Positions 1-64,000 of a stretch of 64,000 nucleotides of DNA are shown piece by piece. Below the pieces are notes generated by a model that had not been told where the DNA came from, made no database searches, and saw nothing but the letters and a program-made list of their open reading frames with translations. The stretch spans positions 186,001 through 250,000 of the forward strand of contig NZ_JAUOEM010000001.1 in assembly GCF_030540875.1 (NCBI RefSeq), given 5' to 3'. This stretch comes from Flavivirga amylovorans. Lineage in GTDB: Bacteria; Bacteroidota; Bacteroidia; Flavobacteriales; Flavobacteriaceae. A program made the position numbers and the translations under genes. Each line of letters opens with the position of its first letter. Position 1 is the stretch's first letter.

Positions 1-576
1 TATTTCTGTATATGTAAATTTTTGTTTTAAGACTTTTAATTGCATTTCTACCGTCCAACCATAGGTTTTGTCTTCCATGTTAAGCGCTAATAGTTTCTCA
101 TACTTTATGGCTCTAAAAGGACCTAAATCTGTGAATTTTGCACGAAAAAATAACGTCATTAAATTAGTTGCTAGCCAATTACCGAAAATTTGAGGGGACG
201 TCATAGAACCCTGTTCTCTAAGTCGCTTTACACGAGCACCTATTACAAAATCTATATCGTCATTTATAATAGGATCGATAATTTTGGTTAACTCCTCAGG
301 GTAATCGCTATAATCACCATCTAAAAACACAATAATATCTGGGTTTTTTTCTTGATTTGCGATATAATCCATCCCCTTTAAACAAGCATATCCGTAACCT
401 TTATTAGGTTCTTTTAAAACTGTTGCGCCTGCTTTTTTTGCATTAACTTCGGTGTCATCAGTAGAGTTGTTACTCACTACGATAACTTCATCAACAGCAG
501 TTGGAATATCATTAATTACATTGGCAATTGATTCTGCTTCGTTATAAGCAGGTATGATAACTTTTATATGATTCAT
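1..576 (-). CDS. Glycosyltransferase family 2 (C-terminus off window)
   Basis: The visible 192 codons begin at ATG 576 and run off the left edge. They show the GT-A fold of family 2: PAYNEAESI near residue 10, a SNNSTDDT turn near 36, and the metal and nucleotide-sugar binding DGD in FLDGDYSDYPEEL near 90. This resembles polyprenyl-phosphate (DPM1-like) glycosyltransferases that build glycan precursors at the inner membrane. The acceptor and sugar cannot be read. The start overlaps the stop of the upstream MORN-repeat gene by 4 bp (ATGA), so the two are probably translated together. Confidence 0.85.
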   Translation of the reverse strand, partial: MNHIKVIIPAYNEAESIANVINDIPTAVDEVIVVSNNSTDDTEVNAKKAGATVLKEPNKGYGYACLKGMDYIANQEKNPDIIVFLDGDYSDYPEELTKIIDPIINDDIDFVIGARVKRLREQGSMTSPQIFGNWLATNLMTLFFRAKFTDLGPFRAIKYEKLLALNMEDKTYGWTVEMQLKVLKQKFTYTEI

Positions 577-1055
577 TGAAGATCAGATAGATTGTTTTCT
601 TTTCTGAAAGACTTGTAATCCGTCCATTCATTAATTTTTTTACCAGCTTTATATTTTCTTGCAGAAACCAATTTTTCGTTTTTATACATCAAACAATAAC
701 CGTTTTTTTGATTATCTTTTAATTGGCATTTATGATTGATTTTTTCCATATCATCATAAAACAGCCACCAATTATTTTTTTTACCATTAATGTAATGGCC
801 CTCCATTTTTTTATTACCATTAACGGTGTAAAAGTACCAATATTTTATAGGTTTATCCTGTTGAAAATGACCTTCTTTTTCAATATGGCCGTTTGCATGA
901 TAAAACGTCCAATATTTAATTTTCTTATTATTTTGTATCCACCCTTCAGATTTTAAATTACCGTTGTCGTAATATGTTTTCTTATACGACTTTTGAGCAT
1001 TAATATTTATACTAATGAATAAAACTAAACTGAATACTACTACCGAATACTTCAA
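573..1055 (-). CDS. Secreted MORN-variant repeat protein
   Basis: A 160-residue protein with an N-terminal signal peptide (MKYSVVVFSLVLFISININA, cleavage before Q21). The mature part is five or so copies of a roughly 22-residue unit of the form YYxNGxxKxEGxxxxxKKxxxWxxY. These are MORN_2/YwqK-type repeats, usually described as toxin-antitoxin-like or cell-envelope proteins, with no established reaction. It ends 4 bp inside the glycosyltransferase gene and starts 1 bp after the polyferredoxin stop, so it is part of a minus-strand run from 3954. Function is not known; periplasmic or surface location is inferred from the signal peptide. Confidence 0.8.
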   Translation of the reverse strand: MKYSVVVFSLVLFISININAQKSYKKTYYDNGNLKSEGWIQNNKKIKYWTFYHANGHIEKEGHFQQDKPIKYWYFYTVNGNKKMEGHYINGKKNNWWLFYDDMEKINHKCQLKDNQKNGYCLMYKNEKLVSARKYKAGKKINEWTDYKSFRKENNLSDLQ

Positions 1056-1056
1056 A

Positions 1057-2646
1057 CTATTTCTTATTAACTAAGTCCATTAAATCAACATCGTTTCCTA
1101 GTAATATTTCCGTTGGGTTGATACGCCCTTCCATAGTATCGTTTTCTAGCTTTAAAACACCTCTTGGACATACTGCGCTACAAATACCGCAACCAACGCA
1201 GCTTGAACGTACTATGTTTTCTCCCTTTTGAGCATAAGCACGAACATCGATTCCCATTTCACAACTGTTAGAGCAGTTACCACAAGAAATACATTGTCCG
1301 CCGTTGGTTGTAATTCTAAATTTAGAGAATAAGCGTTGTTGAAATCCTAAAATAGCAGCCATTGGGCATCCAAAACGACACCAGGATCTATTTCCTAAAA
1401 TAGGATAAAACCCCGTGCCAATAACACCAGAGAAAATTGACCCTATGTAAACGCCATAAGCAGAACGTAAGGCACTTCCTTTTATAAAGAAGACGTTGTC
1501 TGTGGTGCCAGTAAAGTGCATAATTACCAATAATGCAATAACTACAAAGTAACCGATAGCTCCATATTTAGCATCTCTACCAAACTCTTTACGTTTAAAA
1601 TACATAACGCCAGCGAAAACTAAAGTTAAAAATCCAATAACTAAACCTATAAATAGGCCTTTAGTCAGCCAAAAAGCATTATGATCATAACCTAAATAAG
1701 TATATACCATGGCAACCGTCATGACTACAGAAAAGACAAGAACTGTATGAATTAACCAACGCTCTAATTTCCAGGCGGACATTTTTTTAGAAGATAATTG
1801 CCTAAAAGAATCACCAGCAGTTTCGGCTAATCCACCACAACCACAAACCCAAGAACAATACCAGCGTTTTCCATATTTATAAGTTAAAATAGGCGTGATA
1901 ACAAAAATAGAAATGATACCAAATAATATGAGCCCTAAACCAATATTTCCATTAGACAGAAATCCTTTAACGGACCATTCATCAAAAATATAATAATTAA
2001 GAGGCCATACACTTTTTAGATCATAATAAGGTAGGTCAGAATTCATAACATACATAAATTCTGGAATCAGAAAAGCAAAACCTAATTGAAAAAACATAAC
2101 AGATACTGTTCGTAATTGTTCATATCTGTTGTGTCTGTATTTAAGCATGAATTTATATCCAAAAGCCAAAATAGCGATTGTGTATAGTGTACCATAAACA
2201 AACCACTGACTGGCGTTTCTTCCACTTAATAAATTACTTAAAGGATCAAAAAGTGAAATGAGACCAGTATTAGAAGCACCATCTTTACCCAATCCTAAAT
2301 ACTGCGGGTAAAAATATAATACAATGTAAAATGCTGTTAAAATAACGCCAAGAATCCAACCCCAAACACCTCGGGAGGATATCGATTTAAACCAAATACC
2401 GTCATTTTTAATACCTTCTAATTTCGTTAAATAGGCATCTCTTGAATATATTAAGATACCTACAGATATGAAGCCTAATGATAAGGTTAAGAATAATCCC
2501 TTGTTGGGAAAGTTGGTATTAAATAAAGCGAGTACTAATATAAATAACCCTAAAATACCAATCGCTAAAGCTACTTTTTGTTTGTTTGAAATGTCTACAG
2601 CATCTGGTTTCGCTAAAGACATACTATGATTTATTTTATTGCTCAT
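1057..2646 (-). CDS. Membrane polyferredoxin (NapH/NosR/CcoG-like 4Fe-4S protein)
   Basis: A 529-residue protein with about ten hydrophobic membrane segments. A cysteine-rich loop CSWVCGCGG lies near residue 264, a CRFGCP motif follows a late membrane segment, and two ferredoxin clusters sit near residues 449 (CISCGNCSNSC) and 481 (CVGCGICSAVC). This is the architecture of NapH/NosR/FixG proteins, which move electrons across or along the inner membrane. The upstream gene, 9 bp away, is an FAD/NAD oxidoreductase, so the pair may form one electron-transfer module. The terminal acceptor is not identifiable; no nap, nos or cco genes are in view. Confidence 0.85.
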   Translation of the reverse strand: MSNKINHSMSLAKPDAVDISNKQKVALAIGILGLFILVLALFNTNFPNKGLFLTLSLGFISVGILIYSRDAYLTKLEGIKNDGIWFKSISSRGVWGWILGVILTAFYIVLYFYPQYLGLGKDGASNTGLISLFDPLSNLLSGRNASQWFVYGTLYTIAILAFGYKFMLKYRHNRYEQLRTVSVMFFQLGFAFLIPEFMYVMNSDLPYYDLKSVWPLNYYIFDEWSVKGFLSNGNIGLGLILFGIISIFVITPILTYKYGKRWYCSWVCGCGGLAETAGDSFRQLSSKKMSAWKLERWLIHTVLVFSVVMTVAMVYTYLGYDHNAFWLTKGLFIGLVIGFLTLVFAGVMYFKRKEFGRDAKYGAIGYFVVIALLVIMHFTGTTDNVFFIKGSALRSAYGVYIGSIFSGVIGTGFYPILGNRSWCRFGCPMAAILGFQQRLFSKFRITTNGGQCISCGNCSNSCEMGIDVRAYAQKGENIVRSSCVGCGICSAVCPRGVLKLENDTMEGRINPTEILLGNDVDLMDLVNKK

Positions 2647-2655
2647 GATATATTT

Positions 2656-3954
2656 TTATACAGTTTGTAATTCGTTTTTAAATGCAGAATGAATATCAAC
2701 TTCATAAGTTTTGTAAAACTCTGGGTCGAAATTAGCTTCTGCTAAATGTGCTATAACATAATCAACATCTCTTTTTTCTGTAAGCCATGTATCAAATATG
2801 CCGTGTCTCATTCTAATGCCAAAGGTATTTATACCTAAAAATTCATTAGTATTTTTATTATAGCATACCGTAATGCATTTGGTGTCGTCTGCATGTTTCC
2901 AGTGAAAATGTGCTTCGTTTTCTCTAGGTTTCGCAAATACCCATCCGTAAGTTTGATATTCGATATCTAAAAATTTGGCCGAGTTAAACCAATGTCCAGG
3001 ATTGTATTGAATGCGATTGCCACAAATGGTTTGCGCCACTGTTTCACCCATCATACGACCTGTGTACCACACAGCTTCAATGGGGCGACGACCATTAATA
3101 CCTTCATGCTGTTCGGCACAATCACCAATAGCATATACATCTTGAATGCTGGTTTCTAGAAAACGATTGACTTTAACACCGCGACCAATTTCGATGTCCG
3201 AATCTTTTATAAAATCAATATTAGGAGACACCCCGGCAGTAAGACCAACAACATCACAAGTAATTTCTTCACCAGTTTCTTGTATGATGATGGATTTTAC
3301 TTTGCCATTTTCATCAGAAATGATCTCCTTTAAATTATTACCTAATCTTAAATCTATATGATGGTTCTTTATATGTCTATTAATCATGGTTGATTCCCCT
3401 TCAGGTAAAACACCATTCCAGAAACTGTTTTCTCTAACTAAAAAGGTAACAGGAATATTACGACTGTTTAACATCTCGGCAAGCTCGATACCTATTAAAC
3501 CGCCTCCAACAATAACAGCTCGTTTGCATACTTTATTATTGGGTGCATAACGCTCTAAGTTATCTAAATCCTGTTTATGATACATTCCCATAACACCATC
3601 TAAATCTTGACCAGGCCACCCAAATTTATTAGGTTTACTTCCTGTGGCAATAATAAGTTTGTCATATTGTAAAGAACCTCCATCAGCAAATTGTAATGTT
3701 TTGCTCTTCGTTTCTATATTTTTAACATATCCTTTTTTAAGATGAATTCTATTCTTTTCCCAGAACCAATCTTCGTAAGGTTGTGTGTGTTCAAATTTCA
3801 TATGCCCCATATATACATACATAAGAGCAGTACGTGAAAAGAAATAATCTGTTTCTGCAGATACAATGGTAATTTGTTTGTCTGATAATTTACGAATATG
3901 TCTAGCAGCAGTGACGCCCGAAATTCCGTTTCCTATAATAACAATGTGTTCCAT
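2656..3954 (-). CDS. FAD-dependent NAD(P)-disulfide-type oxidoreductase
   Basis: A 432-residue flavoprotein of the pyridine nucleotide-disulfide oxidoreductase superfamily. The first Rossmann motif GNGISGVTAARHI is at residues 8-20, a second dinucleotide motif VGGGLIGIELAE lies near 150, and the FAD closing motif VYAIGDCAE lies near 270. It lacks a redox CxxC, so it resembles NirB N-terminal, rubredoxin- or ferredoxin-reductase types. It is first in the minus-strand run with the polyferredoxin, and the likely role is passing electrons from NAD(P)H to that protein. Its start is ATG 3954. A divergent promoter region of about 290 bp separates it from the DUF547 gene. Confidence 0.85.
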   Translation of the reverse strand: MEHIVIIGNGISGVTAARHIRKLSDKQITIVSAETDYFFSRTALMYVYMGHMKFEHTQPYEDWFWEKNRIHLKKGYVKNIETKSKTLQFADGGSLQYDKLIIATGSKPNKFGWPGQDLDGVMGMYHKQDLDNLERYAPNNKVCKRAVIVGGGLIGIELAEMLNSRNIPVTFLVRENSFWNGVLPEGESTMINRHIKNHHIDLRLGNNLKEIISDENGKVKSIIIQETGEEITCDVVGLTAGVSPNIDFIKDSDIEIGRGVKVNRFLETSIQDVYAIGDCAEQHEGINGRRPIEAVWYTGRMMGETVAQTICGNRIQYNPGHWFNSAKFLDIEYQTYGWVFAKPRENEAHFHWKHADDTKCITVCYNKNTNEFLGINTFGIRMRHGIFDTWLTEKRDVDYVIAHLAEANFDPEFYKTYEVDIHSAFKNELQTV

Positions 3955-4243
3955 CTGTTAGTCGTTATTTGTTATGTATTGTAAAATGCAATTCTCCAAA
4001 AACACATTGGGTTGTATGTGTTGATTTGGTAAGAGCATTTTATAAAATCTAAATGTGCTTGGGTTTATGTCGAAACTAAAGATAAGAACTTAATGTGAGT
4101 GAGTATATTTAGAATTAGTATAAATTACTTTTGGTTGTAAGTTTTGAAATGAAATTTAGACGTGAAAAATTTTATGTTTTTTTTGAAAGTTTGTTAAAAT
4201 CATTCAGACTGAAGCAACGTTGAAAATTAATAAACATATAAAA

Positions 4244-4957
4244 ATGAAGAATATAAGTATCATAGTATTAATGTTTTTTGGAAGCCTGTCGCTTTCGGCA
4301 CAAGGTTTAAATGTCTTCTTTGAAAAAGCAGATAGCTTCTTTAAAGCTAACGTAGCAAATGGCAAAGTAGCTTATTCAAAAATTAACGCTAATAAAGAAG
4401 CTCTTAACGAAGTTTTAAAATTAGCAGAAACAGTTTCAGTATCAAAAAGCGATGCTGAAAATTACCAGGCATTTTGGATTAATGCTTATAATTTATCAGT
4501 GATAAAAGGTATTATAAACAATTATCCAACAAAATCACCTTTAGACCATGCTGGTTTTTTTGATAAAACAACTTACAGTTTAGGAGGTAAGAAAATCACT
4601 TTAAATGATATTGAACATAAGCTATTAAGAGCACAATTTAATGATGCCCGTTTCCATTTTGTATTAGTATGTGGTGCTTTAGGATGTCCTCCTCTAATTA
4701 ACAAAGCATACTTGCCAAGTACATTAAATGCACAGATGGATGTACAAACTAAAAAAGCATTGAATGGTAGTTTTTTAAAGGTAAATACTAAGAAAAAACG
4801 AGTTCAAGCATCACAAATAATGGAGTGGTATAAAAAAGATTTTACTATGAATGGTAAAACGGAAATAGACTTTATTAATACCTACAGAACAGAAAAAATA
4901 CCCAATAACTTTAAATTAAGTTACTTTCCATACAATTGGACTGTAAATAAACAATAA
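4244..4957 (+). CDS. DUF547 secreted protein
   Basis: A 237-residue protein with a signal peptide (MKNISIIVLMFFGSLSLSAQ). I place the start at ATG 4244 because that is where the signal peptide begins; a longer frame opens at a TTG at 4220 and adds only eight charged residues. DUF547 hallmarks are clear: YQAFWINAYNLSVIKGII near residue 80 and RFHFVLVCGALGCPPL near 140. The family has no proven reaction; the conserved Cys and His suggest a catalytic or metal site. It is followed at 30 bp by an outer-membrane barrel gene and probably shares its transcript. Confidence 0.85.
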   Translation: MKNISIIVLMFFGSLSLSAQGLNVFFEKADSFFKANVANGKVAYSKINANKEALNEVLKLAETVSVSKSDAENYQAFWINAYNLSVIKGIINNYPTKSPLDHAGFFDKTTYSLGGKKITLNDIEHKLLRAQFNDARFHFVLVCGALGCPPLINKAYLPSTLNAQMDVQTKKALNGSFLKVNTKKKRVQASQIMEWYKKDFTMNGKTEIDFINTYRTEKIPNNFKLSYFPYNWTVNKQ

Positions 4958-4987
4958 AATCAAATATCAAACAAAAAATAGAATAAG

Positions 4988-5890
4988 ATGAAAAGAATCA
5001 TATTAACATTGCTAGTAATAACAGCCATATCATTTTCTGGTATTTCACAGGAAGATCAAGAAAGCCAAGGAAGTGTTATTCAAACATATACACCATCAAA
5101 ACTTTTAAAGAAAGGACAATGGGATATCAAGTGGTTTAATAATTTATATACAGAAACTAAAAGTAAATTTAATGGTGTGAAAAGTGATAAAGCGCGAGAA
5201 ACATATTTTACATCAACAGTAGACATTTTTACAGGAGTTTCAAGTAAAAATAACTTTAATGTAGGGGTGTTACTTGAGTTTCGTTCTAATGCTGTAGCAG
5301 GGAGAGATGCTTTGGATGTCTTTTCTTTTGATGGAGAACGAGGTACGGCACGTTCAGGATTTACATCTATCGCTCCAGCGATAAAATTTAACCCTATTAA
5401 AAGTGTATCAAACTTTACGATTCAAACGGCCTTTCATATTCCTTTAGTTGATAATGAATCTGAAGATTTTTTACCAGTAAATAATGGTAACGGCGTATTT
5501 TTAGATCAAAATGGATTTATATTTCAAAACAGATTTTTCTACGATTATAGTTTTGCAGGAGGCGATTGGCAATTATTTTCTGAGTTGAATACGGAGTATA
5601 ATTTTGGAAAGAAAGAAGATAGTTTTGCAAATGATAGTTTTCGTTTAACTCCAGGTGTGTTTTTAAGCTATTTTCCAAGTTCTAAATTTACCATTTTAGC
5701 TTTAGTACAACATTCCCAATTGATTGATGCAGGTAATGATTTTGAACAAGATTTTACTGCTTTAGGAGGTGGTGTAAAGTACCAGTTAACAGATGTTTTA
5801 AATATTGAAACACTATATACGAACTTTGTTCGCGGGAATGATACAGGATTAGGTCAAACATTTAACATAGGCCTGAGAGCATTGTTTTAA
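4988..5890 (+). CDS. Putative outer-membrane beta-barrel protein
   Basis: A 300-residue protein with a signal peptide (MKRIILTLLVITAISFSGISQ). The mature part alternates hydrophobic and polar residues and is rich in aromatic residues. It ends in GLGQTFNIGLRALF, a terminal beta-strand with a C-terminal Phe, as expected for a Bam substrate. Family assignment is uncertain; it looks like the Bacteroidota transporter-like barrels. Context with the preceding DUF547 gene suggests a paired envelope function. The substrate is unknown. Confidence 0.65.
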   Translation: MKRIILTLLVITAISFSGISQEDQESQGSVIQTYTPSKLLKKGQWDIKWFNNLYTETKSKFNGVKSDKARETYFTSTVDIFTGVSSKNNFNVGVLLEFRSNAVAGRDALDVFSFDGERGTARSGFTSIAPAIKFNPIKSVSNFTIQTAFHIPLVDNESEDFLPVNNGNGVFLDQNGFIFQNRFFYDYSFAGGDWQLFSELNTEYNFGKKEDSFANDSFRLTPGVFLSYFPSSKFTILALVQHSQLIDAGNDFEQDFTALGGGVKYQLTDVLNIETLYTNFVRGNDTGLGQTFNIGLRALF

Positions 5891-5929
5891 TGATTATAGT
5901 AATTTAGGAGTTTATAAAATGTATGCTAA

Positions 5930-6934
5930 ATGAAAATTAATAAACTCCTATTTGCATTTTCGGTTTTACTTCTCCAGTCTTGTACTTCTCAAACTAAAAA
6001 AATTAACGGTGTTAGCTTTGTCGCTTCCAGAGAGGTAATTGATCAGAGTCATATTAAACCTGTGGTTAATGTAAATGCTAATTATGCTGCGGTGATGCCC
6101 TTTGGGTTTATTAAGAATTTAAACCACTCAGAAATAATATTTAATACAAATAAACAGTGGTTTGGAGAAACCAAAAAAGGAGCAAAACAGTATATCGAAG
6201 CACTTTATAAGTCGAATATAAAAGTGATGCTAAAGCCTCAGATTTGGGTGTGGCAGGGTGAGTTTACTGGGTTTATAGAAATGAAAAATGAGACAGATTG
6301 GGGCGTATTGGAAAGATCATATTCAAAGTTTATTCTAGAATATGCTCAATTAGCTCAAGATATGAAAGTTGATATATTTTGTATTGGAACCGAACTTGAA
6401 AAATTTATTGATAATAGACCCAGATATTGGAAAAGCTTAATAGTTGAAGTAAAGAAATTATATAAGGGCAAACTAACATATGCAGCTAATTGGGATGAAT
6501 TTAAACGGACACCTTTTTGGAACGATTTAGATTATATAGGAGTTGATGCTTATTTTCCAGTGAGCTCTAGCAAAACACCAACACTTAACGAGTGTTTAGA
6601 AGGATGGAAAAAGCATACACAAACGATATCGGAAATTTCTAGTAAGAATAATAAACCAATTTTATTTACTGAATTTGGTTATAGAAGTGTAGATTATTCA
6701 GGAAAAGAACCTTGGAAAAGTGACAGAAGTATGAATCAAGTGAATCTTGAAGCGCAAATAAATACAACGCAAGCACTTTTTGAAACATTTTGGAAAGAAG
6801 ATTGGTTTTCTGGAGGGTTTGTTTGGAAGTGGTTTCATAATCATAGTAAATCTGGAGGAGAAAATAATTCACAATTTACACCTCAAAATAAACCTGTTGA
6901 AGATTTAATAAGAAGACAGTATCACTTAAAATGA
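5930..6934 (+). CDS. GH113-like glycoside hydrolase lipoprotein
   Basis: A 334-residue lipoprotein: the lipobox LLLQSC places the lipidated cysteine at residue 18. The remainder is a TIM barrel like that of glycoside hydrolase family 113 (beta-mannanase type). Candidate catalytic acids are Glu155 in CIGTELEKF and Glu248 in LFTEFGYRS, at the ends of predicted strands 4 and 7. It would act on the outer leaflet or cell surface on a beta-linked glycan. Substrate specificity cannot be read, and some Bacteroidota homologues may act on endogenous envelope glycans. The stop overlaps the next gene by 4 bp, so they are co-translated. Confidence 0.8.
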   Translation: MKINKLLFAFSVLLLQSCTSQTKKINGVSFVASREVIDQSHIKPVVNVNANYAAVMPFGFIKNLNHSEIIFNTNKQWFGETKKGAKQYIEALYKSNIKVMLKPQIWVWQGEFTGFIEMKNETDWGVLERSYSKFILEYAQLAQDMKVDIFCIGTELEKFIDNRPRYWKSLIVEVKKLYKGKLTYAANWDEFKRTPFWNDLDYIGVDAYFPVSSSKTPTLNECLEGWKKHTQTISEISSKNNKPILFTEFGYRSVDYSGKEPWKSDRSMNQVNLEAQINTTQALFETFWKEDWFSGGFVWKWFHNHSKSGGENNSQFTPQNKPVEDLIRRQYHLK

Positions 6935-7656
6935 AAAATATAAAACACATCATTATATGTTTTTTGGTTTCAGTTTCTTGCTCAAATGATGATGAGGTAA
7001 TTTTAACTTTATCAGAATATATACAAGGAAGGACAACTGAAATGGGAGCTGTTATAGCTTGCGCTGCCAGTGATGAAGCTAATGGTGATGTTTTAACCTT
7101 TTATTATCCAGAATCTGGCGCAACCGATATCAGATTTTACCAAACGGATGATGCCAATGTTGATAACAGTAATTTTTCAAATTATTTCAGAGTATTATTA
7201 AATAATGATCCTTTTTTTAATGGGTATTTAGGTAAGTTTACACAAGCTGCTATTACCGAAAAATGGATTGTTATTACGTTTGAATTGGACGGAGAAATTA
7301 AAATGTCTAACCCTATTAGAACTAAGCAAATTTCAAAGCCAACTGTTTGGAGTAACGATGTAGATATTAATCAAGATGTGTCAGGGATGCCTAGCTTTAC
7401 TTGGGTTGATAACCCTGTTGGAGATAATACTATTTATTTTCAAGTAATTTCTGATGATCAAAATAACCTGCTATCAGGCACTTATACTTATCAAAACTAT
7501 TTTCAATATTACGATACTAGCAATGTCGTTTTAAACATTACTACAGAAACACCCCAGTCTTTAGTCTTAAATAATACTTATAACTTCACCTTAATGGATG
7601 TAAGTGAAGACAATTGGGTGAATTTTGTTATTAATAAAACTTTTACCTCCCAGTGA
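6931..7656 (+). CDS. Hypothetical lipoprotein
   Basis: A 241-residue protein with a lipoprotein signal ending SVSC at Cys17, followed by acidic SNDDE, a sequence often associated with surface export of Bacteroidota lipoproteins. I do not recognise the mature domain; it has beta-rich, immunoglobulin-like spacing and no catalytic motif. It is joined by a 4-bp overlap to the GH113-like gene upstream and by a 4-bp GTGA overlap to the BamA-like gene downstream. It is therefore part of a tightly coupled operon. Confidence 0.7.
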   Translation: MKNIKHIIICFLVSVSCSNDDEVILTLSEYIQGRTTEMGAVIACAASDEANGDVLTFYYPESGATDIRFYQTDDANVDNSNFSNYFRVLLNNDPFFNGYLGKFTQAAITEKWIVITFELDGEIKMSNPIRTKQISKPTVWSNDVDINQDVSGMPSFTWVDNPVGDNTIYFQVISDDQNNLLSGTYTYQNYFQYYDTSNVVLNITTETPQSLVLNNTYNFTLMDVSEDNWVNFVINKTFTSQ

Positions 7657-8924
7657 AAAGAATTATAACTATTATTTTACTGTTGCTTTTTGCATTTTCT
7701 TATGCACAAGAACAAAGTATTTATAAAATTGATATAGAAGGGAATAAAAGAACCAGAACAGCATTCTTAAAAAGGTTAGCTTTTGTAAAAGAAGGTAGTA
7801 TTTTAGATTCTACTAAAATAACTTCAGATATAAGACGCTTAAAGTTACTGCCTTCGGTAGCAAACGCAGAATATAAATTAGAGTCTATAGGCAATGGAAA
7901 ACAGCATTTAACTTATATTATAGAAGAGAATTTTGCCATTATTCCTGGGCTAAATATAGCTACAGATAATAACGGAGAATTTGCTTATAGAGTCTCGCTA
8001 TTTGATTTTAATTTTTTAGGTAGAAATCAGATAATAGGCGGTTTTTACAGCAGAGATGTATTTAATTCTTATGGGGCTTTTTGGGAAGCACCAAACCTAT
8101 TTACCCGTAAATTAGGAATAGGAATAAATTACCAAAACTTGGTGTCTCAAGAGCCTGTTTTTTTTAATAATGGTAGTGATGTAAATTATAAATTTGATTA
8201 TAAAGCATTTGAAATTAAACTTCAGTATGAACCAAATTTTCATAACCGGTTAGAGTTCGGTTTAAATATTGATTCAGAAGACTATAGTTTTTTAGAAGGT
8301 AATTTGCCTATTGGCACCCCTTCACAATTAAATGCTAACAAAATATCTGTCATTGGTGAATATGAATACAATAATATCAATATATTCTATCAGTATCAAG
8401 ATGGTTTTAGAAGTATTCTAACATATAGGTTTGTTACTGGTAACAAAGGAGAAAATGATCTTTTAAGAAATTTCTTTATAGGTAGAAATGATTTTGAATA
8501 TTTTAAAAGAATAGGAGACAGAGGTCATTGGGCGAATAGGTTGCGGTTGGCTTACGCATCTAATGATGATACCCCTTTTGCACCTTTTGCTGTAGATAAT
8601 CAGTTAAATATTAGAGGCGCAGGTAACACTATTGATAGAGGGACCGCAGCCATAGTTCTCAATACTGAATATAGACAGACCTTATATGAGAAAGGCTGGT
8701 TTGTATTACAAGGTAATGCCTTTGTTGATGCAGGGTCTTGGAGAACTCCAGGAGGTGATTTAGGAGAGTTGTTTGATGGTAGTACGATTAAATTTTATCC
8801 AGGTCTAGGAATTAGGTTTATACATAAAAGGATTTTTAATGCTGTTTTTAGGTTGGACTATGGCTATGGAATAGGTGATGACGCCACCAATGGTATTGTT
8901 TTTGGAATTGGACAATACTTTTAA
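7653..8924 (+). CDS. BamA/TamA-like outer-membrane protein (copy 1)
   Basis: A 423-residue protein beginning at GTG 7653, chosen because it gives a signal peptide (MKRIITIILLLLFAFSYAQ) and a GTGA overlap with the preceding stop. Residues about 20-80 form a single POTRA domain (IYKIDIEGNKRTRTAFLKR). The rest is an Omp85-type barrel with the conserved RGAGNTIDRG loop near 320, ending in IVFGIGQYF with a terminal Phe. BamA proper has five POTRA domains and about 800 residues, so this is a shortened Omp85 relative, perhaps for inserting or translocating a specific client such as the neighbouring lipoproteins. Confidence 0.8.
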   Translation: MKRIITIILLLLFAFSYAQEQSIYKIDIEGNKRTRTAFLKRLAFVKEGSILDSTKITSDIRRLKLLPSVANAEYKLESIGNGKQHLTYIIEENFAIIPGLNIATDNNGEFAYRVSLFDFNFLGRNQIIGGFYSRDVFNSYGAFWEAPNLFTRKLGIGINYQNLVSQEPVFFNNGSDVNYKFDYKAFEIKLQYEPNFHNRLEFGLNIDSEDYSFLEGNLPIGTPSQLNANKISVIGEYEYNNINIFYQYQDGFRSILTYRFVTGNKGENDLLRNFFIGRNDFEYFKRIGDRGHWANRLRLAYASNDDTPFAPFAVDNQLNIRGAGNTIDRGTAAIVLNTEYRQTLYEKGWFVLQGNAFVDAGSWRTPGGDLGELFDGSTIKFYPGLGIRFIHKRIFNAVFRLDYGYGIGDDATNGIVFGIGQYF

Positions 8925-9130
8925 TCGAAAAGAACGTTTCTTGACTTTTCTTTGAAGAAAAAGTGATGCATTTCGTTTCTAAATGAAGTCTTTTTAAGGA
9001 TGATACATCCTACTATATAATAAAAAGACCAAATATGGGGGACAAATGATGATTTTGTAGTAAATCATTAAAAGTCTAAAAGAGTTCGTTTTAAAAGTTT
9101 TATTTTTAATGCATGATTTTGCCCTTTTAT

Positions 9131-10387
9131 ATGTTTAAAAGAACCATTATATTTTTATTGTTTATTTCAGGTTTGTATTCTTATGGACAAGAAAAAATAG
9201 TACATGACCTTAAAATTCAGGGTAATAAAAAAATAAAAACCTCATTTATAAAAGGCATATCTACTATCAAATCAGGTAGTCCATTAGATTCTTTAACTAT
9301 AGAACAAGACATTTTACGTTTAAAACGATTGCCTTCAGTTTCGCATGCTTATTATCAGGTATTTCTTTCAGAAGACAATCAATACAATGTATTTTATAAT
9401 ATTGAAGAAAATTTTACACTCATACCGTCTTTAAATATTTACACGACTAATGATGATGAGTTTGCATATCGAGCAGGACTTTATGAGTTTAATACATTAG
9501 GCAGAAATATAACTGTTGGAGGTTTCTACCAAAAAGATATTTATAGTTCTTACGCTGTAAATTTCAGAGCACCTTATTTGTTTTCTAATAAGCTTGGATT
9601 AGCAATAAATCATCAAAATTTAACAACTCAAGAACCTGTTTTTTTTGATGAAGGAACGGCAGATTATAAATATAATAATAAATCGTTTGAAATTTTAGGC
9701 TTGTATGAAATCAACTTTAAAAACAGATTTGAACTCGGTCTAAATTATTTTACAGAGGACTATAAGTTTAAAGGAGAAAATATTAATAACAGACCAGAAT
9801 TAAATGTACATAAATGGCTAGTAAAAGGCATTTATGAGTATAACAACTTGGATTATTATTACCAATATATATCAGGATTTAGAAGTCAGTTTAACTTTCA
9901 GTATGTGACATCTACTAATAATATGTTGCCAGATTTTTTTATTGGTTGGAATGATTTCTTTTATTTTAAGCGTGTTGGAAAACGAGGGAATTGGGCTAAC
10001 AGACTAAGGATGGGGTTATCAACTAACGATAATACACCATTTGCTCCTTTTTCAGTAGATAATAATTTAAATGTTAGAGGTGTTGGTAATACTATAGATA
10101 GGGGGACAGGTGTTATTGTGCTTAATACAGAATACCGTCATACTCTATATGAAAAGGACTGGTTTGTTTTGCAAGGAAACGCTTTTGTAGATAGCGGTAC
10201 ATGGCGAAACCCTGGAGGTGATTTTGGAGATTTTAGCAAAGAGGATAACGTTAAAGTATATCCAGGTTTAGGACTCCGTTTTATTCATAAAAAAATATAT
10301 AATGCTATTTTTAGAATTGATTATGGATACGGTGTTACCAAAAACTCGACCAAAGGTTTTGTATTTGGTATAGGACAATATTTTTAA
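9131..10387 (+). CDS. BamA/TamA-like outer-membrane protein (copy 2)
   Basis: A 418-residue paralogue of the preceding gene, aligning along its whole length: single POTRA domain (VHDLKIQGNKKIKTSFIKG), RGVGNTIDRG loop, and the ending FVFGIGQYF. I prefer ATG 9131 because it starts the signal peptide (MFKRTIIFLLFISGLYSYGQ); an in-frame ATG at 9113 would add six residues. It is separated from copy 1 by about 200 bp holding short inverted repeats, so it may have its own promoter. The pair is a tandem duplication that has diverged substantially. Confidence 0.8.
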   Translation: MFKRTIIFLLFISGLYSYGQEKIVHDLKIQGNKKIKTSFIKGISTIKSGSPLDSLTIEQDILRLKRLPSVSHAYYQVFLSEDNQYNVFYNIEENFTLIPSLNIYTTNDDEFAYRAGLYEFNTLGRNITVGGFYQKDIYSSYAVNFRAPYLFSNKLGLAINHQNLTTQEPVFFDEGTADYKYNNKSFEILGLYEINFKNRFELGLNYFTEDYKFKGENINNRPELNVHKWLVKGIYEYNNLDYYYQYISGFRSQFNFQYVTSTNNMLPDFFIGWNDFFYFKRVGKRGNWANRLRMGLSTNDNTPFAPFSVDNNLNVRGVGNTIDRGTGVIVLNTEYRHTLYEKDWFVLQGNAFVDSGTWRNPGGDFGDFSKEDNVKVYPGLGLRFIHKKIYNAIFRIDYGYGVTKNSTKGFVFGIGQYF

Positions 10388-10600
10388 TTGTTATTCCTGC
10401 GAAGGTAGGAATCCACTAGTTTATAATTATTTTGATAGATAAATGCTCTGCCAAGGAACCTTTAATCAATAAACCTGTAAATTTTCTGTTTTGTTGTATA
10501 AAACAAATTTGGGTGACATCTGTTTTTATAAAAACAAAGTAGCAATATTAATATTTCTAATATCAAAGTGGTTCCCTGCCTTCGCAGGGACGACAAAACA
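10386..10600. repeat. Inverted-end element (MITE/REP-like) between barrel gene and pyc
   Basis: The two ends of this gap are imperfect inverted copies of about 30 bp. The left end (10388-10417) reads TTGTTATTCCTGCGAAGGTA and onward. The right end (10568-10598), on the other strand, reads TTGTCGTCCCTGCGAAGGCA and onward. Each end is itself a short palindrome around CCTGCGAAGG. The 150 bp between them is AT-rich and without a convincing gene. It lies between two convergent genes, so it may also act as a bidirectional transcription end. No transposase is present. Confidence 0.6.
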
Positions 10601-13600
10601 TTATTCTAATAGCAATACCAAGTCATCAGAATTTACCATAGTACCCTTCTTTAAAGCAATTTGTTTTACGGTTGCATTTTCAACGGCAGTAATAGTCGTT
10701 TCCATTTTCATAGCTTCTATAATAAATAATGGTTGGTTTTTTGCAACCTGTTCTCCTTTTTTCACCAAAACGGTAGATAACATACCTTGTAAAGGGGCGC
10801 CTATTTGTTTTTCATTAGTTTTATCTACCTTAACATGTTCAACCTTATCTACTTTTATAGATGTGTTTTTAATTTCAACACTACGTCCTTGACCATTTAC
10901 CCTAAAATAGACTGTAACTATACCATCTATATTTGGTTCTCCTACAGATTCCAGAGTGATAAGTACCGATTTCCCTTTGTCTAGTGTTACTATAATGTCT
11001 TCCCCTATATCCATACCATAAAAGAAGTTTTTAGTGGGTAAATGCATAAGATTGCCGTATTTCAAATGTTTGTTGTAGGCATCAGTAAATACTTTTGGAT
11101 AAAGGCTGTAAGATAAAAAATCAGTAATGTCTATGGGCCTGCCTAAACCTTTTTCAAATGTTTTTTTGAAGGATTTGTAATCTTCCTCAAGGTCTATAGG
11201 GGGTATATGAGCGTTAGGTCTGTCTGAGTATGGTTTTTGGTCTTTTAAAATTAATTTTTGAAGCTTTTTAGGAAAGCCCCCAACGGGTTGTCCTAAATCC
11301 CCTTTAAAGAAACTTACCACAGATTGTGGAAACGAAATAGTATCTCCACGTTCTAGCACATCATTAATGGTTAAATTGTTGCTCACTAAATATTGTGCCA
11401 TATCACCAACAACTTTCGAGCTTGGAGTTACCTTGACAATATCACCGAAAAGCTGATTTACCTCGCCGTACATTTTTGTTATTTCATGAAAACGATCCTC
11501 TAAACCTAAAGCCTGTGCTTGTGGTTTAAGATTAGAATATTGTCCTCCGGGAATTTCGTGTTTAAAGACTTCTCCAGACCCAGCTTTTAAACCAGATTCA
11601 AATGGATAATAATACTCTCTCACAGATCCCCAATAATTTGAATAGTCATTTAAAGAATCTATATTTATAGAAGGTTCTCTGTCGTGATACTTTAACATCT
11701 CAACAATGGAATTGAAGTTTGGTTGTGATGTTAATCCAGATAAACCACCTAAAGCAACATCAACTACATCTACACCAGCTTCAATAGCTTTTAAATAGGT
11801 TGCAGATTGAACAGATGAAGTGTCGTGAGTATGTAAATGGATAGGAATATTTATGGCTTGTTTTAATGCTGAAATAAGTTCGAAGGCGGCATATGGTTTT
11901 AATAAGCCGGCCATATCTTTAATAGCTAAAATATGAGCACCAGCATTTTCAATATCCTTAGCTAGGTTGGTATAGTATTTTAGATTGTATTTTGTGTTTT
12001 CGGGATTTAATATGTCTCCAGTGTAACAGATAGAACCTTCTGCTAATCCTTTTGTTTTATTTCGTACATGCTCTATACATGGAGCAATAGATTTCATCCA
12101 ATTAAGAGAATCAAAAATTCTAAAAATATCAACACCATGTTCCCAAGATTGCTCTACAAATTTTTCTATTAAATTATCTGAATAAGCTTTATAACCAACA
12201 CCATTAGAACCTCTAATTAGCATTTGTAATAAAACATTTGGCATGGCTTTACGAAGCATTTGAAGGCGTTCCCATGGGTTTTCTTGTAAAAATCGCATAC
12301 AAACATCAAAAGTAGCACCACCCCAAACTTCCATACTAAATATTTCTGGATGATTTTTTGCATAACCTTCTGCAACTTTCATCATATCAAAAGTACGCAT
12401 ACGAGTCGCTAATAAACTTTGATGTGCATCGCGCATCGTGGTATCTGTAAAATGAATTTTCTTTTCATTTTTTAACCATTTAGAAAACTTTTCAGGACCT
12501 AATTTTGTTAATAGATCTTTAGTGCCTTCGGTGTGATTGGCAGTGAGATCAAATTTTGGAATTTTTGGTTTTACAAAGGTTTTAGATGGATCTAATTTTT
12601 TTACATCTTCATTTCCATTAATAATAGTGTCTCCCAGATAAGTGATAATTTTTGTAGCTCTGTTTCTAGATTCTTTAAAATTGAATAAATCAGGATTCGA
12701 CTTAATAAAGTTTACCGTTATTTTTCCTTTTTTAAAAGTATCGTGTTTTAGAATATTAATTAAAAAAGGAATGTTGGTTTTTACCCCTCGAATTCTAAAT
12801 TCAGCTAAAGCACGTCTTACCTTTCTACTGGCACCATCTAAAGTTCTACTATTAGCAGTAACTTTGACTAACATAGAATCGAAAAAAGGAGAAATCGTAA
12901 CACCTTGATAAATACTACCAGCATCTAAGCGAATACCAAATCCAGAAGCACTTCTATATGCCGAAATAGTTCCGTAATCTGGTTTGAAATCATTTTGCGG
13001 ATCTTCAGTAGTTATTCTACATTGTAATGCATACCCCGTTATTTTTATGGTTTCCTGATTTGTTATTTTTATTTGTTGATCTGATAATTTATAACCTCCA
13101 GCAACAAATAGTTGAGTTTTAACTAAATCTATATTTGTAACAACCTCAGTAACAGTGTGTTCTACTTGAATTCTTGGATTGACTTCAATAAAATAAATCG
13201 AATCATCTTCATCTACCAAAAACTCTACGGTACCAATATTATTATAATTTACAGCTTTACAAATTTTTATAGCATAATCATATAAGGCTGTTTTTGTTTC
13301 TTCTTTTAAACCATAAGAAGGCGCGAATTCTATAACCTTTTGATAGCGACGTTGTACAGAACAATCTCTTTCATATAGGTGTACCGTGTTACCATAATTA
13401 TCTGCAACAATTTGAATTTCTATATGTTTTGGATTTTCGACAAATTTTTCTAAAAATACGGTATCGTCTCCAAAAGCATTTAGGGCTTCACGCTTACTTT
13501 CATTAAAAGCACCCTTTAATTCGCCTTCTTTTCTTATAACCCGCATACCTCTTCCCCCGCCTCCAGAAGCTGCTTTTAGCATTACAGGATAGCCAATTTT

Positions 13601-14053
13601 TTCAGCTTCACTTAACGCTGTTTTTATATTATTTAAAGGTTTTGCATTGCTTTTTATAATAGGAATATCATTATCTATTGCGACTCTTTTAGCTGTAATT
13701 TTATCGCCTAACGCTTTTAAAACACTAATCTTGGGTCCGATGAAAATAATATTATTATCCTCGCATGCTTTTGCGAAAGCTGCATTTTCTGAAAGAAAAC
13801 CATAACCAGGATGTATAGCATCGGCACCGCTTTCTAATGCAATTTTTATAATAATATTTATATTTAAGTACGGTTTTAAAGGTTCATTGTCTTCACCTAT
13901 TTGATAGGCTTCATCAGATTTGTGCCTGTGAAGAGAATACCTGTCTTCATAAGTATAAATACCAACAGTTTTTACACTAATTTCAGCACATGCTCTAAAA
14001 ATTCTTATAGCAATTTCACCGCGATTGGCAACCAGTACTTTTTTAATTTTCAT
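10601..14053 (-). CDS. pyc: Pyruvate carboxylase
   Basis: A full-length 1150-residue enzyme that makes oxaloacetate from pyruvate, bicarbonate and ATP, refilling the TCA cycle. Domains run in order. The N-terminal biotin carboxylase (VLVANRGEIAIRIFRACAE, then the Gly-rich ATP-grasp loop KAASGGGGRGMRV near 160) comes first. It is followed by the carboxyltransferase (HFTDTTMRDAHQSLLATRMR near 535) and the biotinyl domain with FIIEAMKMETT near the C-terminus, where the lysine carries biotin. It is monocistronic, facing an upstream 257-bp spacer that also serves the divergent phosphatase gene. Confidence 0.97.
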   Translation of the reverse strand: MKIKKVLVANRGEIAIRIFRACAEISVKTVGIYTYEDRYSLHRHKSDEAYQIGEDNEPLKPYLNINIIIKIALESGADAIHPGYGFLSENAAFAKACEDNNIIFIGPKISVLKALGDKITAKRVAIDNDIPIIKSNAKPLNNIKTALSEAEKIGYPVMLKAASGGGGRGMRVIRKEGELKGAFNESKREALNAFGDDTVFLEKFVENPKHIEIQIVADNYGNTVHLYERDCSVQRRYQKVIEFAPSYGLKEETKTALYDYAIKICKAVNYNNIGTVEFLVDEDDSIYFIEVNPRIQVEHTVTEVVTNIDLVKTQLFVAGGYKLSDQQIKITNQETIKITGYALQCRITTEDPQNDFKPDYGTISAYRSASGFGIRLDAGSIYQGVTISPFFDSMLVKVTANSRTLDGASRKVRRALAEFRIRGVKTNIPFLINILKHDTFKKGKITVNFIKSNPDLFNFKESRNRATKIITYLGDTIINGNEDVKKLDPSKTFVKPKIPKFDLTANHTEGTKDLLTKLGPEKFSKWLKNEKKIHFTDTTMRDAHQSLLATRMRTFDMMKVAEGYAKNHPEIFSMEVWGGATFDVCMRFLQENPWERLQMLRKAMPNVLLQMLIRGSNGVGYKAYSDNLIEKFVEQSWEHGVDIFRIFDSLNWMKSIAPCIEHVRNKTKGLAEGSICYTGDILNPENTKYNLKYYTNLAKDIENAGAHILAIKDMAGLLKPYAAFELISALKQAINIPIHLHTHDTSSVQSATYLKAIEAGVDVVDVALGGLSGLTSQPNFNSIVEMLKYHDREPSINIDSLNDYSNYWGSVREYYYPFESGLKAGSGEVFKHEIPGGQYSNLKPQAQALGLEDRFHEITKMYGEVNQLFGDIVKVTPSSKVVGDMAQYLVSNNLTINDVLERGDTISFPQSVVSFFKGDLGQPVGGFPKKLQKLILKDQKPYSDRPNAHIPPIDLEEDYKSFKKTFEKGLGRPIDITDFLSYSLYPKVFTDAYNKHLKYGNLMHLPTKNFFYGMDIGEDIIVTLDKGKSVLITLESVGEPNIDGIVTVYFRVNGQGRSVEIKNTSIKVDKVEHVKVDKTNEKQIGAPLQGMLSTVLVKKGEQVAKNQPLFIIEAMKMETTITAVENATVKQIALKKGTMVNSDDLVLLLE

Positions 14054-14310
14054 TTGTATAAATAATTACAGTTACAATAGGTTATAAACTTAATGAATTA
14101 TTGTGAGTGGTTTGAGTAATTTTTAAGTAATTGTTAATTAAAACATATTTTTATTATTAAATGTGTAATTTTTTATTTGTTCTAAGTTTTGAAATTAGAA
14201 ATTCTAAATTATTAAAGGCTTAATCAGATGTAAAATTATAGGCAAGAATTTTTCGATCATATATTTTATAAACCTTTAAAAAAAATTACTTTTACCAAAA
14301 AAAATAGCTA

Positions 14311-15042
14311 ATGAGAACATTTGCAGTCGGAGACATTCATGGAGGTTTAAAAGCTTTAACTCAAGTATTGAATAAAATTGAAGTTAAAGAAGAAGATACA
14401 CTTATTTTTATGGGCGATTATGTAGACGGATGGAGTGAGTCAGCTCAGGTAATTGAGTTTTTAATAGAACTATCTCAAAAGATACATTGTGTTTTTATAA
14501 AAGGTAACCATGATGTTTGGTGTGAAAACTGGTTGAGTTCTGAGGATGTAAACCCCATTTGGTATATACATGGAGGAAAGGAAACCATTGAAAGTTATGC
14601 CCATTTTTCTAAGGATGAAAAGAAGCAGCATTTAGAGTTTTTTGAAAACATGCCTTTGTACCATATTGATAATGAAAATCGTTTATTTGTTCATGCAGGT
14701 TTTACTTCGATGCATGGTGTGGAAAAAGAGGTGTTTAAAGAAACACTTTATTTTGATAGAACCCTTTGGGAAATGGTTTTGAATAAGGACAGTAATATAG
14801 GAGAAGATTCTATTTTATACCCTAATCGTTTAAAACATTATAAAGAAATTTATATAGGTCACACACCTACGACTAACTTTAATTCAGATATTCCAATGCA
14901 TGCTGCTAATGTATGGAATGTCGATACAGGTGCAGCATTTAAAGGGAAGTTGTCTATAATGGATTTAAATTCAAAAGAAGTTTTTCAAAGCGATAATTTA
15001 CCAGCTTTATACCCTGATGAGAAAGGGAGAAATAAAGATTGA
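14311..15042 (+). CDS. Metallophosphatase, PPP/diadenosine-tetraphosphatase type
   Basis: A 243-residue cytosolic enzyme with the calcineurin-like metal-binding signature: GDIHG at residue 8, GDYVDGW near 36, GNHD near 62, and late histidines in HAGF and IGHTPT. These bind two metal ions for phosphoester hydrolysis. The substrate (phosphoprotein or nucleotide) is not determined. It converges on the arsenosugar-type glycosyltransferase gene with only 2 bp between stops. It may not belong to that cluster functionally because it is on the opposite strand. Confidence 0.85.
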   Translation: MRTFAVGDIHGGLKALTQVLNKIEVKEEDTLIFMGDYVDGWSESAQVIEFLIELSQKIHCVFIKGNHDVWCENWLSSEDVNPIWYIHGGKETIESYAHFSKDEKKQHLEFFENMPLYHIDNENRLFVHAGFTSMHGVEKEVFKETLYFDRTLWEMVLNKDSNIGEDSILYPNRLKHYKEIYIGHTPTTNFNSDIPMHAANVWNVDTGAAFKGKLSIMDLNSKEVFQSDNLPALYPDEKGRNKD

Positions 15043-15044
15043 TT

Positions 15045-15740
15045 TTATTTAAAAACATACTTTCTATAATAACGGTTTAGCTCATCTGCATCTGCGCCCA
15101 TCCATTTTTTTAGATGAATTCTTAAAAAATGATACTGTAATCTCCATACACCATTAGTACAATAACATCTTGCTGAAGTTGTTAACCATTTTTGGATAAC
15201 AACAAATTGTTTGCGATCATATAATTTAGCAATAAAATCGTTGTCTTCGTATATCGTGAAGTCTTCATTAAAACCTTCAATATCATTAAAAAGTGAAACT
15301 GTTACGAATTGACTTTGATCACCGCCTCGACAAATTTTCCAAGGTAAACGTGTTAGCTGACCAGCAAGTATAAGCCATAAATGATTGCTGTTAAATTTCA
15401 TTCTAAAACAACCTGCTTTATTCCCATTTTTGATTTCGTTTATAATTAAGGTATCGAAATCTTTTGGCGGAAATGAATCGGCATGTAAAAAGTAAAGAAT
15501 ACTTCCTGTAGCACGTTTGGCTCCTAGATTCATTTGTTTGGCACGTCCTTTTGATGAATTGAAGAGTTTTACGGATTTAAATTTTGAAATAATGTTAAGA
15601 GATCCGTCAGTACTTCCGCCATCCACAATAATTATTTCAGCTATGTTTTCTTTCGATGAATTTTCTAAAAGATGAGTAAGCAAATTATCAATATGATCTG
15701 CTTCGTTTAACATGGGGATAATTATTGATATTTTACTCAT
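15045..15740 (-). CDS. rSAM-associated glycosyltransferase (TIGR04283-like)
   Basis: A 231-residue GT2-fold enzyme: IIPMLNEADHIDNLLTHLL at the N-terminus, VDGGSTDGS near residue 40, and LHADSFPP near 90 as the DxD-type site. This size and motif set match the glycosyltransferase family found beside the ArsS-type radical SAM gene and now called an arsenosugar biosynthesis glycosyltransferase. It would add a sugar to the arsenic-containing riboside; the acceptor is inferred from context. It overlaps the upstream DUF547 gene by 8 bp and is the last gene of the cluster. Confidence 0.85.
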   Translation of the reverse strand: MSKISIIIPMLNEADHIDNLLTHLLENSSKENIAEIIIVDGGSTDGSLNIISKFKSVKLFNSSKGRAKQMNLGAKRATGSILYFLHADSFPPKDFDTLIINEIKNGNKAGCFRMKFNSNHLWLILAGQLTRLPWKICRGGDQSQFVTVSLFNDIEGFNEDFTIYEDNDFIAKLYDRKQFVVIQKWLTTSARCYCTNGVWRLQYHFLRIHLKKWMGADADELNRYYRKYVFK

Positions 15741-16590
15741 TTAAATTCCAATTATAGTCTATAAAATTCTTTTTCGCTTTGTCAGAAATTGTGATATCTG
15801 AGTATTGATTAAGAAAATCAATTAATGTACCGGTTTGTTTAAAATCTTTGGCAAACCACTGAAATATTTTTGAGAGGCCAAGACTGTTTTTAGAAATGGT
15901 ATTTCTTTCAGGGTCATTTAAGAATTCTTTAGTTGCGTTGGTTAATTGTTCATCTATGCCTAATTCCGTATAAGCTTCGTTTTGTAATTTAGGACAAGAG
16001 AACGAAGCGCAAACTATAGCAAAATGAATACGAGGCTCATCCATTTTACGTAAAATTTGATGTTCAATTTCATTTAGATTATACCATTTTTCACCAAGTT
16101 TCCAAAAGCGTTGTTCCCAAGGTTTTTTAATGTCTTTAATACTTTTAATGGGGTAATATCGCAAAATTAAATCGATGGTCATAGCATTATAAGCATTGAT
16201 CCAATAGGCAAGTTTAGCTTCCTTTGTCGTGGAGTCTTGTGGTATATGGTTGCCTAGATAAGTAATGTAATTTACTAATTCATTTCGATTCGTTTTAAAA
16301 GCTTTGTAGTCAACATGACCTTTATTTGAGACATGTTTTTGAAGTAAAGTATCCCAAGACGAATGATCAAAATTTTTCGTTGATTTTATTTTTTCTGGTA
16401 CTTTTTTTATTTCTGGGTCAATATTATTCTTCTCCAAAATAACATTGTTTTTTTCTTTATTAACAACAACAGTGTCAACCTTTATTGGTTTAATTTGTTT
16501 GATGTTTTTTGAAGTGTTTTCTGTGATGTTTTTTGTACTGGAGCAGGATAATAAAGCAATTATTATGAACAAAACTGTAATGTACTTCAT
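15733..16590 (-). CDS. DUF547 lipoprotein in the arsenosugar cluster
   Basis: A 285-residue lipoprotein: MKYITVLFIIIALLSC gives a lipobox with Cys16. An ATG three codons further upstream at 16599 is possible. Residues 17-90 are a Lys/Asn-rich linker; the DUF547 domain follows with LAYWINAYNAMTIDLILRYY and RIHFAIVCASFSCPKL. DUF547 proteins recur beside the rSAM-linked glycosyltransferases, but their reaction is unproven. It overlaps the glycosyltransferase gene by 8 bp and is separated from arsM by about 740 bp without a gene, so it may have its own promoter. Confidence 0.82.
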   Translation of the reverse strand: MKYITVLFIIIALLSCSSTKNITENTSKNIKQIKPIKVDTVVVNKEKNNVILEKNNIDPEIKKVPEKIKSTKNFDHSSWDTLLQKHVSNKGHVDYKAFKTNRNELVNYITYLGNHIPQDSTTKEAKLAYWINAYNAMTIDLILRYYPIKSIKDIKKPWEQRFWKLGEKWYNLNEIEHQILRKMDEPRIHFAIVCASFSCPKLQNEAYTELGIDEQLTNATKEFLNDPERNTISKNSLGLSKIFQWFAKDFKQTGTLIDFLNQYSDITISDKAKKNFIDYNWNLNE

Positions 16591-16599
16591 ATAAAGCAT

Positions 16600-17238
16600 T
16601 TTTTATTATAATGCTTTTGACGATATAAAACGAAAGTTCTTACTACAAATTATAAATTTAAATGATAAAGAAGCGATTGCGCATATTTTTGGAGTACTTT
16701 TTAAGCTATTCCAACTTGGAAAGAAAAAGCCAAAACTCACTTTTTTTAAATTCTTAGAATTTTAAAAGATATCACTCTGGCTTTTTTGGGGCTATTTATA
16801 GCAAATCCATAACGCCACTACTCACTACTTTATTATTATAAGGTAAAAAGGGTAGTGTCTAACTCGCGCTAGTGGTTACTATATTTATCTGCTTAATAAG
16901 AAGGTTTGTTCTATTTTTTTGAACAAATACTATAAGGGATTTGTTGGTTTTACTATGTAAAAGTAGGGTTTTTACCATTATTTTAATTCAGATTAAGGGC
17001 TGTTATGAGTCGACAAATTTCGATAAAAAAACTTATCTCTAAAGGATGAAAAATTACCTGAAAAGGATCGTTGATTGAAGAGATTCGGATTAAAAAAACG
17101 ATAATACGAATTTATAATTGTGTTCTAAGTAGATATGAAGTATGTTAAAGAAAATTGTTATAAAAAAATTAAAAACCTTCGTTTTAAAGAGTATTGTAAA
17201 AAAAGGAGCCTGATCTAAAAAAGTAAATAGAATTGAAT
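16600..17238. other. Gene-free gap between arsM and the DUF547 gene
   Basis: I found no coding frame, RNA gene or pseudogene here on either strand. The sequence is AT-rich with short poly-A and poly-T runs. Around 16810-16883 there is a weak interrupted palindrome (CCACTA and CACTAC on the left, GTAGTG and TAGTGG on the right) that could fold. The gap likely contains the promoter for the DUF547-glycosyltransferase pair, but I cannot point to a consensus. Confidence 0.4.
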
Positions 17239-17309
17239 GTCCGATTGAACGCAGCCGAAACCTTCATGTTTAATAAGGTATTTTAGTTCTCGATTGCGCT
17301 CGAACGGAC
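17239..17309. repeat. Imperfect inverted repeat downstream of arsM
   Basis: Left arm 17239-17262 (GTCCGATTGAACGCAGCCGA and onward) pairs imperfectly with right arm 17286-17309, whose complement reads GTCCGTTCGAGCGCAATCGA. The loop is about 23 nt. It begins 22 bp after the arsM stop. It is either a small dispersed repeat or a transcription end for the cluster; it has no clear U-tract on the minus strand, which favours a repeat. Confidence 0.5.
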
Positions 17310-17331
17310 AAAATTAGATTTTCAAACAGTC

Positions 17332-18303
17332 TTAACAGCACCCTCCACCATCATAATGGTATGTAGATTCTGAAAAATAAATATCATCTCTATTCAATGC
17401 CTTTAACATTCCTGCTGTTTTATCACAAATGGCTAATGGCTGATTTTTTAGTAAAACATGTCCAGCTTTATCATCAAAATAATCTTCATCTCCATAATAA
17501 ATAGCTGCTTTACCTGTAAATATACAAGGGCCATCTGCAGGCATAGGGTCTTTTATAGCAGCAACTTCAATAGATTCTATATAAATTAACTCATCTGTTG
17601 GGTAATTTTTAGGATCTAATATTCTATAAGGCTTTCTCGCTCTAATTTCAATAGTGCCGAAACCAGCGTCCGTTAATGCTTTTACATAGTCTGCAATAGG
17701 TAAACTACCGCTTAAACATAAAGCACGTAATCTTTCATCATTACGTAACGTATCATTCATAGGTTGTTCGCATGTTGGATCACTCATTACTAATCTACCA
17801 TGAGGTTTTAAAACGCGATACATTTCTGCAATAGCTTTTTTAAGATCGTCTGCTTTAAAAATATTGAATAAGCAGTTCTGAGCTGCCACATCAATACTAT
17901 TATCTTCTACTGGAAGATTCATGGCATCTCCTTTTTTAAGATCAACAAATTCACTTTTAAACCATTCGTTTTGAGCTTCAGCTTCAATAAAATTTTTACG
18001 AGAGGCTTCTAACATTTCATCTACAACATCTACGCCTACAACACCTCCTTTTTGGCGATTAAAATAAGCGAACTGTAACAATTCCATACCACCACCAACA
18101 CCAACATAAAGCATTTTTGGATTGTTGGTTAAATCGCGAGCATGAACTGTGCTTCCACAACCATAGTTCATTTCTTGCATGATTTTTGGTATTTTTAAAC
18201 CAGGTAATTCCCAAATTGGGTTTGTGGTGCAACATAACCCAACATCGGGTGTTAAAGCTGCTTCTTTATAAACATCGTGAGTTGTTTCTAAATAATTATT
18301 CAT
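17332..18303 (-). CDS. arsM: Arsenite methyltransferase of arsenosugar pathway (ArsM-like)
   Basis: A 323-residue SAM-dependent methyltransferase. The SAM-binding glycine motif is LYVGVGGGMELLQF near residue 92, with VVGVDVVDEML at the end of strand 2. Cysteines that could hold trivalent arsenic are Cys24-Cys25 (GLCCTTNP), one near 49 (NYGCGST), one near 135 (AAQNCLF), and a terminal GGGCC at 319-323. Family members methylate arsenite to dimethylarsenical, the substrate for ArsS. The stop of the PNP gene lies 2 bp upstream of its start, so the two are translationally coupled. Confidence 0.85.
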   Translation of the reverse strand: MNNYLETTHDVYKEAALTPDVGLCCTTNPIWELPGLKIPKIMQEMNYGCGSTVHARDLTNNPKMLYVGVGGGMELLQFAYFNRQKGGVVGVDVVDEMLEASRKNFIEAEAQNEWFKSEFVDLKKGDAMNLPVEDNSIDVAAQNCLFNIFKADDLKKAIAEMYRVLKPHGRLVMSDPTCEQPMNDTLRNDERLRALCLSGSLPIADYVKALTDAGFGTIEIRARKPYRILDPKNYPTDELIYIESIEVAAIKDPMPADGPCIFTGKAAIYYGDEDYFDDKAGHVLLKNQPLAICDKTAGMLKALNRDDIYFSESTYHYDGGGCC

Positions 18304-18305
18304 AA

Positions 18306-19118
18306 TTATAAGGTCTTAATAAGTTCTTTAAATAAGGTTATCATATCGGGTTCTGCTTTTGCGGCATTTTCAATAATCTCCGAAATGTTAACGGGTGCTA
18401 AGTTGTTTGGGTCGCATTCATCTGTTAAAACTGACACAGCTGCTGCTTTTAATTTTAAATGATTTGCCACAATAATTTCAGGTACTGTGCTCATACCTAC
18501 AGCGTCCGACCCAATAATTTTTAGCATACGATACTCTGCTTTTGTTTCTAATTGTGGGCCGACAACACTTGCATAAACACCTTTGTGCAATTTGATAGTG
18601 TTCGCTTTGGCTATGCTTTCAAATTTTGAATTAATTTCAGCATTGTAAGGAGCACTCATATCTGTAAAGCGTTCTCCTAATTCACTAACACCCTTGAATG
18701 CTAAAGGAGAGCTGCCTTGTAAATTAATGTGATCTTCAATAAGCATTAGTTCCCCTTTTTTAAAGTCTAAATTAATGGCGCCAGCTGCATTAGAAACCAA
18801 TAATGTCTTGATACCTAACTTTTCCATAATACGAACAGGGTAGGTGACATCTTGTAATGTGTAGCCTTCATATAAGTGAAAACGCCCTTGCATGACTATA
18901 ATTTTTTTACCAGCAAGTTCTCCATAAATTAGTTTTCCTTTATGAAATTCAACCGTTGCTGTTGGAAAGTTAGGAATATGATTATAGCTCACTTCTTTTA
19001 TGATGTCTATTTCGGTGATGAGTTGGCCTAATCCTGTACCGAGTATGATACCAATTTCAGGAGATTCAAAACCTTTGTCTTGTAGATATTTAGTGGTTTC
19101 GTTTATGTATTTAATCAT
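18306..19118 (-). CDS. Purine-nucleoside phosphorylase
   Basis: A 270-residue trimeric-type PNP: IGIILGTGLGQL near residue 23, the phosphate-binding MQGRFHLYEGY near 76, GVYASVVGPQLETKAEYRM near 185-205, and DAVGMSTVPE near 210. It cleaves purine nucleosides with phosphate. In this cluster, a specific role is plausible: removing adenine from an arsenic-substituted adenosine made by ArsS to leave the ribosyl part for glycosylation. General purine salvage is the alternative. Spacing to arsM is 2 bp. Confidence 0.92.
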   Translation of the reverse strand: MIKYINETTKYLQDKGFESPEIGIILGTGLGQLITEIDIIKEVSYNHIPNFPTATVEFHKGKLIYGELAGKKIIVMQGRFHLYEGYTLQDVTYPVRIMEKLGIKTLLVSNAAGAINLDFKKGELMLIEDHINLQGSSPLAFKGVSELGERFTDMSAPYNAEINSKFESIAKANTIKLHKGVYASVVGPQLETKAEYRMLKIIGSDAVGMSTVPEIIVANHLKLKAAAVSVLTDECDPNNLAPVNISEIIENAAKAEPDMITLFKELIKTL

Positions 19119-19168
19119 CTTATTTTTTTTGAAATTAATTTTAAAAAATGCTATGTAATGTAATGAAT

Positions 19169-19804
19169 TTATACGTCTTCAATTAAAGATTTAATCTTTA
19201 ATTGAAGGGATTCATTATATTGATAAAATGCTGAGTTTTCTAAGTCTTCGAACGTGTCAATATCATTTAAAGCTTCTAATAAAGTATAAGATATATTTTC
19301 TTGACTTAAGTCTTTGAGCGTTACTTCAAGTAAGTGAGATTCACTCCAAGGTTTATTATTGAATATAGAATGATACATTTTTGTCATTCCTACTAAGTAG
19401 TAACCACCGTCAATAGCAGGCCCAAAAACAACCTCATTGCTATTTAAACTTTTTAATCCACCTTCAATATGTTCTAAGCTAATATCAGGTAAATCTGAAC
19501 CTATAAGTACAATGCGTTCGTAGCCATCTTCAAACCCTTTTGTAAAAGCATTTTTCATACGTTCGCCTAAGTTTTTACCTTCTTGAATCGTTTTATAATC
19601 GTTTTTCCATTTGGTATTTATTACAGCATCAGAAAAATAGATTCGTTTATCTGCTTGAAGATTTTGAGTAGCCTCTTCGGTTACTTTAACTAATTCACTA
19701 TAAACATCAAAAGCGCCTTGATTACCAATCGTTTTGGCGAGTCTTGTTTTTACTTTTCCTAGCTTTATGTTTTTTACAAAAACAATAACGAGTTCTTTAT
19801 TCAT
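19169..19804 (-). CDS. rSAM-associated transferase (TIGR04282-like)
   Basis: A 211-residue nucleotidyl/glycosyl-transferase of GT-A fold (DUF2064 family). Diagnostic segments are VFVKNIKLGKVKTRLAKTIG near the start, ERMKNAFTKGF near 80, VLIGSDLPDI near 100 and FGPAIDGGYYLVGM near 130. The family is found beside the ArsS-type radical SAM protein and is annotated as an arsenosugar biosynthesis glycosyltransferase. It overlaps the rhodanese gene upstream by 8 bp. Donor and acceptor are inferred from context only. Confidence 0.87.
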   Translation of the reverse strand: MNKELVIVFVKNIKLGKVKTRLAKTIGNQGAFDVYSELVKVTEEATQNLQADKRIYFSDAVINTKWKNDYKTIQEGKNLGERMKNAFTKGFEDGYERIVLIGSDLPDISLEHIEGGLKSLNSNEVVFGPAIDGGYYLVGMTKMYHSIFNNKPWSESHLLEVTLKDLSQENISYTLLEALNDIDTFEDLENSAFYQYNESLQLKIKSLIEDV

Positions 19805-20291
19805 ATACTTTTATACCTTTTTTTAACCATTTACTCCATTCTTTCGAAAAGGTGTGAATGCTATCTGTTTCTTTTTCTGCGGAATTATAAACAGGAAAAT
19901 TATTGCTTTTCCATTCAAAAATACCACCATATAAATTTTCTACATATCTATATCCTGCTTTTTTAAGACTGTCTGCTATAGATTCTGAACGAATTCCAAG
20001 CGAGCAATACACAACTATTTTAGCGTCTTTATTTGGAACCTTTTTTTGTACACTATCTATTTTAAAATGGTTGTAACCCACATGAATGGCGTTTTTTAAA
20101 TGGCTTGTTTTGTATTCTTTTAACTCTCTGGAATCTAATATGATAACATCTGTTTTTGGCATTGCCAATTCCTGAACCGTTATATAAGGCACACTATTGT
20201 CGTTATATTGTTTCAATAACTTGTCAATAGATTTTTGTGCAAACAAAGAAAAGCTTTGAAGAAATAATAAAAAGAGGAAGGTGTTTTTCAT
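19797..20291 (-). CDS. Exported rhodanese-like protein
   Basis: A 164-residue protein with a signal peptide (MKNTFLFLLFLQSFSLFAQ) and one rhodanese domain. DVIILDSRELKEYKTSHLKNA leads to the active-site loop VYCSLGIRSESIADSL, where the cysteine near residue 112 can carry a persulfide. It would work in the periplasm as a sulfurtransferase or perhaps as an oxyanion-binding protein. It overlaps the TIGR04282-like gene by 8 bp. Upstream lies the pseudogene patch rather than a normal promoter spacer. Confidence 0.87.
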   Translation of the reverse strand: MKNTFLFLLFLQSFSLFAQKSIDKLLKQYNDNSVPYITVQELAMPKTDVIILDSRELKEYKTSHLKNAIHVGYNHFKIDSVQKKVPNKDAKIVVYCSLGIRSESIADSLKKAGYRYVENLYGGIFEWKSNNFPVYNSAEKETDSIHTFSKEWSKWLKKGIKVYE

Positions 20292-20341
20292 AACGATTTA
20301 GTCTCTCAAATTTAATAAAATTACAACTGAATACCGAATCC

Positions 20342-20520
20342 TTATACCTTACTTTCTATGTCAGGTAGAATTTCTGTATTATCGCAAATTCCAGTAATAA
20401 TTGTTCTGGCATATTCTTTAGGAAGTAATCCGTTTTGCATTAATTTGTTAGTTAGTTTATAATTGTAATTTAGTGTACGATGCTCATAGTTTAAAATACC
20501 ATTGTCATCACCTAAAATAG
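20342..20520 (-). pseudogene. Remnant reading frame of unknown origin
   Basis: After the SusC remnant the minus strand continues as about 60 open codons, with segments such as ILGDDNGILNYEHRTLNYNY and LMQNGLLPKEYARTIITGIC, ending DIESKV and TAA at 20342. It has normal amino-acid composition but no start codon, and it does not continue the TonB-receptor sequence. I read it as the C-terminal end of a different gene fused to the receptor fragment by deletion. The protein family is not recognised. Confidence 0.5.
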
Positions 20521-20912
20521 TTGACCATATTCGTTTTGAAATTCTGGTAATTTAAAAAGCAGAATCTATAGAAACGGATGAATTTAAACTAACCTGAAAT
20601 CCTTTTTTACTATTGTCATTTTTGGTTTTAATAACAATAACACCGTTTGATGCTCTGGTTCCGTAAAGTGCATCAGCATTAAATGATTACCGATTCAATA
20701 TCGTCTGGATTGACTTCCATTACGTCGTTTCCAAAATCTATTTCTTGAAATCTGGCAGTGGCTTAATTGGTGATGAGATTAAAAACTGTTTCGTTATTTA
20801 TAGGAATGTCATCTACGACAAATAGCGGATTGTTATTTAAAAACGATGCTTCGCCACGAATTGTGGTTTTAGAAGACGAACCAACGCCTCTAGTGCTTTG
20901 CGTAACTGTTGT
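20521..20912 (-). pseudogene. Decayed SusC/RagA TonB-receptor plug fragment
   Basis: Minus-strand translation gives a SusC-type plug in broken frames. VTQSTRGVGSSSKTTIRG and NPLFVVDDIPI run to a stop at 20763. After a frame change come VNPDDIESV and then ALYGTRASNGVIVIKTK and GFQVSLNSSVSIDSAF, followed by a stop. In the next frame comes LPEFQNEYGQ. These match the order of the SusC consensus (TQ..GxPGxG..IRG, PLYVVDGVPI, LNPxDIESxxVLKxxxAALYGSRAxNGVxxITTK, LPEFQNEYGQ), with the VLK segment deleted. At least one deletion, two frameshifts and stops make it non-functional. It touches arsS through a short palindromic core at 20911-20930. Confidence 0.85.
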
Positions 20913-20932
20913 TCCCACCTTTGCAGGGATAT

Positions 20933-22018
20933 TTATGCAACAACACCTTGGCAACTACTTCCTGCACCTGCCGTACAACCATAGCAATGTTGTGAAATGA
21001 CAATATTTCGCTCTTCTAATAATTCTTCATTAAATTCTGAAATATGCTTTGATTTACTATTAACTGGTAATTCTAACATTTGATTAAAATCGCAATCAAA
21101 TAAAAACCCATTCCAACTTATGGACAATGTATTTGTACACATAACATTTGCTACAGCAGCAGGATTATAGGCTTCAACAAGTTGATACATGTAATCTTCG
21201 TAATTTTCTGAAGCAATTAAATAATCAAGAAAACGTGCAATGGGCAAGTTGGTGATAGCAAAAAGATTATGAAATTGAATGCTAAAATCTTCCATTAAAG
21301 CCTTTTTAAAATCTTTTTCCATAGCCCTTTGATCGCCTGGCAAAAATGCTCCAGATGGATTATAAACTAAGTCTAGTCTCAAATTACTATTAGGCATACC
21401 GTAGCCTACAGCATTAAGTTCTTGTAATGCTTTTATGGATTTGTCGAAAACACCATCTCCCCTTTGTTTATCTGTTTTTCCACGTGTCCAATGTGGCATA
21501 GAACTTACAACGTGAACATTATGCTTTTTGAAGAATTCAGGTAAGTCGTAATATTTTTTATTGGAGCGAATAATCGTCAGGTTTGAACGTACAATAAAGT
21601 CTTTAATACCCACTTTAGCAGCTTCTTCAACAAACCATCTGAAATCAGGATTCATTTCAGGGGCACCACCTGTTAAATCAAGTGTATGTGCACCAGAATT
21701 TTTAATAACTTCCAAACATTGTTGCATGGTTTCACGAGTCATGATTTCCTTTCGGTCTGGACCTGCATCTACATGACAGTGCTCACAAACCTGATTGCAC
21801 ATATATCCCACGTTTATTTGTAAAATCTCTAGTTTTTTGGCTTTTAAAGGAAACTGGCTTGTTTCAGATATTTTATCCTTAAAAGTAGGTAATTCACCAT
21901 TTTTAAAAATTCCGTTAGATAAAATTTCTAATTGCCGGTTGCTTTGAGCTAAATCACTTTCGCGTTTTTGTAATGATTGTGTTTTTATTTTTGTCATGTC
22001 TACATTATCTGAGATCAT
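20933..22018 (-). CDS. arsS: Radical SAM arsenosugar enzyme ArsS-like
   Basis: A 361-residue radical SAM protein. The iron-sulfur motif CNQVCEHC has Cys74, Cys78 and Cys81, followed by HVDAGPDRKEIM and LDLTGGAPEMNP (the GGE-like SAM-binding motif). The C-terminal domain ends HCYGCTAGAGSSCQGVVA with Cys345, Cys348 and Cys356, the cysteine-rich domain once called the selenodomain. The family is thought to attach a 5'-deoxyadenosyl group to dimethylarsenite. The start is ATG 22018; ATG 21997 is possible. The stop abuts a palindromic core and a SusC fragment, so the original downstream flank has been rearranged. Confidence 0.88.
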   Translation of the reverse strand: MISDNVDMTKIKTQSLQKRESDLAQSNRQLEILSNGIFKNGELPTFKDKISETSQFPLKAKKLEILQINVGYMCNQVCEHCHVDAGPDRKEIMTRETMQQCLEVIKNSGAHTLDLTGGAPEMNPDFRWFVEEAAKVGIKDFIVRSNLTIIRSNKKYYDLPEFFKKHNVHVVSSMPHWTRGKTDKQRGDGVFDKSIKALQELNAVGYGMPNSNLRLDLVYNPSGAFLPGDQRAMEKDFKKALMEDFSIQFHNLFAITNLPIARFLDYLIASENYEDYMYQLVEAYNPAAVANVMCTNTLSISWNGFLFDCDFNQMLELPVNSKSKHISEFNEELLEERNIVISQHCYGCTAGAGSSCQGVVA

Positions 22019-22032
22019 AATTTTTTTTCATT

Positions 22033-22192
22033 GTTCATTTTGTCTTGATACAAAATGAACCAAAAAATCAAATCAATCTGAGGAAATTCCTGCGAATCAT
22101 TCACTTCCGGAATTACGTGCTTAAAACTATGTTTAGCACCTCCATTCCTTCGTTCATTATTTCTACAGATTGATGGTTCCGACAAAGTCGGA
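22033..22192. repeat. Repeat-rich spacer upstream of arsS
   Basis: Three palindromic units are stacked here. 22033-22060 is a perfect 11-bp hairpin (GTTCATTTTGT, loop CTTGAT, ACAAAATGAAC). 22072-22174 is bounded by perfect 9-bp inverted ends (ATCAATCTG and CAGATTGAT). 22178-22192 is a hairpin of TCCGAC, AAA, GTCGGA. No gene is present. The pattern resembles a decayed small mobile repeat. It lies between the peroxidase-like gene and arsS and may carry or disturb the arsS promoter. Confidence 0.55.
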
Positions 22193-22260
22193 AATTGGGG
22201 CTTGACTTTCTAATGAGTTATTTTTTATTTCAAATTATTTCTTCAACTTTCTAAACTCTA

Positions 22261-22596
22261 TTACCCGTCTAATTTATTTACTTTATTCATCATTTGAACA
22301 CCATGCACTAATGTTGCCCCACTTTTTATAGCAGCACCTACATGTATGGCTTCCATCATTTCGTCTTTTGTAACACCGCGTTGTAGACCATCTTTAGTAT
22401 AAGCATCAATACAGTACGGGCATTGTTCTGTATGTGCCACGGCTAATGCTATTAAAGATTTTTCGCGAGCAGTGAGCGCGCCTTCTTCAAAAACTTTGCC
22501 GTAGTACTCAAAGAATTTATTTCCTAATTCTTCGCTCCATTCGGTAATTTTTCCAAATTTTCTTAGGTCAGCAGGGTCGTAATATGTTTTTTGCAT
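22261..22596 (-). CDS. Carboxymuconolactone decarboxylase/AhpD-like protein of arsenosugar cluster
   Basis: A 111-residue AhpD-fold protein with the redox motif EQCPYCIDAYTKDGL near residue 60 and an alpha-helical EVxVGAAIKSGATLVH-like tail. This small peroxidase-like family occurs beside the ArsS-type radical SAM gene (TIGR04169-like). The CxxC with nearby His suggests thiol-disulfide or peroxidase chemistry in the cytosol, possibly reducing arsenicals. That role is inferred from context. It is the first gene of the minus-strand cluster, with arsS 242 bp downstream across a repeat-rich spacer. Confidence 0.83.
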   Translation of the reverse strand: MQKTYYDPADLRKFGKITEWSEELGNKFFEYYGKVFEEGALTAREKSLIALAVAHTEQCPYCIDAYTKDGLQRGVTKDEMMEAIHVGAAIKSGATLVHGVQMMNKVNKLDG

Positions 22597-22666
22597 AAAA
22601 TATAATTTTTACTAAAGATAAAAATCTATTGAAGTTTTGTCGAAAAATTAAAAAATACTTAACAAA

Positions 22667-22711
22667 AAAGTTCAACTATTATTTTCGGCAAAAAATTAAT
22701 AGTTGAACTTT
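22667..22711 (-). terminator. Rho-independent terminator of acyl-CoA dehydrogenase gene
   Basis: Perfect 15-bp arms AAAGTTCAACTATTA (22667-22681) and TAATAGTTGAACTTT (22697-22711), extendable into the loop. Read on the minus strand the hairpin is followed by a run of T. It lies 80 bp past the acyl-CoA dehydrogenase stop. Confidence 0.75.
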
Positions 22712-22790
22712 ATGTTTTTTATTTTATTGTAAGCTGCGAAAAGCAAATTAAAACCTGTTGATAAGCAGTGTTTTAAGATAATAGAGTGTT

Positions 22791-23933
22791 TTATTCTCTT
22801 ATAAGACTTCTGGAAATTACAATTTTCTGGATTTCTGAAGTCCCTTCGTAAATCTGTGTAATTTTTGCATCACGCATAAGGCGTTCAACATGATATTCTT
22901 TTACAAAGCCATTTCCTCCATGTATCTGTACGGCTTCCACAGTGTGTTCCATGGCAACTTTAGAAGCATAAAGTTTCGCCATGGCACTCGATTTGTCATA
23001 ATTATTGCCTTGATCTTTATCCCAGGCAGCTTTCATAACTAAGTGACGTGCAGCTTCAATTTCGGTATACATATCAGCTAATTTAAAAGCGATGGCTTGA
23101 TGATTGCAAATTTCTGTGCCAAAAGCTTTGCGTTCTTTAGAGTATTTTAAAGCTAACTCATAAGCTCCAGATGCAATGCCTAATGCTTGTGAAGCAATAC
23201 CAATACGCCCTCCTGATAAGGTTTTCATAGCAAATCTAAATCCAGAGCCATTAGCGCCTATCCTATTTTCTTTAGGAACTTTTACATCATTAAATTGTAG
23301 TGTATGTGTGTCACTTCCACGAATACCTAATTTGTCTTCTTTTGGTCCAATATGAAAGCCTTCCATGCCTTTTTCAAGAATGAAGGCATTAATACCATGA
23401 GACCCCTTATCTCTATCGGTTTGTGCTATTACTAAATATACATCGGCAGATCCACCATTAGTAATCCAGTTTTTTGTACCATTAATAATGTAGTGGTCCC
23501 CTTTTTTTATGGCAGTAGTTCTTTGTGAAGTAGCATCGCTGCCCGCCTCTGGTTCGCTTAGGCAAAAAGCACCAAGAAACTCACCAGTTGCTAATTTTGT
23601 TAAATATTTTTGTTTTTGTTCTTCAGAGCCATAAGTTTCTAAACCATAACAAACCAACGAATTATTTACAGAGACCATCACAGAAGCAGACGCATCTATC
23701 TTTGATAACTCCTCCATAATAAGAACATACGAGATGGCGTCCATACCGCTACCTCCATATTTTGGATCTACCATAATGCCCATAAAACCTAATGCTCCCA
23801 TTTTTTTTACTAGTTCCTTTGGGAATTTTTGTTTATTATCGCGTTCAATAACGCCAGGGAGTAATTCGGTTTGTGCAAAATCGCGAGCAGCATCGCGTAT
23901 CATAATATGTTCTTCTGAAAGATTAAAGTTCAT
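22791..23933 (-). CDS. Acyl-CoA dehydrogenase
   Basis: A 380-residue flavoenzyme of fatty-acid or branched-chain acyl-CoA oxidation. I use ATG 23933 (MNFNLSEEHIMIRDAARDFA); a longer frame from 23975 would run through the promoter. Signatures include GAFCLSEPEAGSDA near residue 130, NGTKNWITNG near 160 and the C-terminal QIHGGNGFVKEYHVERLMRD with IYEGTSEIQ, where the glutamate before GTS is the usual catalytic base. It resembles short-chain butyryl-CoA types. Monocistronic, with a clear promoter and terminator. Confidence 0.93.
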   Translation of the reverse strand: MNFNLSEEHIMIRDAARDFAQTELLPGVIERDNKQKFPKELVKKMGALGFMGIMVDPKYGGSGMDAISYVLIMEELSKIDASASVMVSVNNSLVCYGLETYGSEEQKQKYLTKLATGEFLGAFCLSEPEAGSDATSQRTTAIKKGDHYIINGTKNWITNGGSADVYLVIAQTDRDKGSHGINAFILEKGMEGFHIGPKEDKLGIRGSDTHTLQFNDVKVPKENRIGANGSGFRFAMKTLSGGRIGIASQALGIASGAYELALKYSKERKAFGTEICNHQAIAFKLADMYTEIEAARHLVMKAAWDKDQGNNYDKSSAMAKLYASKVAMEHTVEAVQIHGGNGFVKEYHVERLMRDAKITQIYEGTSEIQKIVISRSLIRE

Positions 23934-23972
23934 AATTTTTCGATTTATTATTGATTTGATAAAAAATATGTA

Positions 23973-24003
23973 CAAATATAGCTTTTTGGTGTCATATTTT
24001 CAA
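23973..24003 (-). promoter_or_regulatory. Bacteroidota promoter for acyl-CoA dehydrogenase
   Basis: On the minus strand TTG (24003-24001) and TATATTTG (23980-23973) are separated by 20 bp, matching the Bacteroidota -33/-7 consensus. The start codon at 23933 lies 39 bp downstream. This placement also supports ATG 23933 over the longer frame. Confidence 0.7.
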
Positions 24004-24027
24004 TAAGTATCGTTATTTTTACGTAAT

Positions 24028-25095
24028 ATGATAAAAAATAAGTACAGTGTTATTGGCGTTATGTCAGGAACGTCATTAGATGGAGTAGATGTTATTTATT
24101 CGCAGTTTGAAATAGATAATAATGTATGGCGTTTTAAAATTATACATTCTAAAACGATTTGTTACAATTCAAATTGGGAAAAGATACTCCGTAATTTAGT
24201 TTCATATAACGATACTAAACTACAACAAATAGATGACGATTATACAAACTACCTTGCGGGTATAATTAAGGACTTTATCAATGTAAATAATATAAAAGAC
24301 ATCGATGTTATTTGCTCACATGGGCATACTGCTTTACATCAGCCAGATAGCGGAATTACATATCAAATAGGAAATAAACCTACGATGGCTGCGCTGTTGA
24401 ATAAAACGGTGGTTTGCGATTTTAGAGTTCAAGATGTTGAACTTGGAGGCCAAGGAGCACCTTTAGTTCCCATAGGGGATAAATTATTATTTTCTGAATA
24501 TGATTTTTGTTTGAACTTGGGTGGGTTTGCAAATATTTCGACTGAGTTAAATGATAAAAGAATTGCTTACGATGTTTGTCCTGTGAACATTGTTTTAAAC
24601 CATTATACTAAATTAATTGGGATTGATTATGACGATGGAGGTAAAATAGCGGAAACAGGAACTGTGACTAATGAGCTGTTAAACAAATTAAATAACATCG
24701 CTTTTTATAAAAAAGACTATCCTAAATCTTTAGGATTAGAATGGGTCAATAAAAATATTTTCCCCTTAATTGATACTTTTCAATTAGAGACAAAAGACAT
24801 TCTAAAAACGTTTGTAGAGCACATTTCCATTCAAATAGCTAAAGAAATAAATAAAAAGAAAGAAGGTTCTGTGCTTATTACTGGTGGAGGTGTTTATAAT
24901 AATTACTTAATAGAAAGGCTAAAACAGTATTCGCAGCATAACATTATAATACCTTCAAGTACAGTTGTGGAATTTAAAGAAGCGCTGATTTTCGGGCTTT
25001 TAGGTGTGCTCAAGTTAAGAGATGAAGTTAATTGCTTACAAAGTGTTACCGGGTCTTCAAAAAATCATAGTTCGGGCAAAATATATCTACCTTAA
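24028..25095 (+). CDS. anmK: Anhydro-N-acetylmuramic acid kinase
   Basis: A 355-residue kinase recycling murein: it phosphorylates and hydrolyses 1,6-anhydro-MurNAc to MurNAc-6-phosphate. The N-terminal ATP motif VMSGTSLDGVDV is at residues 10-21, DICSHGHTALHQP-type substrate loop near 90, FRVQDVELGGQGAPLVPIGD near 135 and ITGGGVYNN near 290. Length fits the family. It is divergent from the acyl-CoA dehydrogenase gene and has only a very short leader. A weak TATTTTTA box at 24014-24021 would give an almost leaderless transcript. Confidence 0.93.
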   Translation: MIKNKYSVIGVMSGTSLDGVDVIYSQFEIDNNVWRFKIIHSKTICYNSNWEKILRNLVSYNDTKLQQIDDDYTNYLAGIIKDFINVNNIKDIDVICSHGHTALHQPDSGITYQIGNKPTMAALLNKTVVCDFRVQDVELGGQGAPLVPIGDKLLFSEYDFCLNLGGFANISTELNDKRIAYDVCPVNIVLNHYTKLIGIDYDDGGKIAETGTVTNELLNKLNNIAFYKKDYPKSLGLEWVNKNIFPLIDTFQLETKDILKTFVEHISIQIAKEINKKKEGSVLITGGGVYNNYLIERLKQYSQHNIIIPSSTVVEFKEALIFGLLGVLKLRDEVNCLQSVTGSSKNHSSGKIYLP

Positions 25096-25133
25096 AAATA
25101 ATGAAAAATTAATCCTAAAGGATTTTTGTTTTT

Positions 25134-25141
25134 TATATTTG
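25134..25141 (+). promoter_or_regulatory. Candidate -7 box for the amino-acid dehydrogenase
   Basis: TATATTTG matches the -7 consensus exactly, 110 bp before the start at 25253, but I see no TTG at the right distance upstream. A weak hairpin AATCC-TAAA-GGATT at 25111-25124 just before it could end anmK transcription. Confidence 0.35.
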
Positions 25142-25252
25142 TTACAATAATAATTTAAATCATTTTTATCATGAATCAGCTTTAGCTACACTTAATAAAA
25201 CCCTCCGGAAAAATTAGATGTAAGCTATATATGAATCAACTTAAAAATAGAA

Positions 25253-26479
25253 ATGAAAGAATTATTAAAAAAGTACGAAAATAAAGAACCAGAAATTGTT
25301 TTTAATTGGAAAGATCCAGAAACATACGCCGAAGGCTGGACTGTAATAAATTCATTACGTGGAGGAGCCGCTGGCGGTGGAACGCGTATGCGAAATGGTT
25401 TAGATATGAATGAAGTTTTATCTTTAGCCAAAACCATGGAGATTAAATTTACAGTTTCTGGCCCTGCCATTGGAGGTGCGAAATCAGGAATAAATTTCGA
25501 TCCTAAAGATCCTCGAAAAAAAGGAGTGCTGGAACGTTGGTATGCTGCTGTATCCCCTTTATTAAAGAGTTATTATGGTACTGGAGGTGATTTAAATGTA
25601 GATGAAATACATGAAGTTATTCCAATTACAGAAGAGAGCGGTGTCTGGCACCCTCAAGAAGGTGTTTTTAATGGACATTTTAAACCAACCGAAGCCGATA
25701 AGATAAATAGAATAGGACAGTTGAGGCATGGTGTTATTAAAGTTATAGAAAGTTCTAATTATTCTCCCGATGTTTTAAGAAAGTACACAGTAGCTGATAT
25801 GATTACTGGCTTTGGCGTTGCCGAAGCTGTTAAACAATATTATAATATCTATGGTGGCTCTGTTAAAGGAAAAAAAGCCGTGGTTCAGGGCTTTGGAAAT
25901 GTAGGAGCAGCGGCAGCTTTTTACTTATCGCAAATGGGTGCTAAAATTGTTGGTATTATTGATATTTCAGGTGGTTTAATTAATGAAGAAGGATTTACTT
26001 TTGAAGAAATCACCAATCTATTTCTTGCAAAAAATGGTAATACATTAGTTAGTGATGATTTAATTTCTTTTGATGAAGCTAATGATAAGATTTGGTCTAT
26101 AAAAACAGAGATTTTTGCACCTTGTGCGGCATCTCGTTTAATTACGCTTAATCAGATAGATCAAATGATTGATAGTGGCTTAGAGGTTATTTCCTGTGGA
26201 GCCAATGTCCCTTTTGCAGATAAGGAAATTTTCTTCGGAACTATTATGGAACATACCGATTACAGAGTAAGTTTAATCCCAGATTTTATTTCTAATTGTG
26301 GAATGGCTCGTGTCTTTGCCTATTTTATGGAACGTAAAGTAGAGATGACAGATGAGGCTATATTTAATGATACGTCAAATATAATAAGAGATGCACTACA
26401 GAAAGTGTATAATAAAAACAAACTAAAAACAGAGATCAGTGCAACAGCATTTGAAATTGCACTCAATCAATTAATATAA
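25253..26479 (+). CDS. Glu/Leu/Phe/Val dehydrogenase
   Basis: A 408-residue NAD(P)-dependent amino-acid dehydrogenase that deaminates an L-amino acid to its 2-oxo acid. The N-terminal dimerisation domain holds SLRGGAAGGGTRM and the glycine-rich GPAIGGAKSGINFDP near 75-90, whose lysine is catalytic. The Rossmann domain has VVQGFGNVGAAAAFYL near 210 and SCGANVPFADKE near 310. The length falls between leucine and glutamate dehydrogenases, so the substrate is left open. The NhaD antiporter gene follows at 10 bp and is probably co-transcribed. Confidence 0.88.
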   Translation: MKELLKKYENKEPEIVFNWKDPETYAEGWTVINSLRGGAAGGGTRMRNGLDMNEVLSLAKTMEIKFTVSGPAIGGAKSGINFDPKDPRKKGVLERWYAAVSPLLKSYYGTGGDLNVDEIHEVIPITEESGVWHPQEGVFNGHFKPTEADKINRIGQLRHGVIKVIESSNYSPDVLRKYTVADMITGFGVAEAVKQYYNIYGGSVKGKKAVVQGFGNVGAAAAFYLSQMGAKIVGIIDISGGLINEEGFTFEEITNLFLAKNGNTLVSDDLISFDEANDKIWSIKTEIFAPCAASRLITLNQIDQMIDSGLEVISCGANVPFADKEIFFGTIMEHTDYRVSLIPDFISNCGMARVFAYFMERKVEMTDEAIFNDTSNIIRDALQKVYNKNKLKTEISATAFEIALNQLI

Positions 26480-26489
26480 TATTTTATTT

Positions 26490-27881
26490 ATGGAAGCAGC
26501 AATTATTCTAGTATTTGTAATGGGTTATTTAGCTATTACTTTAGAACACAGTATTAAAATTGACAAACTTATACCGGCATTGGTCATGATGGCTATTTGT
26601 TGGGCATTAATTGCATTAGGTTTGGAAAGCTTCCCAGAATGGTTTGATTCCTCAAAACATGCTTTATTAGAAAGTTTTGGAACATTGACCTCAGATGAGA
26701 AGACACATCTTATGGAAGAGACATTACTACATCATTTAGGTAAGACCTCAGAAATATTAGTGTTTCTTTTAGGGGCGATGACCATTGTTGAAATTATTGA
26801 TTATTTCGATGGTTTTTCTACAATAAAAGATTTTATAAAGACTAAAAAGAAAACTAAGATTTTATGGATTTTCTCTATTCTAGCATTTATTCTTTCAGCT
26901 ATAATTGATAATCTTACAGCTACGATTGTACTTATTTCAATACTTCAAAAAATTGTAAAAGACAGAAGTGTTCGTATTTGGTTTGCAGGTTTAATCATTA
27001 TTGCGGCCAATGCGGGTGGTGCCTGGTCTCCTATTGGAGATGTAACCACTACGATGTTATGGATTGGTAAAAAAGTAACAACAGGTCATTTAATTGGGTA
27101 TTTATTTATACCGTCACTTTTATGTATGGCAGTACCATCATTTATAGCATCGTTTTTGCCGGCATTTAAAGGTGATTTGGAAATCGAAGAAGTGGAGGAA
27201 AAAAAGAAATCAAGGTTTAGTAGTACCATGCTTTATCTTGGTTTAGGAGCTATAGTATTTGTACCAATATTTAAGATGGTAACTCACTTACCTCCATATG
27301 TTGGTATGATGTTATCGCTAGGTGTGGTTGCTATTTTTGCTGAAATATATAGTAGCTCTAAATTTAGCATGACAGAGTTTGACTCTGAAGAAAGTGATGC
27401 ACATGCACATCATAGTCCAGTACATTATTCATTATCAAAAATAGAACTACCAAGCATTTTATTTTTTCTAGGGATATTAATGGCTGTTGCAGCTTTAGAA
27501 TCTTTAGGGATTTTGTTTGGATTTGCATCATCGTTACAAGAATCCATGCCTCAGTTAGGAACAGAATTACATTCTGGTGGGGTATCAGATTTAGTGGTGT
27601 TATTATTAGGTGTAGGATCTGCAGTTATAGATAATGTACCATTAGTGGCTGCCAGTTTAGGTATGTTCTCAGAACCAATAGATCATGAGTTATGGCATTT
27701 TATTGCTTTTTCTGCAGGAACAGGGGGAAGTATGTTAATTATAGGATCTGCTGCGGGTGTTGTGGCCATGGGAATGGAAAAAATAGATTTCTTCTGGTAC
27801 ATAAAAAAGATTTCCTGGTTAGCTTTAATCGGGTTTCTTGTAGGGTCTGCAGCTTTTATGGTAACGAGAACATTGTTTTAA
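26490..27881 (+). CDS. nhaD: Na+/H+ antiporter, NhaD type
   Basis: A 463-residue inner-membrane protein with about twelve transmembrane segments. Family motifs are ILSAIIDNLTATIVLISIL near residue 130, ANAGGAWSPIGDVTTTMLW near 170 and SAVIDNVPLVAASLGM near 380, with conserved Asp-Asn pairs in broken helices. A His/Asp-rich loop near 305 (SDAHAHHS) faces one side and may sense pH. It exchanges sodium for protons, as expected in a marine bacterium. It lies 10 bp after the amino-acid dehydrogenase gene. Confidence 0.9.
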   Translation: MEAAIILVFVMGYLAITLEHSIKIDKLIPALVMMAICWALIALGLESFPEWFDSSKHALLESFGTLTSDEKTHLMEETLLHHLGKTSEILVFLLGAMTIVEIIDYFDGFSTIKDFIKTKKKTKILWIFSILAFILSAIIDNLTATIVLISILQKIVKDRSVRIWFAGLIIIAANAGGAWSPIGDVTTTMLWIGKKVTTGHLIGYLFIPSLLCMAVPSFIASFLPAFKGDLEIEEVEEKKKSRFSSTMLYLGLGAIVFVPIFKMVTHLPPYVGMMLSLGVVAIFAEIYSSSKFSMTEFDSEESDAHAHHSPVHYSLSKIELPSILFFLGILMAVAALESLGILFGFASSLQESMPQLGTELHSGGVSDLVVLLLGVGSAVIDNVPLVAASLGMFSEPIDHELWHFIAFSAGTGGSMLIIGSAAGVVAMGMEKIDFFWYIKKISWLALIGFLVGSAAFMVTRTLF

Positions 27882-28016
27882 AATAAAAGATGTTTTTTCA
27901 AATTATCATTTTTGTAACATCGAAAACTCACTAACACTCGTAAATAAAAGGAATAAGTAAAGCTGGAATGCTGATGAAAAGTATTTTTGTATACTTTAGT
28001 AAAAAAAGAAACGTTA

Positions 28017-28024
28017 TACATTTG
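28017..28024 (+). promoter_or_regulatory. Candidate -7 box for exbB-exbD-tonB
   Basis: TACATTTG matches TAnnTTTG and lies 17 bp before the exbB start. The best TTG (27987-27989) is 27 bp upstream, further than usual, so support is partial. Confidence 0.4.
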
Positions 28025-28041
28025 CAATAAATTTAAATTAT

Positions 28042-28743
28042 ATGCTTAGCACATTATTACAAACCACACAAGAGGGAGCGGAAGTACTTACCGATGAAGA
28101 ATCAGTTGAAAAAACGCTCTCAATTATTGAATTAATAAGTAGCGGAGGAACCGCAGGGCAATTTATAATAGGGGTGCTTTTTATATTGCTTGTTGGAGCC
28201 ATTTATATTTATTTTGAACGCATTTTTGCTATTAAAGCAGCGTCACAGGTAGATTCAAATTTTATGAATCAAATTAAAGACCATGTTAGTAATGGGAAAA
28301 TTGATTCGGCTCAAATGTTATGTGCTCAGGTTAATTCTCCAGTCTCAAGATTAATAGGTAAAGGAATTTCAAGAATAGGAAAACCACTTGCCGATATTAA
28401 TACAGCTATTGAAAATGCTGGACGTTTAGAGATTTATGGTTTAGAAAAGAACGTGAGTATTTTGGCTACGATCTCTGGAGCTGGTCCTATGATTGGGTTT
28501 CTTGGAACTGTTATTGGTATGATATTAGCGATATTTGAACTTGCTAATGCAGGAGGGACTATACAAATGGACGTTTTAGCAAGTGGGTTGTATACAGCCA
28601 TGACAACTACTGTGGCAGGATTAATTGTGGGTATTGTAGCCTATATTGCGTATAATCATTTGGTAGTAAAAACAGATAAAGTAGTGTATCAAATGGAAGC
28701 TAATTCTTTAGAATTCTTAGATCACTTAAACGAACCTACATAG
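28042..28743 (+). CDS. exbB: MotA/TolQ/ExbB proton channel
   Basis: A 233-residue inner-membrane protein with three transmembrane segments (near residues 45-65, 145-170 and 190-215). The conserved ExbB motif SGAGPMIGFLGTVIGMI is near 150 and AMTTTVAGLIVGIVAYIAYN near 192. With ExbD it forms the proton channel that energises TonB. It is first in an operon exbB-exbD-tonB-folC with spacings of 1, 13 and 3 bp. A TolQ role is the alternative, but the TonB-like third gene favours ExbB. Confidence 0.9.
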   Translation: MLSTLLQTTQEGAEVLTDEESVEKTLSIIELISSGGTAGQFIIGVLFILLVGAIYIYFERIFAIKAASQVDSNFMNQIKDHVSNGKIDSAQMLCAQVNSPVSRLIGKGISRIGKPLADINTAIENAGRLEIYGLEKNVSILATISGAGPMIGFLGTVIGMILAIFELANAGGTIQMDVLASGLYTAMTTTVAGLIVGIVAYIAYNHLVVKTDKVVYQMEANSLEFLDHLNEPT

Positions 28744-28744
28744 T

Positions 28745-29137
28745 ATGAATTTTAGAGGGAGAAATAAAGTAACGCCAGAATTCAATATGTCTTCAATGAC
28801 AGATATTGTATTCTTGCTTCTCATATTTTTTATGATAGCTTCCACGTTAGTAACAACTAATGCTATTGATATTGTGTTGCCAAAAGCAAGTGGGAAGACC
28901 GAGAATAAGAAATCTGTAGCAGTAAGTATAAAAAAGGATTTAACTTATTATATAGACCAGAAGCGAGTTGGAGAAAGTGTTTTAGAAAATGAATTACTAG
29001 CAGCATTATCTTCAAAAGACAAGCCAACGATTGTTTTAAGAGCTGAGAAATCGGTTCCTGTAGAAAATGTAGTTAAGGTTATGGATATAGCCAATAGAAA
29101 TAAGTTTAAAGTTATATTAGCAGTTAAGCCTAAATAA
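28745..29137 (+). CDS. exbD: ExbD/TolR biopolymer transporter subunit
   Basis: A 130-residue protein with one N-terminal transmembrane helix carrying the essential aspartate (MSSMTDIVFLLLIFFMIAST, Asp near residue 21). A periplasmic domain ends VMDIANRNKFKVILAVKPK. It partners ExbB in proton-driven TonB energisation. It begins 1 bp after the exbB stop. Confidence 0.92.
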   Translation: MNFRGRNKVTPEFNMSSMTDIVFLLLIFFMIASTLVTTNAIDIVLPKASGKTENKKSVAVSIKKDLTYYIDQKRVGESVLENELLAALSSKDKPTIVLRAEKSVPVENVVKVMDIANRNKFKVILAVKPK

Positions 29138-29150
29138 ATACGTTTATTTA

Positions 29151-30008
29151 ATGAAGACATACTTCAAAACCAAACATGAAAAAAATTCAGCAAAATTAAC
29201 AACGTTAATTGCTGTTATTTTGCTGTTATTATTGTTTGTGGTAGGAACACCTTATATGGATCCACCAGAGGAGTATGGCGTTGCTGTAAATTTTGGAAAT
29301 ACAAATTTTGGCAAAGGGAAAGTGCAGCCCTTAAAGCCTGTTAAATCGGAACCTCGAAAAATAGAACAACCACATCAACCGGATGTTTCTAAAGCGGAAC
29401 CTACAAAAGCAAAAGCTTCTGAAACAAAAGAAGAAGTATTGACACAAGATAATGATGAATCTATAGCTATTAAAAAACAAAAAGAAGCGGAGGCAAAAAC
29501 GAAAGCCATTGCAGATGCCAAAGCGAAAGCTGAAGCAGAGAGGATAGCAAAAGCAAAGCGGGAACAAGAAGAGAAAAAAAGAAAGTTAGATGCTTTAATA
29601 GGAGGCGTAAGTAAATCTGAAGGGAGTGAGACTGGCAGTGAAGGCAACGATAACAGAGCAGGGGATAAAGGCCAGTTAGATGGTAACCCTTATGCGCCAA
29701 GTTATTTTGGAGGACGAGGAACCGGAAGTGGGGGCGTTGGTTATGGATTAAATGGACGAGGTACGGCATCATATAAAAAACTTAAACAAGACTGTAATGA
29801 ATCTGGGCTTGTTATAGTTAAGATTATTGTTAATCAAAGTGGAAATGTTATTCAAGCAGTTCCAGGGGTTAAAGGTACTACTAACACAGCACCATGTTTA
29901 TTAGAACCTGCAAAAAAAATAGCACTATCCCATAAATGGCGGTCAGATTCTAAGGCACCAGCAAAACAGATCGGTTTTGTGAAAGTAAATTTCAAACTAG
30001 GTCAGTAG
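29151..30008 (+). CDS. TonB-like energy transducer
   Basis: A 285-residue protein: N-terminal membrane helix (LTTLIAVILLLLLFVVGTPY, residues 17-36), a Pro/Lys/Glu linker, a charged Ala/Lys coiled segment (about 100-150), a Gly-rich stretch (about 165-205) and a C-terminal TonB-like domain from 205 with SGLVIVKIIVNQSGNV. It would couple the ExbBD channel to outer-membrane receptors. The two cysteines (CNESGL and APCLLEP) could form a disulfide. The Gly-rich insert is longer than in classical TonB, and a TolA-like role is not excluded. Confidence 0.85.
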   Translation: MKTYFKTKHEKNSAKLTTLIAVILLLLLFVVGTPYMDPPEEYGVAVNFGNTNFGKGKVQPLKPVKSEPRKIEQPHQPDVSKAEPTKAKASETKEEVLTQDNDESIAIKKQKEAEAKTKAIADAKAKAEAERIAKAKREQEEKKRKLDALIGGVSKSEGSETGSEGNDNRAGDKGQLDGNPYAPSYFGGRGTGSGGVGYGLNGRGTASYKKLKQDCNESGLVIVKIIVNQSGNVIQAVPGVKGTTNTAPCLLEPAKKIALSHKWRSDSKAPAKQIGFVKVNFKLGQ

Positions 30009-30011
30009 CAA

Positions 30012-31229
30012 ATGACGTATCAAGATACACTCGATTGGATGTTTTCTCAATTACCAATGTATCAACGACAAGGTAAAGCCGCATTCAAAGAAGATTTATC
30101 GAATACTTTAATATTAGCAGATTATCTAAATAATCCAGAGCGGCGTTTTAAATCTATTCATGTAGCGGGAACCAATGGAAAAGGTTCTACAAGTCATATG
30201 CTAGCATCTGTTTTACAGGAAGCAGGATATAAAGTTGGCTTGTATACATCGCCACATTTAAAAGACTTTCGAGAGCGTATTAGAGTTAATGGTAACGTTG
30301 TAAGTAAACAATTTGTAACAGGCTTTATAAAGCGAAATAAAGTATTTTTTGAGGTGAATTCTTTATCGTTTTTTGAAATGACTGTAGGCATGGCTTTTGA
30401 ATACTTTTCAAGAGAAAAAGTTGATATTGCCGTTATAGAAGTCGGTTTGGGTGGTCGCTTAGATTCCACAAATATTATAATTCCGGAAGTTTCGGTAATA
30501 ACTAATATAGGGCTAGATCATACACAGTTTTTAGGAAATACGCTCGAAGCTATTGCATTTGAAAAAGGAGGTATAATAAAACGAAATATACCAGTGGTAA
30601 TTGGAGAAACTCAAGAGGAAACGGCTTCTGTTTTTAAAAACTTGGCATGCAAAAACAATTCTAAAATAGTATTTGCAGATCAAGAGATTATTAAAGTCTA
30701 TGAGACTGATTTATTAGGGAACTATCAGTCTAAAAATGTTAAAACGGTTATTCAGGCTATTAAAGAGTTAAATATTAAAGGATTTAAAGTTACTGAAGAA
30801 CATTTAAAAGAAGGATTACTAAAAACAGTTAATAATACAGGGTTATTAGGTAGATGGCAAGTCATAAACGAAACTCCTAAGGTCGTTTGCGATACAGGAC
30901 ATAATAGAGAAGGCTTGAGTTATGTTATGAATCAAATACATAATGAGAATTATAAGACTCTACATATCATTATAGGAGTTGTTAATGATAAAGATTTAAG
31001 TACTATTATGGACTTATTTCCTAAAAAAGCTATTTATTATTTTTGTAAACCTAATATTCCACGAGGTTTAAAAGCAAATGTGTTACAACGTCTTTTTTCT
31101 AAGTATAGATTGATAGGAAAAGTTTACAGTTCTGTTAATGAGGCATATAAAAGTGCTCTTAAAAACTCTAATAAAGATGATTTTGTGTTTATTGGAGGTA
31201 GCACGTTTGTTGTAGCAGAAATAATTTAA
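30012..31229 (+). CDS. folC: Dihydrofolate/folylpolyglutamate synthase
   Basis: A 405-residue Mur-ligase-family enzyme adding glutamate to dihydropteroate and folates. The ATP P-loop HVAGTNGKGSTSHMLASVL lies near residue 48, the folate-site GLYTSPHLKDFRERIRVNG near 77, VIEVGLGGRLDSTN near 142 and the C-terminal CDTGHNREGL near 300. Length fits the bifunctional form. It is the last gene of the exbB operon, 3 bp after tonB. Confidence 0.95.
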   Translation: MTYQDTLDWMFSQLPMYQRQGKAAFKEDLSNTLILADYLNNPERRFKSIHVAGTNGKGSTSHMLASVLQEAGYKVGLYTSPHLKDFRERIRVNGNVVSKQFVTGFIKRNKVFFEVNSLSFFEMTVGMAFEYFSREKVDIAVIEVGLGGRLDSTNIIIPEVSVITNIGLDHTQFLGNTLEAIAFEKGGIIKRNIPVVIGETQEETASVFKNLACKNNSKIVFADQEIIKVYETDLLGNYQSKNVKTVIQAIKELNIKGFKVTEEHLKEGLLKTVNNTGLLGRWQVINETPKVVCDTGHNREGLSYVMNQIHNENYKTLHIIIGVVNDKDLSTIMDLFPKKAIYYFCKPNIPRGLKANVLQRLFSKYRLIGKVYSSVNEAYKSALKNSNKDDFVFIGGSTFVVAEII

Positions 31230-31248
31230 ATTTTTATTGAAAAAATTT

Positions 31249-31277
31249 TTGCAGTTTTAAAAACTCCTTTATATTTG
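31249..31277 (+). promoter_or_regulatory. tRNA-Val promoter
   Basis: TTG (31249-31251), 18-bp spacer and TATATTTG (31270-31277) match the Bacteroidota consensus completely. The tRNA starts 15 bp downstream of the box. Confidence 0.8.
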
Positions 31278-31291
31278 CAGTCCAATTACGA

Positions 31292-31366
31292 GGGCGCGTA
31301 GCTCAGTTGGTTCAGAGCACTTGGTTTACACCCAAGGGGTCAGGGGTTCGAATCCCTTCGCGCCCA
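31292..31366 (+). tRNA. tRNA-Val (anticodon UAC)
   Basis: A 75-nt cloverleaf. Acceptor stem GGGCGCG pairs with CGCGCCC (31359-31365), with discriminator A. The anticodon stem CTTGG/CCAAG encloses the loop TTTACAC, giving anticodon TAC for GUA valine codons. The T arm is AGGGG-TTCGAAT-CCCTT. CCA is not encoded in the DNA. It has its own promoter and terminator. Confidence 0.97.
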
Positions 31367-31370
31367 CAAA

Positions 31371-31400
31371 ATCCTAAAGCATTTGCTTTAGGATTTTTTT
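31371..31400 (+). terminator. tRNA-Val terminator
   Basis: Perfect 10-bp stem ATCCTAAAGC / GCTTTAGGAT with loop ATTT, followed by T6. It begins 5 nt after the tRNA. Confidence 0.9.
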
Positions 31401-31515
31401 GTTTTAAGAAGAAAACAAAACGAAATTAATTGTATAGTTTCTTTTTATTATGAAAATAAAAAATACAACATTATATTATAGTTCTTTATTATATTAAGTA
31501 GACGACATCTAATAA

Positions 31516-31767
31516 AAGGAGACTAATAAGGTTTTTATTTCTCCAATTCCTAATAAAGGATCATTTACTGTCCATTTTAACGAACAAGAAGTGTCAAGTT
31601 TAGTCATTTACAATGTTGCTGGTCAAAAAGTATATAAAGAAACCTTTGAAAATAAAAGATCAAATAAATCATTATCAGTAAGTCAAAACTTTGCACCAGG
31701 AATATATTTATTACTTACAACAGATATAAAAGGTAATACAACAAGTACCAAGTTCTTGGTTAACTAA
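31516..31767 (+). pseudogene. Orphan T9SS type-A sorting domain fragment
   Basis: An open frame of 83 codons encodes a T9SS C-terminal sorting domain: ISPIPNKGSFTVHF, VSSLVIYNVAGQKVYKE, FAPGIYLLLTTD and a final TKFLVN before TAA. That is the standard pattern (NPxxGxhxh, hxlxdxxGkxv, l.xGxYhhxh, xkhhhx). It has no start codon, no signal peptide and no cargo domain, so it is the broken tail of a once larger secreted protein. The start of homology lies about 120 bp after the tRNA-Val terminator. Confidence 0.8.
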
Positions 31768-31827
31768 TTTAGAGTAATAGTGATGTTCTTTATCCTTTTT
31801 AAAGTGTATATGTTAATCTAAAAGAAA

Positions 31828-31856
31828 GAGGCTGTCCTTCAAGACGGCCTCATTTT
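31828..31856 (+). terminator. Hairpin after the sorting-domain remnant
   Basis: GAGGCTGTC, loop TTCAA and GACGGCCTC (with one mismatch), followed by ATTTT. It probably ended the lost T9SS-cargo gene and also sits downstream of the convergent small gene. Confidence 0.6.
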
Positions 31857-31926
31857 GACTATTCTTCCCTCGATAATAATAGTCTATTTTGATTGCTCAC
31901 AATCAAATGATAAGTTGTATGGATAT

Positions 31927-32145
31927 TTACCAAAATTCAATAAATACACCATTGGATGTGTTTTTAAGTGTTACACTGACTGGTATTTCTTCACAAAGTT
32001 TAGCTAATTGAATAATTTGATGTCTAACCATGGGTTCTTCAACAATTGTTATTAAACCATCAAAGTTTCCCTTTTGAGTTTCGGTTTTAAAGATATCTTT
32101 AAAGCCTTCTTCGATTCTTTTGTGGTATTTTTTGTTTATAGCCAT
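31927..32145 (-). CDS. Unknown 72-residue protein
   Basis: I place the start at ATG 32145 (MAINKKYHKRIEEGFKDIF); a longer frame from 32232 begins with an atypical hydrophobic lead. The product is small and charged, with an N-terminal helix and a C-terminal strand pattern (VSVTLKNTSNGVFIEFW). I recognise no family. It lies 114 bp after the stop of the next small gene, on the same strand, in the patch following tRNA-Val. Confidence 0.5.
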   Translation of the reverse strand: MAINKKYHKRIEEGFKDIFKTETQKGNFDGLITIVEEPMVRHQIIQLAKLCEEIPVSVTLKNTSNGVFIEFW

Positions 32146-32259
32146 TTGTAGATAAGGTTTTGAGTTTTTAATTATGGTACTAGTGATTTGCGTATTTATA
32201 AGTATGATAAGACCATGGTTAATTGGCAACACATCTGGAGTAATTGATATTATCTTTTT

Positions 32260-32541
32260 TTATTTATCATTTTTTAGATTTTTTTTTAAGCGATTAGCCA
32301 TTATTTTGTATTCTTTGGCCACTTCTATAATGGCATTAAAGACTAAAATATTTTTTGAAATTCCAGCTTTTGTATTTCTAACCATTTGAGAGTCAACTAT
32401 GATTTCATTCGTTTTTAATTTTTGAATAACCTTACTAGTATATTCTTTAGGAAGATGATTTTCTAATAGATCTTTGAGAGTTTCTTGGTCTTTATGCATC
32501 TCTATATTATATAATGCATATAATTTGTTTAAATTTGTCAT
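32260..32541 (-). CDS. Unknown 93-residue helical protein
   Basis: The product is Lys-rich and predicted helical (EMHKDQETLKDLLENHLPKE, VAKEYKIMANRLKKNLKNDK), with no membrane segment or signal. I recognise no family. It is divergent from the XRE regulator with 111 bp between the starts, the usual layout of a repressor and its target gene. A regulatory or small mobile-element function is possible but unproven. Confidence 0.55.
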   Translation of the reverse strand: MTNLNKLYALYNIEMHKDQETLKDLLENHLPKEYTSKVIQKLKTNEIIVDSQMVRNTKAGISKNILVFNAIIEVAKEYKIMANRLKKNLKNDK

Positions 32542-32652
32542 AGCTTGTGTATATTTGTAATGTGTTGAGTGAATTTACATACAAAAATATACAAATAATT
32601 AAATAATAACAAAATATTTTACTCATTAGTATAATTTATAATTATTCTAAAT

Positions 32653-32964
32653 ATGGTATTTGAAGAAAAACTGAAGCAATTAATAAAGAGTAAGTATGGC
32701 AAATTAAGTGATTTAGCCGATAAATTTAACATGAATTATTCTCAGCTATCTCAATATGTTAATGGAAAGAAAGTATCAATGGATTTCTTAAATAAAATAA
32801 TTAAAGAATTTCCTGAAGCAGATCTTAATTGGTTATTAAGAAATGATGATATTTTAAATGAAAGTGATACGCCATATAAAGCACCATTAACTAACAATCA
32901 AATTATAGATAAAATAGAGGTACTGTTGTCAGACTTGAAAGATCAAATGGAAGACGAAAAGTGA
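32653..32964 (+). CDS. XRE-family helix-turn-helix regulator
   Basis: A 103-residue protein with a Cro/CI-type HTH: KYGKLSDLADKFNMNYSQLS then QYVNGKKVSMDFLNKIIKEF (about residues 14-53). The following FPEADLNWLLRND matches the phage-repressor-like pattern where the HTH is followed by a PxxNxxWLLxG motif. A short acidic tail ends it. It is likely to bind the 111-bp spacer shared with the divergent small gene at 32541 and control it. Confidence 0.8.
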   Translation: MVFEEKLKQLIKSKYGKLSDLADKFNMNYSQLSQYVNGKKVSMDFLNKIIKEFPEADLNWLLRNDDILNESDTPYKAPLTNNQIIDKIEVLLSDLKDQMEDEK

Positions 32965-33004
32965 TATGCTTCTTTGTGTATGTTTTCTAATGTAATATTC
33001 TGTA

Positions 33005-34291
33005 TTAAATAAATTCCAAAACCCTTTCTAAAGCCATCCCTCTTGAGCCTTTTATAAGCATTGAAATATTTTCCAATTTTAAATCATTAAGCCAGCCGTC
33101 TTTAAAGTCTTCAAAATATTTAAATTGTTTGGCTTTGTTTGATTTTATTTTTGTCTTGAAAAAGTTTTCACCAATAAGAATCACTTGGTCTACATTTAAA
33201 GAAATTGCTAAATCAGCGATGTCTTGATGTTCTTTTTTTGCTTCTTCCCCAAGCTCGAACATATCTCCAATAAGCACTATTTTTTTTGTACTTGCTTGTT
33301 TTTCAAAATTTGATAAAGCAGCTCGCATACTTGTTGGATTAGCATTATAAGCATCTAGAATAATAGTATTGGTGCCTTTTTGTATAATTTGTGAACGATT
33401 ATTATTTGGGGTATAGCGTTCTATAGCAGTTTTAATATCGTTGTCTTCAACTTTAAAATAGTTACCAATAGCAATAGCAGCTGCAATATTGTTAAAATTA
33501 TAATCGCCAATAAGCTGGCTTTTTATTTCTAATGTTTTGTACCTGGATTTTACAAATGGAAGTGCTTCAATAAAATCAATATTGGTGTCAAAGTCATGAG
33601 ATTTTTCACCAAATATGAATCTATTAGCATGTTTTGTTTTTTCAACTTGTATGGTATCATTACCATTTACAAAAATCGTTTTATTGTTAGCGATTAAGAA
33701 ATCATACATTTCACTTTTTCCTTTAATAACACCTTCAATACCTCCAAATCCTTCCAAATGAGCTTTTCCAAAGTTTGTAATATAACCATAGTCAGGTTTT
33801 GCAATATGACATAAAAATTGAATTTCCTTTTGGTGATTAGCACCCATTTCTACTATCCCGATTTCTGTACTTTTAGTCATAGAAAGTAAAGTTAAAGGCA
33901 CTCCAATGTGGTTGTTTAAATTACCTATAGTAGCTGTGGTTTTGTGTTTTTGGGATAATGTAGCATTAATTAATTCTTTAGTCGTCGTTTTACCATTGCT
34001 ACCTGTAAGTGCTATTATGGGAATGTTTAAATAATTTCTATGATAAGAGGCTAATTTTTGTAATGTTTCAAGAGCATTTTTAACTAAAATGGTCTTAGAA
34101 GACGTATGGAATGGTTCTTCATCTACAACAGCATATTTAGCGCCATGTTTTAAAGCTTGTTCGGCATAGGTGTTCCCATTAAAGTTTTCACCTTTAAGAG
34201 CGAAGAATAAATCGTTTTTTTTAATTTTTCTTGTGTCGGTACATACCGAATCACATTGCAAAAAAAGCTCGTGTAATTGTTCTATTTTCAA
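33005..34291 (-). CDS. murF: UDP-MurNAc-tripeptide--D-Ala-D-Ala ligase
   Basis: A 428-residue cytosolic Mur ligase that adds D-Ala-D-Ala to the UDP-MurNAc tripeptide, completing the peptidoglycan precursor. The P-loop ALTGSNGKTTTKELI is near residue 100, GIVEMGANHQKEI near 150, and the ILDAYNANPTSM loop near 312. The start appears to be TTG at 34291: MKIEQLHELFLQCDSV begins there and no ATG is available before the conserved N-terminal TDTRKIKKNDLFFALKG. It follows gldJ on the same strand after a terminator. Confidence 0.94.
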   Translation of the reverse strand: MKIEQLHELFLQCDSVCTDTRKIKKNDLFFALKGENFNGNTYAEQALKHGAKYAVVDEEPFHTSSKTILVKNALETLQKLASYHRNYLNIPIIALTGSNGKTTTKELINATLSQKHKTTATIGNLNNHIGVPLTLLSMTKSTEIGIVEMGANHQKEIQFLCHIAKPDYGYITNFGKAHLEGFGGIEGVIKGKSEMYDFLIANNKTIFVNGNDTIQVEKTKHANRFIFGEKSHDFDTNIDFIEALPFVKSRYKTLEIKSQLIGDYNFNNIAAAIAIGNYFKVEDNDIKTAIERYTPNNNRSQIIQKGTNTIILDAYNANPTSMRAALSNFEKQASTKKIVLIGDMFELGEEAKKEHQDIADLAISLNVDQVILIGENFFKTKIKSNKAKQFKYFEDFKDGWLNDLKLENISMLIKGSRGMALERVLEFI

Positions 34292-34330
34292 CAGGTAAAA
34301 TTCTTTAAAGTTTGCAAAATTAAATGTATA

Positions 34331-34361
34331 AAAAAAGTCCTAACATTTGCTAGGACTTTTT
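34331..34361 (-). terminator. gldJ terminator
   Basis: AAAAAGTCCTA / TAGGACTTTTT hairpin with loop ACATTTGC. T runs flank both sides, so it can work in both directions. It starts 24 bp past the gldJ stop. Confidence 0.8.
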
Positions 34362-34384
34362 AATAATATTATTAATTATCGAAA

Positions 34385-36079
34385 TTAATTTTTCGTTTTG
34401 TTTCTAGATTTAGATTTTGAACCTACACGAGACATTGCACATCTAAACCCGATGTAATCTGTTGCCATATCTTGTGGGAAGTAACGTCTTTGAGCTGGAT
34501 CTAACCAATACTCTCTATCTTTCCAAGATCCACCTTTGTAAACTCTAACTTCATCGTTAATTAAAGATGTTCTGTTACTACCTTTGTCATATTCTCTTAT
34601 AATGTTTCCTAAAGAATCTCTAGTAATACGATGTTTTGGAGAATTATACATTTTTCTAGTATCGGTATCTTTCTTTTCGCCATCTTCACCTTCATCATCA
34701 TTAAAGCTTTCATAATAACGAGAAGAACGTTTGTCTCCATCTCTAAAGTTTCTCGAATCACTCTTATCAAAGTTGGTACGTAAATACGTTTCGTTTTCAT
34801 CGATAGGAATTTGTGCAATTTCACCAGGTAAATTTCTAGCAATTACTTTTCCGTTTGGTAAAGTATCATATACGATATCGTCAGGAGTGACTACTTTTAC
34901 GGTACCATCATCGTTTAAAGCATTTTTAGTATAAACATTACCACGGTAATAGTTGAAGTCATTAAACTCCCCATCTATAATAGGTCTGTAAACGTCTGCA
35001 ACCCATTCGGCAACATTACCAGCCATATCATATAATCCAAAATCATTAGGATCGTAAGATTTAACAGCATTTGTAATATCAGCTCCATCATCAGACCAAC
35101 CTGCGATTCCACCGTAGTCACCTTTACCTTGCTTAAAATTAGCTAATTGATCACCACGAATTTTACGTTTGTCTGAACGTGTATATTGTCCATCCCATGG
35201 GTATTTTTTACGACCACGGTATAAGTTATAATCTCTAATTTCACTTAACCCTAAAGCAGCATATTCCCACTCAGTTTCTGTTGGTAGTCTATACTTTGGT
35301 GAAATTATTCCAGTTTCACGAGTCGCATAAATATTAGATTCATTACCATCAGCATCTGTTCTAACATTTCTTCTATTGCCCTCTCCATTAATAACTTCTT
35401 CGTTTCCTCCGTAAGTTAAAGTTGGAGCGTTAATATAAGTATCAGTACTAAATGTTGATTCTGCGTTAACATCTAAAATTTTTGCATCACGTTTTAAATA
35501 ACCAGCTCTTTCTAAGTTATATTCATTAACACGATCTGATCTCCAGTTTGCAAACTCAACTGCTTGAATCCAGCTTACACCAACAACAGGGTATTCTCCA
35601 TAACCTGGGTGACGTAAATAATTTTCTGTCATTACTTCGTTAAAACCTAATCGATTTCTCCAAACTAATGTATCAGGTAGAGCGCCATTATAAATGGCTC
35701 TAAAATTTTCTTCAGATGGAGGATAAACTCTTTTAATCCAGTCTAAATACTCCATATACATGGCATTAGTTACCTCTGTTTCATCCATGTAAAAGGATTG
35801 TACATGTTGCTGTGTTGGACTATTATTCCAATCATGCATCACATCATCTTGAACACGTCCTTTAGTAAAAGTACCCCCTTCAATAAATACGAGTCCAGGT
35901 GATGTTTCCTGTTCTCTAAAATCTGTATTGTACTGAAAACCACCTTCTCTGGAGTTAATTTGCCATCCTGTAGCTCTTGAACTATTTTTTGAACTCGAAG
36001 ATTTTTTACACCCAGTTGAAGCTATAGTTAGTGCTAAAACTAATAAAACCTTGAATGCTACTACTTTTTTCATATCCAT
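34385..36079 (-). CDS. gldJ: Gliding motility lipoprotein GldJ
   Basis: A 564-residue lipoprotein (lipobox IASTGC) with a formylglycine-generating-enzyme-like fold: PGLVFIEGGTFTKGR near residue 60, MDETEVTNAMYMEYLDW near 95, YRLPTETEWEYAA near 262 and the C-terminal VYKGGSWKDREYWLDP with IGFRCAMS. Enzymatic residues are not expected. In F. johnsoniae, GldJ is needed for gliding, for stability of GldK and for T9SS secretion. It is divergent from porU with a 265-bp spacer, a conserved arrangement in flavobacteria. Length matches known GldJ proteins. Confidence 0.95.
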   Translation of the reverse strand: MDMKKVVAFKVLLVLALTIASTGCKKSSSSKNSSRATGWQINSREGGFQYNTDFREQETSPGLVFIEGGTFTKGRVQDDVMHDWNNSPTQQHVQSFYMDETEVTNAMYMEYLDWIKRVYPPSEENFRAIYNGALPDTLVWRNRLGFNEVMTENYLRHPGYGEYPVVGVSWIQAVEFANWRSDRVNEYNLERAGYLKRDAKILDVNAESTFSTDTYINAPTLTYGGNEEVINGEGNRRNVRTDADGNESNIYATRETGIISPKYRLPTETEWEYAALGLSEIRDYNLYRGRKKYPWDGQYTRSDKRKIRGDQLANFKQGKGDYGGIAGWSDDGADITNAVKSYDPNDFGLYDMAGNVAEWVADVYRPIIDGEFNDFNYYRGNVYTKNALNDDGTVKVVTPDDIVYDTLPNGKVIARNLPGEIAQIPIDENETYLRTNFDKSDSRNFRDGDKRSSRYYESFNDDEGEDGEKKDTDTRKMYNSPKHRITRDSLGNIIREYDKGSNRTSLINDEVRVYKGGSWKDREYWLDPAQRRYFPQDMATDYIGFRCAMSRVGSKSKSRNKTKN

Positions 36080-36113
36080 ACTTTTTAAGTAAGCTAATAA
36101 TATTTTTGGTGCT

Positions 36114-36143
36114 GCAATATAAGAATTAAACCTAATAACACAA
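36114..36143 (-). promoter_or_regulatory. Candidate gldJ promoter
   Basis: On the minus strand TTG (36143-36141), a 19-bp spacer and TATATTGC (36121-36114), one base from the -7 consensus. It lies 34 bp before the gldJ start. Confidence 0.4.
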
Positions 36144-36272
36144 GCCCTTTTTTACATTTTAGCCAAAAAAACATGTATTTCACCCTATTTTTTTGACATT
36201 ACAACGATGTTTTTATTGTTTTTTGTTGTTGTTTTGTGTTGTATTAACGCATGTTTTACTAATTTATTATTG

Positions 36273-36280
36273 TATTTTTG
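36273..36280 (+). promoter_or_regulatory. Candidate -7 box for porU
   Basis: TATTTTTG matches TAnnTTTG and lies 64 bp before the porU start. No good TTG is found about 19 bp upstream, so this is only partial support. Confidence 0.35.
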
Positions 36281-36344
36281 ATGCAGTTTTTTAAATTATT
36301 AACTTTTTTAATAATAACACGTCTTTAACTGCGTTGTTTTAACG

Positions 36345-39300
36345 ATGAAAGAGAAAATTTTAATTTTATTGTTTATTTCTTGCTCAATAACTTTATTCGC
36401 GCAACAAAAAAAATACACAATAACTTGGGGAGCATCTAAAGTGATTTCTGGAGGTAGTTATACAATAGAAGTCCCTTCTTTTAATAATGAAAATTTTATT
36501 TATGGTTTTGAAGAAGGTCTAGAATTTGTAGACCAGTGGAAAACAAGTCAATTAATAAACGAATCTTCTGTAGTCATCAATAATGTTGTTTATGCTTCCA
36601 TTTCTAAATCCAATTTAAAAGACTTAGATATAGATAAGATTCCAAATAAATTAGAATTTAGCTTAAAAAATTCTAAAGCAAGAGAAAAACAATATGCGGT
36701 TTTTAAACTCTCTCCAATTATAAAAGACTCAAGAGGTGGCTATAAAAAGGTTGTTTCGTTTCAGCTAAGCTATAAAAATGGAGCCATATCTAATAGAGCA
36801 TTTACATTTAGTAAAGGGATTAAGACATCTAAGGTGATAAGTAATTCGGTATTAAGTTCGGGAGAATGGTATCGTTTTTATGTTGATGAAACGGGTGTTT
36901 ATAGATTGTCAAAAAGTTTTTTACAACGCTTAGGAGTCGATGTAAACAATGTAGATCCAAGAAATATAAAGTTATTTGGACATGGAGGGCAGATGATACC
37001 TTATTCCAATGCTGTAGCTTACCCTTTTGATATTCCTGAGAACGCTATCAAGTTTGTTGGAGAAGAAGATGGTGTTTTTAATGATGAAGATTATATTTTA
37101 TTTTATGCCCAAGGACCAAAAGAATATAATGCTGAAAGTAATACTAATATTAATTGTTATACAGATAAAACATATTACTATATAAATGTTGGTTCTGGTT
37201 CAGGTAAACGTATTCAACAGTTTATACAGCCAACAGGGGCTGTTGATTTGGTTATTGATACGTTTGAAGATTATAAGTTTCATGAAATTGATGAGTATAA
37301 TATTGCTTTTTTAGGAAGACGTTGGTTTGGAGATAAATTTGATTTAGATAATAATAAAACTTTTGAATTTGATTTTCCTGATTTAGTGACATCAGAACCC
37401 ATAAATTTAAGAGTTTATGCTGCTACTGCTTCTACGACATCGAGTACAATAGATGTCACCGTGAATGGAACTGCTGTTTCAACATTAAATATATCAGGTG
37501 TATCAAAATTTCTTTTAGCAAGAGAAGATTCGTTTAATGGTAATGTTAATGTAAATAGTTCCAAAATAGAAGTAGGGCTTAATTTTGATAATCAAGGAAA
37601 TCCGAGTGCTCAGGCTTATTTGGATTATATATCAATAGAAGCCACGCGTTTACTAAATTTTTCAGATAAACAATTTCAATTTAAAAATAGTGAGGTAGCC
37701 TTAGTATCAGGAGTGGGGCAATACAATATGACGAATGCATCGCAAGTTGCTGAAATTTGGGATGTAACAGATATATATAATATTTCTAACTATATAAATA
37801 CAGACCAAGCTTCAAATCTCAGCTTCACATCTACATTAGGGAGCTTAAAAACTTATGTAGCTGTTACATCATTAGATTATTTTCAGCCACAAATAGATTC
37901 AAGAACTACTATTAATAACCAAGATATAAAGGGGACCATTTTTCAAAATAATCAAGGTGCATTTCAAGATGTAGACTATATTATTGTAACCCCAAATAAC
38001 ATGCTTGGAGAGGCAGAGCGTTTAGCACAAATAAATAGAACTCAATATAATTTGAATGTTAAGGTATTGGGGCTAGATGAAATTTATAACGAATTTAGTT
38101 CAGGTAATCAAGATATTGGAGCTATTAGAAACCTAGTTAAATATGTGTACGATAATGCAAGTACACCAGAGAACAGAATAAAGTACTTGTGTTTATTTGG
38201 TGATGGTTCTTTTGATTATAAAGATAGAATTCCAAACAATACCAATATAGTGCCGTCTTGGCACTCGTATGGTAGTTTTAATGTTACCAGTTCTTATGTA
38301 TCGGATGATTTTTATGGAATGATGGATGATAATGAGGGCACTATGTCTGTAAGTGATAGGTTGGATATTGCTGTAGGTAGGGTTTTGGTAGAGACGCCGC
38401 AACGTGCAAAGGAAATGGTTGATAAAATAGAATCATATTACATAAAAGAAGCTCTTGGTAGTTGGCGTAATAGTTTTGTAGTTATATCTGATGATCCTGA
38501 CAGTGATATCCCAATAGGACTACAGGAAACTACAGATGAAATTGGGAATAGGGTAGCACAAGAAAAGCCATTCATAAATGTTACAAAAATACATTCCGAT
38601 GCATTTCAACAAGAAACATCAGCAGGAGGAGATAGGTATCCGGACGTAACTTCAGAGATAGCGAATGCTGTTGATAATGGCGCTTTGGTCGTGAACTATT
38701 TTGGACATGGAGGTGAAGATGGCTTGGCTGCAGAACGTATTCTATTAAAGCCAGACATTAATGGTTTTCGTAATGTTTGCAAGCTTAATTGTTTTGTAAC
38801 TGTAACTTGTGAGTTTACTAAATTTGATAACCCATTAAGAGAAACAGCTGGTGAATTTACTTTTTGGAATAAACAAGCAGGAACAATTGGTTTAATTACA
38901 ACCACTAGACAGGTGTTTGTGAATTTTGGAATTAATTTTAATAAGGAGTTTGGTCAATATTTGTTCTCGTATAGTGATACTGATACTTATGAAGATTACG
39001 AATACCCATCTATGGCCGAAGCTTTACGACTAACAAAAAATGATCCTTCAATAACTAATGATTCTCAAAAACGTTTAGTGTTCTTTATCGGTGACCCTGC
39101 TATGAAATTAGCATTTCCGGAGCCGAATATTCGATTAACAGAAATTAATGATGTTCCAATTACTCAAGCTACGGATACGTTAAAAGCACTAAGTTATGTG
39201 AAATTAGCAGGAGAAGTAGTTGACGTTTCTGGGAATCTAATCTCTAATTATAATGGAACGTTATCAACTACTATTTATGATAAAACAATAAGTAGGCAAA

Positions 39301-40235
39301 CACTTGCTAATGATGGTGTTCAAAGCGGTGGACAAACAGTAAGGTTGAATTTTGAAACACTAGGAGAAATTATATTTAGAGGTCAAGCATCTGTTAAAGA
39401 TGGTCAGTTTGAATTTGATTTTGTAGTGCCAAAAGATATTGGCGTTCCAGTAGGCTTTGGGAAAGTAAGTTTTTATTCAAAAAACGAAACTTTATCTCAA
39501 GACCAAGCTGGGGCAAGTGTAAATACAGTTAGGATTGGAGGCGTTAATGAAAATGCAGCAGAAGATAATATAGGTCCAGTTATTACACTTTATATGAATG
39601 ACGAGAACTTTGTGTCGGGAGGTATAACAAATGAATCACCTACGTTATTGGCTAAAATGGAGGACACCAACGGAATAAATACAGCAAGTGGTATAGGTCA
39701 TGACATTGTTGCTATAATAGATGGAGACGAAACCAACCCAATAGTCCTTAATGATTATTACCAAACTGAAGTCGACGATTACCAAAAAGGTGTTGTGAGT
39801 TTTCCATTTAGAGATTTAGAGTCTGGACTCCATACTTTAACATTAAAAGCCTGGGATGTTTATAATAACTCCTCAACTTCTGAAATTCAATTTGTTGTAT
39901 TTGATGAAAATCAAGAATTAGTTATAAATAATGTTCTTAATTACCCAAATCCGTTTGTAAATTATACAGAATTTTGGTTTAACCACAATAGTTCTGAACC
40001 TTTAGACGTTTCTATACAAATATTCACTGTCTCAGGGAAATTGGTAAGAACTATAAATGGACAAACAACAGGAGGTATTAAAACAACAAGTTCGTTATCC
40101 AGAGACATTGTATGGGATGGAAGAGATGATTTTGGGGATAAAATAGGAAAAGGGGTTTATATTTATAAGCTTACGGTTCACTCAAATCTGTTAAATAAAA
40201 AGGTAGAGAAAATAGAAAAACTCGTTATATTGTAA
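36345..40235 (+). CDS. porU: T9SS C-terminal signal peptidase PorU
   Basis: A 1296-residue surface protein with a signal peptide (MKEKILILLFISCSITLFAQ). The gingipain-type C25 domain holds His788 (VVNYFGHGGEDG) and Cys822 (FVTVTCEFTKFDNP) as the catalytic pair. A beta-sandwich region follows, and the C-terminus is a T9SS sorting domain (LNYPNPFVNYTEFWF, GKGVYIYKLTV, KLVIL). PorU removes the sorting domain from T9SS cargo and attaches the cargo to the surface with PorV. Adjacent gldJ and porV are the usual neighbours in flavobacteria. Confidence 0.96.
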   Translation: MKEKILILLFISCSITLFAQQKKYTITWGASKVISGGSYTIEVPSFNNENFIYGFEEGLEFVDQWKTSQLINESSVVINNVVYASISKSNLKDLDIDKIPNKLEFSLKNSKAREKQYAVFKLSPIIKDSRGGYKKVVSFQLSYKNGAISNRAFTFSKGIKTSKVISNSVLSSGEWYRFYVDETGVYRLSKSFLQRLGVDVNNVDPRNIKLFGHGGQMIPYSNAVAYPFDIPENAIKFVGEEDGVFNDEDYILFYAQGPKEYNAESNTNINCYTDKTYYYINVGSGSGKRIQQFIQPTGAVDLVIDTFEDYKFHEIDEYNIAFLGRRWFGDKFDLDNNKTFEFDFPDLVTSEPINLRVYAATASTTSSTIDVTVNGTAVSTLNISGVSKFLLAREDSFNGNVNVNSSKIEVGLNFDNQGNPSAQAYLDYISIEATRLLNFSDKQFQFKNSEVALVSGVGQYNMTNASQVAEIWDVTDIYNISNYINTDQASNLSFTSTLGSLKTYVAVTSLDYFQPQIDSRTTINNQDIKGTIFQNNQGAFQDVDYIIVTPNNMLGEAERLAQINRTQYNLNVKVLGLDEIYNEFSSGNQDIGAIRNLVKYVYDNASTPENRIKYLCLFGDGSFDYKDRIPNNTNIVPSWHSYGSFNVTSSYVSDDFYGMMDDNEGTMSVSDRLDIAVGRVLVETPQRAKEMVDKIESYYIKEALGSWRNSFVVISDDPDSDIPIGLQETTDEIGNRVAQEKPFINVTKIHSDAFQQETSAGGDRYPDVTSEIANAVDNGALVVNYFGHGGEDGLAAERILLKPDINGFRNVCKLNCFVTVTCEFTKFDNPLRETAGEFTFWNKQAGTIGLITTTRQVFVNFGINFNKEFGQYLFSYSDTDTYEDYEYPSMAEALRLTKNDPSITNDSQKRLVFFIGDPAMKLAFPEPNIRLTEINDVPITQATDTLKALSYVKLAGEVVDVSGNLISNYNGTLSTTIYDKTISRQTLANDGVQSGGQTVRLNFETLGEIIFRGQASVKDGQFEFDFVVPKDIGVPVGFGKVSFYSKNETLSQDQAGASVNTVRIGGVNENAAEDNIGPVITLYMNDENFVSGGITNESPTLLAKMEDTNGINTASGIGHDIVAIIDGDETNPIVLNDYYQTEVDDYQKGVVSFPFRDLESGLHTLTLKAWDVYNNSSTSEIQFVVFDENQELVINNVLNYPNPFVNYTEFWFNHNSSEPLDVSIQIFTVSGKLVRTINGQTTGGIKTTSSLSRDIVWDGRDDFGDKIGKGVYIYKLTVHSNLLNKKVEKIEKLVIL

Positions 40236-40321
40236 TATCACATCCCAAAAATCAAATAAGTTGAAGGGAAAGACATACGGGTTTTAAAATAAAATTTATA
40301 TTTACAAACTAAACTAGATAC

Positions 40322-41530
40322 ATGAAGAATAAAATATTAATAGTTTTAACCTTTGTTTTCGTGTTAAAACTAACAGCTCAGGAAACAATTATTTTTCCAA
40401 ATCAGGATAGAAGGGTTATAACTACTGGAGTGCCATTTTTGTTAATTGCACCAGACGCTAGAGCTGCCGCTATGGGAGATATGGGGGTTGCTACTTCTGT
40501 TGATGCATTTTCACAACAATGGAATTCGTCTAAATATGTGTTTTCGGAAACGAAACAAGGAATAGGTGCGAGTTATACGCCTTATTTAAGTAAATTGGTG
40601 AACGATATTTTTTTAGGAAACGTTACTTATTTTAATCGTTTAGATGAGCGTAGTGCATTTGCGGCGAGTTTAAGGTATTTCTCTTTAGGAGATATTGAAT
40701 TTATTAATAATGAATTTGAAGAACCTAGAATACAAAGACCAAATGAACTTTCTATTGATGCATCTTATGCATTAAGATTAACAGATCAATTTGGAATGTC
40801 TGTAGCTATGCGTTATTTAAGATCGGATTTACGAATACAAGGTATTGATGGCGATGCGTCAGCGGCTAATACGTTTGGTGTGGACATTTCTGGTTACTAT
40901 CAAAGCGAAGAGGAAGCGTATGCCGATTTTAATGGACGTTGGAGAATGGGATTTGCTATTCAAAATATAGGTCCAAAGTTCAAATATGATGACGCTGGTC
41001 TTGATAATTTTCAGCCTACAACCTTACGTTTAGGAGGTGGATTTGATTTTATATTCGATGATTATAATAAAGTAGCAGTAACAGCTGAGGTGACAAAACT
41101 TTTAGTACCAACACCACCTGTATATGGTTTTGTTGATTTAGATGGAGATGGAAATCAAGCTACAGATGGTAGTGAACCAAGAATTATTGTCGAAGGTAAA
41201 GATCCAGATGTTAGCTTTTTATCAGGAATGTTTCAGTCGTTTGGAGATGCGCCAGATGGGTTTAGTGAAGAGTTAAAAGAGTTTACATGGTCTCTAGGTG
41301 CAGAATATACATATCAAGATTCTTTTGCTTTTAGAGCAGGATATTTTAATGAAAGTGAAGATAAAGGAGCTAGAAAGTTCTTGGCATTAGGAGCAGGGTT
41401 TAAAGCGAATGTTGTGAATATTGACTTATCGTACTTATTTTCAGCATCTAAAGTACAAAGTCCTTTAGAGAATACATTGCGTTTTTCATTAACCTTTAAT
41501 ATTGGAGCAGGAACGTATAACGAGTATTAA
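40322..41530 (+). CDS. porV: T9SS outer-membrane protein PorV
   Basis: A 402-residue FadL-like barrel with a signal peptide (MKNKILIVLTFVFVLKLTAQ). The diagnostic N-terminal segment GVPFLLIAPDARAAAMGDMG is followed by VDAFSQQWNSSKY. The C-terminus is a barrel strand (LRFSLTFNIGAGTYNEY). PorV (LptO) takes cargo from the translocon and passes it to PorU. It lies 86 bp after porU and is followed by a strong terminator. Confidence 0.95.
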   Translation: MKNKILIVLTFVFVLKLTAQETIIFPNQDRRVITTGVPFLLIAPDARAAAMGDMGVATSVDAFSQQWNSSKYVFSETKQGIGASYTPYLSKLVNDIFLGNVTYFNRLDERSAFAASLRYFSLGDIEFINNEFEEPRIQRPNELSIDASYALRLTDQFGMSVAMRYLRSDLRIQGIDGDASAANTFGVDISGYYQSEEEAYADFNGRWRMGFAIQNIGPKFKYDDAGLDNFQPTTLRLGGGFDFIFDDYNKVAVTAEVTKLLVPTPPVYGFVDLDGDGNQATDGSEPRIIVEGKDPDVSFLSGMFQSFGDAPDGFSEELKEFTWSLGAEYTYQDSFAFRAGYFNESEDKGARKFLALGAGFKANVVNIDLSYLFSASKVQSPLENTLRFSLTFNIGAGTYNEY

Positions 41531-41553
41531 TAGTACAAATACAATAATATATT

Positions 41554-41586
41554 AAAAACTATTGTTCAATGAACAATAGTTTTTTT
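41554..41586 (+). terminator. porV terminator
   Basis: Stem AAAAACTATTGTTC (41554-41567), loop AAT, and GAACAATAGTTTTTTT (41571-41586). A strong hairpin with a T tract, 24 bp past the porV stop. Confidence 0.9.
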
Positions 41587-41613
41587 GTTTATAATATTTC
41601 GTAAATTTAAAAT

Positions 41614-42096
41614 ATGAAGGAAATAAAAATAGAAACTACATTATATATATATCAAGACCTAGATGAGCTTCCAAAGAATGTGACCTTACTTATGCAAAAA
41701 GCTTTTGAGGCTCGTAGAAATGCTTATGCACCGTATTCAAATTTTAATGTAGGAGCTGCTTTATTATTAGATAATGGTGAGATAATTACAGGAAATAATC
41801 AAGAAAATGCGTCATATCCATCAGGACTATGTGCAGAACGTACAGCAATTTATTATGCAGGTTCTCAATACCCAAGGGCAAAAATAATCCAGATGGCTAT
41901 ATCTGCAGGGTCTAAAAATAACCTAACAACTAAACCTATTCCACCTTGTGGAGCTTGTAGACAAGCTATCGCTGAATATGAAATAAAACAAGACACTCCT
42001 ATAGAGATTTATTTTATGGGAGAAACAGGAAAAGTAGCTAAATCTAATTCTCTTGCAAATTTGTTGCCTCTAGTTTTTGATAAATCAGTGCTTTGA
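41614..42096 (+). CDS. cdd: Cytidine deaminase
   Basis: A 160-residue tetrameric-type cytidine deaminase: YAPYSNFNVGAALLL near residue 40, the zinc and proton-shuttle motif SGLCAERTAIY (Cys-Ala-Glu) near 73, and PPCGACRQAIAEY near 110 with the other two zinc cysteines. It converts cytidine to uridine in pyrimidine salvage. It stands alone between the porV terminator and the pdh operon, a conserved flavobacterial order. Confidence 0.95.
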   Translation: MKEIKIETTLYIYQDLDELPKNVTLLMQKAFEARRNAYAPYSNFNVGAALLLDNGEIITGNNQENASYPSGLCAERTAIYYAGSQYPRAKIIQMAISAGSKNNLTTKPIPPCGACRQAIAEYEIKQDTPIEIYFMGETGKVAKSNSLANLLPLVFDKSVL

Positions 42097-42265
42097 ACAG
42101 CTTTAACAATCATAATAAAGGTATTTTTTAATTGTAATTTTTTTTAATACTATAAGATTCAACATAAAAAATTATTAAAAAAGCAATCTTGCCTATAAAG
42201 CGCTTTTTTTTTGACATTTTTTTGACTTTAATGAATTTACGTTTTCGCAATAACTGGCAAAGTAT

Positions 42266-42273
42266 TACTTTTG
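42266..42273 (+). promoter_or_regulatory. Candidate -7 box for the pdh operon
   Basis: TACTTTTG matches the consensus, 31 bp before the pdhA start. A degraded TTTTCG at about 42242-42247 lies 18-19 bp upstream in place of TTTG. Confidence 0.45.
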
Positions 42274-42304
42274 TATTTGCTTAATTAAAACCTAATATTA
42301 GTCG

Positions 42305-43303
42305 ATGCAAAAAATCACTAAAGAGATATACCTGAAATGGTATGAGGATATGCTGTTTTGGAGAAAGTTTGAGGATAAACTCGCAGCTGTATATATACAA
42401 CAAAAAGTAAGAGGGTTTCTTCATTTGTATAATGGTCAAGAAGCTGTTTTAGCAGGCGCTTTACACGCTATGGATTTGACTAAAGATAAAATGATTACAG
42501 CTTATAGAAATCATGTTCAGCCAATAGGAATGGGAGTTGATCCTAGACGTGTTATGGCTGAGTTATTTGGTAAAGCTACGGGAACTTCACAAGGACTAGG
42601 TGGTTCTATGCACATATTTTCTAAAGAACATCGTTTTTACGGAGGGCATGGTATTGTAGGAGGTCAAATTCCTTTAGGAGCTGGTATTGCTTTTGGTGAT
42701 AAGTACCATGATAGTGATGCTGTAACCTTATGCTGTTTTGGTGATGGTGCTGCTAGACAAGGATCACTTCACGAAACTTTTAATTTAGCTATGCTATGGA
42801 ATCTTCCAGTCGTATTTGTTTGTGAAAACAACGGTTATGCGATGGGAACATCTGTAGAGCGTACAGCAAATCATACTGAAGTTTGGAAGCTAGGAAAAGG
42901 TTATGAAATGCCTTGTGGGCCAGTTGATGGTATGAACCCTGTAAAAGTAGCTGAAGCTTTTGATGAAGCTATACAACGTGCACGTAAAGGTGGAGGGCCA
43001 ACATTTTTAGAATTAAAAACATATCGTTACAGAGGACACTCTATGAGTGATGCTCAACATTATAGAACTAAGGCTGAGGTCGAAGAATACAAGAAAATAG
43101 ATCCTATTACTCAAGTAAAAGATATCATTCTTGAAAAGAAATACGCTACGGAAGACGATATTAAAGAGATAGATAAGCGTGTTAAAAGTTTGGTTTCTGA
43201 ATGTGAGAAATTTGCTGAAGAATCACCATTCCCAGATAAAAATGTGATGTACGATGTCGTATACGAACAAGAAGATTATCCATTTATACAACATAAATTA
43301 TAA
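42305..43303 (+). CDS. pdhA: Pyruvate dehydrogenase E1 component, alpha subunit
   Basis: A 332-residue thiamine-diphosphate enzyme subunit. The ThDP motif runs from GDGAARQGSLHETFN (near residue 147) to CENNGYAMGTSVERT (near 177). The phosphorylation-loop-like RYRGHSMSDAQHYRTKAEV is near 240. With E1-beta it decarboxylates pyruvate and acetylates the E2 lipoyl arm. E1-beta and E3 are not next to it. The E2 gene follows at 3 bp. Confidence 0.95.
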   Translation: MQKITKEIYLKWYEDMLFWRKFEDKLAAVYIQQKVRGFLHLYNGQEAVLAGALHAMDLTKDKMITAYRNHVQPIGMGVDPRRVMAELFGKATGTSQGLGGSMHIFSKEHRFYGGHGIVGGQIPLGAGIAFGDKYHDSDAVTLCCFGDGAARQGSLHETFNLAMLWNLPVVFVCENNGYAMGTSVERTANHTEVWKLGKGYEMPCGPVDGMNPVKVAEAFDEAIQRARKGGGPTFLELKTYRYRGHSMSDAQHYRTKAEVEEYKKIDPITQVKDIILEKKYATEDDIKEIDKRVKSLVSECEKFAEESPFPDKNVMYDVVYEQEDYPFIQHKL

Positions 43304-43306
43304 GCT

Positions 43307-44926
43307 ATGGCTATAGTAATTAATATGCCGCGTTTAAGCGACACCATGGAAGAAGGAACAGTTGCGGCTTGGTTGAAGAAAGTTGGCGATAAAATAGAAG
43401 AAGGTGATATTCTTGCTGAAATAGAAACAGATAAGGCGACTATGGAGTTTGAGTCTTTTAACGAAGGGACTTTACTTCATATAGGCGTTCAAGAAGGAGA
43501 AACTACTAAAGTAGATGCGTTATTGGCAATTATAGGAGACGAAGGAGAAGATATAGCAAGTTTACTAAGTGGAGATAGTACTTCTGCAGAAGTGAAAGAA
43601 GAGGCAGAAGTAGCCCCAGTTGATACTCCTGTTCAAACTGAAGCATCTACAGATACCGTATTACCAGAAGGTGTAATAGTTGTAACGATGCCACGTTTAA
43701 GTGATACCATGGAAGAAGGAACAGTGGCAACATGGCTTAAAAAAGTAGGAGATACCGTTGAAGAAGGTGACATTTTAGCCGAAATTGAAACAGACAAAGC
43801 GACTATGGAGTTTGAATCGTTTCAAGCAGGAACATTGCTTCATATAGGATTACAAGAAGGAGAATCTGCAAAAGTAGATGCTTTATTAGCTATTATTGGT
43901 CCTGCGGGAACTAATGTTGCAGATGTAGCAAGTAATTTCAAAGTTTCAGGTGGTTCAGAAAAAACTGAAGAAGCTCCTAAAAAAGAGGCTCCAAAAGTTG
44001 AAGCCCCTAAAACAGAAGTTAAAAAGGAGGTAGCAAAACCAAATAAAGCAGTTGCAGTAACGTCAACAAATGGTGGGCGACTATTTGCATCTCCATTAGC
44101 TAAAAAGATCGCAGAAGAAAAAGGTATTAATTTATCACAAGTTCAAGGTTCTGGGGAAAACGGACGTATTATTAAACAAGATGTTGAGAATTTTGTTCCA
44201 GCATCTTCAGGTGCTTCCGTTGGTAAATTCGTTCCTACTGGACAAGAAGATTTTGATGAGGTTGCTAATTCGCAAATGCGCAAAGCGATTGCTAAAGCAT
44301 TAACAAATTCGAAGTTCACTGCACCACATTATTATTTAAATGTAGAGTTTGATATGGAAAATGCTATTGCTTTCCGTAAGCAATTTAACTCTGTTCCTGA
44401 TACAAAAATATCGTACAACGATATGGTTGTTAAAGCTTGTGCTTTAGCATTAAAACAACACCCACAAGTAAATTCGCAGTGGTTTGCAGATAAGATGCGT
44501 TTAAATAACCATGTGCATGTTGGTGTAGCGGTAGCAGTGCCTGATGGATTAGTGGTTCCTGTAGTTAAATTTGCGAACGAGCAATCGTTACCACAAATTG
44601 GAGCTGAAGTAAAAGAACTTGCTGGAAAAGCTAGAAACAAAAAATTAACACCTGCCGAAATGGAGGGGAGTACGTTTACTGTTTCAAATTTAGGTATGTT
44701 TGGTATAGAAAGCTTTACGTCTATTATTAACCAACCAAATTCAGCCATTCTTTCCGTAGGAAATATTGTTGAAAAACCTGTGGTTAAAGAAGGTAAGATC
44801 GTAGTTGGAAATACTATGAAACTATCTTTGGCATGTGATCATAGAACAGTAGATGGAGCTACTGGAGCGCAATTCCTCCAAACGTTAAAAGGATATATTG
44901 AAAATCCGGTAACAATGTTAGTGTAA
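43307..44926 (+). CDS. pdhC: Pyruvate dehydrogenase E2, two lipoyl domains
   Basis: A 539-residue dihydrolipoyl acetyltransferase. Two nearly identical lipoyl domains have the lipoylated lysines at Lys43 and Lys164 in EIETDKATMEFES. An Ala/Pro/Lys/Glu linker (about 218-248) leads to the E1/E3-binding domain (LFASPLAKKIAEEKGINLSQ, about 256-290). The C-terminal catalytic core ends with the CDHRTVDGATGAQF motif, whose His and Asp drive acetyl transfer to CoA. It is co-transcribed with pdhA and closed by a strong terminator. Confidence 0.95.
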   Translation: MAIVINMPRLSDTMEEGTVAAWLKKVGDKIEEGDILAEIETDKATMEFESFNEGTLLHIGVQEGETTKVDALLAIIGDEGEDIASLLSGDSTSAEVKEEAEVAPVDTPVQTEASTDTVLPEGVIVVTMPRLSDTMEEGTVATWLKKVGDTVEEGDILAEIETDKATMEFESFQAGTLLHIGLQEGESAKVDALLAIIGPAGTNVADVASNFKVSGGSEKTEEAPKKEAPKVEAPKTEVKKEVAKPNKAVAVTSTNGGRLFASPLAKKIAEEKGINLSQVQGSGENGRIIKQDVENFVPASSGASVGKFVPTGQEDFDEVANSQMRKAIAKALTNSKFTAPHYYLNVEFDMENAIAFRKQFNSVPDTKISYNDMVVKACALALKQHPQVNSQWFADKMRLNNHVHVGVAVAVPDGLVVPVVKFANEQSLPQIGAEVKELAGKARNKKLTPAEMEGSTFTVSNLGMFGIESFTSIINQPNSAILSVGNIVEKPVVKEGKIVVGNTMKLSLACDHRTVDGATGAQFLQTLKGYIENPVTMLV

Positions 44927-44957
44927 TAAATTCCTGAGAAGGAATCTTTTATAAAAC

Positions 44958-44995
44958 AAAAAACCTGTTTCATTTAATTGAAACAGGTTTTTTTT
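44958..44995 (+). terminator. pdh operon terminator
   Basis: AAACCTGTTTC / GAAACAGGTTT stem with loop ATTTAATT, followed by T5 and preceded by A-runs. It lies 35 bp past the E2 stop. Confidence 0.9.
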
Positions 44996-45021
44996 ATCTT
45001 TAAACTCTAATAAAACTTGAA

Positions 45022-46002
45022 ATGAAGATATTATTAAGTATGGCATTAGCTATAACTCTTTTTAACTGTGGTTCGCAAAAGGACACTTCAGAAACAAACA
45101 ATGCGAGTGAGATAAGCAGTAGTGTAGTGACGTTAGCTTTAAAAGAAAACGTTAAGTCAAGTTTAGAGTATTTAGCTTCAGATGAATTAGAAGGGCGACA
45201 TACAGGAAGCAAGGGGATCGAAAAAGCAGCCGTTTTTATTGAAGATTTTTTCAAAGAAAATAATATTAAGCCTTATTTTGAAACATATAGGGATAGTTTT
45301 AATTTAAACAGTATTGTTGGTTATAACGTCGTGGGATATATTGAAGGGCATGACCCAGAATTGAAAAATGAGTTTGTGATACTAGGAGCTCACTACGATC
45401 ATATAGGAACAGCAGAACCTGTAAATGGAGATAGCATAGCCAATGGCGCAAATGATGATGCCTCTGGTACTGTAGCAGTTTTAGAATGGGCAAAGTATTT
45501 TTCTAAATCAAAAAGCAATAAACGAAGCCTTTTATTTACACTATATGCGGCCGAGGAAATGGGGTTAAAAGGTTCTGGCCATTTAGCAAAACGACTGAAA
45601 GGTGAAGCGCTTAACTTGTATACCATGATTAACTTTGAAATGATAGGAGTGCCCAGAGCAGAAAATGAAACCATAGCTTACCTAACGGGTTATAAAAAAT
45701 CTAATATGGCTGAAAAACTAAATAGCTATGTAAAAGAAGACATTGTTGGGTTTTTACCTCAAGCTAAAGAATATAACTTGTTTAAACGTTCAGATAATTA
45801 CCCTTTTTTCAATGCGTTTCAGATCCCAGCACAAGCAATTTCTACATTCGATTTTACAAACTTTGATTACTATCACCATGTAGATGATGAAGCCGATAAA
45901 ATGGATTTTGAACACATGACATCTTTTATCAATAAAATGATACCGGCCTTAGAAGGTATGACAAATGCTAGCACAAAAGAAATAAAAATGAACAATGAGT
46001 AA
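45022..46002 (+). CDS. M28-family zinc aminopeptidase lipoprotein
   Basis: A 326-residue lipoprotein (lipobox TLFNC, Cys near 16). The M28 dizinc site is readable: LGAHYDHIG near residue 122, GANDDASGTVAVLE near 143, and YAAEEMGLKGSGHLA near 176, with a late HHVDDEADK. It would trim peptides at the periplasmic or outer face. It overlaps the next gene by 8 bp. Confidence 0.9.
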   Translation: MKILLSMALAITLFNCGSQKDTSETNNASEISSSVVTLALKENVKSSLEYLASDELEGRHTGSKGIEKAAVFIEDFFKENNIKPYFETYRDSFNLNSIVGYNVVGYIEGHDPELKNEFVILGAHYDHIGTAEPVNGDSIANGANDDASGTVAVLEWAKYFSKSKSNKRSLLFTLYAAEEMGLKGSGHLAKRLKGEALNLYTMINFEMIGVPRAENETIAYLTGYKKSNMAEKLNSYVKEDIVGFLPQAKEYNLFKRSDNYPFFNAFQIPAQAISTFDFTNFDYYHHVDDEADKMDFEHMTSFINKMIPALEGMTNASTKEIKMNNE

Positions 46003-46678
46003 AAACATAATTATTACAGGAACAAGCAGAGGTATCGGTTTCGAGTTGGTTCAATTATTTGCTAATGCTGGTCACAATGTTTTAGCACTATCTAGAAATA
46101 GTCAGCCAATAGATGATCTACAATTAAAAAATGTTGAATCATTGTCATTTGATTTAAGTAAAAATGATGATTACAAGAAGTTAGAAGCCTTTATAAACTC
46201 TAATTGGAGTCAAGTAGATGTTTTAGTTAATAACGCAGGAACTTTACTTAATAAACCTTTCTCAGAAACATCGATGCAAGATTTTGAACGGGTGTATAAA
46301 ACCAATGTTTTTGGAGTCTCAGAAATGACCAGAATAGTACAACCTTTTATGAAACGGAATGGTCATGTCGTAACCATTAGTTCTATGGGAGGTGTGCAAG
46401 GGAGTATGAAATTTGCAGGATTAAGTGCTTACAGTTCCAGTAAAGCAGCGGTTATTACCTTAACAGAGTTGCTAGCGGAAGAATATAAAGAAACTGGCCC
46501 CAGTTTTAATGTGTTGGCCTTGGGAGCTGTGCAAACCGAAATGTTAGAAGAAGCTTTTCCTGGATATCAAGCACCTACTACAGCACTGGAAATGGCACAG
46601 TATATTTTTGATTTTTCACTTAACGGGCATAAATATTATAACGGTAAATTATTACAAGTTTCTAATTCTACACCTTAA
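45995..46678 (+). CDS. Short-chain dehydrogenase/reductase
   Basis: A 227-residue classical SDR: the NAD(P)-binding TGTSRGIGFELVQLF begins near residue 8, NNAGTLLNKP near 78, the catalytic Ser in ISSMGGVQG near 130, and the catalytic YSSSKAAV (Tyr and Lys) near 148. The substrate is not evident. It overlaps the M28 peptidase gene by 8 bp, so the two are translationally coupled even though their functions look unrelated. Confidence 0.9.
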   Translation: MSKNIIITGTSRGIGFELVQLFANAGHNVLALSRNSQPIDDLQLKNVESLSFDLSKNDDYKKLEAFINSNWSQVDVLVNNAGTLLNKPFSETSMQDFERVYKTNVFGVSEMTRIVQPFMKRNGHVVTISSMGGVQGSMKFAGLSAYSSSKAAVITLTELLAEEYKETGPSFNVLALGAVQTEMLEEAFPGYQAPTTALEMAQYIFDFSLNGHKYYNGKLLQVSNSTP

Positions 46679-47178
46679 ACTAATTTTATTCTATTTATTT
46701 AATAGAAATGATAAGCACAGCCAAACTTGTTTATAGAAGATAGTTTGAACACTATTAATACGGTCTAAAGTGAGTTTAATAGTAAAAAGGATTTGAATTA
46801 ATAATTTACTTTTTTGGAAATAGAACCTCTATAGGAATAAAAAATATACTAATAATTATAAAAATTAAAATACATATCTGTGATTTTTTATAAAAACCCA
46901 TTTATTAAATCTACTATAATATGTTTAGATATTTAAGTAGTATAGATGATATTTCCGCATCTCTTTTTCTTATAAATTAATATACTTTAATTAAGTATAA
47001 ACGATTTTATTTAGTCCTGTTTGCATTCTGTATAACCATTTTTTGGAACTTTTTGATAGCTGTGTTTTTTCATCCTTAAGAAGAATGTTAAATATTTATT
47101 TACACGCCTAATTTTAATTACTTATCTGCCTATTAGTTCTTTAGAATATTTATCTTGCAGTAAATTTTTACCTGCAGA
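46679..47178 (+). other. AT-rich gene-free spacer before the T9SS cargo operon
   Basis: A 500-bp stretch with no coding frame or RNA gene seen. A TATCTTGC (about 47151-47158), resembling a -7 box, lies about 20 bp before the start of the T9SS cargo gene but has no good TTG partner. The length and AT content suggest a regulated promoter region. Confidence 0.3.
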
Positions 47179-49980
47179 ATGTTTAAAAAAATACTATGTT
47201 TCGTTGTAATAATTTCTTCCATAACGAAAATTCAAGCCCAGTGTACTCCAGATGAAAAAACGATTACCATTTGTGATATGACCATTATAGATGGAGATGC
47301 TAATGGAGATGCAGATGGTATTATTAATCTATTTACTAGATATAATGCCCTTCCAGGTGTTACTCCTGTAGACGCTTCAATGGGAACTTGGTTTGATCCA
47401 AATTTTAATTTTGCCTTAGATGGATCAGGTGACTTACATTTATGGGATTTAGATCAATCTTCAGAAGCAGAAACAGACCATCAATTTCACTTTTTAAGTG
47501 CTGCGTCTGGATGTCCTGATAATATTCTTATAAGATTTAATGTGATTGTAGGACCCTTTTCTGGTAATGCTTTTCCACCTAATGCTAATAATGTCAATAT
47601 ACAGATTTGTGATTCAGGATCTACTCCAAGAGATAGATGTGATTCTACTGTAGATATAGATCTTTTTCAAGCTTTAGACCCGATTCCAAGCCCGCATCTT
47701 AATGGTACTTGGGTTTATAATGGTGGAGGTTCTGGGTTTATTAGATTAGAGGGATCTAATTTAACAGTTACGATACCGTATACACCAGGGCCTCCTAGGG
47801 TTGATGAACAAGTTTTTCGATTCACTTATATAGTTCCCGGTATAGCCCCATGTAGTACAGAAGCAAGAACAAATGTTAACGTTTCTGTTGTAAGAAAAGT
47901 TTTTTCAGGGTATTCAAAAAATCAACGTATTTGTGAAGATGTTATTAAAAGTGGTAGATATGATGTAGATATAGATTTAAGGAATGATGAATTTTTGGCG
48001 CTTGAAGATATAGATGGTACTTGGAGAGGAAGTGGTTTTGGTCAAGTAACAAACCCAGTAGACTCAAGAATAAATATTAAAGATATTTATGATCAAATAA
48101 TAGCTAGAGATGGTGTTAAGTTTGGATGTGCCCAAGTTAATTATGAATATTCAGTAGAACAACGTTCAGGAGTTTGTGCAGATACAACGTCTGTAGTTAG
48201 TTTTAAAATTTATGAAGACTTAAGACCGTTTAGTCAAAGTGGGACTTTACCATCATATTGTGTAGATGACCCTAATCAATCGCCTACAATAAATTTATAT
48301 AATGAACTGGAGTTTACAACCGAGAATGCTATTCTATTTGATTATAATAGAGATGCATGGACTAATTGGAGGCATGTTTCTGGACCTTCAGATTTGGGTC
48401 TTATATCTAATGGAAATCTTCCATCTCCGCAAGCAGGATATTCTTCATCAGGAACGGTTAGCTTGTTAAACGCACCACCAGGAGATTATGTCTTTGAATA
48501 TGTTGTTTATCCCGAGTATAATTGTTGGCCAGATAACTTTCAAGTGCTTGATTATTCTTCTGGTTATTGTAATACAACACCTAATACGACACTTCCTTGT
48601 CGCGAGGAACGCGCACGGGTAAGGTTTACAATTCATCCTAAACACTATGCGGGAGAAGATACGGAAGGGTTATTGTTTTGCGAAATAGATCCGACTATAG
48701 CAGCACCTTTAGATTTATTTACTTTGTTGACTACGAATGGTGTTGAAGATATTTATCAAGGACCAGAAGGTAGATGGGTAGATTTAAATACAGGAAACCT
48801 CATAACAAATCCATTCACTGTACCCCAAATTAACAATCAACAAACGTTTAATTTTGAATATATAACAAGAACTGTTAATAATTGTGAAGATAGAGCAAGA
48901 TTGTCTTTTACTGTCTTCGAAGAATACCAATCGGGAGTAGGGTTGCCTATAAGGGATGTATGTGACAATAATGTGCCATTTGATTTATTTGACGATTTAA
49001 TGGGGAATCCTAATACTAATGGAACCTGGACAGGGCCTAATGGGTATACATCTGCATCTCATAATGCCACATTTACACCAGGAGTTTCAGATGAAGGAGA
49101 CTATATTTACACCGTTCCTGATAATATTGATGTGTCTTCAGGAACGATCATGTGCTCAGGAAATTCAGCAACTATTACGGTTGTAAATCATCAAAGCCCA
49201 AGTGCAGGAACAGGAGGAGATTATTTTGTATGTCGTTCAGATTTACAAATAGATTTGGTAGATTATTTGGGTGCTTCGGCGAATTCAGGAGGCGTTTTTA
49301 GAAATTTAGATACGACCGATTTATTAACCGGCAGCTTGTTAGACGTATCACAATTAGCTGCAGGAACACATAATTTTCAATATGAAATTCAAGGTCATGT
49401 TTCATGTAATTTATCTACATCACTAATTTCAATAACCATAGTAGAAGTTCTTAGTCCAAATGCAACAGATCAGATATTTTGTGCTAGTGTTGGAGCAACA
49501 GTTTTAGATCTTGTAGCCGCAAATGGAACGAGCTTTAATTGGTATGATACTATTGATGATACAACGCCTTTATCAATAGGAACTGTTTTAATTCATGGGG
49601 AAGACTATTTTGTTGCAGCTGTCGATTCAGAAGGGTGTGAGTCTCCCAGAATAGGGATAACAGTCGAACTTTTACCTCTTAATCATAAAGATTGTGTTAG
49701 CTGTTTTAAAGATGGTATTTCTGTTAATGGAGATGATGAAAACGATGAGTTTGATTTATGTGGCTTACCAAATGTATTTCCAAACTTCGAATTAAACATT
49801 TACAATAGGTTTGGTTCCATTGTTTATAAAGGAAATAGAAACACACCACTTTTTGAGGGAAAATCTAATGTGTCTTTAACGATCGGAGACGAATTACCAT
49901 CTGGAGTTTATTTTTATGTATTCGATCCAAAAGATGGAGTAACAGACCCTATTCAAGGAAACTTTTATTTAAGTAGATAA
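47179..49980 (+). CDS. T9SS type-B (CHU_C/gliding-associated) secreted protein
   Basis: A 933-residue secreted protein with a signal peptide (MFKKILCFVVIISSITKIQAQ). The body is a series of 100-130-residue beta-sandwich units, each with a Cys pair and a repeated pattern IDLFxxL, GTW and FxYxV. The C-terminus (ISVNGDDENDEFDLCGL, ELNIYNRFGSIVYKGN, SGVYFYVFDPKD, GNFYLSR) is the type-B sorting domain. It is an adhesin-like surface protein exported by T9SS. It overlaps the PorP/SprF gene by 1 bp, which suggests a dedicated outer-membrane partner. Confidence 0.88.
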   Translation: MFKKILCFVVIISSITKIQAQCTPDEKTITICDMTIIDGDANGDADGIINLFTRYNALPGVTPVDASMGTWFDPNFNFALDGSGDLHLWDLDQSSEAETDHQFHFLSAASGCPDNILIRFNVIVGPFSGNAFPPNANNVNIQICDSGSTPRDRCDSTVDIDLFQALDPIPSPHLNGTWVYNGGGSGFIRLEGSNLTVTIPYTPGPPRVDEQVFRFTYIVPGIAPCSTEARTNVNVSVVRKVFSGYSKNQRICEDVIKSGRYDVDIDLRNDEFLALEDIDGTWRGSGFGQVTNPVDSRINIKDIYDQIIARDGVKFGCAQVNYEYSVEQRSGVCADTTSVVSFKIYEDLRPFSQSGTLPSYCVDDPNQSPTINLYNELEFTTENAILFDYNRDAWTNWRHVSGPSDLGLISNGNLPSPQAGYSSSGTVSLLNAPPGDYVFEYVVYPEYNCWPDNFQVLDYSSGYCNTTPNTTLPCREERARVRFTIHPKHYAGEDTEGLLFCEIDPTIAAPLDLFTLLTTNGVEDIYQGPEGRWVDLNTGNLITNPFTVPQINNQQTFNFEYITRTVNNCEDRARLSFTVFEEYQSGVGLPIRDVCDNNVPFDLFDDLMGNPNTNGTWTGPNGYTSASHNATFTPGVSDEGDYIYTVPDNIDVSSGTIMCSGNSATITVVNHQSPSAGTGGDYFVCRSDLQIDLVDYLGASANSGGVFRNLDTTDLLTGSLLDVSQLAAGTHNFQYEIQGHVSCNLSTSLISITIVEVLSPNATDQIFCASVGATVLDLVAANGTSFNWYDTIDDTTPLSIGTVLIHGEDYFVAAVDSEGCESPRIGITVELLPLNHKDCVSCFKDGISVNGDDENDEFDLCGLPNVFPNFELNIYNRFGSIVYKGNRNTPLFEGKSNVSLTIGDELPSGVYFYVFDPKDGVTDPIQGNFYLSR

Positions 49981-50906
49981 TGAGTCATTTTATAATGAAG
50001 ATTAAAATAGTAATAGTATTCATAATATGTGGTTTATCTGCATACGCGCAACAAGAACCTCAGTATACGCAGTATATGTATAACATGGGTTTGGTAAATC
50101 CGGGTTATATGATAAATGAACCTAGTATCATACAAGTTGGAAGTTTGTATCGTACGCAATGGGTTGGTATAGATGGGGCTCCGAAAACTGCCAATTTGTT
50201 TGCAAATATTCCTTTAAGCGAAAAGATTGAGTTAGGTGTAAACTATTTAAATGATAATATTGGAGGCAATATAAACCTTAGTGAAAATGTATTTAATATA
50301 AATACAGCATATAAAATTAATATTAAGAAAGATTTGAACTTGTCCTTTGGAATAAAAATGGGGTTCGATCACATAAATTTTAGTAGTTTAGGTAGTAATG
50401 TTAGTGGAGATCCTTTGTTTGAAAACACCAATAAAACGGTCATCAATGTTGGTGCGGGTGTCTTTTTATTTAACGATAATTATTATGTTGGATTGTCATC
50501 ACCAAATCTTATTCCAAGCGATTTAAATGTGAATAGTGGCGTATTATACAAAGATAAGCCACATGCGTTTTTAATTGGAGGCTATGTATTTGATATTAAC
50601 AGTGCACTTAAATTAAAACCATCTACAGTTGTTAAATATGTTACGGGAGCACCTTTGTCATTTGATGTATCCGCAAATGCTCTTTATCTTAATGCCTTTG
50701 AGTTGGGCATATCGTACCGATATCAAGATGCTATTTCTGGATTGGCGGGTGTTAATATTACACCAAATTTAAGAGTTGGATATGCATACGATTTTAATAC
50801 TAGCGAATTAAATAATTATAATAATGGAAGTCATGAATTTATACTACTCTATAAGTTTGATGTGTTAGGTTTAAATAAAAAATATTCATCCCCAAGATTT
50901 TATTAA
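49980..50906 (+). CDS. PorP/SprF-family membrane protein
   Basis: A 308-residue barrel protein. A signal peptide follows a short lead (MKIKIVIVFIICGLSAYAQQ from residue 6, ATG 49995). The family signature EPQYTQYMYNMGLVNPGY follows directly, then GSLYRTQWVGIDGAPKT. PorP/SprF proteins are needed for surface export of specific T9SS type-B cargo; SprF serves SprB. Here the natural client is the 933-residue protein immediately upstream. The stop lies 1 bp before the OmpA-like gene. Confidence 0.9.
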   Translation: MSHFIMKIKIVIVFIICGLSAYAQQEPQYTQYMYNMGLVNPGYMINEPSIIQVGSLYRTQWVGIDGAPKTANLFANIPLSEKIELGVNYLNDNIGGNINLSENVFNINTAYKINIKKDLNLSFGIKMGFDHINFSSLGSNVSGDPLFENTNKTVINVGAGVFLFNDNYYVGLSSPNLIPSDLNVNSGVLYKDKPHAFLIGGYVFDINSALKLKPSTVVKYVTGAPLSFDVSANALYLNAFELGISYRYQDAISGLAGVNITPNLRVGYAYDFNTSELNNYNNGSHEFILLYKFDVLGLNKKYSSPRFY

Positions 50907-50907
50907 C

Positions 50908-52935
50908 ATGATTAAGAAAATTACTTTCATTATAATAAGTCTATTCTTTATACAAGTATCATTTGGGCAAAAGAAAACAAGAGCTGATCGTTTTTTTGAA
51001 AAAGGAGATTATATTAATGCTGCCAAATATTATGAAGAAGAAATAAAAAAAGAACGTCATAAAAAAGCTATAGAAAATATAGCTGTTTGCTATTACAGTA
51101 TATTCGAATACCGTCTCGCATCAAGATATTTAAAGCAATTAGTAAACGGGAAATACGGTGAGAAAGATAAAACATACGACAACCAATATAACTTCAAGTT
51201 GTATCAGGTACTATCAGCTTTAGGAGACTATGAAACAGGATTATATTATTTTAAACGTTATAAAGAAAATATGTCAACTTCTTTAGACACGTCAGAATCT
51301 ATTGAAATTATAGAAACATTTAAATTAAAAACCCCAGATTATAAGATTAAAAAGAGTCCATTTAATTCTGATGCATCCGATTTTGGAGCTATAAAATTTA
51401 ATGATACGGTTTACTTTACTTCCGATAGGGATAATAAAAAACTCTTAAGAAAGAAATACAAATGGACACATCAATCTTTTCTCGATATTTATGCCGTAAA
51501 AGTGGATGAAAATAATGATACCATAGGAGCTATTAAATCACTTCCAAAAACCATAAACTCTAAATTGCATGAAGGTAATTTCTGTCTTACAAGTGATGGA
51601 AATACGCTTTATATTTCAAGAAGTAATTATACAGACGGAAAGAAAGAGTTTAACGAACAGTCTAACAATAACATTCATTTATATAAAACGACTCGAACTC
51701 ATGGTAAATGGGGCAAATTAGAAAAATTGCCATTCAATAAAAACGGATTTTCTTATCAACACCCTGCTTTGAGCCCAGATGAAAAGAAACTCTATTTTTC
51801 ATCAGATATGGAAGGTGGCTATGGTAGTTTTGATTTGTATTATGTAAGTATTGAAGTTGATGGAACGTTTGATGAACCAGTTAATTTAGGAGCAACTATT
51901 AATACCGAAAACAGAGAACATTTTCCATTCATATCACAAGAAGGTAATCTGTTTTTCGCATCTAATGGTCATTTGGGACTAGGGATGTTAGATAACTTTG
52001 TTTCAGAACGTATTAATGGTACGTTTACTAAGCCTATTAATTTAGGAGCACCGATCAATTCAAGATACGACGATTTCAGTCTAAACTATCACAATACCAA
52101 AGAAGGATTCTTTTCTACAAATAGAAATAAGAAGAATGATGAGATTTTTAAATTTAAACAAACAGGAGAAATTTTTATAAGAGAATATATTAATAGGTTT
52201 GAGGTAAGAGATATTGAAACGAAAGAATATATTCCAAATACAGCAGTTGTCTTAAAAGATAAAAAGGGTGTTGAGAAATATGTAAATACCTTAGATTCTT
52301 TAGCGTTTTTCAATATTAATTTATTGGCGAATAGTTATGAGTTTTCGGCTAATAATGAAGCCTATACTCCTAACAAATTAAACATAACGGTTGTTGAAAA
52401 ACAAGATCAACTGCATGTGCTGTATTTAAAGAAAATCCCGCCACCGCCACCATTAGATCCTGTTGAAGTATTAATTGTAGAAAAGAAAATTGATAAAAAA
52501 TTAAAAGAAGAAGATCCTAAACGATTTGAATTGTTAACCGACGTTGAAGGACCTCCAGTTATTGAGAAAGATGGCAAATTATTTTTCCAATTAGAACCCA
52601 TTTATTTTAATTTTGACATGTGGAATATCAGAGCAGATTCTAAAAAAATATTGGATGAATTGGCCGCTAAATTAGAACGCTACCCAAATATTTATTTAAA
52701 GATAAGTTCGCATACAGATAGTAGGGGAACCGTACGCTACAATCAGATTTTATCGGAAAGACGAGCAGAATCGACAAGAAATTATCTGGCATTAGAAGGA
52801 TTTATTAATGCACGTCGAATGAAATTTCAAGGTTTTGGGGAATTAGAACCCATAGTTCCATGTCCTATGTTAGAATGTACTGAAGAAGAGCATCAGTTAA
52901 ACAGACGTAGCGAATTTGAGATCGTTAAGTATTAG
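50908..52935 (+). CDS. OmpA-family protein with PD40 repeats
   Basis: A 675-residue protein with a signal peptide (MIKKITFIIISLFFIQVSFG). Residues about 25-125 look like TPR helices, then WD40-like PD40 blades (YFTSDRDNKKLL, LYFSSDMEGGYGSFDLYYV, LFFASNGHLGLGMLDNF). A carboxypeptidase-like beta domain leads to the C-terminal OmpA domain (SSHTDSRGTVRYNQILSERRA), which grips peptidoglycan. This architecture is the usual third partner of type-B cargo plus SprF operons and likely anchors the assembly to the wall. Confidence 0.92.
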   Translation: MIKKITFIIISLFFIQVSFGQKKTRADRFFEKGDYINAAKYYEEEIKKERHKKAIENIAVCYYSIFEYRLASRYLKQLVNGKYGEKDKTYDNQYNFKLYQVLSALGDYETGLYYFKRYKENMSTSLDTSESIEIIETFKLKTPDYKIKKSPFNSDASDFGAIKFNDTVYFTSDRDNKKLLRKKYKWTHQSFLDIYAVKVDENNDTIGAIKSLPKTINSKLHEGNFCLTSDGNTLYISRSNYTDGKKEFNEQSNNNIHLYKTTRTHGKWGKLEKLPFNKNGFSYQHPALSPDEKKLYFSSDMEGGYGSFDLYYVSIEVDGTFDEPVNLGATINTENREHFPFISQEGNLFFASNGHLGLGMLDNFVSERINGTFTKPINLGAPINSRYDDFSLNYHNTKEGFFSTNRNKKNDEIFKFKQTGEIFIREYINRFEVRDIETKEYIPNTAVVLKDKKGVEKYVNTLDSLAFFNINLLANSYEFSANNEAYTPNKLNITVVEKQDQLHVLYLKKIPPPPPLDPVEVLIVEKKIDKKLKEEDPKRFELLTDVEGPPVIEKDGKLFFQLEPIYFNFDMWNIRADSKKILDELAAKLERYPNIYLKISSHTDSRGTVRYNQILSERRAESTRNYLALEGFINARRMKFQGFGELEPIVPCPMLECTEEEHQLNRRSEFEIVKY

Positions 52936-52946
52936 AAAGTTTATTT

Positions 52947-53582
52947 ATGAGTAAATATAAATGTGTTATTTTCGATTGTGATGGTGTCCTAATCGATAGC
53001 GAGGCTATTGCTGTTGGTACTATGGTTGATATGGCAAATGATTTAGGAGCAAACATCAAAAAAGAAGGAGCCGTTGCTCAATTTAAAGGAAAATCGTTTA
53101 GCCTCTGTATGGATACTATTTCAAACCGAATAGGGAGGGCGTTACCAGAAACCTTTGAAGAAGATTATAGAGTAAAAAGTTTTGAAGCTTTTAAAAGAGA
53201 TATAAAACCCATTGAAGGTATTAAAAAGGTGTTGGAAAACTTAGAATTACCTTTTTGTACAGCATCAAGTGGTCCAGAAAATAAAATCCGACTTAATTTA
53301 GGACTCACAGGTTTATTACCATTTTTTGAAGACAATATTTTTAGTTGTTATACCATCAAAAAATGGAAACCAGATCCAGATGTATTTTTATGGGCAGCAG
53401 AAACGATGGGGTTTAAACCAAGCGAATGTGTGGTTATTGAAGATAGCTTGTCTGGAGTTCAAGCAGCCAAAAATGGAGGTTTTGATGTGTTTGGATTTAC
53501 GGCACACGATTATAATAATGAGTTAGAAAGTGAAGCTACTAATGTGTTTGGTAGTATGCATGAGCTTTTGAAGATGTTGTGA
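52947..53582 (+). CDS. HAD-superfamily hydrolase (phosphoglucomutase-like)
   Basis: A 211-residue HAD subfamily IA enzyme. The nucleophile motif CVIFDCDGVLIDSEA has its aspartate near residue 10; motif II is CTASSGP near 110; motif III/IV is KPDPDVFLWAA and VVIEDSLSGVQAAKNGG. It hydrolyses a sugar or nucleotide phosphate; specificity is not readable. It lies 11 bp downstream of the OmpA gene and may share its transcript. Confidence 0.88.
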   Translation: MSKYKCVIFDCDGVLIDSEAIAVGTMVDMANDLGANIKKEGAVAQFKGKSFSLCMDTISNRIGRALPETFEEDYRVKSFEAFKRDIKPIEGIKKVLENLELPFCTASSGPENKIRLNLGLTGLLPFFEDNIFSCYTIKKWKPDPDVFLWAAETMGFKPSECVVIEDSLSGVQAAKNGGFDVFGFTAHDYNNELESEATNVFGSMHELLKML

Positions 53583-53611
53583 TGTTTTTAGCGTTCGTTT
53601 AGCAATTAATT

Positions 53612-54166
53612 TTATACAGCGTACATTGGTTTTATTTTATTCCACTCAGTTTTTTCAATTCTGTAAATATTTACTTTATTCTCGTTATATTCAGTCATTT
53701 TACTGACTTTCATTCCATTTTTAATAGCGACCCTTTCAGATGGTTTGTTTGAAAGACTTATGATTGATATTATTGAATTAGATAAGTTGTTTTCAAAAGC
53801 ATAGTCTCTACACTTTTTTGCTGATTCGGTCGCAAAACCTTTATTCCAAAATTCAGGCAAGAGTGAATATGCTATTTCTAGCTCAGATATTTTGTCAACG
53901 CTTTGAATTAAAAGCCCACAATGTCCAATTAATTTTCCCGATTCTTTTTCAATTAAAGCATTCATGCCACCTAAATTGTTTTCGTAACGAAAAAATTGTT
54001 TTTTATACCATTTTTCACATTCAATTTCAGGGCTTTCTAATTCTGAAATCCAATGAAGAGAAGTCTTAGGGCTTTTATGAAATTTCAACCAATCATTAAA
54101 ATCAGATGCTCTTATCTTTCTGAATAAGATTCGTTCAGTTTCTTGATTTTTAAGCAGGTATTTCAT
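53612..54166 (-). CDS. GNAT acetyltransferase (RimJ/RimL-like)
   Basis: A 184-residue N-acetyltransferase with the GNAT acetyl-CoA region at LEIAYSLLPEFWNKGFATESAKKCRDYAF and the late LSNKPSERVAIKNGM, typical of RimJ/RimL-type enzymes that modify amino-groups. The substrate is unknown. It converges on the HAD gene with 29 bp between stops. Confidence 0.82.
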   Translation of the reverse strand: MKYLLKNQETERILFRKIRASDFNDWLKFHKSPKTSLHWISELESPEIECEKWYKKQFFRYENNLGGMNALIEKESGKLIGHCGLLIQSVDKISELEIAYSLLPEFWNKGFATESAKKCRDYAFENNLSNSIISIISLSNKPSERVAIKNGMKVSKMTEYNENKVNIYRIEKTEWNKIKPMYAV

Positions 54167-54330
54167 TCGTTCTTCAACTTGTGTAAAAATATTTTACATT
54201 GAATGTTAAACGAAGTTATTCAATTTTTCTAATAAAATCAATGGTTGCATAAAGCTCGAGTAACAAAAAAAGTAGAGATGTGTTTGTGCTTTTGTTTATA
54301 GCCCATGATTAAGAGTAAAGAATGTTTTTT

Positions 54331-55242
54331 TTATTTTAATATTCTTAAACCAACATTAAAAAAGAATGTATCGTCAACATTTAAATCGAGCTCTGTATTT
54401 AATTGATCATCTTGAATTTTTATAATATTTCTTACAGTAAATCCAGTACTAGTATTTAAATAAAGGTCTCCGAAGAGTTTAAATTGAAATTCAGGACCAA
54501 TAGTTATTCTTGAGTAAGAGATTCTGTTTAAATCAATTGTAGAAGGCATGTTATCAAAGTCAACATTATACAAGTTACCATAAATTGCTGCTTTTATCCC
54601 TATTCTAGACTTTTCATTGATATTATAAAATTGTGAAACATAAGAAGGAATTACGGCCAAGGTCAACCATTTATTTTTTTTGTAGGTCAAATTTATTAAA
54701 GGGAATAATGTAAAATTGCCAAATCGGTTAGTATAGGTAAATCCAAATCCGTACTGAAAGTTTTCGTTTGCTCGTTTCAAGGCTAATGCAGAAAGTTGTA
54801 ATATAAAATCGTCAGTACTCAAAGATTCATTAAAGTCACCAGAGATTGTAGGGGCAAGATTAAAAATCAGTTTCCACTTTTTAGATAAGATATTTATTAA
54901 ACCTACAGAGTATCCTATAGAATGATAAGTCTCTTGAATATTCAAATTTGAAGATTCTATTGTAGTATGGTAATTAAACAATGAATAATTTATTCCATTT
55001 AATAGATAGGTTTTACGCTCTTTTAGTGGAATAACTACTTGAAAAGACGTTTTCCATTCATTAATTTCAACTTCTCCTTTTCCAGTTTCTGTATTAAAAT
55101 TTGATTTTGGATAATGAAAATAATCGCTTGTAAATAATGGGAATTTTACTAATCTTTTTTGAAGTGTGGTATCTATAGAGGTTTCTTGAGTGTGAGCGAT
55201 ATAATTAAATAAAGTAAAAATTATCAATATTTTAATTCTCAT
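54331..55242 (-). CDS. Hypothetical outer-membrane barrel (DUF6268-like)
   Basis: A 303-residue protein with a signal peptide (MRIKILIIFTLFNYIAHTQ). The mature sequence is a series of amphipathic strands and ends VDDTFFFNVGLRILK. It resembles the DUF6268 barrel family of Bacteroidota, which has no known transport substrate; the family call is tentative. It is monocistronic, with the preceding GNAT gene 164 bp downstream. Confidence 0.6.
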   Translation of the reverse strand: MRIKILIIFTLFNYIAHTQETSIDTTLQKRLVKFPLFTSDYFHYPKSNFNTETGKGEVEINEWKTSFQVVIPLKERKTYLLNGINYSLFNYHTTIESSNLNIQETYHSIGYSVGLINILSKKWKLIFNLAPTISGDFNESLSTDDFILQLSALALKRANENFQYGFGFTYTNRFGNFTLFPLINLTYKKNKWLTLAVIPSYVSQFYNINEKSRIGIKAAIYGNLYNVDFDNMPSTIDLNRISYSRITIGPEFQFKLFGDLYLNTSTGFTVRNIIKIQDDQLNTELDLNVDDTFFFNVGLRILK

Positions 55243-55592
55243 TGATTTTCTAATTTAAGTTGGCTAAAAATTTTGTTGTGAGGGAATTAAAGATTCACGA
55301 ACGGCAGATTTTCAGAAGGAAAATAAGAAGTTAGCAAACAAGGGATAACCCTTTATTTAAAAGGTAAAAGTAGTATTTTTTATCCATTTTGGATACCCTT
55401 ACTTTATTTCCTAAAGGTTTTTATTACAAATTATTTTGAGCGTTTAAAACTGGTCAAACATTGATTTATTACTGAAAGCGTTATGATTCGTCTTATTTAT
55501 CTTTTGCTAATAGCCGTTTCGGGTGTTTTAATTTTCTTTTTTTGACAGAAAACGTTTGATAAAGAAAGTATAAAACCGTTATTTTTGTTTTA
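55243..55592. other. Gap with a possible 20-residue membrane peptide
   Basis: The gap holds one notable short frame on the plus strand: ATG at 55483 to TGA at 55545 encodes MIRLIYLLLIAVSGVLIFFF, a single hydrophobic helix. It might be a real tiny membrane peptide or just the start of a lost gene. A small palindrome (TATCC ATTTT GGATA) lies near 55380-55395. Nothing else was seen. Confidence 0.3.
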
Positions 55593-56189
55593 ATGCAAAA
55601 TATGCTTAAAAATTATATTCCGGAAATAGCATTGTCTCAAGTTTTAAAACTTTTAGAGGATGATAACTTAGTAGTAAAAATTAAAAACGAACGTAAAACA
55701 CGTCATGGCGATTATAAGCGATTACCACATGGGAAGCACCAAATAACTATTAATTCCAATTTGAATATGTATCGGTTTTTAATTACACTAATACATGAGA
55801 TTGCTCATTTTGAAGCATACAAAGCTTATGGGAAGTTTATAAAACCACATGGCATAGAATGGAAACGTACATTTCAGCACTTAATGTTACCATTTTTAAA
55901 TCCAGAGATTTTTCCAAATCATTTACTGCCATTACTGGCAAATCATTTTAGAAATCCAAAGGCGAGTAGCGATACCGATGTTAATTTAGCGTTAGCATTG
56001 AAACAGTTTGATGAGCCTAACGATAAAACTTATATTTTTGAAGTACCTACAGGCAGTACTTTTGAGTTGTATAATGGTAAAGTATTTAAAATGGGACGAA
56101 AACGTGTAAAACGTTTTGAATGTGTGGAGGTAAACACAGGCAGAGTTTATTTGTTTAATCCTAATGCAGAGGTTAGCTTAATAGATTAA
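55593..56189 (+). CDS. SprT-like zinc metalloprotease-fold protein
   Basis: A 198-residue protein with the SprT-like motif TLIHEIAHFEAYKAYG (HExxH near residue 70) and a following HGIEWKRTF (the third zinc ligand). The C-terminus has a Cys-poor beta domain. Family members are putative DNA-protein crosslink or stress proteases, but bacterial function is unproven. The first ATG at 55593 is used; ATG 55602 is also possible. The next gene, 100 bp on, is manC and need not be co-transcribed. Confidence 0.85.
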   Translation: MQNMLKNYIPEIALSQVLKLLEDDNLVVKIKNERKTRHGDYKRLPHGKHQITINSNLNMYRFLITLIHEIAHFEAYKAYGKFIKPHGIEWKRTFQHLMLPFLNPEIFPNHLLPLLANHFRNPKASSDTDVNLALALKQFDEPNDKTYIFEVPTGSTFELYNGKVFKMGRKRVKRFECVEVNTGRVYLFNPNAEVSLID

Positions 56190-56289
56190 GTTAATGTAAG
56201 CTTGCTTACTGATAGTAGTTAAGGTAAGTGCAAGAAAAATTGTATCTTTTTCGAACCTAATTAAAAATTTAATTATTAGATAAAAATAA

Positions 56290-57369
56290 ATGAATAAAAA
56301 TTATTACGCCATTTTGATGGCAGGTGGTGTTGGTTCTAGGTTTTGGCCAGTAAGTACGCAAGATTTCCCTAAACAATTTCACGATATGTTAGGTAGTGGA
56401 GATACGTTAATTCAGAAAACGTTCCATCGATTGGCAAAATTAATACCTGAGGAAAATATTTTTATTTTAACGAACGAACGTTATAATGATCTCGTATTCG
56501 AACAATTACCAAGTGTTACAAAACGCCAAGTCGTTTTAGAACCTGCCATGAGAAATACAGCACCTTGTATTTTGTATGCATCATTAAAAATCCAAAAAGA
56601 AAACCCGAATGCTGTTATGATTGTGGCGCCCAGTGATCATTGGATTGAGGATGAAAATGCTTTTACTAATAATGTGAAACAAGCGTTCTATTTTTGCTCT
56701 GAAAATAATGCGCTAATGACTTTGGGTATTCAACCTACATTTCCTAACACAGGATATGGGTATATTGAATATGATAAGACTTCTACAGAAGAAATAAAAC
56801 CAGTTAACCAGTTTAAAGAAAAACCTGTTTACGAAATAGCAAAGCAGTATATTGAACAAGGTAATTTTTTATGGAACGCAGGAATTTTTATGTGGAGTGT
56901 ACAAAGTGTTATTGAAGCTTTTAAAAGTAATCAACCAGAACTATTTACACTATTCGAAAATGGTAAGGATGCTTATAATACAGATCTTGAAGAAGATTTC
57001 ATTCGAAATAATTATGGCAAAGCAGAAAATATCTCGGTTGACTATGCTATTATGGAAAAATCTAGCAATGTTTATGTAATCGCTGCAGAATTTGATTGGA
57101 ATGATCTAGGTACATGGGGAAGTTTATATGATAAGTTGGATAAGGATACTAGCAAAAATGCGGTAGTCAATGCCAGAACATTATCAGAGGACGCTTCAGG
57201 AAATATGATTCGTACTAAAAGTAATAAAATTGTAGTTGTTGATGGCTTGAAAGACTACATTATTGTAGATAAAGATGAGGTTTTGCTTATCTTTCCTAAG
57301 ACAAAAGAGCAAGATATTAAAAAAGTACTCCAAAAAGTGAAGGATAAGTTTGGAGAACATTATGGGTAA
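56290..57369 (+). CDS. manC: Mannose-1-phosphate guanylyltransferase
   Basis: A 359-residue nucleotidyltransferase: the signature MAGGVGSRFWPVSTQDFPKQ near residue 10, ILTNERYND near 60, MIVAPSDHWIEDENAF near 117, and FKEKPVYE near 177. It makes GDP-mannose from GTP and mannose-1-phosphate for glycan synthesis. It has no isomerase domain (about 110 residues shorter than the bifunctional enzyme). The DUF389 gene follows at 9 bp. Confidence 0.93.
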   Translation: MNKNYYAILMAGGVGSRFWPVSTQDFPKQFHDMLGSGDTLIQKTFHRLAKLIPEENIFILTNERYNDLVFEQLPSVTKRQVVLEPAMRNTAPCILYASLKIQKENPNAVMIVAPSDHWIEDENAFTNNVKQAFYFCSENNALMTLGIQPTFPNTGYGYIEYDKTSTEEIKPVNQFKEKPVYEIAKQYIEQGNFLWNAGIFMWSVQSVIEAFKSNQPELFTLFENGKDAYNTDLEEDFIRNNYGKAENISVDYAIMEKSSNVYVIAAEFDWNDLGTWGSLYDKLDKDTSKNAVVNARTLSEDASGNMIRTKSNKIVVVDGLKDYIIVDKDEVLLIFPKTKEQDIKKVLQKVKDKFGEHYG

Positions 57370-57378
57370 AATATAATT

Positions 57379-58851
57379 ATGAGTGAAGAAAGTAAATTCA
57401 ATTTTTCTGATGAGGAGACGAATCAGGATAAAGCGGTTGAACAATCAAAAGAAGCCGTAAAAAAAGATGCTAAAGGGTTATTTCAAAGTATAAAAACGTT
57501 CTTTAGTGAACTACTTGACTTTAGAGATGATACCGATAGGGATGCGACTATTGAGGCTATAAAAAAAGATATCCCATTTAAGGGAGCTACGGCATGGATT
57601 TTAATTTGCTCAATCTTTGTGGCTTCTGTTGGCTTAAATGCAAATTCTACTGCTGTCGTTATCGGTGCGATGTTAATTTCTCCATTAATGGGGCCTATCC
57701 TTGGAGTAGGACTTTCTATTGCCATTAACGATATTGACACCCTAAGAAAATCCTTAGTAAACTTAGCAACGATGATTGTTTTAAGTTTATTAACGGCGTA
57801 TTTGTTTTTTAAGTTTTTTCCAACAGCAGATTTAGTTACAAATGAGCTTTTTGGTCGTACAAAACCAGATGTTAGAGATGTTCTTATAGCCTTTTTTGGA
57901 GGTTTGGCATTAATTATTGCCCGTACCAAAAAAGGAACTATTGCTTCAGTTATTTTTGGGGTTGCAATTGCTACGGCTTTAATGCCTCCTTTATGTACAG
58001 CAGGTTATGGATTAGCTCACAATTGGGATTATTTTGTAGGAGCCATGTATTTGTTTACTATCAATACCATTTTTATAGCACTGGCTACATTTATAGTGTT
58101 GAAAGTGCTGCGTTTTCCAATGCTGAAATATGCTAACTCTAAAAAGAGAAAGCGTATAGCACAACTTGCATCCATATTAGCAATATTAGTTATGGCACCT
58201 GCTATATGGACGTTTGTTGATTTTATAAAATTAAGTGGTTTTGAAAATGATTATAATAATTTTGTTAAGGACGAGATTACATCTAATCCAGAGTTATGGT
58301 TTCAAAATGGGACATTAAATACTGATGATAAAAAAATAACGCTTTATTTCAATGGGGAAATATTGGATGCAACTGAAGCGGATTTAAGAAATGAATTAAA
58401 ACGTTATGAAAAGATTAAAGAATTTGATCTTGAAATAAATGGAAATAAAAACAGAAGTTTTGATAAAATATCTGATGCTTATGATAGGGCTATTAAAGAA
58501 TTAGACAGTAAGGATAATGTTATTTCTGGGTTGCAAAAACAAATTGCAGGTTTGCAAGTTGAAATTACAGAATTAAATAAACAAATAGAAAGTAATACGT
58601 CCCAAAAGAATTCAGTATCATTTACTAATTTATCACGAGATGCAAAAGTAAGGTTTAGCGATTTACAATATTTTAGTTATGCGAAAATGCTTGAATCTAA
58701 AGATTTTATTAAGATTGATACCATAGCTGTGGCCCATATAAAATGGAGAAAATCTTTAAAAGACAGTTCCCTTTTAATAAAGGAAAGAGAACTTAGTAAA
58801 TGGATGAAACAAAAACTGAAATTAGATACTTTGGTACTTAAAAGAAATTAA
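57379..58851 (+). CDS. DUF389 membrane protein with coiled-coil tail
   Basis: A 490-residue protein. Residues 1-65 are charged; six or so transmembrane segments follow between about 70 and 305 with the DUF389 hallmark NSTAVVIGAMLISPLMGPILG near 90. A periplasmic or cytoplasmic tail follows with a coiled coil (GLQKQIAGLQVEITELNKQI near 385-405). Its function is unknown. It is close to manC and to the RDD gene (2 bp), suggesting one transcript. Confidence 0.85.
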   Translation: MSEESKFNFSDEETNQDKAVEQSKEAVKKDAKGLFQSIKTFFSELLDFRDDTDRDATIEAIKKDIPFKGATAWILICSIFVASVGLNANSTAVVIGAMLISPLMGPILGVGLSIAINDIDTLRKSLVNLATMIVLSLLTAYLFFKFFPTADLVTNELFGRTKPDVRDVLIAFFGGLALIIARTKKGTIASVIFGVAIATALMPPLCTAGYGLAHNWDYFVGAMYLFTINTIFIALATFIVLKVLRFPMLKYANSKKRKRIAQLASILAILVMAPAIWTFVDFIKLSGFENDYNNFVKDEITSNPELWFQNGTLNTDDKKITLYFNGEILDATEADLRNELKRYEKIKEFDLEINGNKNRSFDKISDAYDRAIKELDSKDNVISGLQKQIAGLQVEITELNKQIESNTSQKNSVSFTNLSRDAKVRFSDLQYFSYAKMLESKDFIKIDTIAVAHIKWRKSLKDSSLLIKERELSKWMKQKLKLDTLVLKRN

Positions 58852-58853
58852 TT

Positions 58854-59255
58854 ATGGAAGATAAGTATGCAAAGATTTTTTCAAGAGTTAAAGCAGCAAC
58901 TATTGATGGGATTGTAATTATTGTTTTAATGTATTCGGTTACCGAAGTTTTAAATTTATTTGATGAGGTTCCTAATTATATTAGAATTTCCGTTTTTGCA
59001 TGTCTCTTCTTAATTTACGAACCAATCCTTATTTCTTTTTATGGAGCAACAGTCGGTCACTTTTTTAGTGATATTATGGTTAAAAGAGAAGGTAACGAGC
59101 AAAGAAATGTGCACTTTTCAAAAGCAATAATTCGATTTATTTGTAAGTTTTTATTGGGATGGATTTCACTTCTTACTGTTAGCGGAAATGAAAAAGGAAA
59201 GGCGATTCATGATCATGTAAGTGGCTCTGTAGTTTTGAAGTATAAGGCGATTTAA
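58854..59255 (+). CDS. RDD-family membrane protein
   Basis: A 133-residue protein with the RDD start (RVKAATIDGIVIIVLMY, with the conserved Arg and Asp), two or three membrane helices, and the family motif GATVGHFFSDIMVKREGN near 65. The role is unknown; RDD proteins may transport small ligands. It starts 2 bp after the DUF389 gene. Confidence 0.82.
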   Translation: MEDKYAKIFSRVKAATIDGIVIIVLMYSVTEVLNLFDEVPNYIRISVFACLFLIYEPILISFYGATVGHFFSDIMVKREGNEQRNVHFSKAIIRFICKFLLGWISLLTVSGNEKGKAIHDHVSGSVVLKYKAI

Positions 59256-59293
59256 AGCGGTGATTAGTTTTTAAATTTTAAATATAAAGTATA

Positions 59294-60187
59294 ATGAAAA
59301 AGCAAGTTTTAGGAATCTTTTTAGTGATTCTATTATTAGGAGTTTCATGTAAACAAAAAAAAGAAACGCTACCAAATAAGGCTGTCAAAGAAAATTTAAA
59401 AAAAACACCAACTTTGAGTTTAGTCTGGGAAACAGATACACTTCTAACGACTAGTGAATCTACCTTATATAGTAAAGCATTAAAGACCATTTTTGTTGCA
59501 AATGTTAATCAATCTCCGTGGGAAAAAGATAATAATGGCTTTATATCGACTATAGATACAAAAGGAAATATCATAGAATTAAAATGGATAGAAGGGTTAA
59601 GTGGTCCTAAAGGTATGGGAATTTTTGAAGACAAATTATACGTAAATGACATCGATAGAATTGTAGAAATAGATATCAAAGAACAAAAAATAATTAACAC
59701 TTATACTGTCGAAGGAGAGCCGCAATTAAATGATATTACAGTAAGCACAGAAGGAGTTGTATATGCATCAGGATCAAATACCAATTCGATTTATGTTTTA
59801 AAGCGTGGAGAAATTAGTATTCTTAATATGGGTAAAGAAGGGAGATTAAATGGCTTACTAGATCAAAAAGAAGATATATTCTTTGCAGATTCCGGAAGAC
59901 AATGTTTTGGAGTTTATAATCTTAATTCAAATACGTCTAAAGTGCTTACCGAAGGTATTGGTCATGGAGATGGTATTGTAAGATTAAAGAATGGTGATTT
60001 TATTGTATCCGATTGGAAAGGACAAGTTTTTTATATTGATTCAAATAATTGGCAAAAAACATTGTTGCTCGATACACGAGAGGATAATATTTACGCGGCT
60101 GATATCGATTATATTCCAGAAACACAAATGTTACTTGTTCCAACATTTTTTCATAACAATGTTATGAGTTACAAGCTCAATTTGTGA
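59294..60187 (+). CDS. SMP-30/gluconolactonase-like lipoprotein
   Basis: A 297-residue lipoprotein (lipobox LLGVSC, Cys near 19) whose body looks like a six-bladed beta-propeller, with repeated patterns such as GPKGMGIFEDKLYVND, LNDITVSTEGVVYASGSNTN and GDGIVRLKNGDFIVSDWKG. This matches SMP-30/gluconolactonase-like propellers. A catalytic site is not evident, so ligand binding is as likely as hydrolysis. Confidence 0.75.
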   Translation: MKKQVLGIFLVILLLGVSCKQKKETLPNKAVKENLKKTPTLSLVWETDTLLTTSESTLYSKALKTIFVANVNQSPWEKDNNGFISTIDTKGNIIELKWIEGLSGPKGMGIFEDKLYVNDIDRIVEIDIKEQKIINTYTVEGEPQLNDITVSTEGVVYASGSNTNSIYVLKRGEISILNMGKEGRLNGLLDQKEDIFFADSGRQCFGVYNLNSNTSKVLTEGIGHGDGIVRLKNGDFIVSDWKGQVFYIDSNNWQKTLLLDTREDNIYAADIDYIPETQMLLVPTFFHNNVMSYKLNL

Positions 60188-60210
60188 TTTTTAATAGAAA
60201 ATAATAAGTA

Positions 60211-60290
60211 TGATGAAGAAAAGTGGAAAATAAATTCTTCCCGCTTTTCCTTTCATCACTTAAGCTAATTTAGCGTGAATCTTGCTTAAG
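60211..60290. repeat. Two inverted repeats between convergent genes
   Basis: 60211-60226 (TGATGAAGAAAAGTGG) pairs imperfectly with 60241-60258 (CCGCTTTTCCTTTCATCA). Next to it CTTAAGC (60259-60265) pairs with GCTTAAG (60284-60290). The rest of the 271-bp gap has no gene. The first hairpin starts 24 bp past the propeller gene stop and may end its transcript. Confidence 0.4.
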
Positions 60291-60458
60291 AAGTTCAGGA
60301 TGTCACTTCGTGAAATTCTGGAAGAGTTTTGTATCGAGAAGCATTTTTATTGGAAATTTATATGTTTTCGATACAATTTTTTTCATAATACTATAGTTTA
60401 AAGTGAGCAATATTTAGTGCATTGCTATTTAATCTATATTATGAAAATCCAATTTTAA

Positions 60459-61226
60459 TTACTGCTTCTCCTCTATATACATTTGACGAACTTTTTTCAT
60501 AAGCTCAGAAGAATATACAAAGTCAGTAACTACTTCATTATCTGTTTTGAAAATGGTTTTATTAGAACCTTCCCAGGCTTTTAATCCATCTTTTAAGAAC
60601 ACGATTTTTTCACCAATTTCCATCACAGAATTCATATCGTGTGAATTAATTACAGTTGTAATTTGGTATTCATCTGTAATCTCTTGGATAAGGTTATCTA
60701 TAACGATAGCCGTTTTAGGATCTAATCCAGAATTTGGCTCATCACAAAACAAATATTTAGGATTGTTTACTATAGCTCTGGCAATAGCAACTCTTTTTTG
60801 CATACCTCCAGAGGCTTCACTAGGCATCTTATTATGAGCGTTGTCTAGATTAACGCGCTTTAAAACAAAGTCTACACGGTCTTCCATTTCGCTTTTACTT
60901 TGATCCGCAAACATTTGTAGTGGAAACATAACATTCTCTGCTATTGTCATTGAATCAAATAAAGCACTTCCTTGAAATACCATGCCAATTTCGGCACGTA
61001 GATTTCGTTTTTCATCTTCGGTTAATTGCGAGAATATTTTTCCATCATAAGCAATAGAGCCTTCTTCATAATTAAACAAACCAAGTAAACATTTAAGGAA
61101 AACGGTTTTTCCAGAACCACTCTGACCAATTATAAGGTTTGTTTTTCCTTTTTCAAAGTTTGTGCTAATGCCTTTTAAAACTTCAACACCACTAAATGAT
61201 TTATGTAAATTTTTCACTTCTATCAT
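60459..61226 (-). CDS. MlaF-like lipid transport ATPase
   Basis: A 255-residue ABC ATPase: Walker A IGQSGSGKTVFLK near residue 35, the variant signature EASGGMQKRVAIARAI near 140 (typical of MlaF/Mkl, where ASGGM replaces LSGGQ), and Walker B YLFCDEPNSGLD near 160. It powers phospholipid movement between inner and outer membranes with the MlaE-type permease encoded just upstream. It starts inside the permease stop (4-bp overlap). Confidence 0.93.
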   Translation of the reverse strand: MIEVKNLHKSFSGVEVLKGISTNFEKGKTNLIIGQSGSGKTVFLKCLLGLFNYEEGSIAYDGKIFSQLTEDEKRNLRAEIGMVFQGSALFDSMTIAENVMFPLQMFADQSKSEMEDRVDFVLKRVNLDNAHNKMPSEASGGMQKRVAIARAIVNNPKYLFCDEPNSGLDPKTAIVIDNLIQEITDEYQITTVINSHDMNSVMEIGEKIVFLKDGLKAWEGSNKTIFKTDNEVVTDFVYSSELMKKVRQMYIEEKQ

Positions 61227-61963
61227 GAGCCTAACATCATATCAGTTAATATATAATTTATGAGTATTATTACAACCGATGTCCAAACAAAAGACGTTGT
61301 ACTTGCTTTACCTACTTCAAGTGCACCACCTTTCATATAATAACCATGAAAAGAGGGAATTGTAGCAAGAAGAAATGCAAATACAAACGTTTTTATAAAA
61401 GAATAGATTATATGAAAAGCTTCAAAATCAGTTTGGATTCCTAAAACATAGTCTTCTAATGATGTGTAACCTCCAAATACACAGGCTGCCATACCTCCAA
61501 GAATGCCTAAGAACATGCCTATTGCAATAGCAAAAGGGTAAAGAAATAGTGCGATTGTTTTTGGTAAAACCAGATAATTTAAAGAGTTTATACCCATAAC
61601 TTCTAAAGCATCTATTTGCTCAGTAACGCGCATGGTACCTATACTGGATGTTATAAAAGAACCAACTTTTCCAGCCATTATTATGGACGTGAAAGTTGGG
61701 GCAAATTCTAGTATAATAGATTGTTTGGTAGCAAATCCGACCAAATATTTAGGAATAAGAGGATTGTTTATGTTTAGAGCGGTTTGAATTGTTATAACAC
61801 CGCCAACAAAGAATGATATAAATGCTATAATACCAAGCGAACCTATGATTAAGTCATCAATATCTTTAAATATCAACTTTTTCATCACAGACCATTTAGT
61901 TGGCTTGCGAAACATCTCAACAATCATTAAAAAATATGCACCAATATTATGAAGGTATGTCAT
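61223..61963 (-). CDS. MlaE-like ABC permease
   Basis: A 246-residue inner-membrane protein with about five transmembrane segments and the MlaE signature PTFTSIIMAGKVGSFITSSI with GTMRVTEQIDALEVMGINSL. It is the permease for the MlaF-like ATPase. An MCE-domain (MlaD) subunit would be expected but is not in this window; it may be elsewhere. It is first in the two-gene transcript, divergent from the alkaline phosphatase gene. Confidence 0.92.
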   Translation of the reverse strand: MTYLHNIGAYFLMIVEMFRKPTKWSVMKKLIFKDIDDLIIGSLGIIAFISFFVGGVITIQTALNINNPLIPKYLVGFATKQSIILEFAPTFTSIIMAGKVGSFITSSIGTMRVTEQIDALEVMGINSLNYLVLPKTIALFLYPFAIAIGMFLGILGGMAACVFGGYTSLEDYVLGIQTDFEAFHIIYSFIKTFVFAFLLATIPSFHGYYMKGGALEVGKASTTSFVWTSVVIILINYILTDMMLGS

Positions 61964-62025
61964 ATGAAAATTTGTTAATGCTAAAGTAAAAAAAAGTTAA
62001 TGGTATTTAACCTTAATTTTAAATT

Positions 62026-62051
62026 TTGATGTTTTAAAAACTGTATTTTTG
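62026..62051 (+). promoter_or_regulatory. Candidate alkaline phosphatase promoter
   Basis: TTG at 62026-62028 and TATTTTTG at 62044-62051, spacer 15 bp, slightly short of consensus. The start codon at 62073 lies 21 bp downstream, which favours ATG 62073 over the earlier TTG at 62049 that overlaps the box. Confidence 0.45.
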
Positions 62052-62072
62052 AATTGTAAAAACAAAATCATT

Positions 62073-63737
62073 ATGTTAAAAAATATATTTTCGCTTGTTT
62101 TCGTTTTCTTTTTTTGCATGTCCAGTAAGGCGCAAAGTGTTTCAAATGACAACTTAGTAGTTAAAGATGTAATAAAAACTAATCCAAAATTAGTTGTAGG
62201 CATTGTAGTAGACCAAATGCGATATGATTATCTAACACGCTTTTATAATAAATTTGGTCAAGGCGGTTTTAAACGTATGATAAATGAAGGTTTTAATTGT
62301 AAAAACAATCATTTTAATTATATCCCAACTTATACAGGGCCAGGGCATACATCGGTTTATACTGGTACAACACCAAAATATCATGGCATTATTGGTAATA
62401 ATTGGTACGATAAAGAAATTAAAGAAATGGTGTATTGCGCTGGAGATCGTTCTGTTCAATCCGTTGGAACCAAAAGTACAGCAGGCAAGATGTCTCCTCA
62501 CAGGATGAAAACATCAACATTTACCGATGAGAATAGATTGTTTACTCAAATGAGAGGTAAGACCATTGGTATTTCTATTAAAGACAGAGGTGCTATTTTA
62601 CCGGCAGGTCATACGGCGAATGCAGCTTATTGGTTTCATGGGAAGGATAAAGGTCATTGGATATCCAGTTCGTTTTATATGAACGATTTACCAAAATGGG
62701 TAAAAGATTTTAATAGATCTGATGCAGCTGAATCTTATTTTAAAGTTTGGAATACTTTATATGATATCGATTCGTACGTAGAGAGTGGAAGTGATTTAAA
62801 TTCATTTGAAGGTGGGTTTAAAGGAAAAGAAACAGCAACATTTCCTTATGACTTAAAGGCGTTAAAAAAAGAAAATGGAGGCTTTGATATTTTAAAGTCT
62901 ACTGCTTATGGAAATAGTTTAACTACAGATTTCGCTTTAGCAGCATTAGATGGAGAACAATTAGGAGAAGATGCCATCACGGATGTTTTAACAGTTAGTT
63001 ATTCTAGTACAGATTATATAGGGCATAATTTTGGAGTAAACTCAAAAGAAATTGAAGATACTTATCTGCGTTTAGATAAAGATTTAGAAAGACTATTTAC
63101 TATTCTTGATACCAAAGTAGGGAAAGGAATGTATACTGTGTTTTTAACTGCAGATCATGGTGCAGTAGATGTACCTTCATATTTACAATCTGTTAAAATT
63201 CCTGCTGGGTATTTAAAGAACTCCGAACGCAAAGAAAAATTCCAAAAATTCCTAAAAGATACCTATGGAACAACAGATATTCTGGAAAACATTAGTAATA
63301 ATCAGATTTTCTTAAATAGGGAGAAAATTAAAGCGTTAGGATTAAATTTAAGTGATGTTCAAGAAGCGATTGTGAATGAACAAATAACATATAAAAATAT
63401 TTCAAAGGGCTATACAGCAACAACGATGAGTTCTACTGATTTTACTACCGGAATAGAAGAACTATTACAAAATGGATTTAATCAAAAAAGATCAGGAGAT
63501 ATATTATTAGTAAATGATCCAGCCTATATTTCCTATGGAAAAACGGGATCTACGCATGGTAGTGGTTTGAATTATGATACTCATGTACCGCTTTTGTTTT
63601 TTGGTAAAGGGATAAAGAAAGGTCAGACTTTTCAAAAAACAGTAATAACAGATATTGCACCCACGATGTCTGCACTTTTAAGTATTAGTTTTCCAAACGG
63701 AGCAACTGGCCAACCATTAGAGTTTGTTTTAGATTAG
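62073..63737 (+). CDS. pafA: Alkaline phosphatase, PafA-like
   Basis: A 554-residue secreted phosphatase with a signal peptide (MLKNIFSLVFVFFFCMSSKA). Metal ligands and nucleophile are in VVGIVVDQMRYDYL near residue 41 and IPTYTGPGHTSVYTG, where Thr88 is the probable nucleophile. Later ligands are in SYSSTDYIGHNFG near 310 and FLTADHGAVDVP near 357. PafA hydrolyses phosphate monoesters in the periplasm or outside the cell to supply phosphate. The NUC1-type endonuclease gene follows at 2 bp, so the pair could serve phosphate scavenging. Confidence 0.9.
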   Translation: MLKNIFSLVFVFFFCMSSKAQSVSNDNLVVKDVIKTNPKLVVGIVVDQMRYDYLTRFYNKFGQGGFKRMINEGFNCKNNHFNYIPTYTGPGHTSVYTGTTPKYHGIIGNNWYDKEIKEMVYCAGDRSVQSVGTKSTAGKMSPHRMKTSTFTDENRLFTQMRGKTIGISIKDRGAILPAGHTANAAYWFHGKDKGHWISSSFYMNDLPKWVKDFNRSDAAESYFKVWNTLYDIDSYVESGSDLNSFEGGFKGKETATFPYDLKALKKENGGFDILKSTAYGNSLTTDFALAALDGEQLGEDAITDVLTVSYSSTDYIGHNFGVNSKEIEDTYLRLDKDLERLFTILDTKVGKGMYTVFLTADHGAVDVPSYLQSVKIPAGYLKNSERKEKFQKFLKDTYGTTDILENISNNQIFLNREKIKALGLNLSDVQEAIVNEQITYKNISKGYTATTMSSTDFTTGIEELLQNGFNQKRSGDILLVNDPAYISYGKTGSTHGSGLNYDTHVPLLFFGKGIKKGQTFQKTVITDIAPTMSALLSISFPNGATGQPLEFVLD

Positions 63738-63739
63738 TT

Positions 63740-64000
63740 ATGAATAAAAAGACTATTTATTCGCTAATAGCAATTCTTATTGTTTTTGGAATATACGGCT
63801 ATGAGCATTTTTTAGAGGAAGAAGAAACGGTCGAAATTGTTGAAACTGGTAAAGAAGCTAAAGATAATACGAATGAATATTTCTTGCCAACTACTACAAC
63901 AGGTCAAATAATTCATCATGAAGGATATTCATTGTCTTATAGTGAACCACACGAACAAGCAGAATGGGTTGCTTATGAATTAAAAAAAGCCCATTTATCA
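63740..64000 (+). CDS. DNA/RNA non-specific endonuclease (start only)
   Basis: 87 codons from ATG 63740 run off the right edge. A membrane anchor or signal helix (MNKKTIYSLIAILIVFGIYG) is followed by an acidic stretch, and then HHEGYSLSYSEPHEQAEWVAYEL, the N-terminal hallmark of the NUC1/endonuclease G family before its DRGH active site, which lies outside the window. It is 2 bp downstream of pafA, which suggests co-expression in extracellular nucleic-acid phosphate recovery. Confidence 0.8.
   Translation, partial: MNKKTIYSLIAILIVFGIYGYEHFLEEEETVEIVETGKEAKDNTNEYFLPTTTTGQIIHHEGYSLSYSEPHEQAEWVAYELKKAHLS

Follow-up and report, generated by a model that had tools for sequence, protein, structure and literature searches.

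Enzymes of the ArsM family make methylated arsenite, and those of the ArsS family couple methylated arsenic to the 5'-deoxyadenosyl group of SAM. The two are combined in the cyanobacterial ArsM-ArsS arsenosugar pathway, and the cyanobacterial ArsS is reportedly the subject of Cheng et al. 2021. Arsenic adenosylation by a radical SAM enzyme is described in the excerpted text of PMC12159101, as is the role of a radical SAM enzyme in forming the C-As bond of arsinothricin. The arsinothricin cluster arsQML likewise has an ArsM and a C-As-forming radical SAM enzyme (excerpt of PMC8552651). For what follows ArsS, the partial texts of the open-licence literature gave us no paper with a settled sequence of steps. 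Arsenosugars and arsenolipids are abundant in seaweeds, according to the excerpt of PMC6656958.

We analysed a stretch of 64,000 nucleotides of Flavivirga amylovorans DNA, hereafter the window, which carries a related locus at 15045-22596 (Table 1). Having the ArsM and ArsS families in common with the cyanobacterial pathway, it also has the same first two chemical steps; PNP, TIGR04282, TIGR04283, AhpD-like, rhodanese and DUF547 genes join them here on one strand. In related operons, genes for a SusCD importer, a symporter and a phosphoesterase come on top. The cyanobacterial side is compared by families and not by gene order. The locus differs from arsQML in its radical SAM family and predicted product, and its ArsM reaches 102 bits on NF040538, where the cut-off is 500. 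An earlier note on this DNA named seven families, all on the minus strand; each of them is confirmed at a score over its NCBIfam cut-off, and NF038099 and TIGR04167 bear out the placing of ArsM and ArsS among the arsenosugar-type enzymes. Five of the matched NCBIfam models already carry arsenosugar names (TIGR04282, TIGR04283, TIGR04167, TIGR04169 and NF038099). DUF547 matched no NCBIfam model, and the import genes of the relatives bear no such name. The DUF547 gene, the 16600-17331 spacer, the gene remnants at 20292-20932 and the import segment of the relatives are not in the earlier note. In the comparison of gene order that it proposed, the order AhpD-ArsS-rhodanese-TIGR04282-PNP-ArsM-DUF547-TIGR04283 recurs in 8 of the 11 other genus members, some with additional genes.

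Table 1. Features of the locus in the window, with scores and cut-offs in bits
Feature	Position	Strand	Model	Score	Cut-off	Remark
AhpD-like protein (carboxymuconolactone decarboxylase fold)	22261..22596	-	TIGR04169	193	120	First gene of the cluster
ArsS radical SAM protein	20933..22018	-	TIGR04167	441	300	
SusC-type TonB receptor remnant	20521..20915	-				Broken; first half of the putative scar; about residues 144-267
Metallophosphoesterase 3' end	20324..20520	-				Broken; second half of the putative scar; about residues 225-293, including the last residue
Rhodanese-domain protein	19797..20291	-	NF045521	210	145	
TIGR04282/DUF2064 protein	19169..19804	-	TIGR04282	189	134	
Purine nucleoside phosphorylase (PNP)	18306..19118	-	NF006054	334	218	
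ArsM, arsenosugar-family arsenite methyltransferase	17332..18303	-	NF038099	576	400	
ArsM-DUF547 spacer	16600..17331	-				732 bp, no recognised gene
DUF547 protein	15733..16599	-	DUF547	101	27	No NCBIfam match
Family-2 glycosyltransferase	15045..15740	-	TIGR04283	223	182	Pfam Glycos_transf_2

An import segment appears to have been lost from the window. Full-form relatives have a SusC-SusD-symporter-phosphoesterase segment between ArsS and rhodanese, which is intact in 3 of the 12 genomes of the genus; its symporter resembles sodium symporters, and its SusC/SusD are of the outer-membrane importer type. The window has a gap of 641 bp (20292-20932) at this site, holding remnants and no intact SusC, SusD, symporter or phosphoesterase gene. 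Judging from its alignment to Flavivirga aquimarina (L198), this gap is a deletion scar, a new observation: 395 bp of the SusC receptor and the end of the phosphoesterase gene are kept, 1,316 and 5,930 bp are missing, and the alignment makes two clean jumps with 88-93% identity around them. By tblastn, the SusC remnant is 76-88% identical to the protein of a relative within the genus, and its DNA is 88% identical to positions 5670-6071 of L198. The phosphoesterase remnant has 77% protein identity, and the DNA resumes at L198 position 12002. No long second match to the scar was found in the genome among the 40 of 64 candidates scored.

The segment is not general among the ArsS operons of the relatives. 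We searched genome contigs with the symporter alone and kept the best 80 of 336 loci by similarity, among which Winogradskyella and Polaribacter are over-represented. ArsS adjoins in 78 of these 80; the contigs of the other two (L224 and L266) stop upstream, in or near SusC. The gene order is nearly always the same in these best 80 loci. In three of them the intergenic gaps from ArsS to PNP were measured with the starts of the longest ORFs and range from -157 to 108 bases. In the SusC/SusD nutrient-uptake loci of Bacteroidota, too, the SusC-SusD pair comes together with a hydrolase and a transporter of the inner membrane. In contrast to them, the segment sits inside an ArsS operon, and none of the inserted genes matches a glycoside hydrolase or an arsenosugar-named family. 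The segment phosphoesterase has no visible signal peptide. We infer that SusC/SusD, the symporter and the phosphoesterase import organic arsenic, for which algae or seawater would be the source. Titles and abstract openings in the open-licence literature yielded no paper on an importer in an ArsS operon, which is weak evidence.

A linked arsM is absent from 53 of the best 80 of 336 loci. A genome-wide search covered 31 of these 53, and 29 of the 31, in genomes of unreported completeness, keep the other genes with no ArsM-like match above 36 bits. An ArsM-like gene is absent from 29 of the 54 SusC genomes of known status versus 0 of the 32 without a linked SusC; the former count omits the SusCD genomes G084, G148, G168 and G170, all with ArsM, and becomes 29 of 58 with them. 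Three genomes appear under two labels each (G152 = L198, G154 = L199 and G160 = L277). Mapping ArsM presence on the ArsS tree requires 18 changes, at least 10 of them forced by well-supported branches; a second tree omits L277 because of its implausibly long branch. An alternative hypothesis could be that the operon serves plain de novo arsenosugar biosynthesis and detoxification, in line with the names of its families, and that the segment is a separate nutrient importer, whose loss means little. ArsM and ArsS are indeed both present and open in the window, and all 28 ArsS genomes in our draw of relatives have an ArsM-type match (25 above the NF038099 cut-off and three weaker at 98-109 bits). 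The segment is also found in 6 of the 35 ArsS-bearing family members of two draws, and all six retain ArsM. We nevertheless regard this hypothesis as quite unlikely, given the symporter adjoining ArsS in 78 of the best 80 loci, in nearly constant order and with gaps of at most 108 bases in the three loci measured, and given the lack of an ArsM-like match above 36 bits in 29 of the 31 segment genomes searched.

The radical SAM motif of ArsS is intact (CxxxCxxC at residues 74/78/81) and, like five more Cys, invariant in an alignment of 69 rows. The ArsS proteins from ArsM-less genomes have the same Cys, and no column of this alignment is diagnostic of them versus other ArsS. Ten Cys of ArsM recur in every one of the 57 aligned rows, among which a few genomes are entered twice.

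Based on its predicted model, the TIGR04282 protein would be better called nucleotidyltransferase-like than a glycosyltransferase. The earlier note counted two glycosyltransferases in the cluster, which holds for TIGR04283, a family-2 enzyme. TIGR04282 instead looks like an NTP:sugar-phosphate nucleotidyltransferase by Foldseek, so its NCBIfam name, a glycosyltransferase, conflicts with its nearest folds. The PDB structure nearest to its model (pLDDT 94.6) is 3cgx, which is uncharacterised. The hits at ranks 2-16 carry nucleotidyltransferase titles, apart from Rv2983 and an Rv0371c homologue, which we take to be such enzymes, and the first glycosyltransferase comes at rank 17. The nearest folds after 3cgx are 6bwh, 2i5e and 7p97 at 14-16% identity, which we take to be CofC/FbiD-type guanylyltransferases. 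Since the fold is common to both superfamilies, this ranking is a preference and not a proof. On the curated CofC models the protein scores 29 bits with Pfam CofC, over the cut-off of 22, and 38 bits with NCBIfam TIGR03552, below the cut-off of 105. An N-terminal GxxKTR-type loop, presumably the nucleotide-binding loop, is found in 77 of the 77 TIGR04282 proteins of the best 80 of 336 loci and in 0 of 71 proteins of the second paralogue. TIGR04282 is predicted to be a CofC-like nucleotidyltransferase, which would activate the arsenic sugar.

ArsS is encoded in 58 of the 148 genomes that we drew from the phylum. TIGR04282 is found in 56 of these 58 and in 33 of the other 90, counts that ignore kinship; together with the confinement of NF038099 to ArsS genomes, this speaks against a chance grouping. 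The linkage is not tight throughout, as a distance of over 10 kb or a contig boundary separates the two genes in 17 of the 56 genomes carrying both. TIGR04282 and TIGR04283 adjoin without ArsS in 20 of the 148 genomes, so that the arsenosugar name of these families is too narrow, and the exclusivity to arsenic that the earlier note implied for the cluster does not hold. The label "arsenosugar biosynthesis glycosyltransferase" also lands on proteins from ArsS-less genomes, and two such names are put under arsenic sequestration in the excerpt of PMC13077682 (2026). It could be that TIGR04282, TIGR04283, PNP, rhodanese and DUF547 form a non-arsenic envelope sugar-lipid pathway, to which an arsenic branch is added by ArsS and ArsM, or that ArsS has another substrate in ArsM-less genomes. 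Besides the 20 pairs, this would agree with two families in which a single TIGR04282-TIGR04283 site with unchanged outer neighbours includes ArsS in some genomes and lacks it in others, and with 10 ArsS-negative genomes having DUF547 within 5 kb of core genes. Two genomes without ArsS and NF038099 point the same way, one with PNP-TIGR04282-rhodanese-DUF547 (G045) and one with rhodanese-TIGR04282-DUF547-TIGR04283 (G142). We consider this pathway unlikely, as TIGR04282 accompanies almost every ArsS and NF038099 is confined to ArsS genomes (12 of 12 among the 148 genomes and 25 of 25 in the relatives draw). In one family (f21), 10 of the 11 ArsS-negative genomes encode another radical SAM gene (one truncated), seven of which adjoin an ArsM-like gene, and these genomes may therefore still have a source of arsenic.

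PNP is found in 144 of the 148 genomes, and the cluster copy is the sole NF006054 match in this genome, which encodes two other PNP_UDP_1 proteins. Such a near-universal gene may serve purine salvage. It could have been caught in the operon as an ordinary salvage gene, with another enzyme removing the adenine, and PNP is indeed unlinked in G019, G037 and G140, the three genomes that have NF038099 but lie outside the family. We find this somewhat unlikely, since among the 148 genomes PNP adjoins core genes in all 9 family members that have NF038099 and is present in 76 of the best 80 of 336 symporter loci, and since G084 has a second PNP of a different clade beside the cluster copy. A residue test was set aside. 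The cluster PNP has a hydrophobic residue in place of what we take to be the 5'-pocket position, human His257, which seemed suited to a 5'-deoxy substrate; 12 of 20 non-cluster PNPs have it as well, and hence it gives no evidence on the specificity of the cluster PNP.

Our reading of the whole locus, which we hold with about even confidence, is that it is a reduced form of a larger marine Flavobacteriaceae operon for a dimethylarsenic riboside, with the arsenic supplied by ArsM or by import. The riboside would probably be attached to glycerol or lipid. The order methylate (ArsM), adenosylate (ArsS), remove adenine (PNP) and glycosylate, as put forward earlier, is supported as an economical scheme, and the operon suggests a concrete enzyme order of phosphorolysis, nucleotidyl activation and glycosyl transfer. 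PNP would swap adenine for phosphate to give 5-dimethylarsinoyl-ribose-1-phosphate, the CofC-like TIGR04282 would turn this ribose-1-phosphate derivative into an NDP-sugar, and the family-2 enzyme TIGR04283 would transfer the sugar to glycerol or lipid as a beta-riboside. Phosphorolysis yields the alpha-1-phosphate, and inversion by a family-2 enzyme the beta-riboside. The stereochemistry of the proposed PNP and TIGR04283 steps fits the natural compound, which is named a beta-ribofuranoside in the title of PMC6656958. A fatty-acid-hydroxylase-type gene, found in 58 of the best 80 of 336 loci, hints at a lipid end product.

The dimethylated arsenic may be made by ArsM or imported. An imported organic arsenical could make ArsM dispensable in the segment-bearing relatives, while the window lineage would have lost the import segment by two deletions, retained the ArsM route and come to depend on its own ArsM. 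We speculate, with rather less than even confidence, that marine Flavobacteriaceae have a make-or-import arsenic-lipid system, whose importer form takes up methylated arsenicals from the environment or arsenosugars of algae through its own outer-membrane importer, rebuilds them into arsenolipids of the membrane and for this reason has lost methylation many times, and that the window lineage reverted to making its own, with the scar left behind. If import is true, heterotrophic bacteria recycle algal organoarsenic and do not only make it. The import segment and DUF547 are candidate parts of the arsenosugar system.

The cell envelope is the predicted site of action of DUF547 and the rhodanese. 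By eye, the DUF547 protein has a lipoprotein-like N-terminus and the rhodanese a signal-like one, so the rhodanese is probably exported and the idea of it handling a cytoplasmic intermediate becomes doubtful. DUF547 is a recurrent neighbour, with 31 of its 87 copies linked to the module. Residues 80-288 of its model are confidently predicted; the fold has no PDB match at E 0.001 (best E 1.9), and hence no function follows from it. We also considered the 16600-17331 spacer as a remnant of a fatty-acid-hydroxylase gene, and the best match (E 0.11) was unconvincing. The spacer has no match in a plasmid collection. Parts of it resemble (68-90%) the corresponding spacers of other genus members, in some of which a phosphate transporter gene occupies this site between ArsM and DUF547.

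The cluster in the window is of an already known type and lacks a stretch of DNA that is present in a relative. Its eight minus-strand genes run in the order AhpD-like, ArsS, rhodanese, TIGR04282, PNP, ArsM, DUF547 and TIGR04283. Seven of them score above the curated cut-offs of NCBIfam models, five of which are named for arsenosugars, so that the earlier note was correct in reading an arsenosugar-type cluster. The seven families it named are borne out, while its list left off DUF547, a gene above the Pfam cut-off. ArsS shares 97% identity with its Flavivirga aquimarina counterpart. Past the neighbouring phosphoesterase-type gene lies a 1150-aa ORF, which looks pyruvate carboxylase-like by eye and seems unrelated to the cluster.

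Coordinates of the features discussed
Source	Positions	Feature
Window	22596-15045, minus strand	eight-gene cluster
Window	14311-15042	phosphoesterase-type gene
Window	10601-14053	1150-aa ORF
L198 (F. aquimarina, G152)	4353 to 5670	first alignment jump
L198 (F. aquimarina, G152)	6071 to 12002	second alignment jump
L169	8166-8849	second TIGR04282/DUF2064 paralogue
L199 (F. jejuensis, G154)	16884-17496	second arsM copy
L107	8575-10637	ArsM-like and radical SAM genes
L188 (G176)	C7:79733-80042	broken ArsS

Two forms of the region between ArsS and rhodanese were observed in the genus, and the window has neither. Five genes intervene in G148, F. aquimarina and F. jejuensis, i.e. a second shorter TIGR04282-like gene, SusC, SusD, a sodium-solute-symporter-like permease and a metallophosphoesterase (families named from G148); in eight other Flavivirga genomes the rhodanese gene directly follows ArsS, with a spacing of 2-3 bases in the seven measured. 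The window has a 641-base gap matching SusC residues 144-267 (76-88%) and phosphoesterase residues 225-293 (77%), and stops interrupt the frames of both remnants. The DNA alignment of this gap with the F. aquimarina locus shows two jumps, both flanked by 88-93% identity, and therefore ~7.2 kb of the relative's DNA is missing from the window in two steps. No long second match of the scar was found in the window genome, just 51-58 bases at 78-83% (40 of 64 candidates scored).

The segment is one operon form and not the rule, since SusC and SusD lie between ArsS and the remaining cluster in only 6 of the 35 ArsS-bearing Flavobacteriaceae of our two draws (G084, G148, G152, G154, G168 and G170); G160 has just the symporter and phosphoesterase of the segment. 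Whether the segment also occurs apart from ArsS was tested by searching named genomes with an alignment of seven symporters. The loci in the best 80 of 336 relatives encode ArsS (78), rhodanese (78), TIGR04282 (77), PNP (76), SusC (75), SusD (75), a second TIGR04282 paralogue (71), DUF547 (70), a fatty-acid-hydroxylase-type protein (58), TIGR04283 (56) and ArsM (27), and in the two loci without ArsS the contigs end upstream. Within these best 80 of 336 relatives the segment is part of the ArsS operon. The second TIGR04282/DUF2064 paralogue (e.g. in L169) mostly lies directly behind ArsS in the extended operons. Four sister genomes (loci L170, L171, L172 and L176) have a PHO4-type phosphate transporter gene (Pfam was run on L170 only) between ArsM and DUF547, where the window has a spacer. 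No AhpD-like gene was seen in the operon of G160 (L180, Flavicella); the ArsS of this genome gives 416 bits against the window's ArsS and sits on an implausibly long tree branch.

We searched whole genomes for 31 of the 53 loci without linked arsM. No ArsM-like match above 36 bits was found in 29 of these 31 genomes, their completeness being unstated, and the other two have one at 95-98 bits; the scores of seven control genomes whose arsM is linked are 566-573 bits. Every one of the 28 ArsS genomes of the relatives draw has a match of the ArsM type; 25 of these matches exceed the cut-off and the other 3 score 98-109 bits. Among the 54 SusC genomes whose ArsM status is known, 29 have no ArsM-like gene, as against none of the 32 genomes that lack a linked SusC (p 3.6e-8, on pooled data sets uncorrected for kinship and sampling). 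Four further SusC genomes from the draws, outside that test, all have ArsM, giving 29/58; ArsM is kept in all six SusC genomes of the two draws. On the tree of 68 ArsS proteins, ArsM presence requires 18 switches by parsimony, of which well-supported branches force 10 or more, and the ArsS proteins of ArsM-bearing and ArsM-less genomes have no diagnostic column and identical cysteines. Import of a methylated arsenical would best account for the loss of ArsM, because ArsS is unchanged though the maker of its substrate is lost, here only where the putative importer shares the operon. In F. jejuensis a second arsM copy, broken and partial, lies downstream of the intact one.

Across the phylum we sampled 148 genomes evenly, counting a family as present when above its cut-off: ArsS is in 58, TIGR04282 in 89, TIGR04283 in 74, PNP in 144, NF038099 ArsM in 12 (all 12 with ArsS), NF045521 rhodanese in 15 and DUF547 in 63. 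Under the main rival explanation the sugar-transfer genes would belong to a non-arsenic glycolipid pathway, with arsenic as a side branch. TIGR04282 occurs in 56 of the 58 ArsS genomes (Fisher p ~8e-15, uncorrected for kinship) and also in 33 of the 90 ArsS-negative ones; the two genes are unlinked in 17 of the 56 genomes having both. The TIGR04282-TIGR04283 pair is a separate module, with or without ArsS, since 20 ArsS-negative genomes hold it within 10 kb and ArsS comes and goes at one such site with constant outer neighbours in two families, with or without its AhpD-like partner (present in G010 and G145, absent from G020, G071, G106 and G117; present in G042, absent from G026, G065, G077, G127, G139 and G143).

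In one family of the phylum (f21), 10 of 11 ArsS-negative genomes encode a radical SAM protein whose nearest families are Rv1681 and ArsS, with scores well short of the family cut-offs (the G054 copy is truncated, 33 bits). Its gene directly follows an ArsM-like gene in seven (L107, L109, L110, L115, L116, L117 and L118) and stands alone in L105, L112 and L114. None of the 7 ArsS-positive genomes exceeds 34 bits for such a protein among the matches listed, kinship being uncorrected. It is possible that this protein replaces ArsS. The Flavobacteriaceae locus L188 retains, in otherwise similar surroundings, just a broken fragment of ArsS that covers profile positions 194-301 and has one stop.

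The predicted TIGR04282 model (mean pLDDT 94.6) has the uncharacterised relative 3cgx as its top structural match. Ranks 2-16 are nucleotidyltransferases, judged by title except for Rv2983 and the Rv0371c homologue, which we take to be such enzymes, and the first glycosyltransferase is at rank 17. PNP would yield a sugar-1-phosphate, a fitting substrate for a nucleotidyltransferase TIGR04282, whose product would in turn suit TIGR04283 if this order holds. A GxxKTR loop is present in 77/77 main TIGR04282 proteins and 0/71 second paralogues of the 80 loci.

Cluster PNPs of nine Flavobacteriaceae form one clade, with the G045 copy just outside, beside both G049 copies. A second clade unites the non-cluster PNPs of five family members with two from the same order and has His where ten cluster PNPs carry Ile; 12 of 20 non-cluster rows also have Ile, Val or Leu there. 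G084 has both kinds, and the window genome has the cluster copy alone, plus two other PNP_UDP_1 proteins. The cluster PNP may have a double role, in purine salvage and in the cluster pathway.

In the 148-genome draw, 31 of 87 DUF547 copies have a core gene within 5 kb (~0.65 expected from random placement in 4-Mb genomes), and ten genomes with such copies are ArsS-negative. The predicted DUF547 model is confident for residues 80-288, and at E 0.001 it has no match among solved folds. Invariant His and Cys residues in the 16 sequences compared and a lipoprotein-like N-terminal start, judged by eye, suggest that DUF547 is an envelope enzyme.
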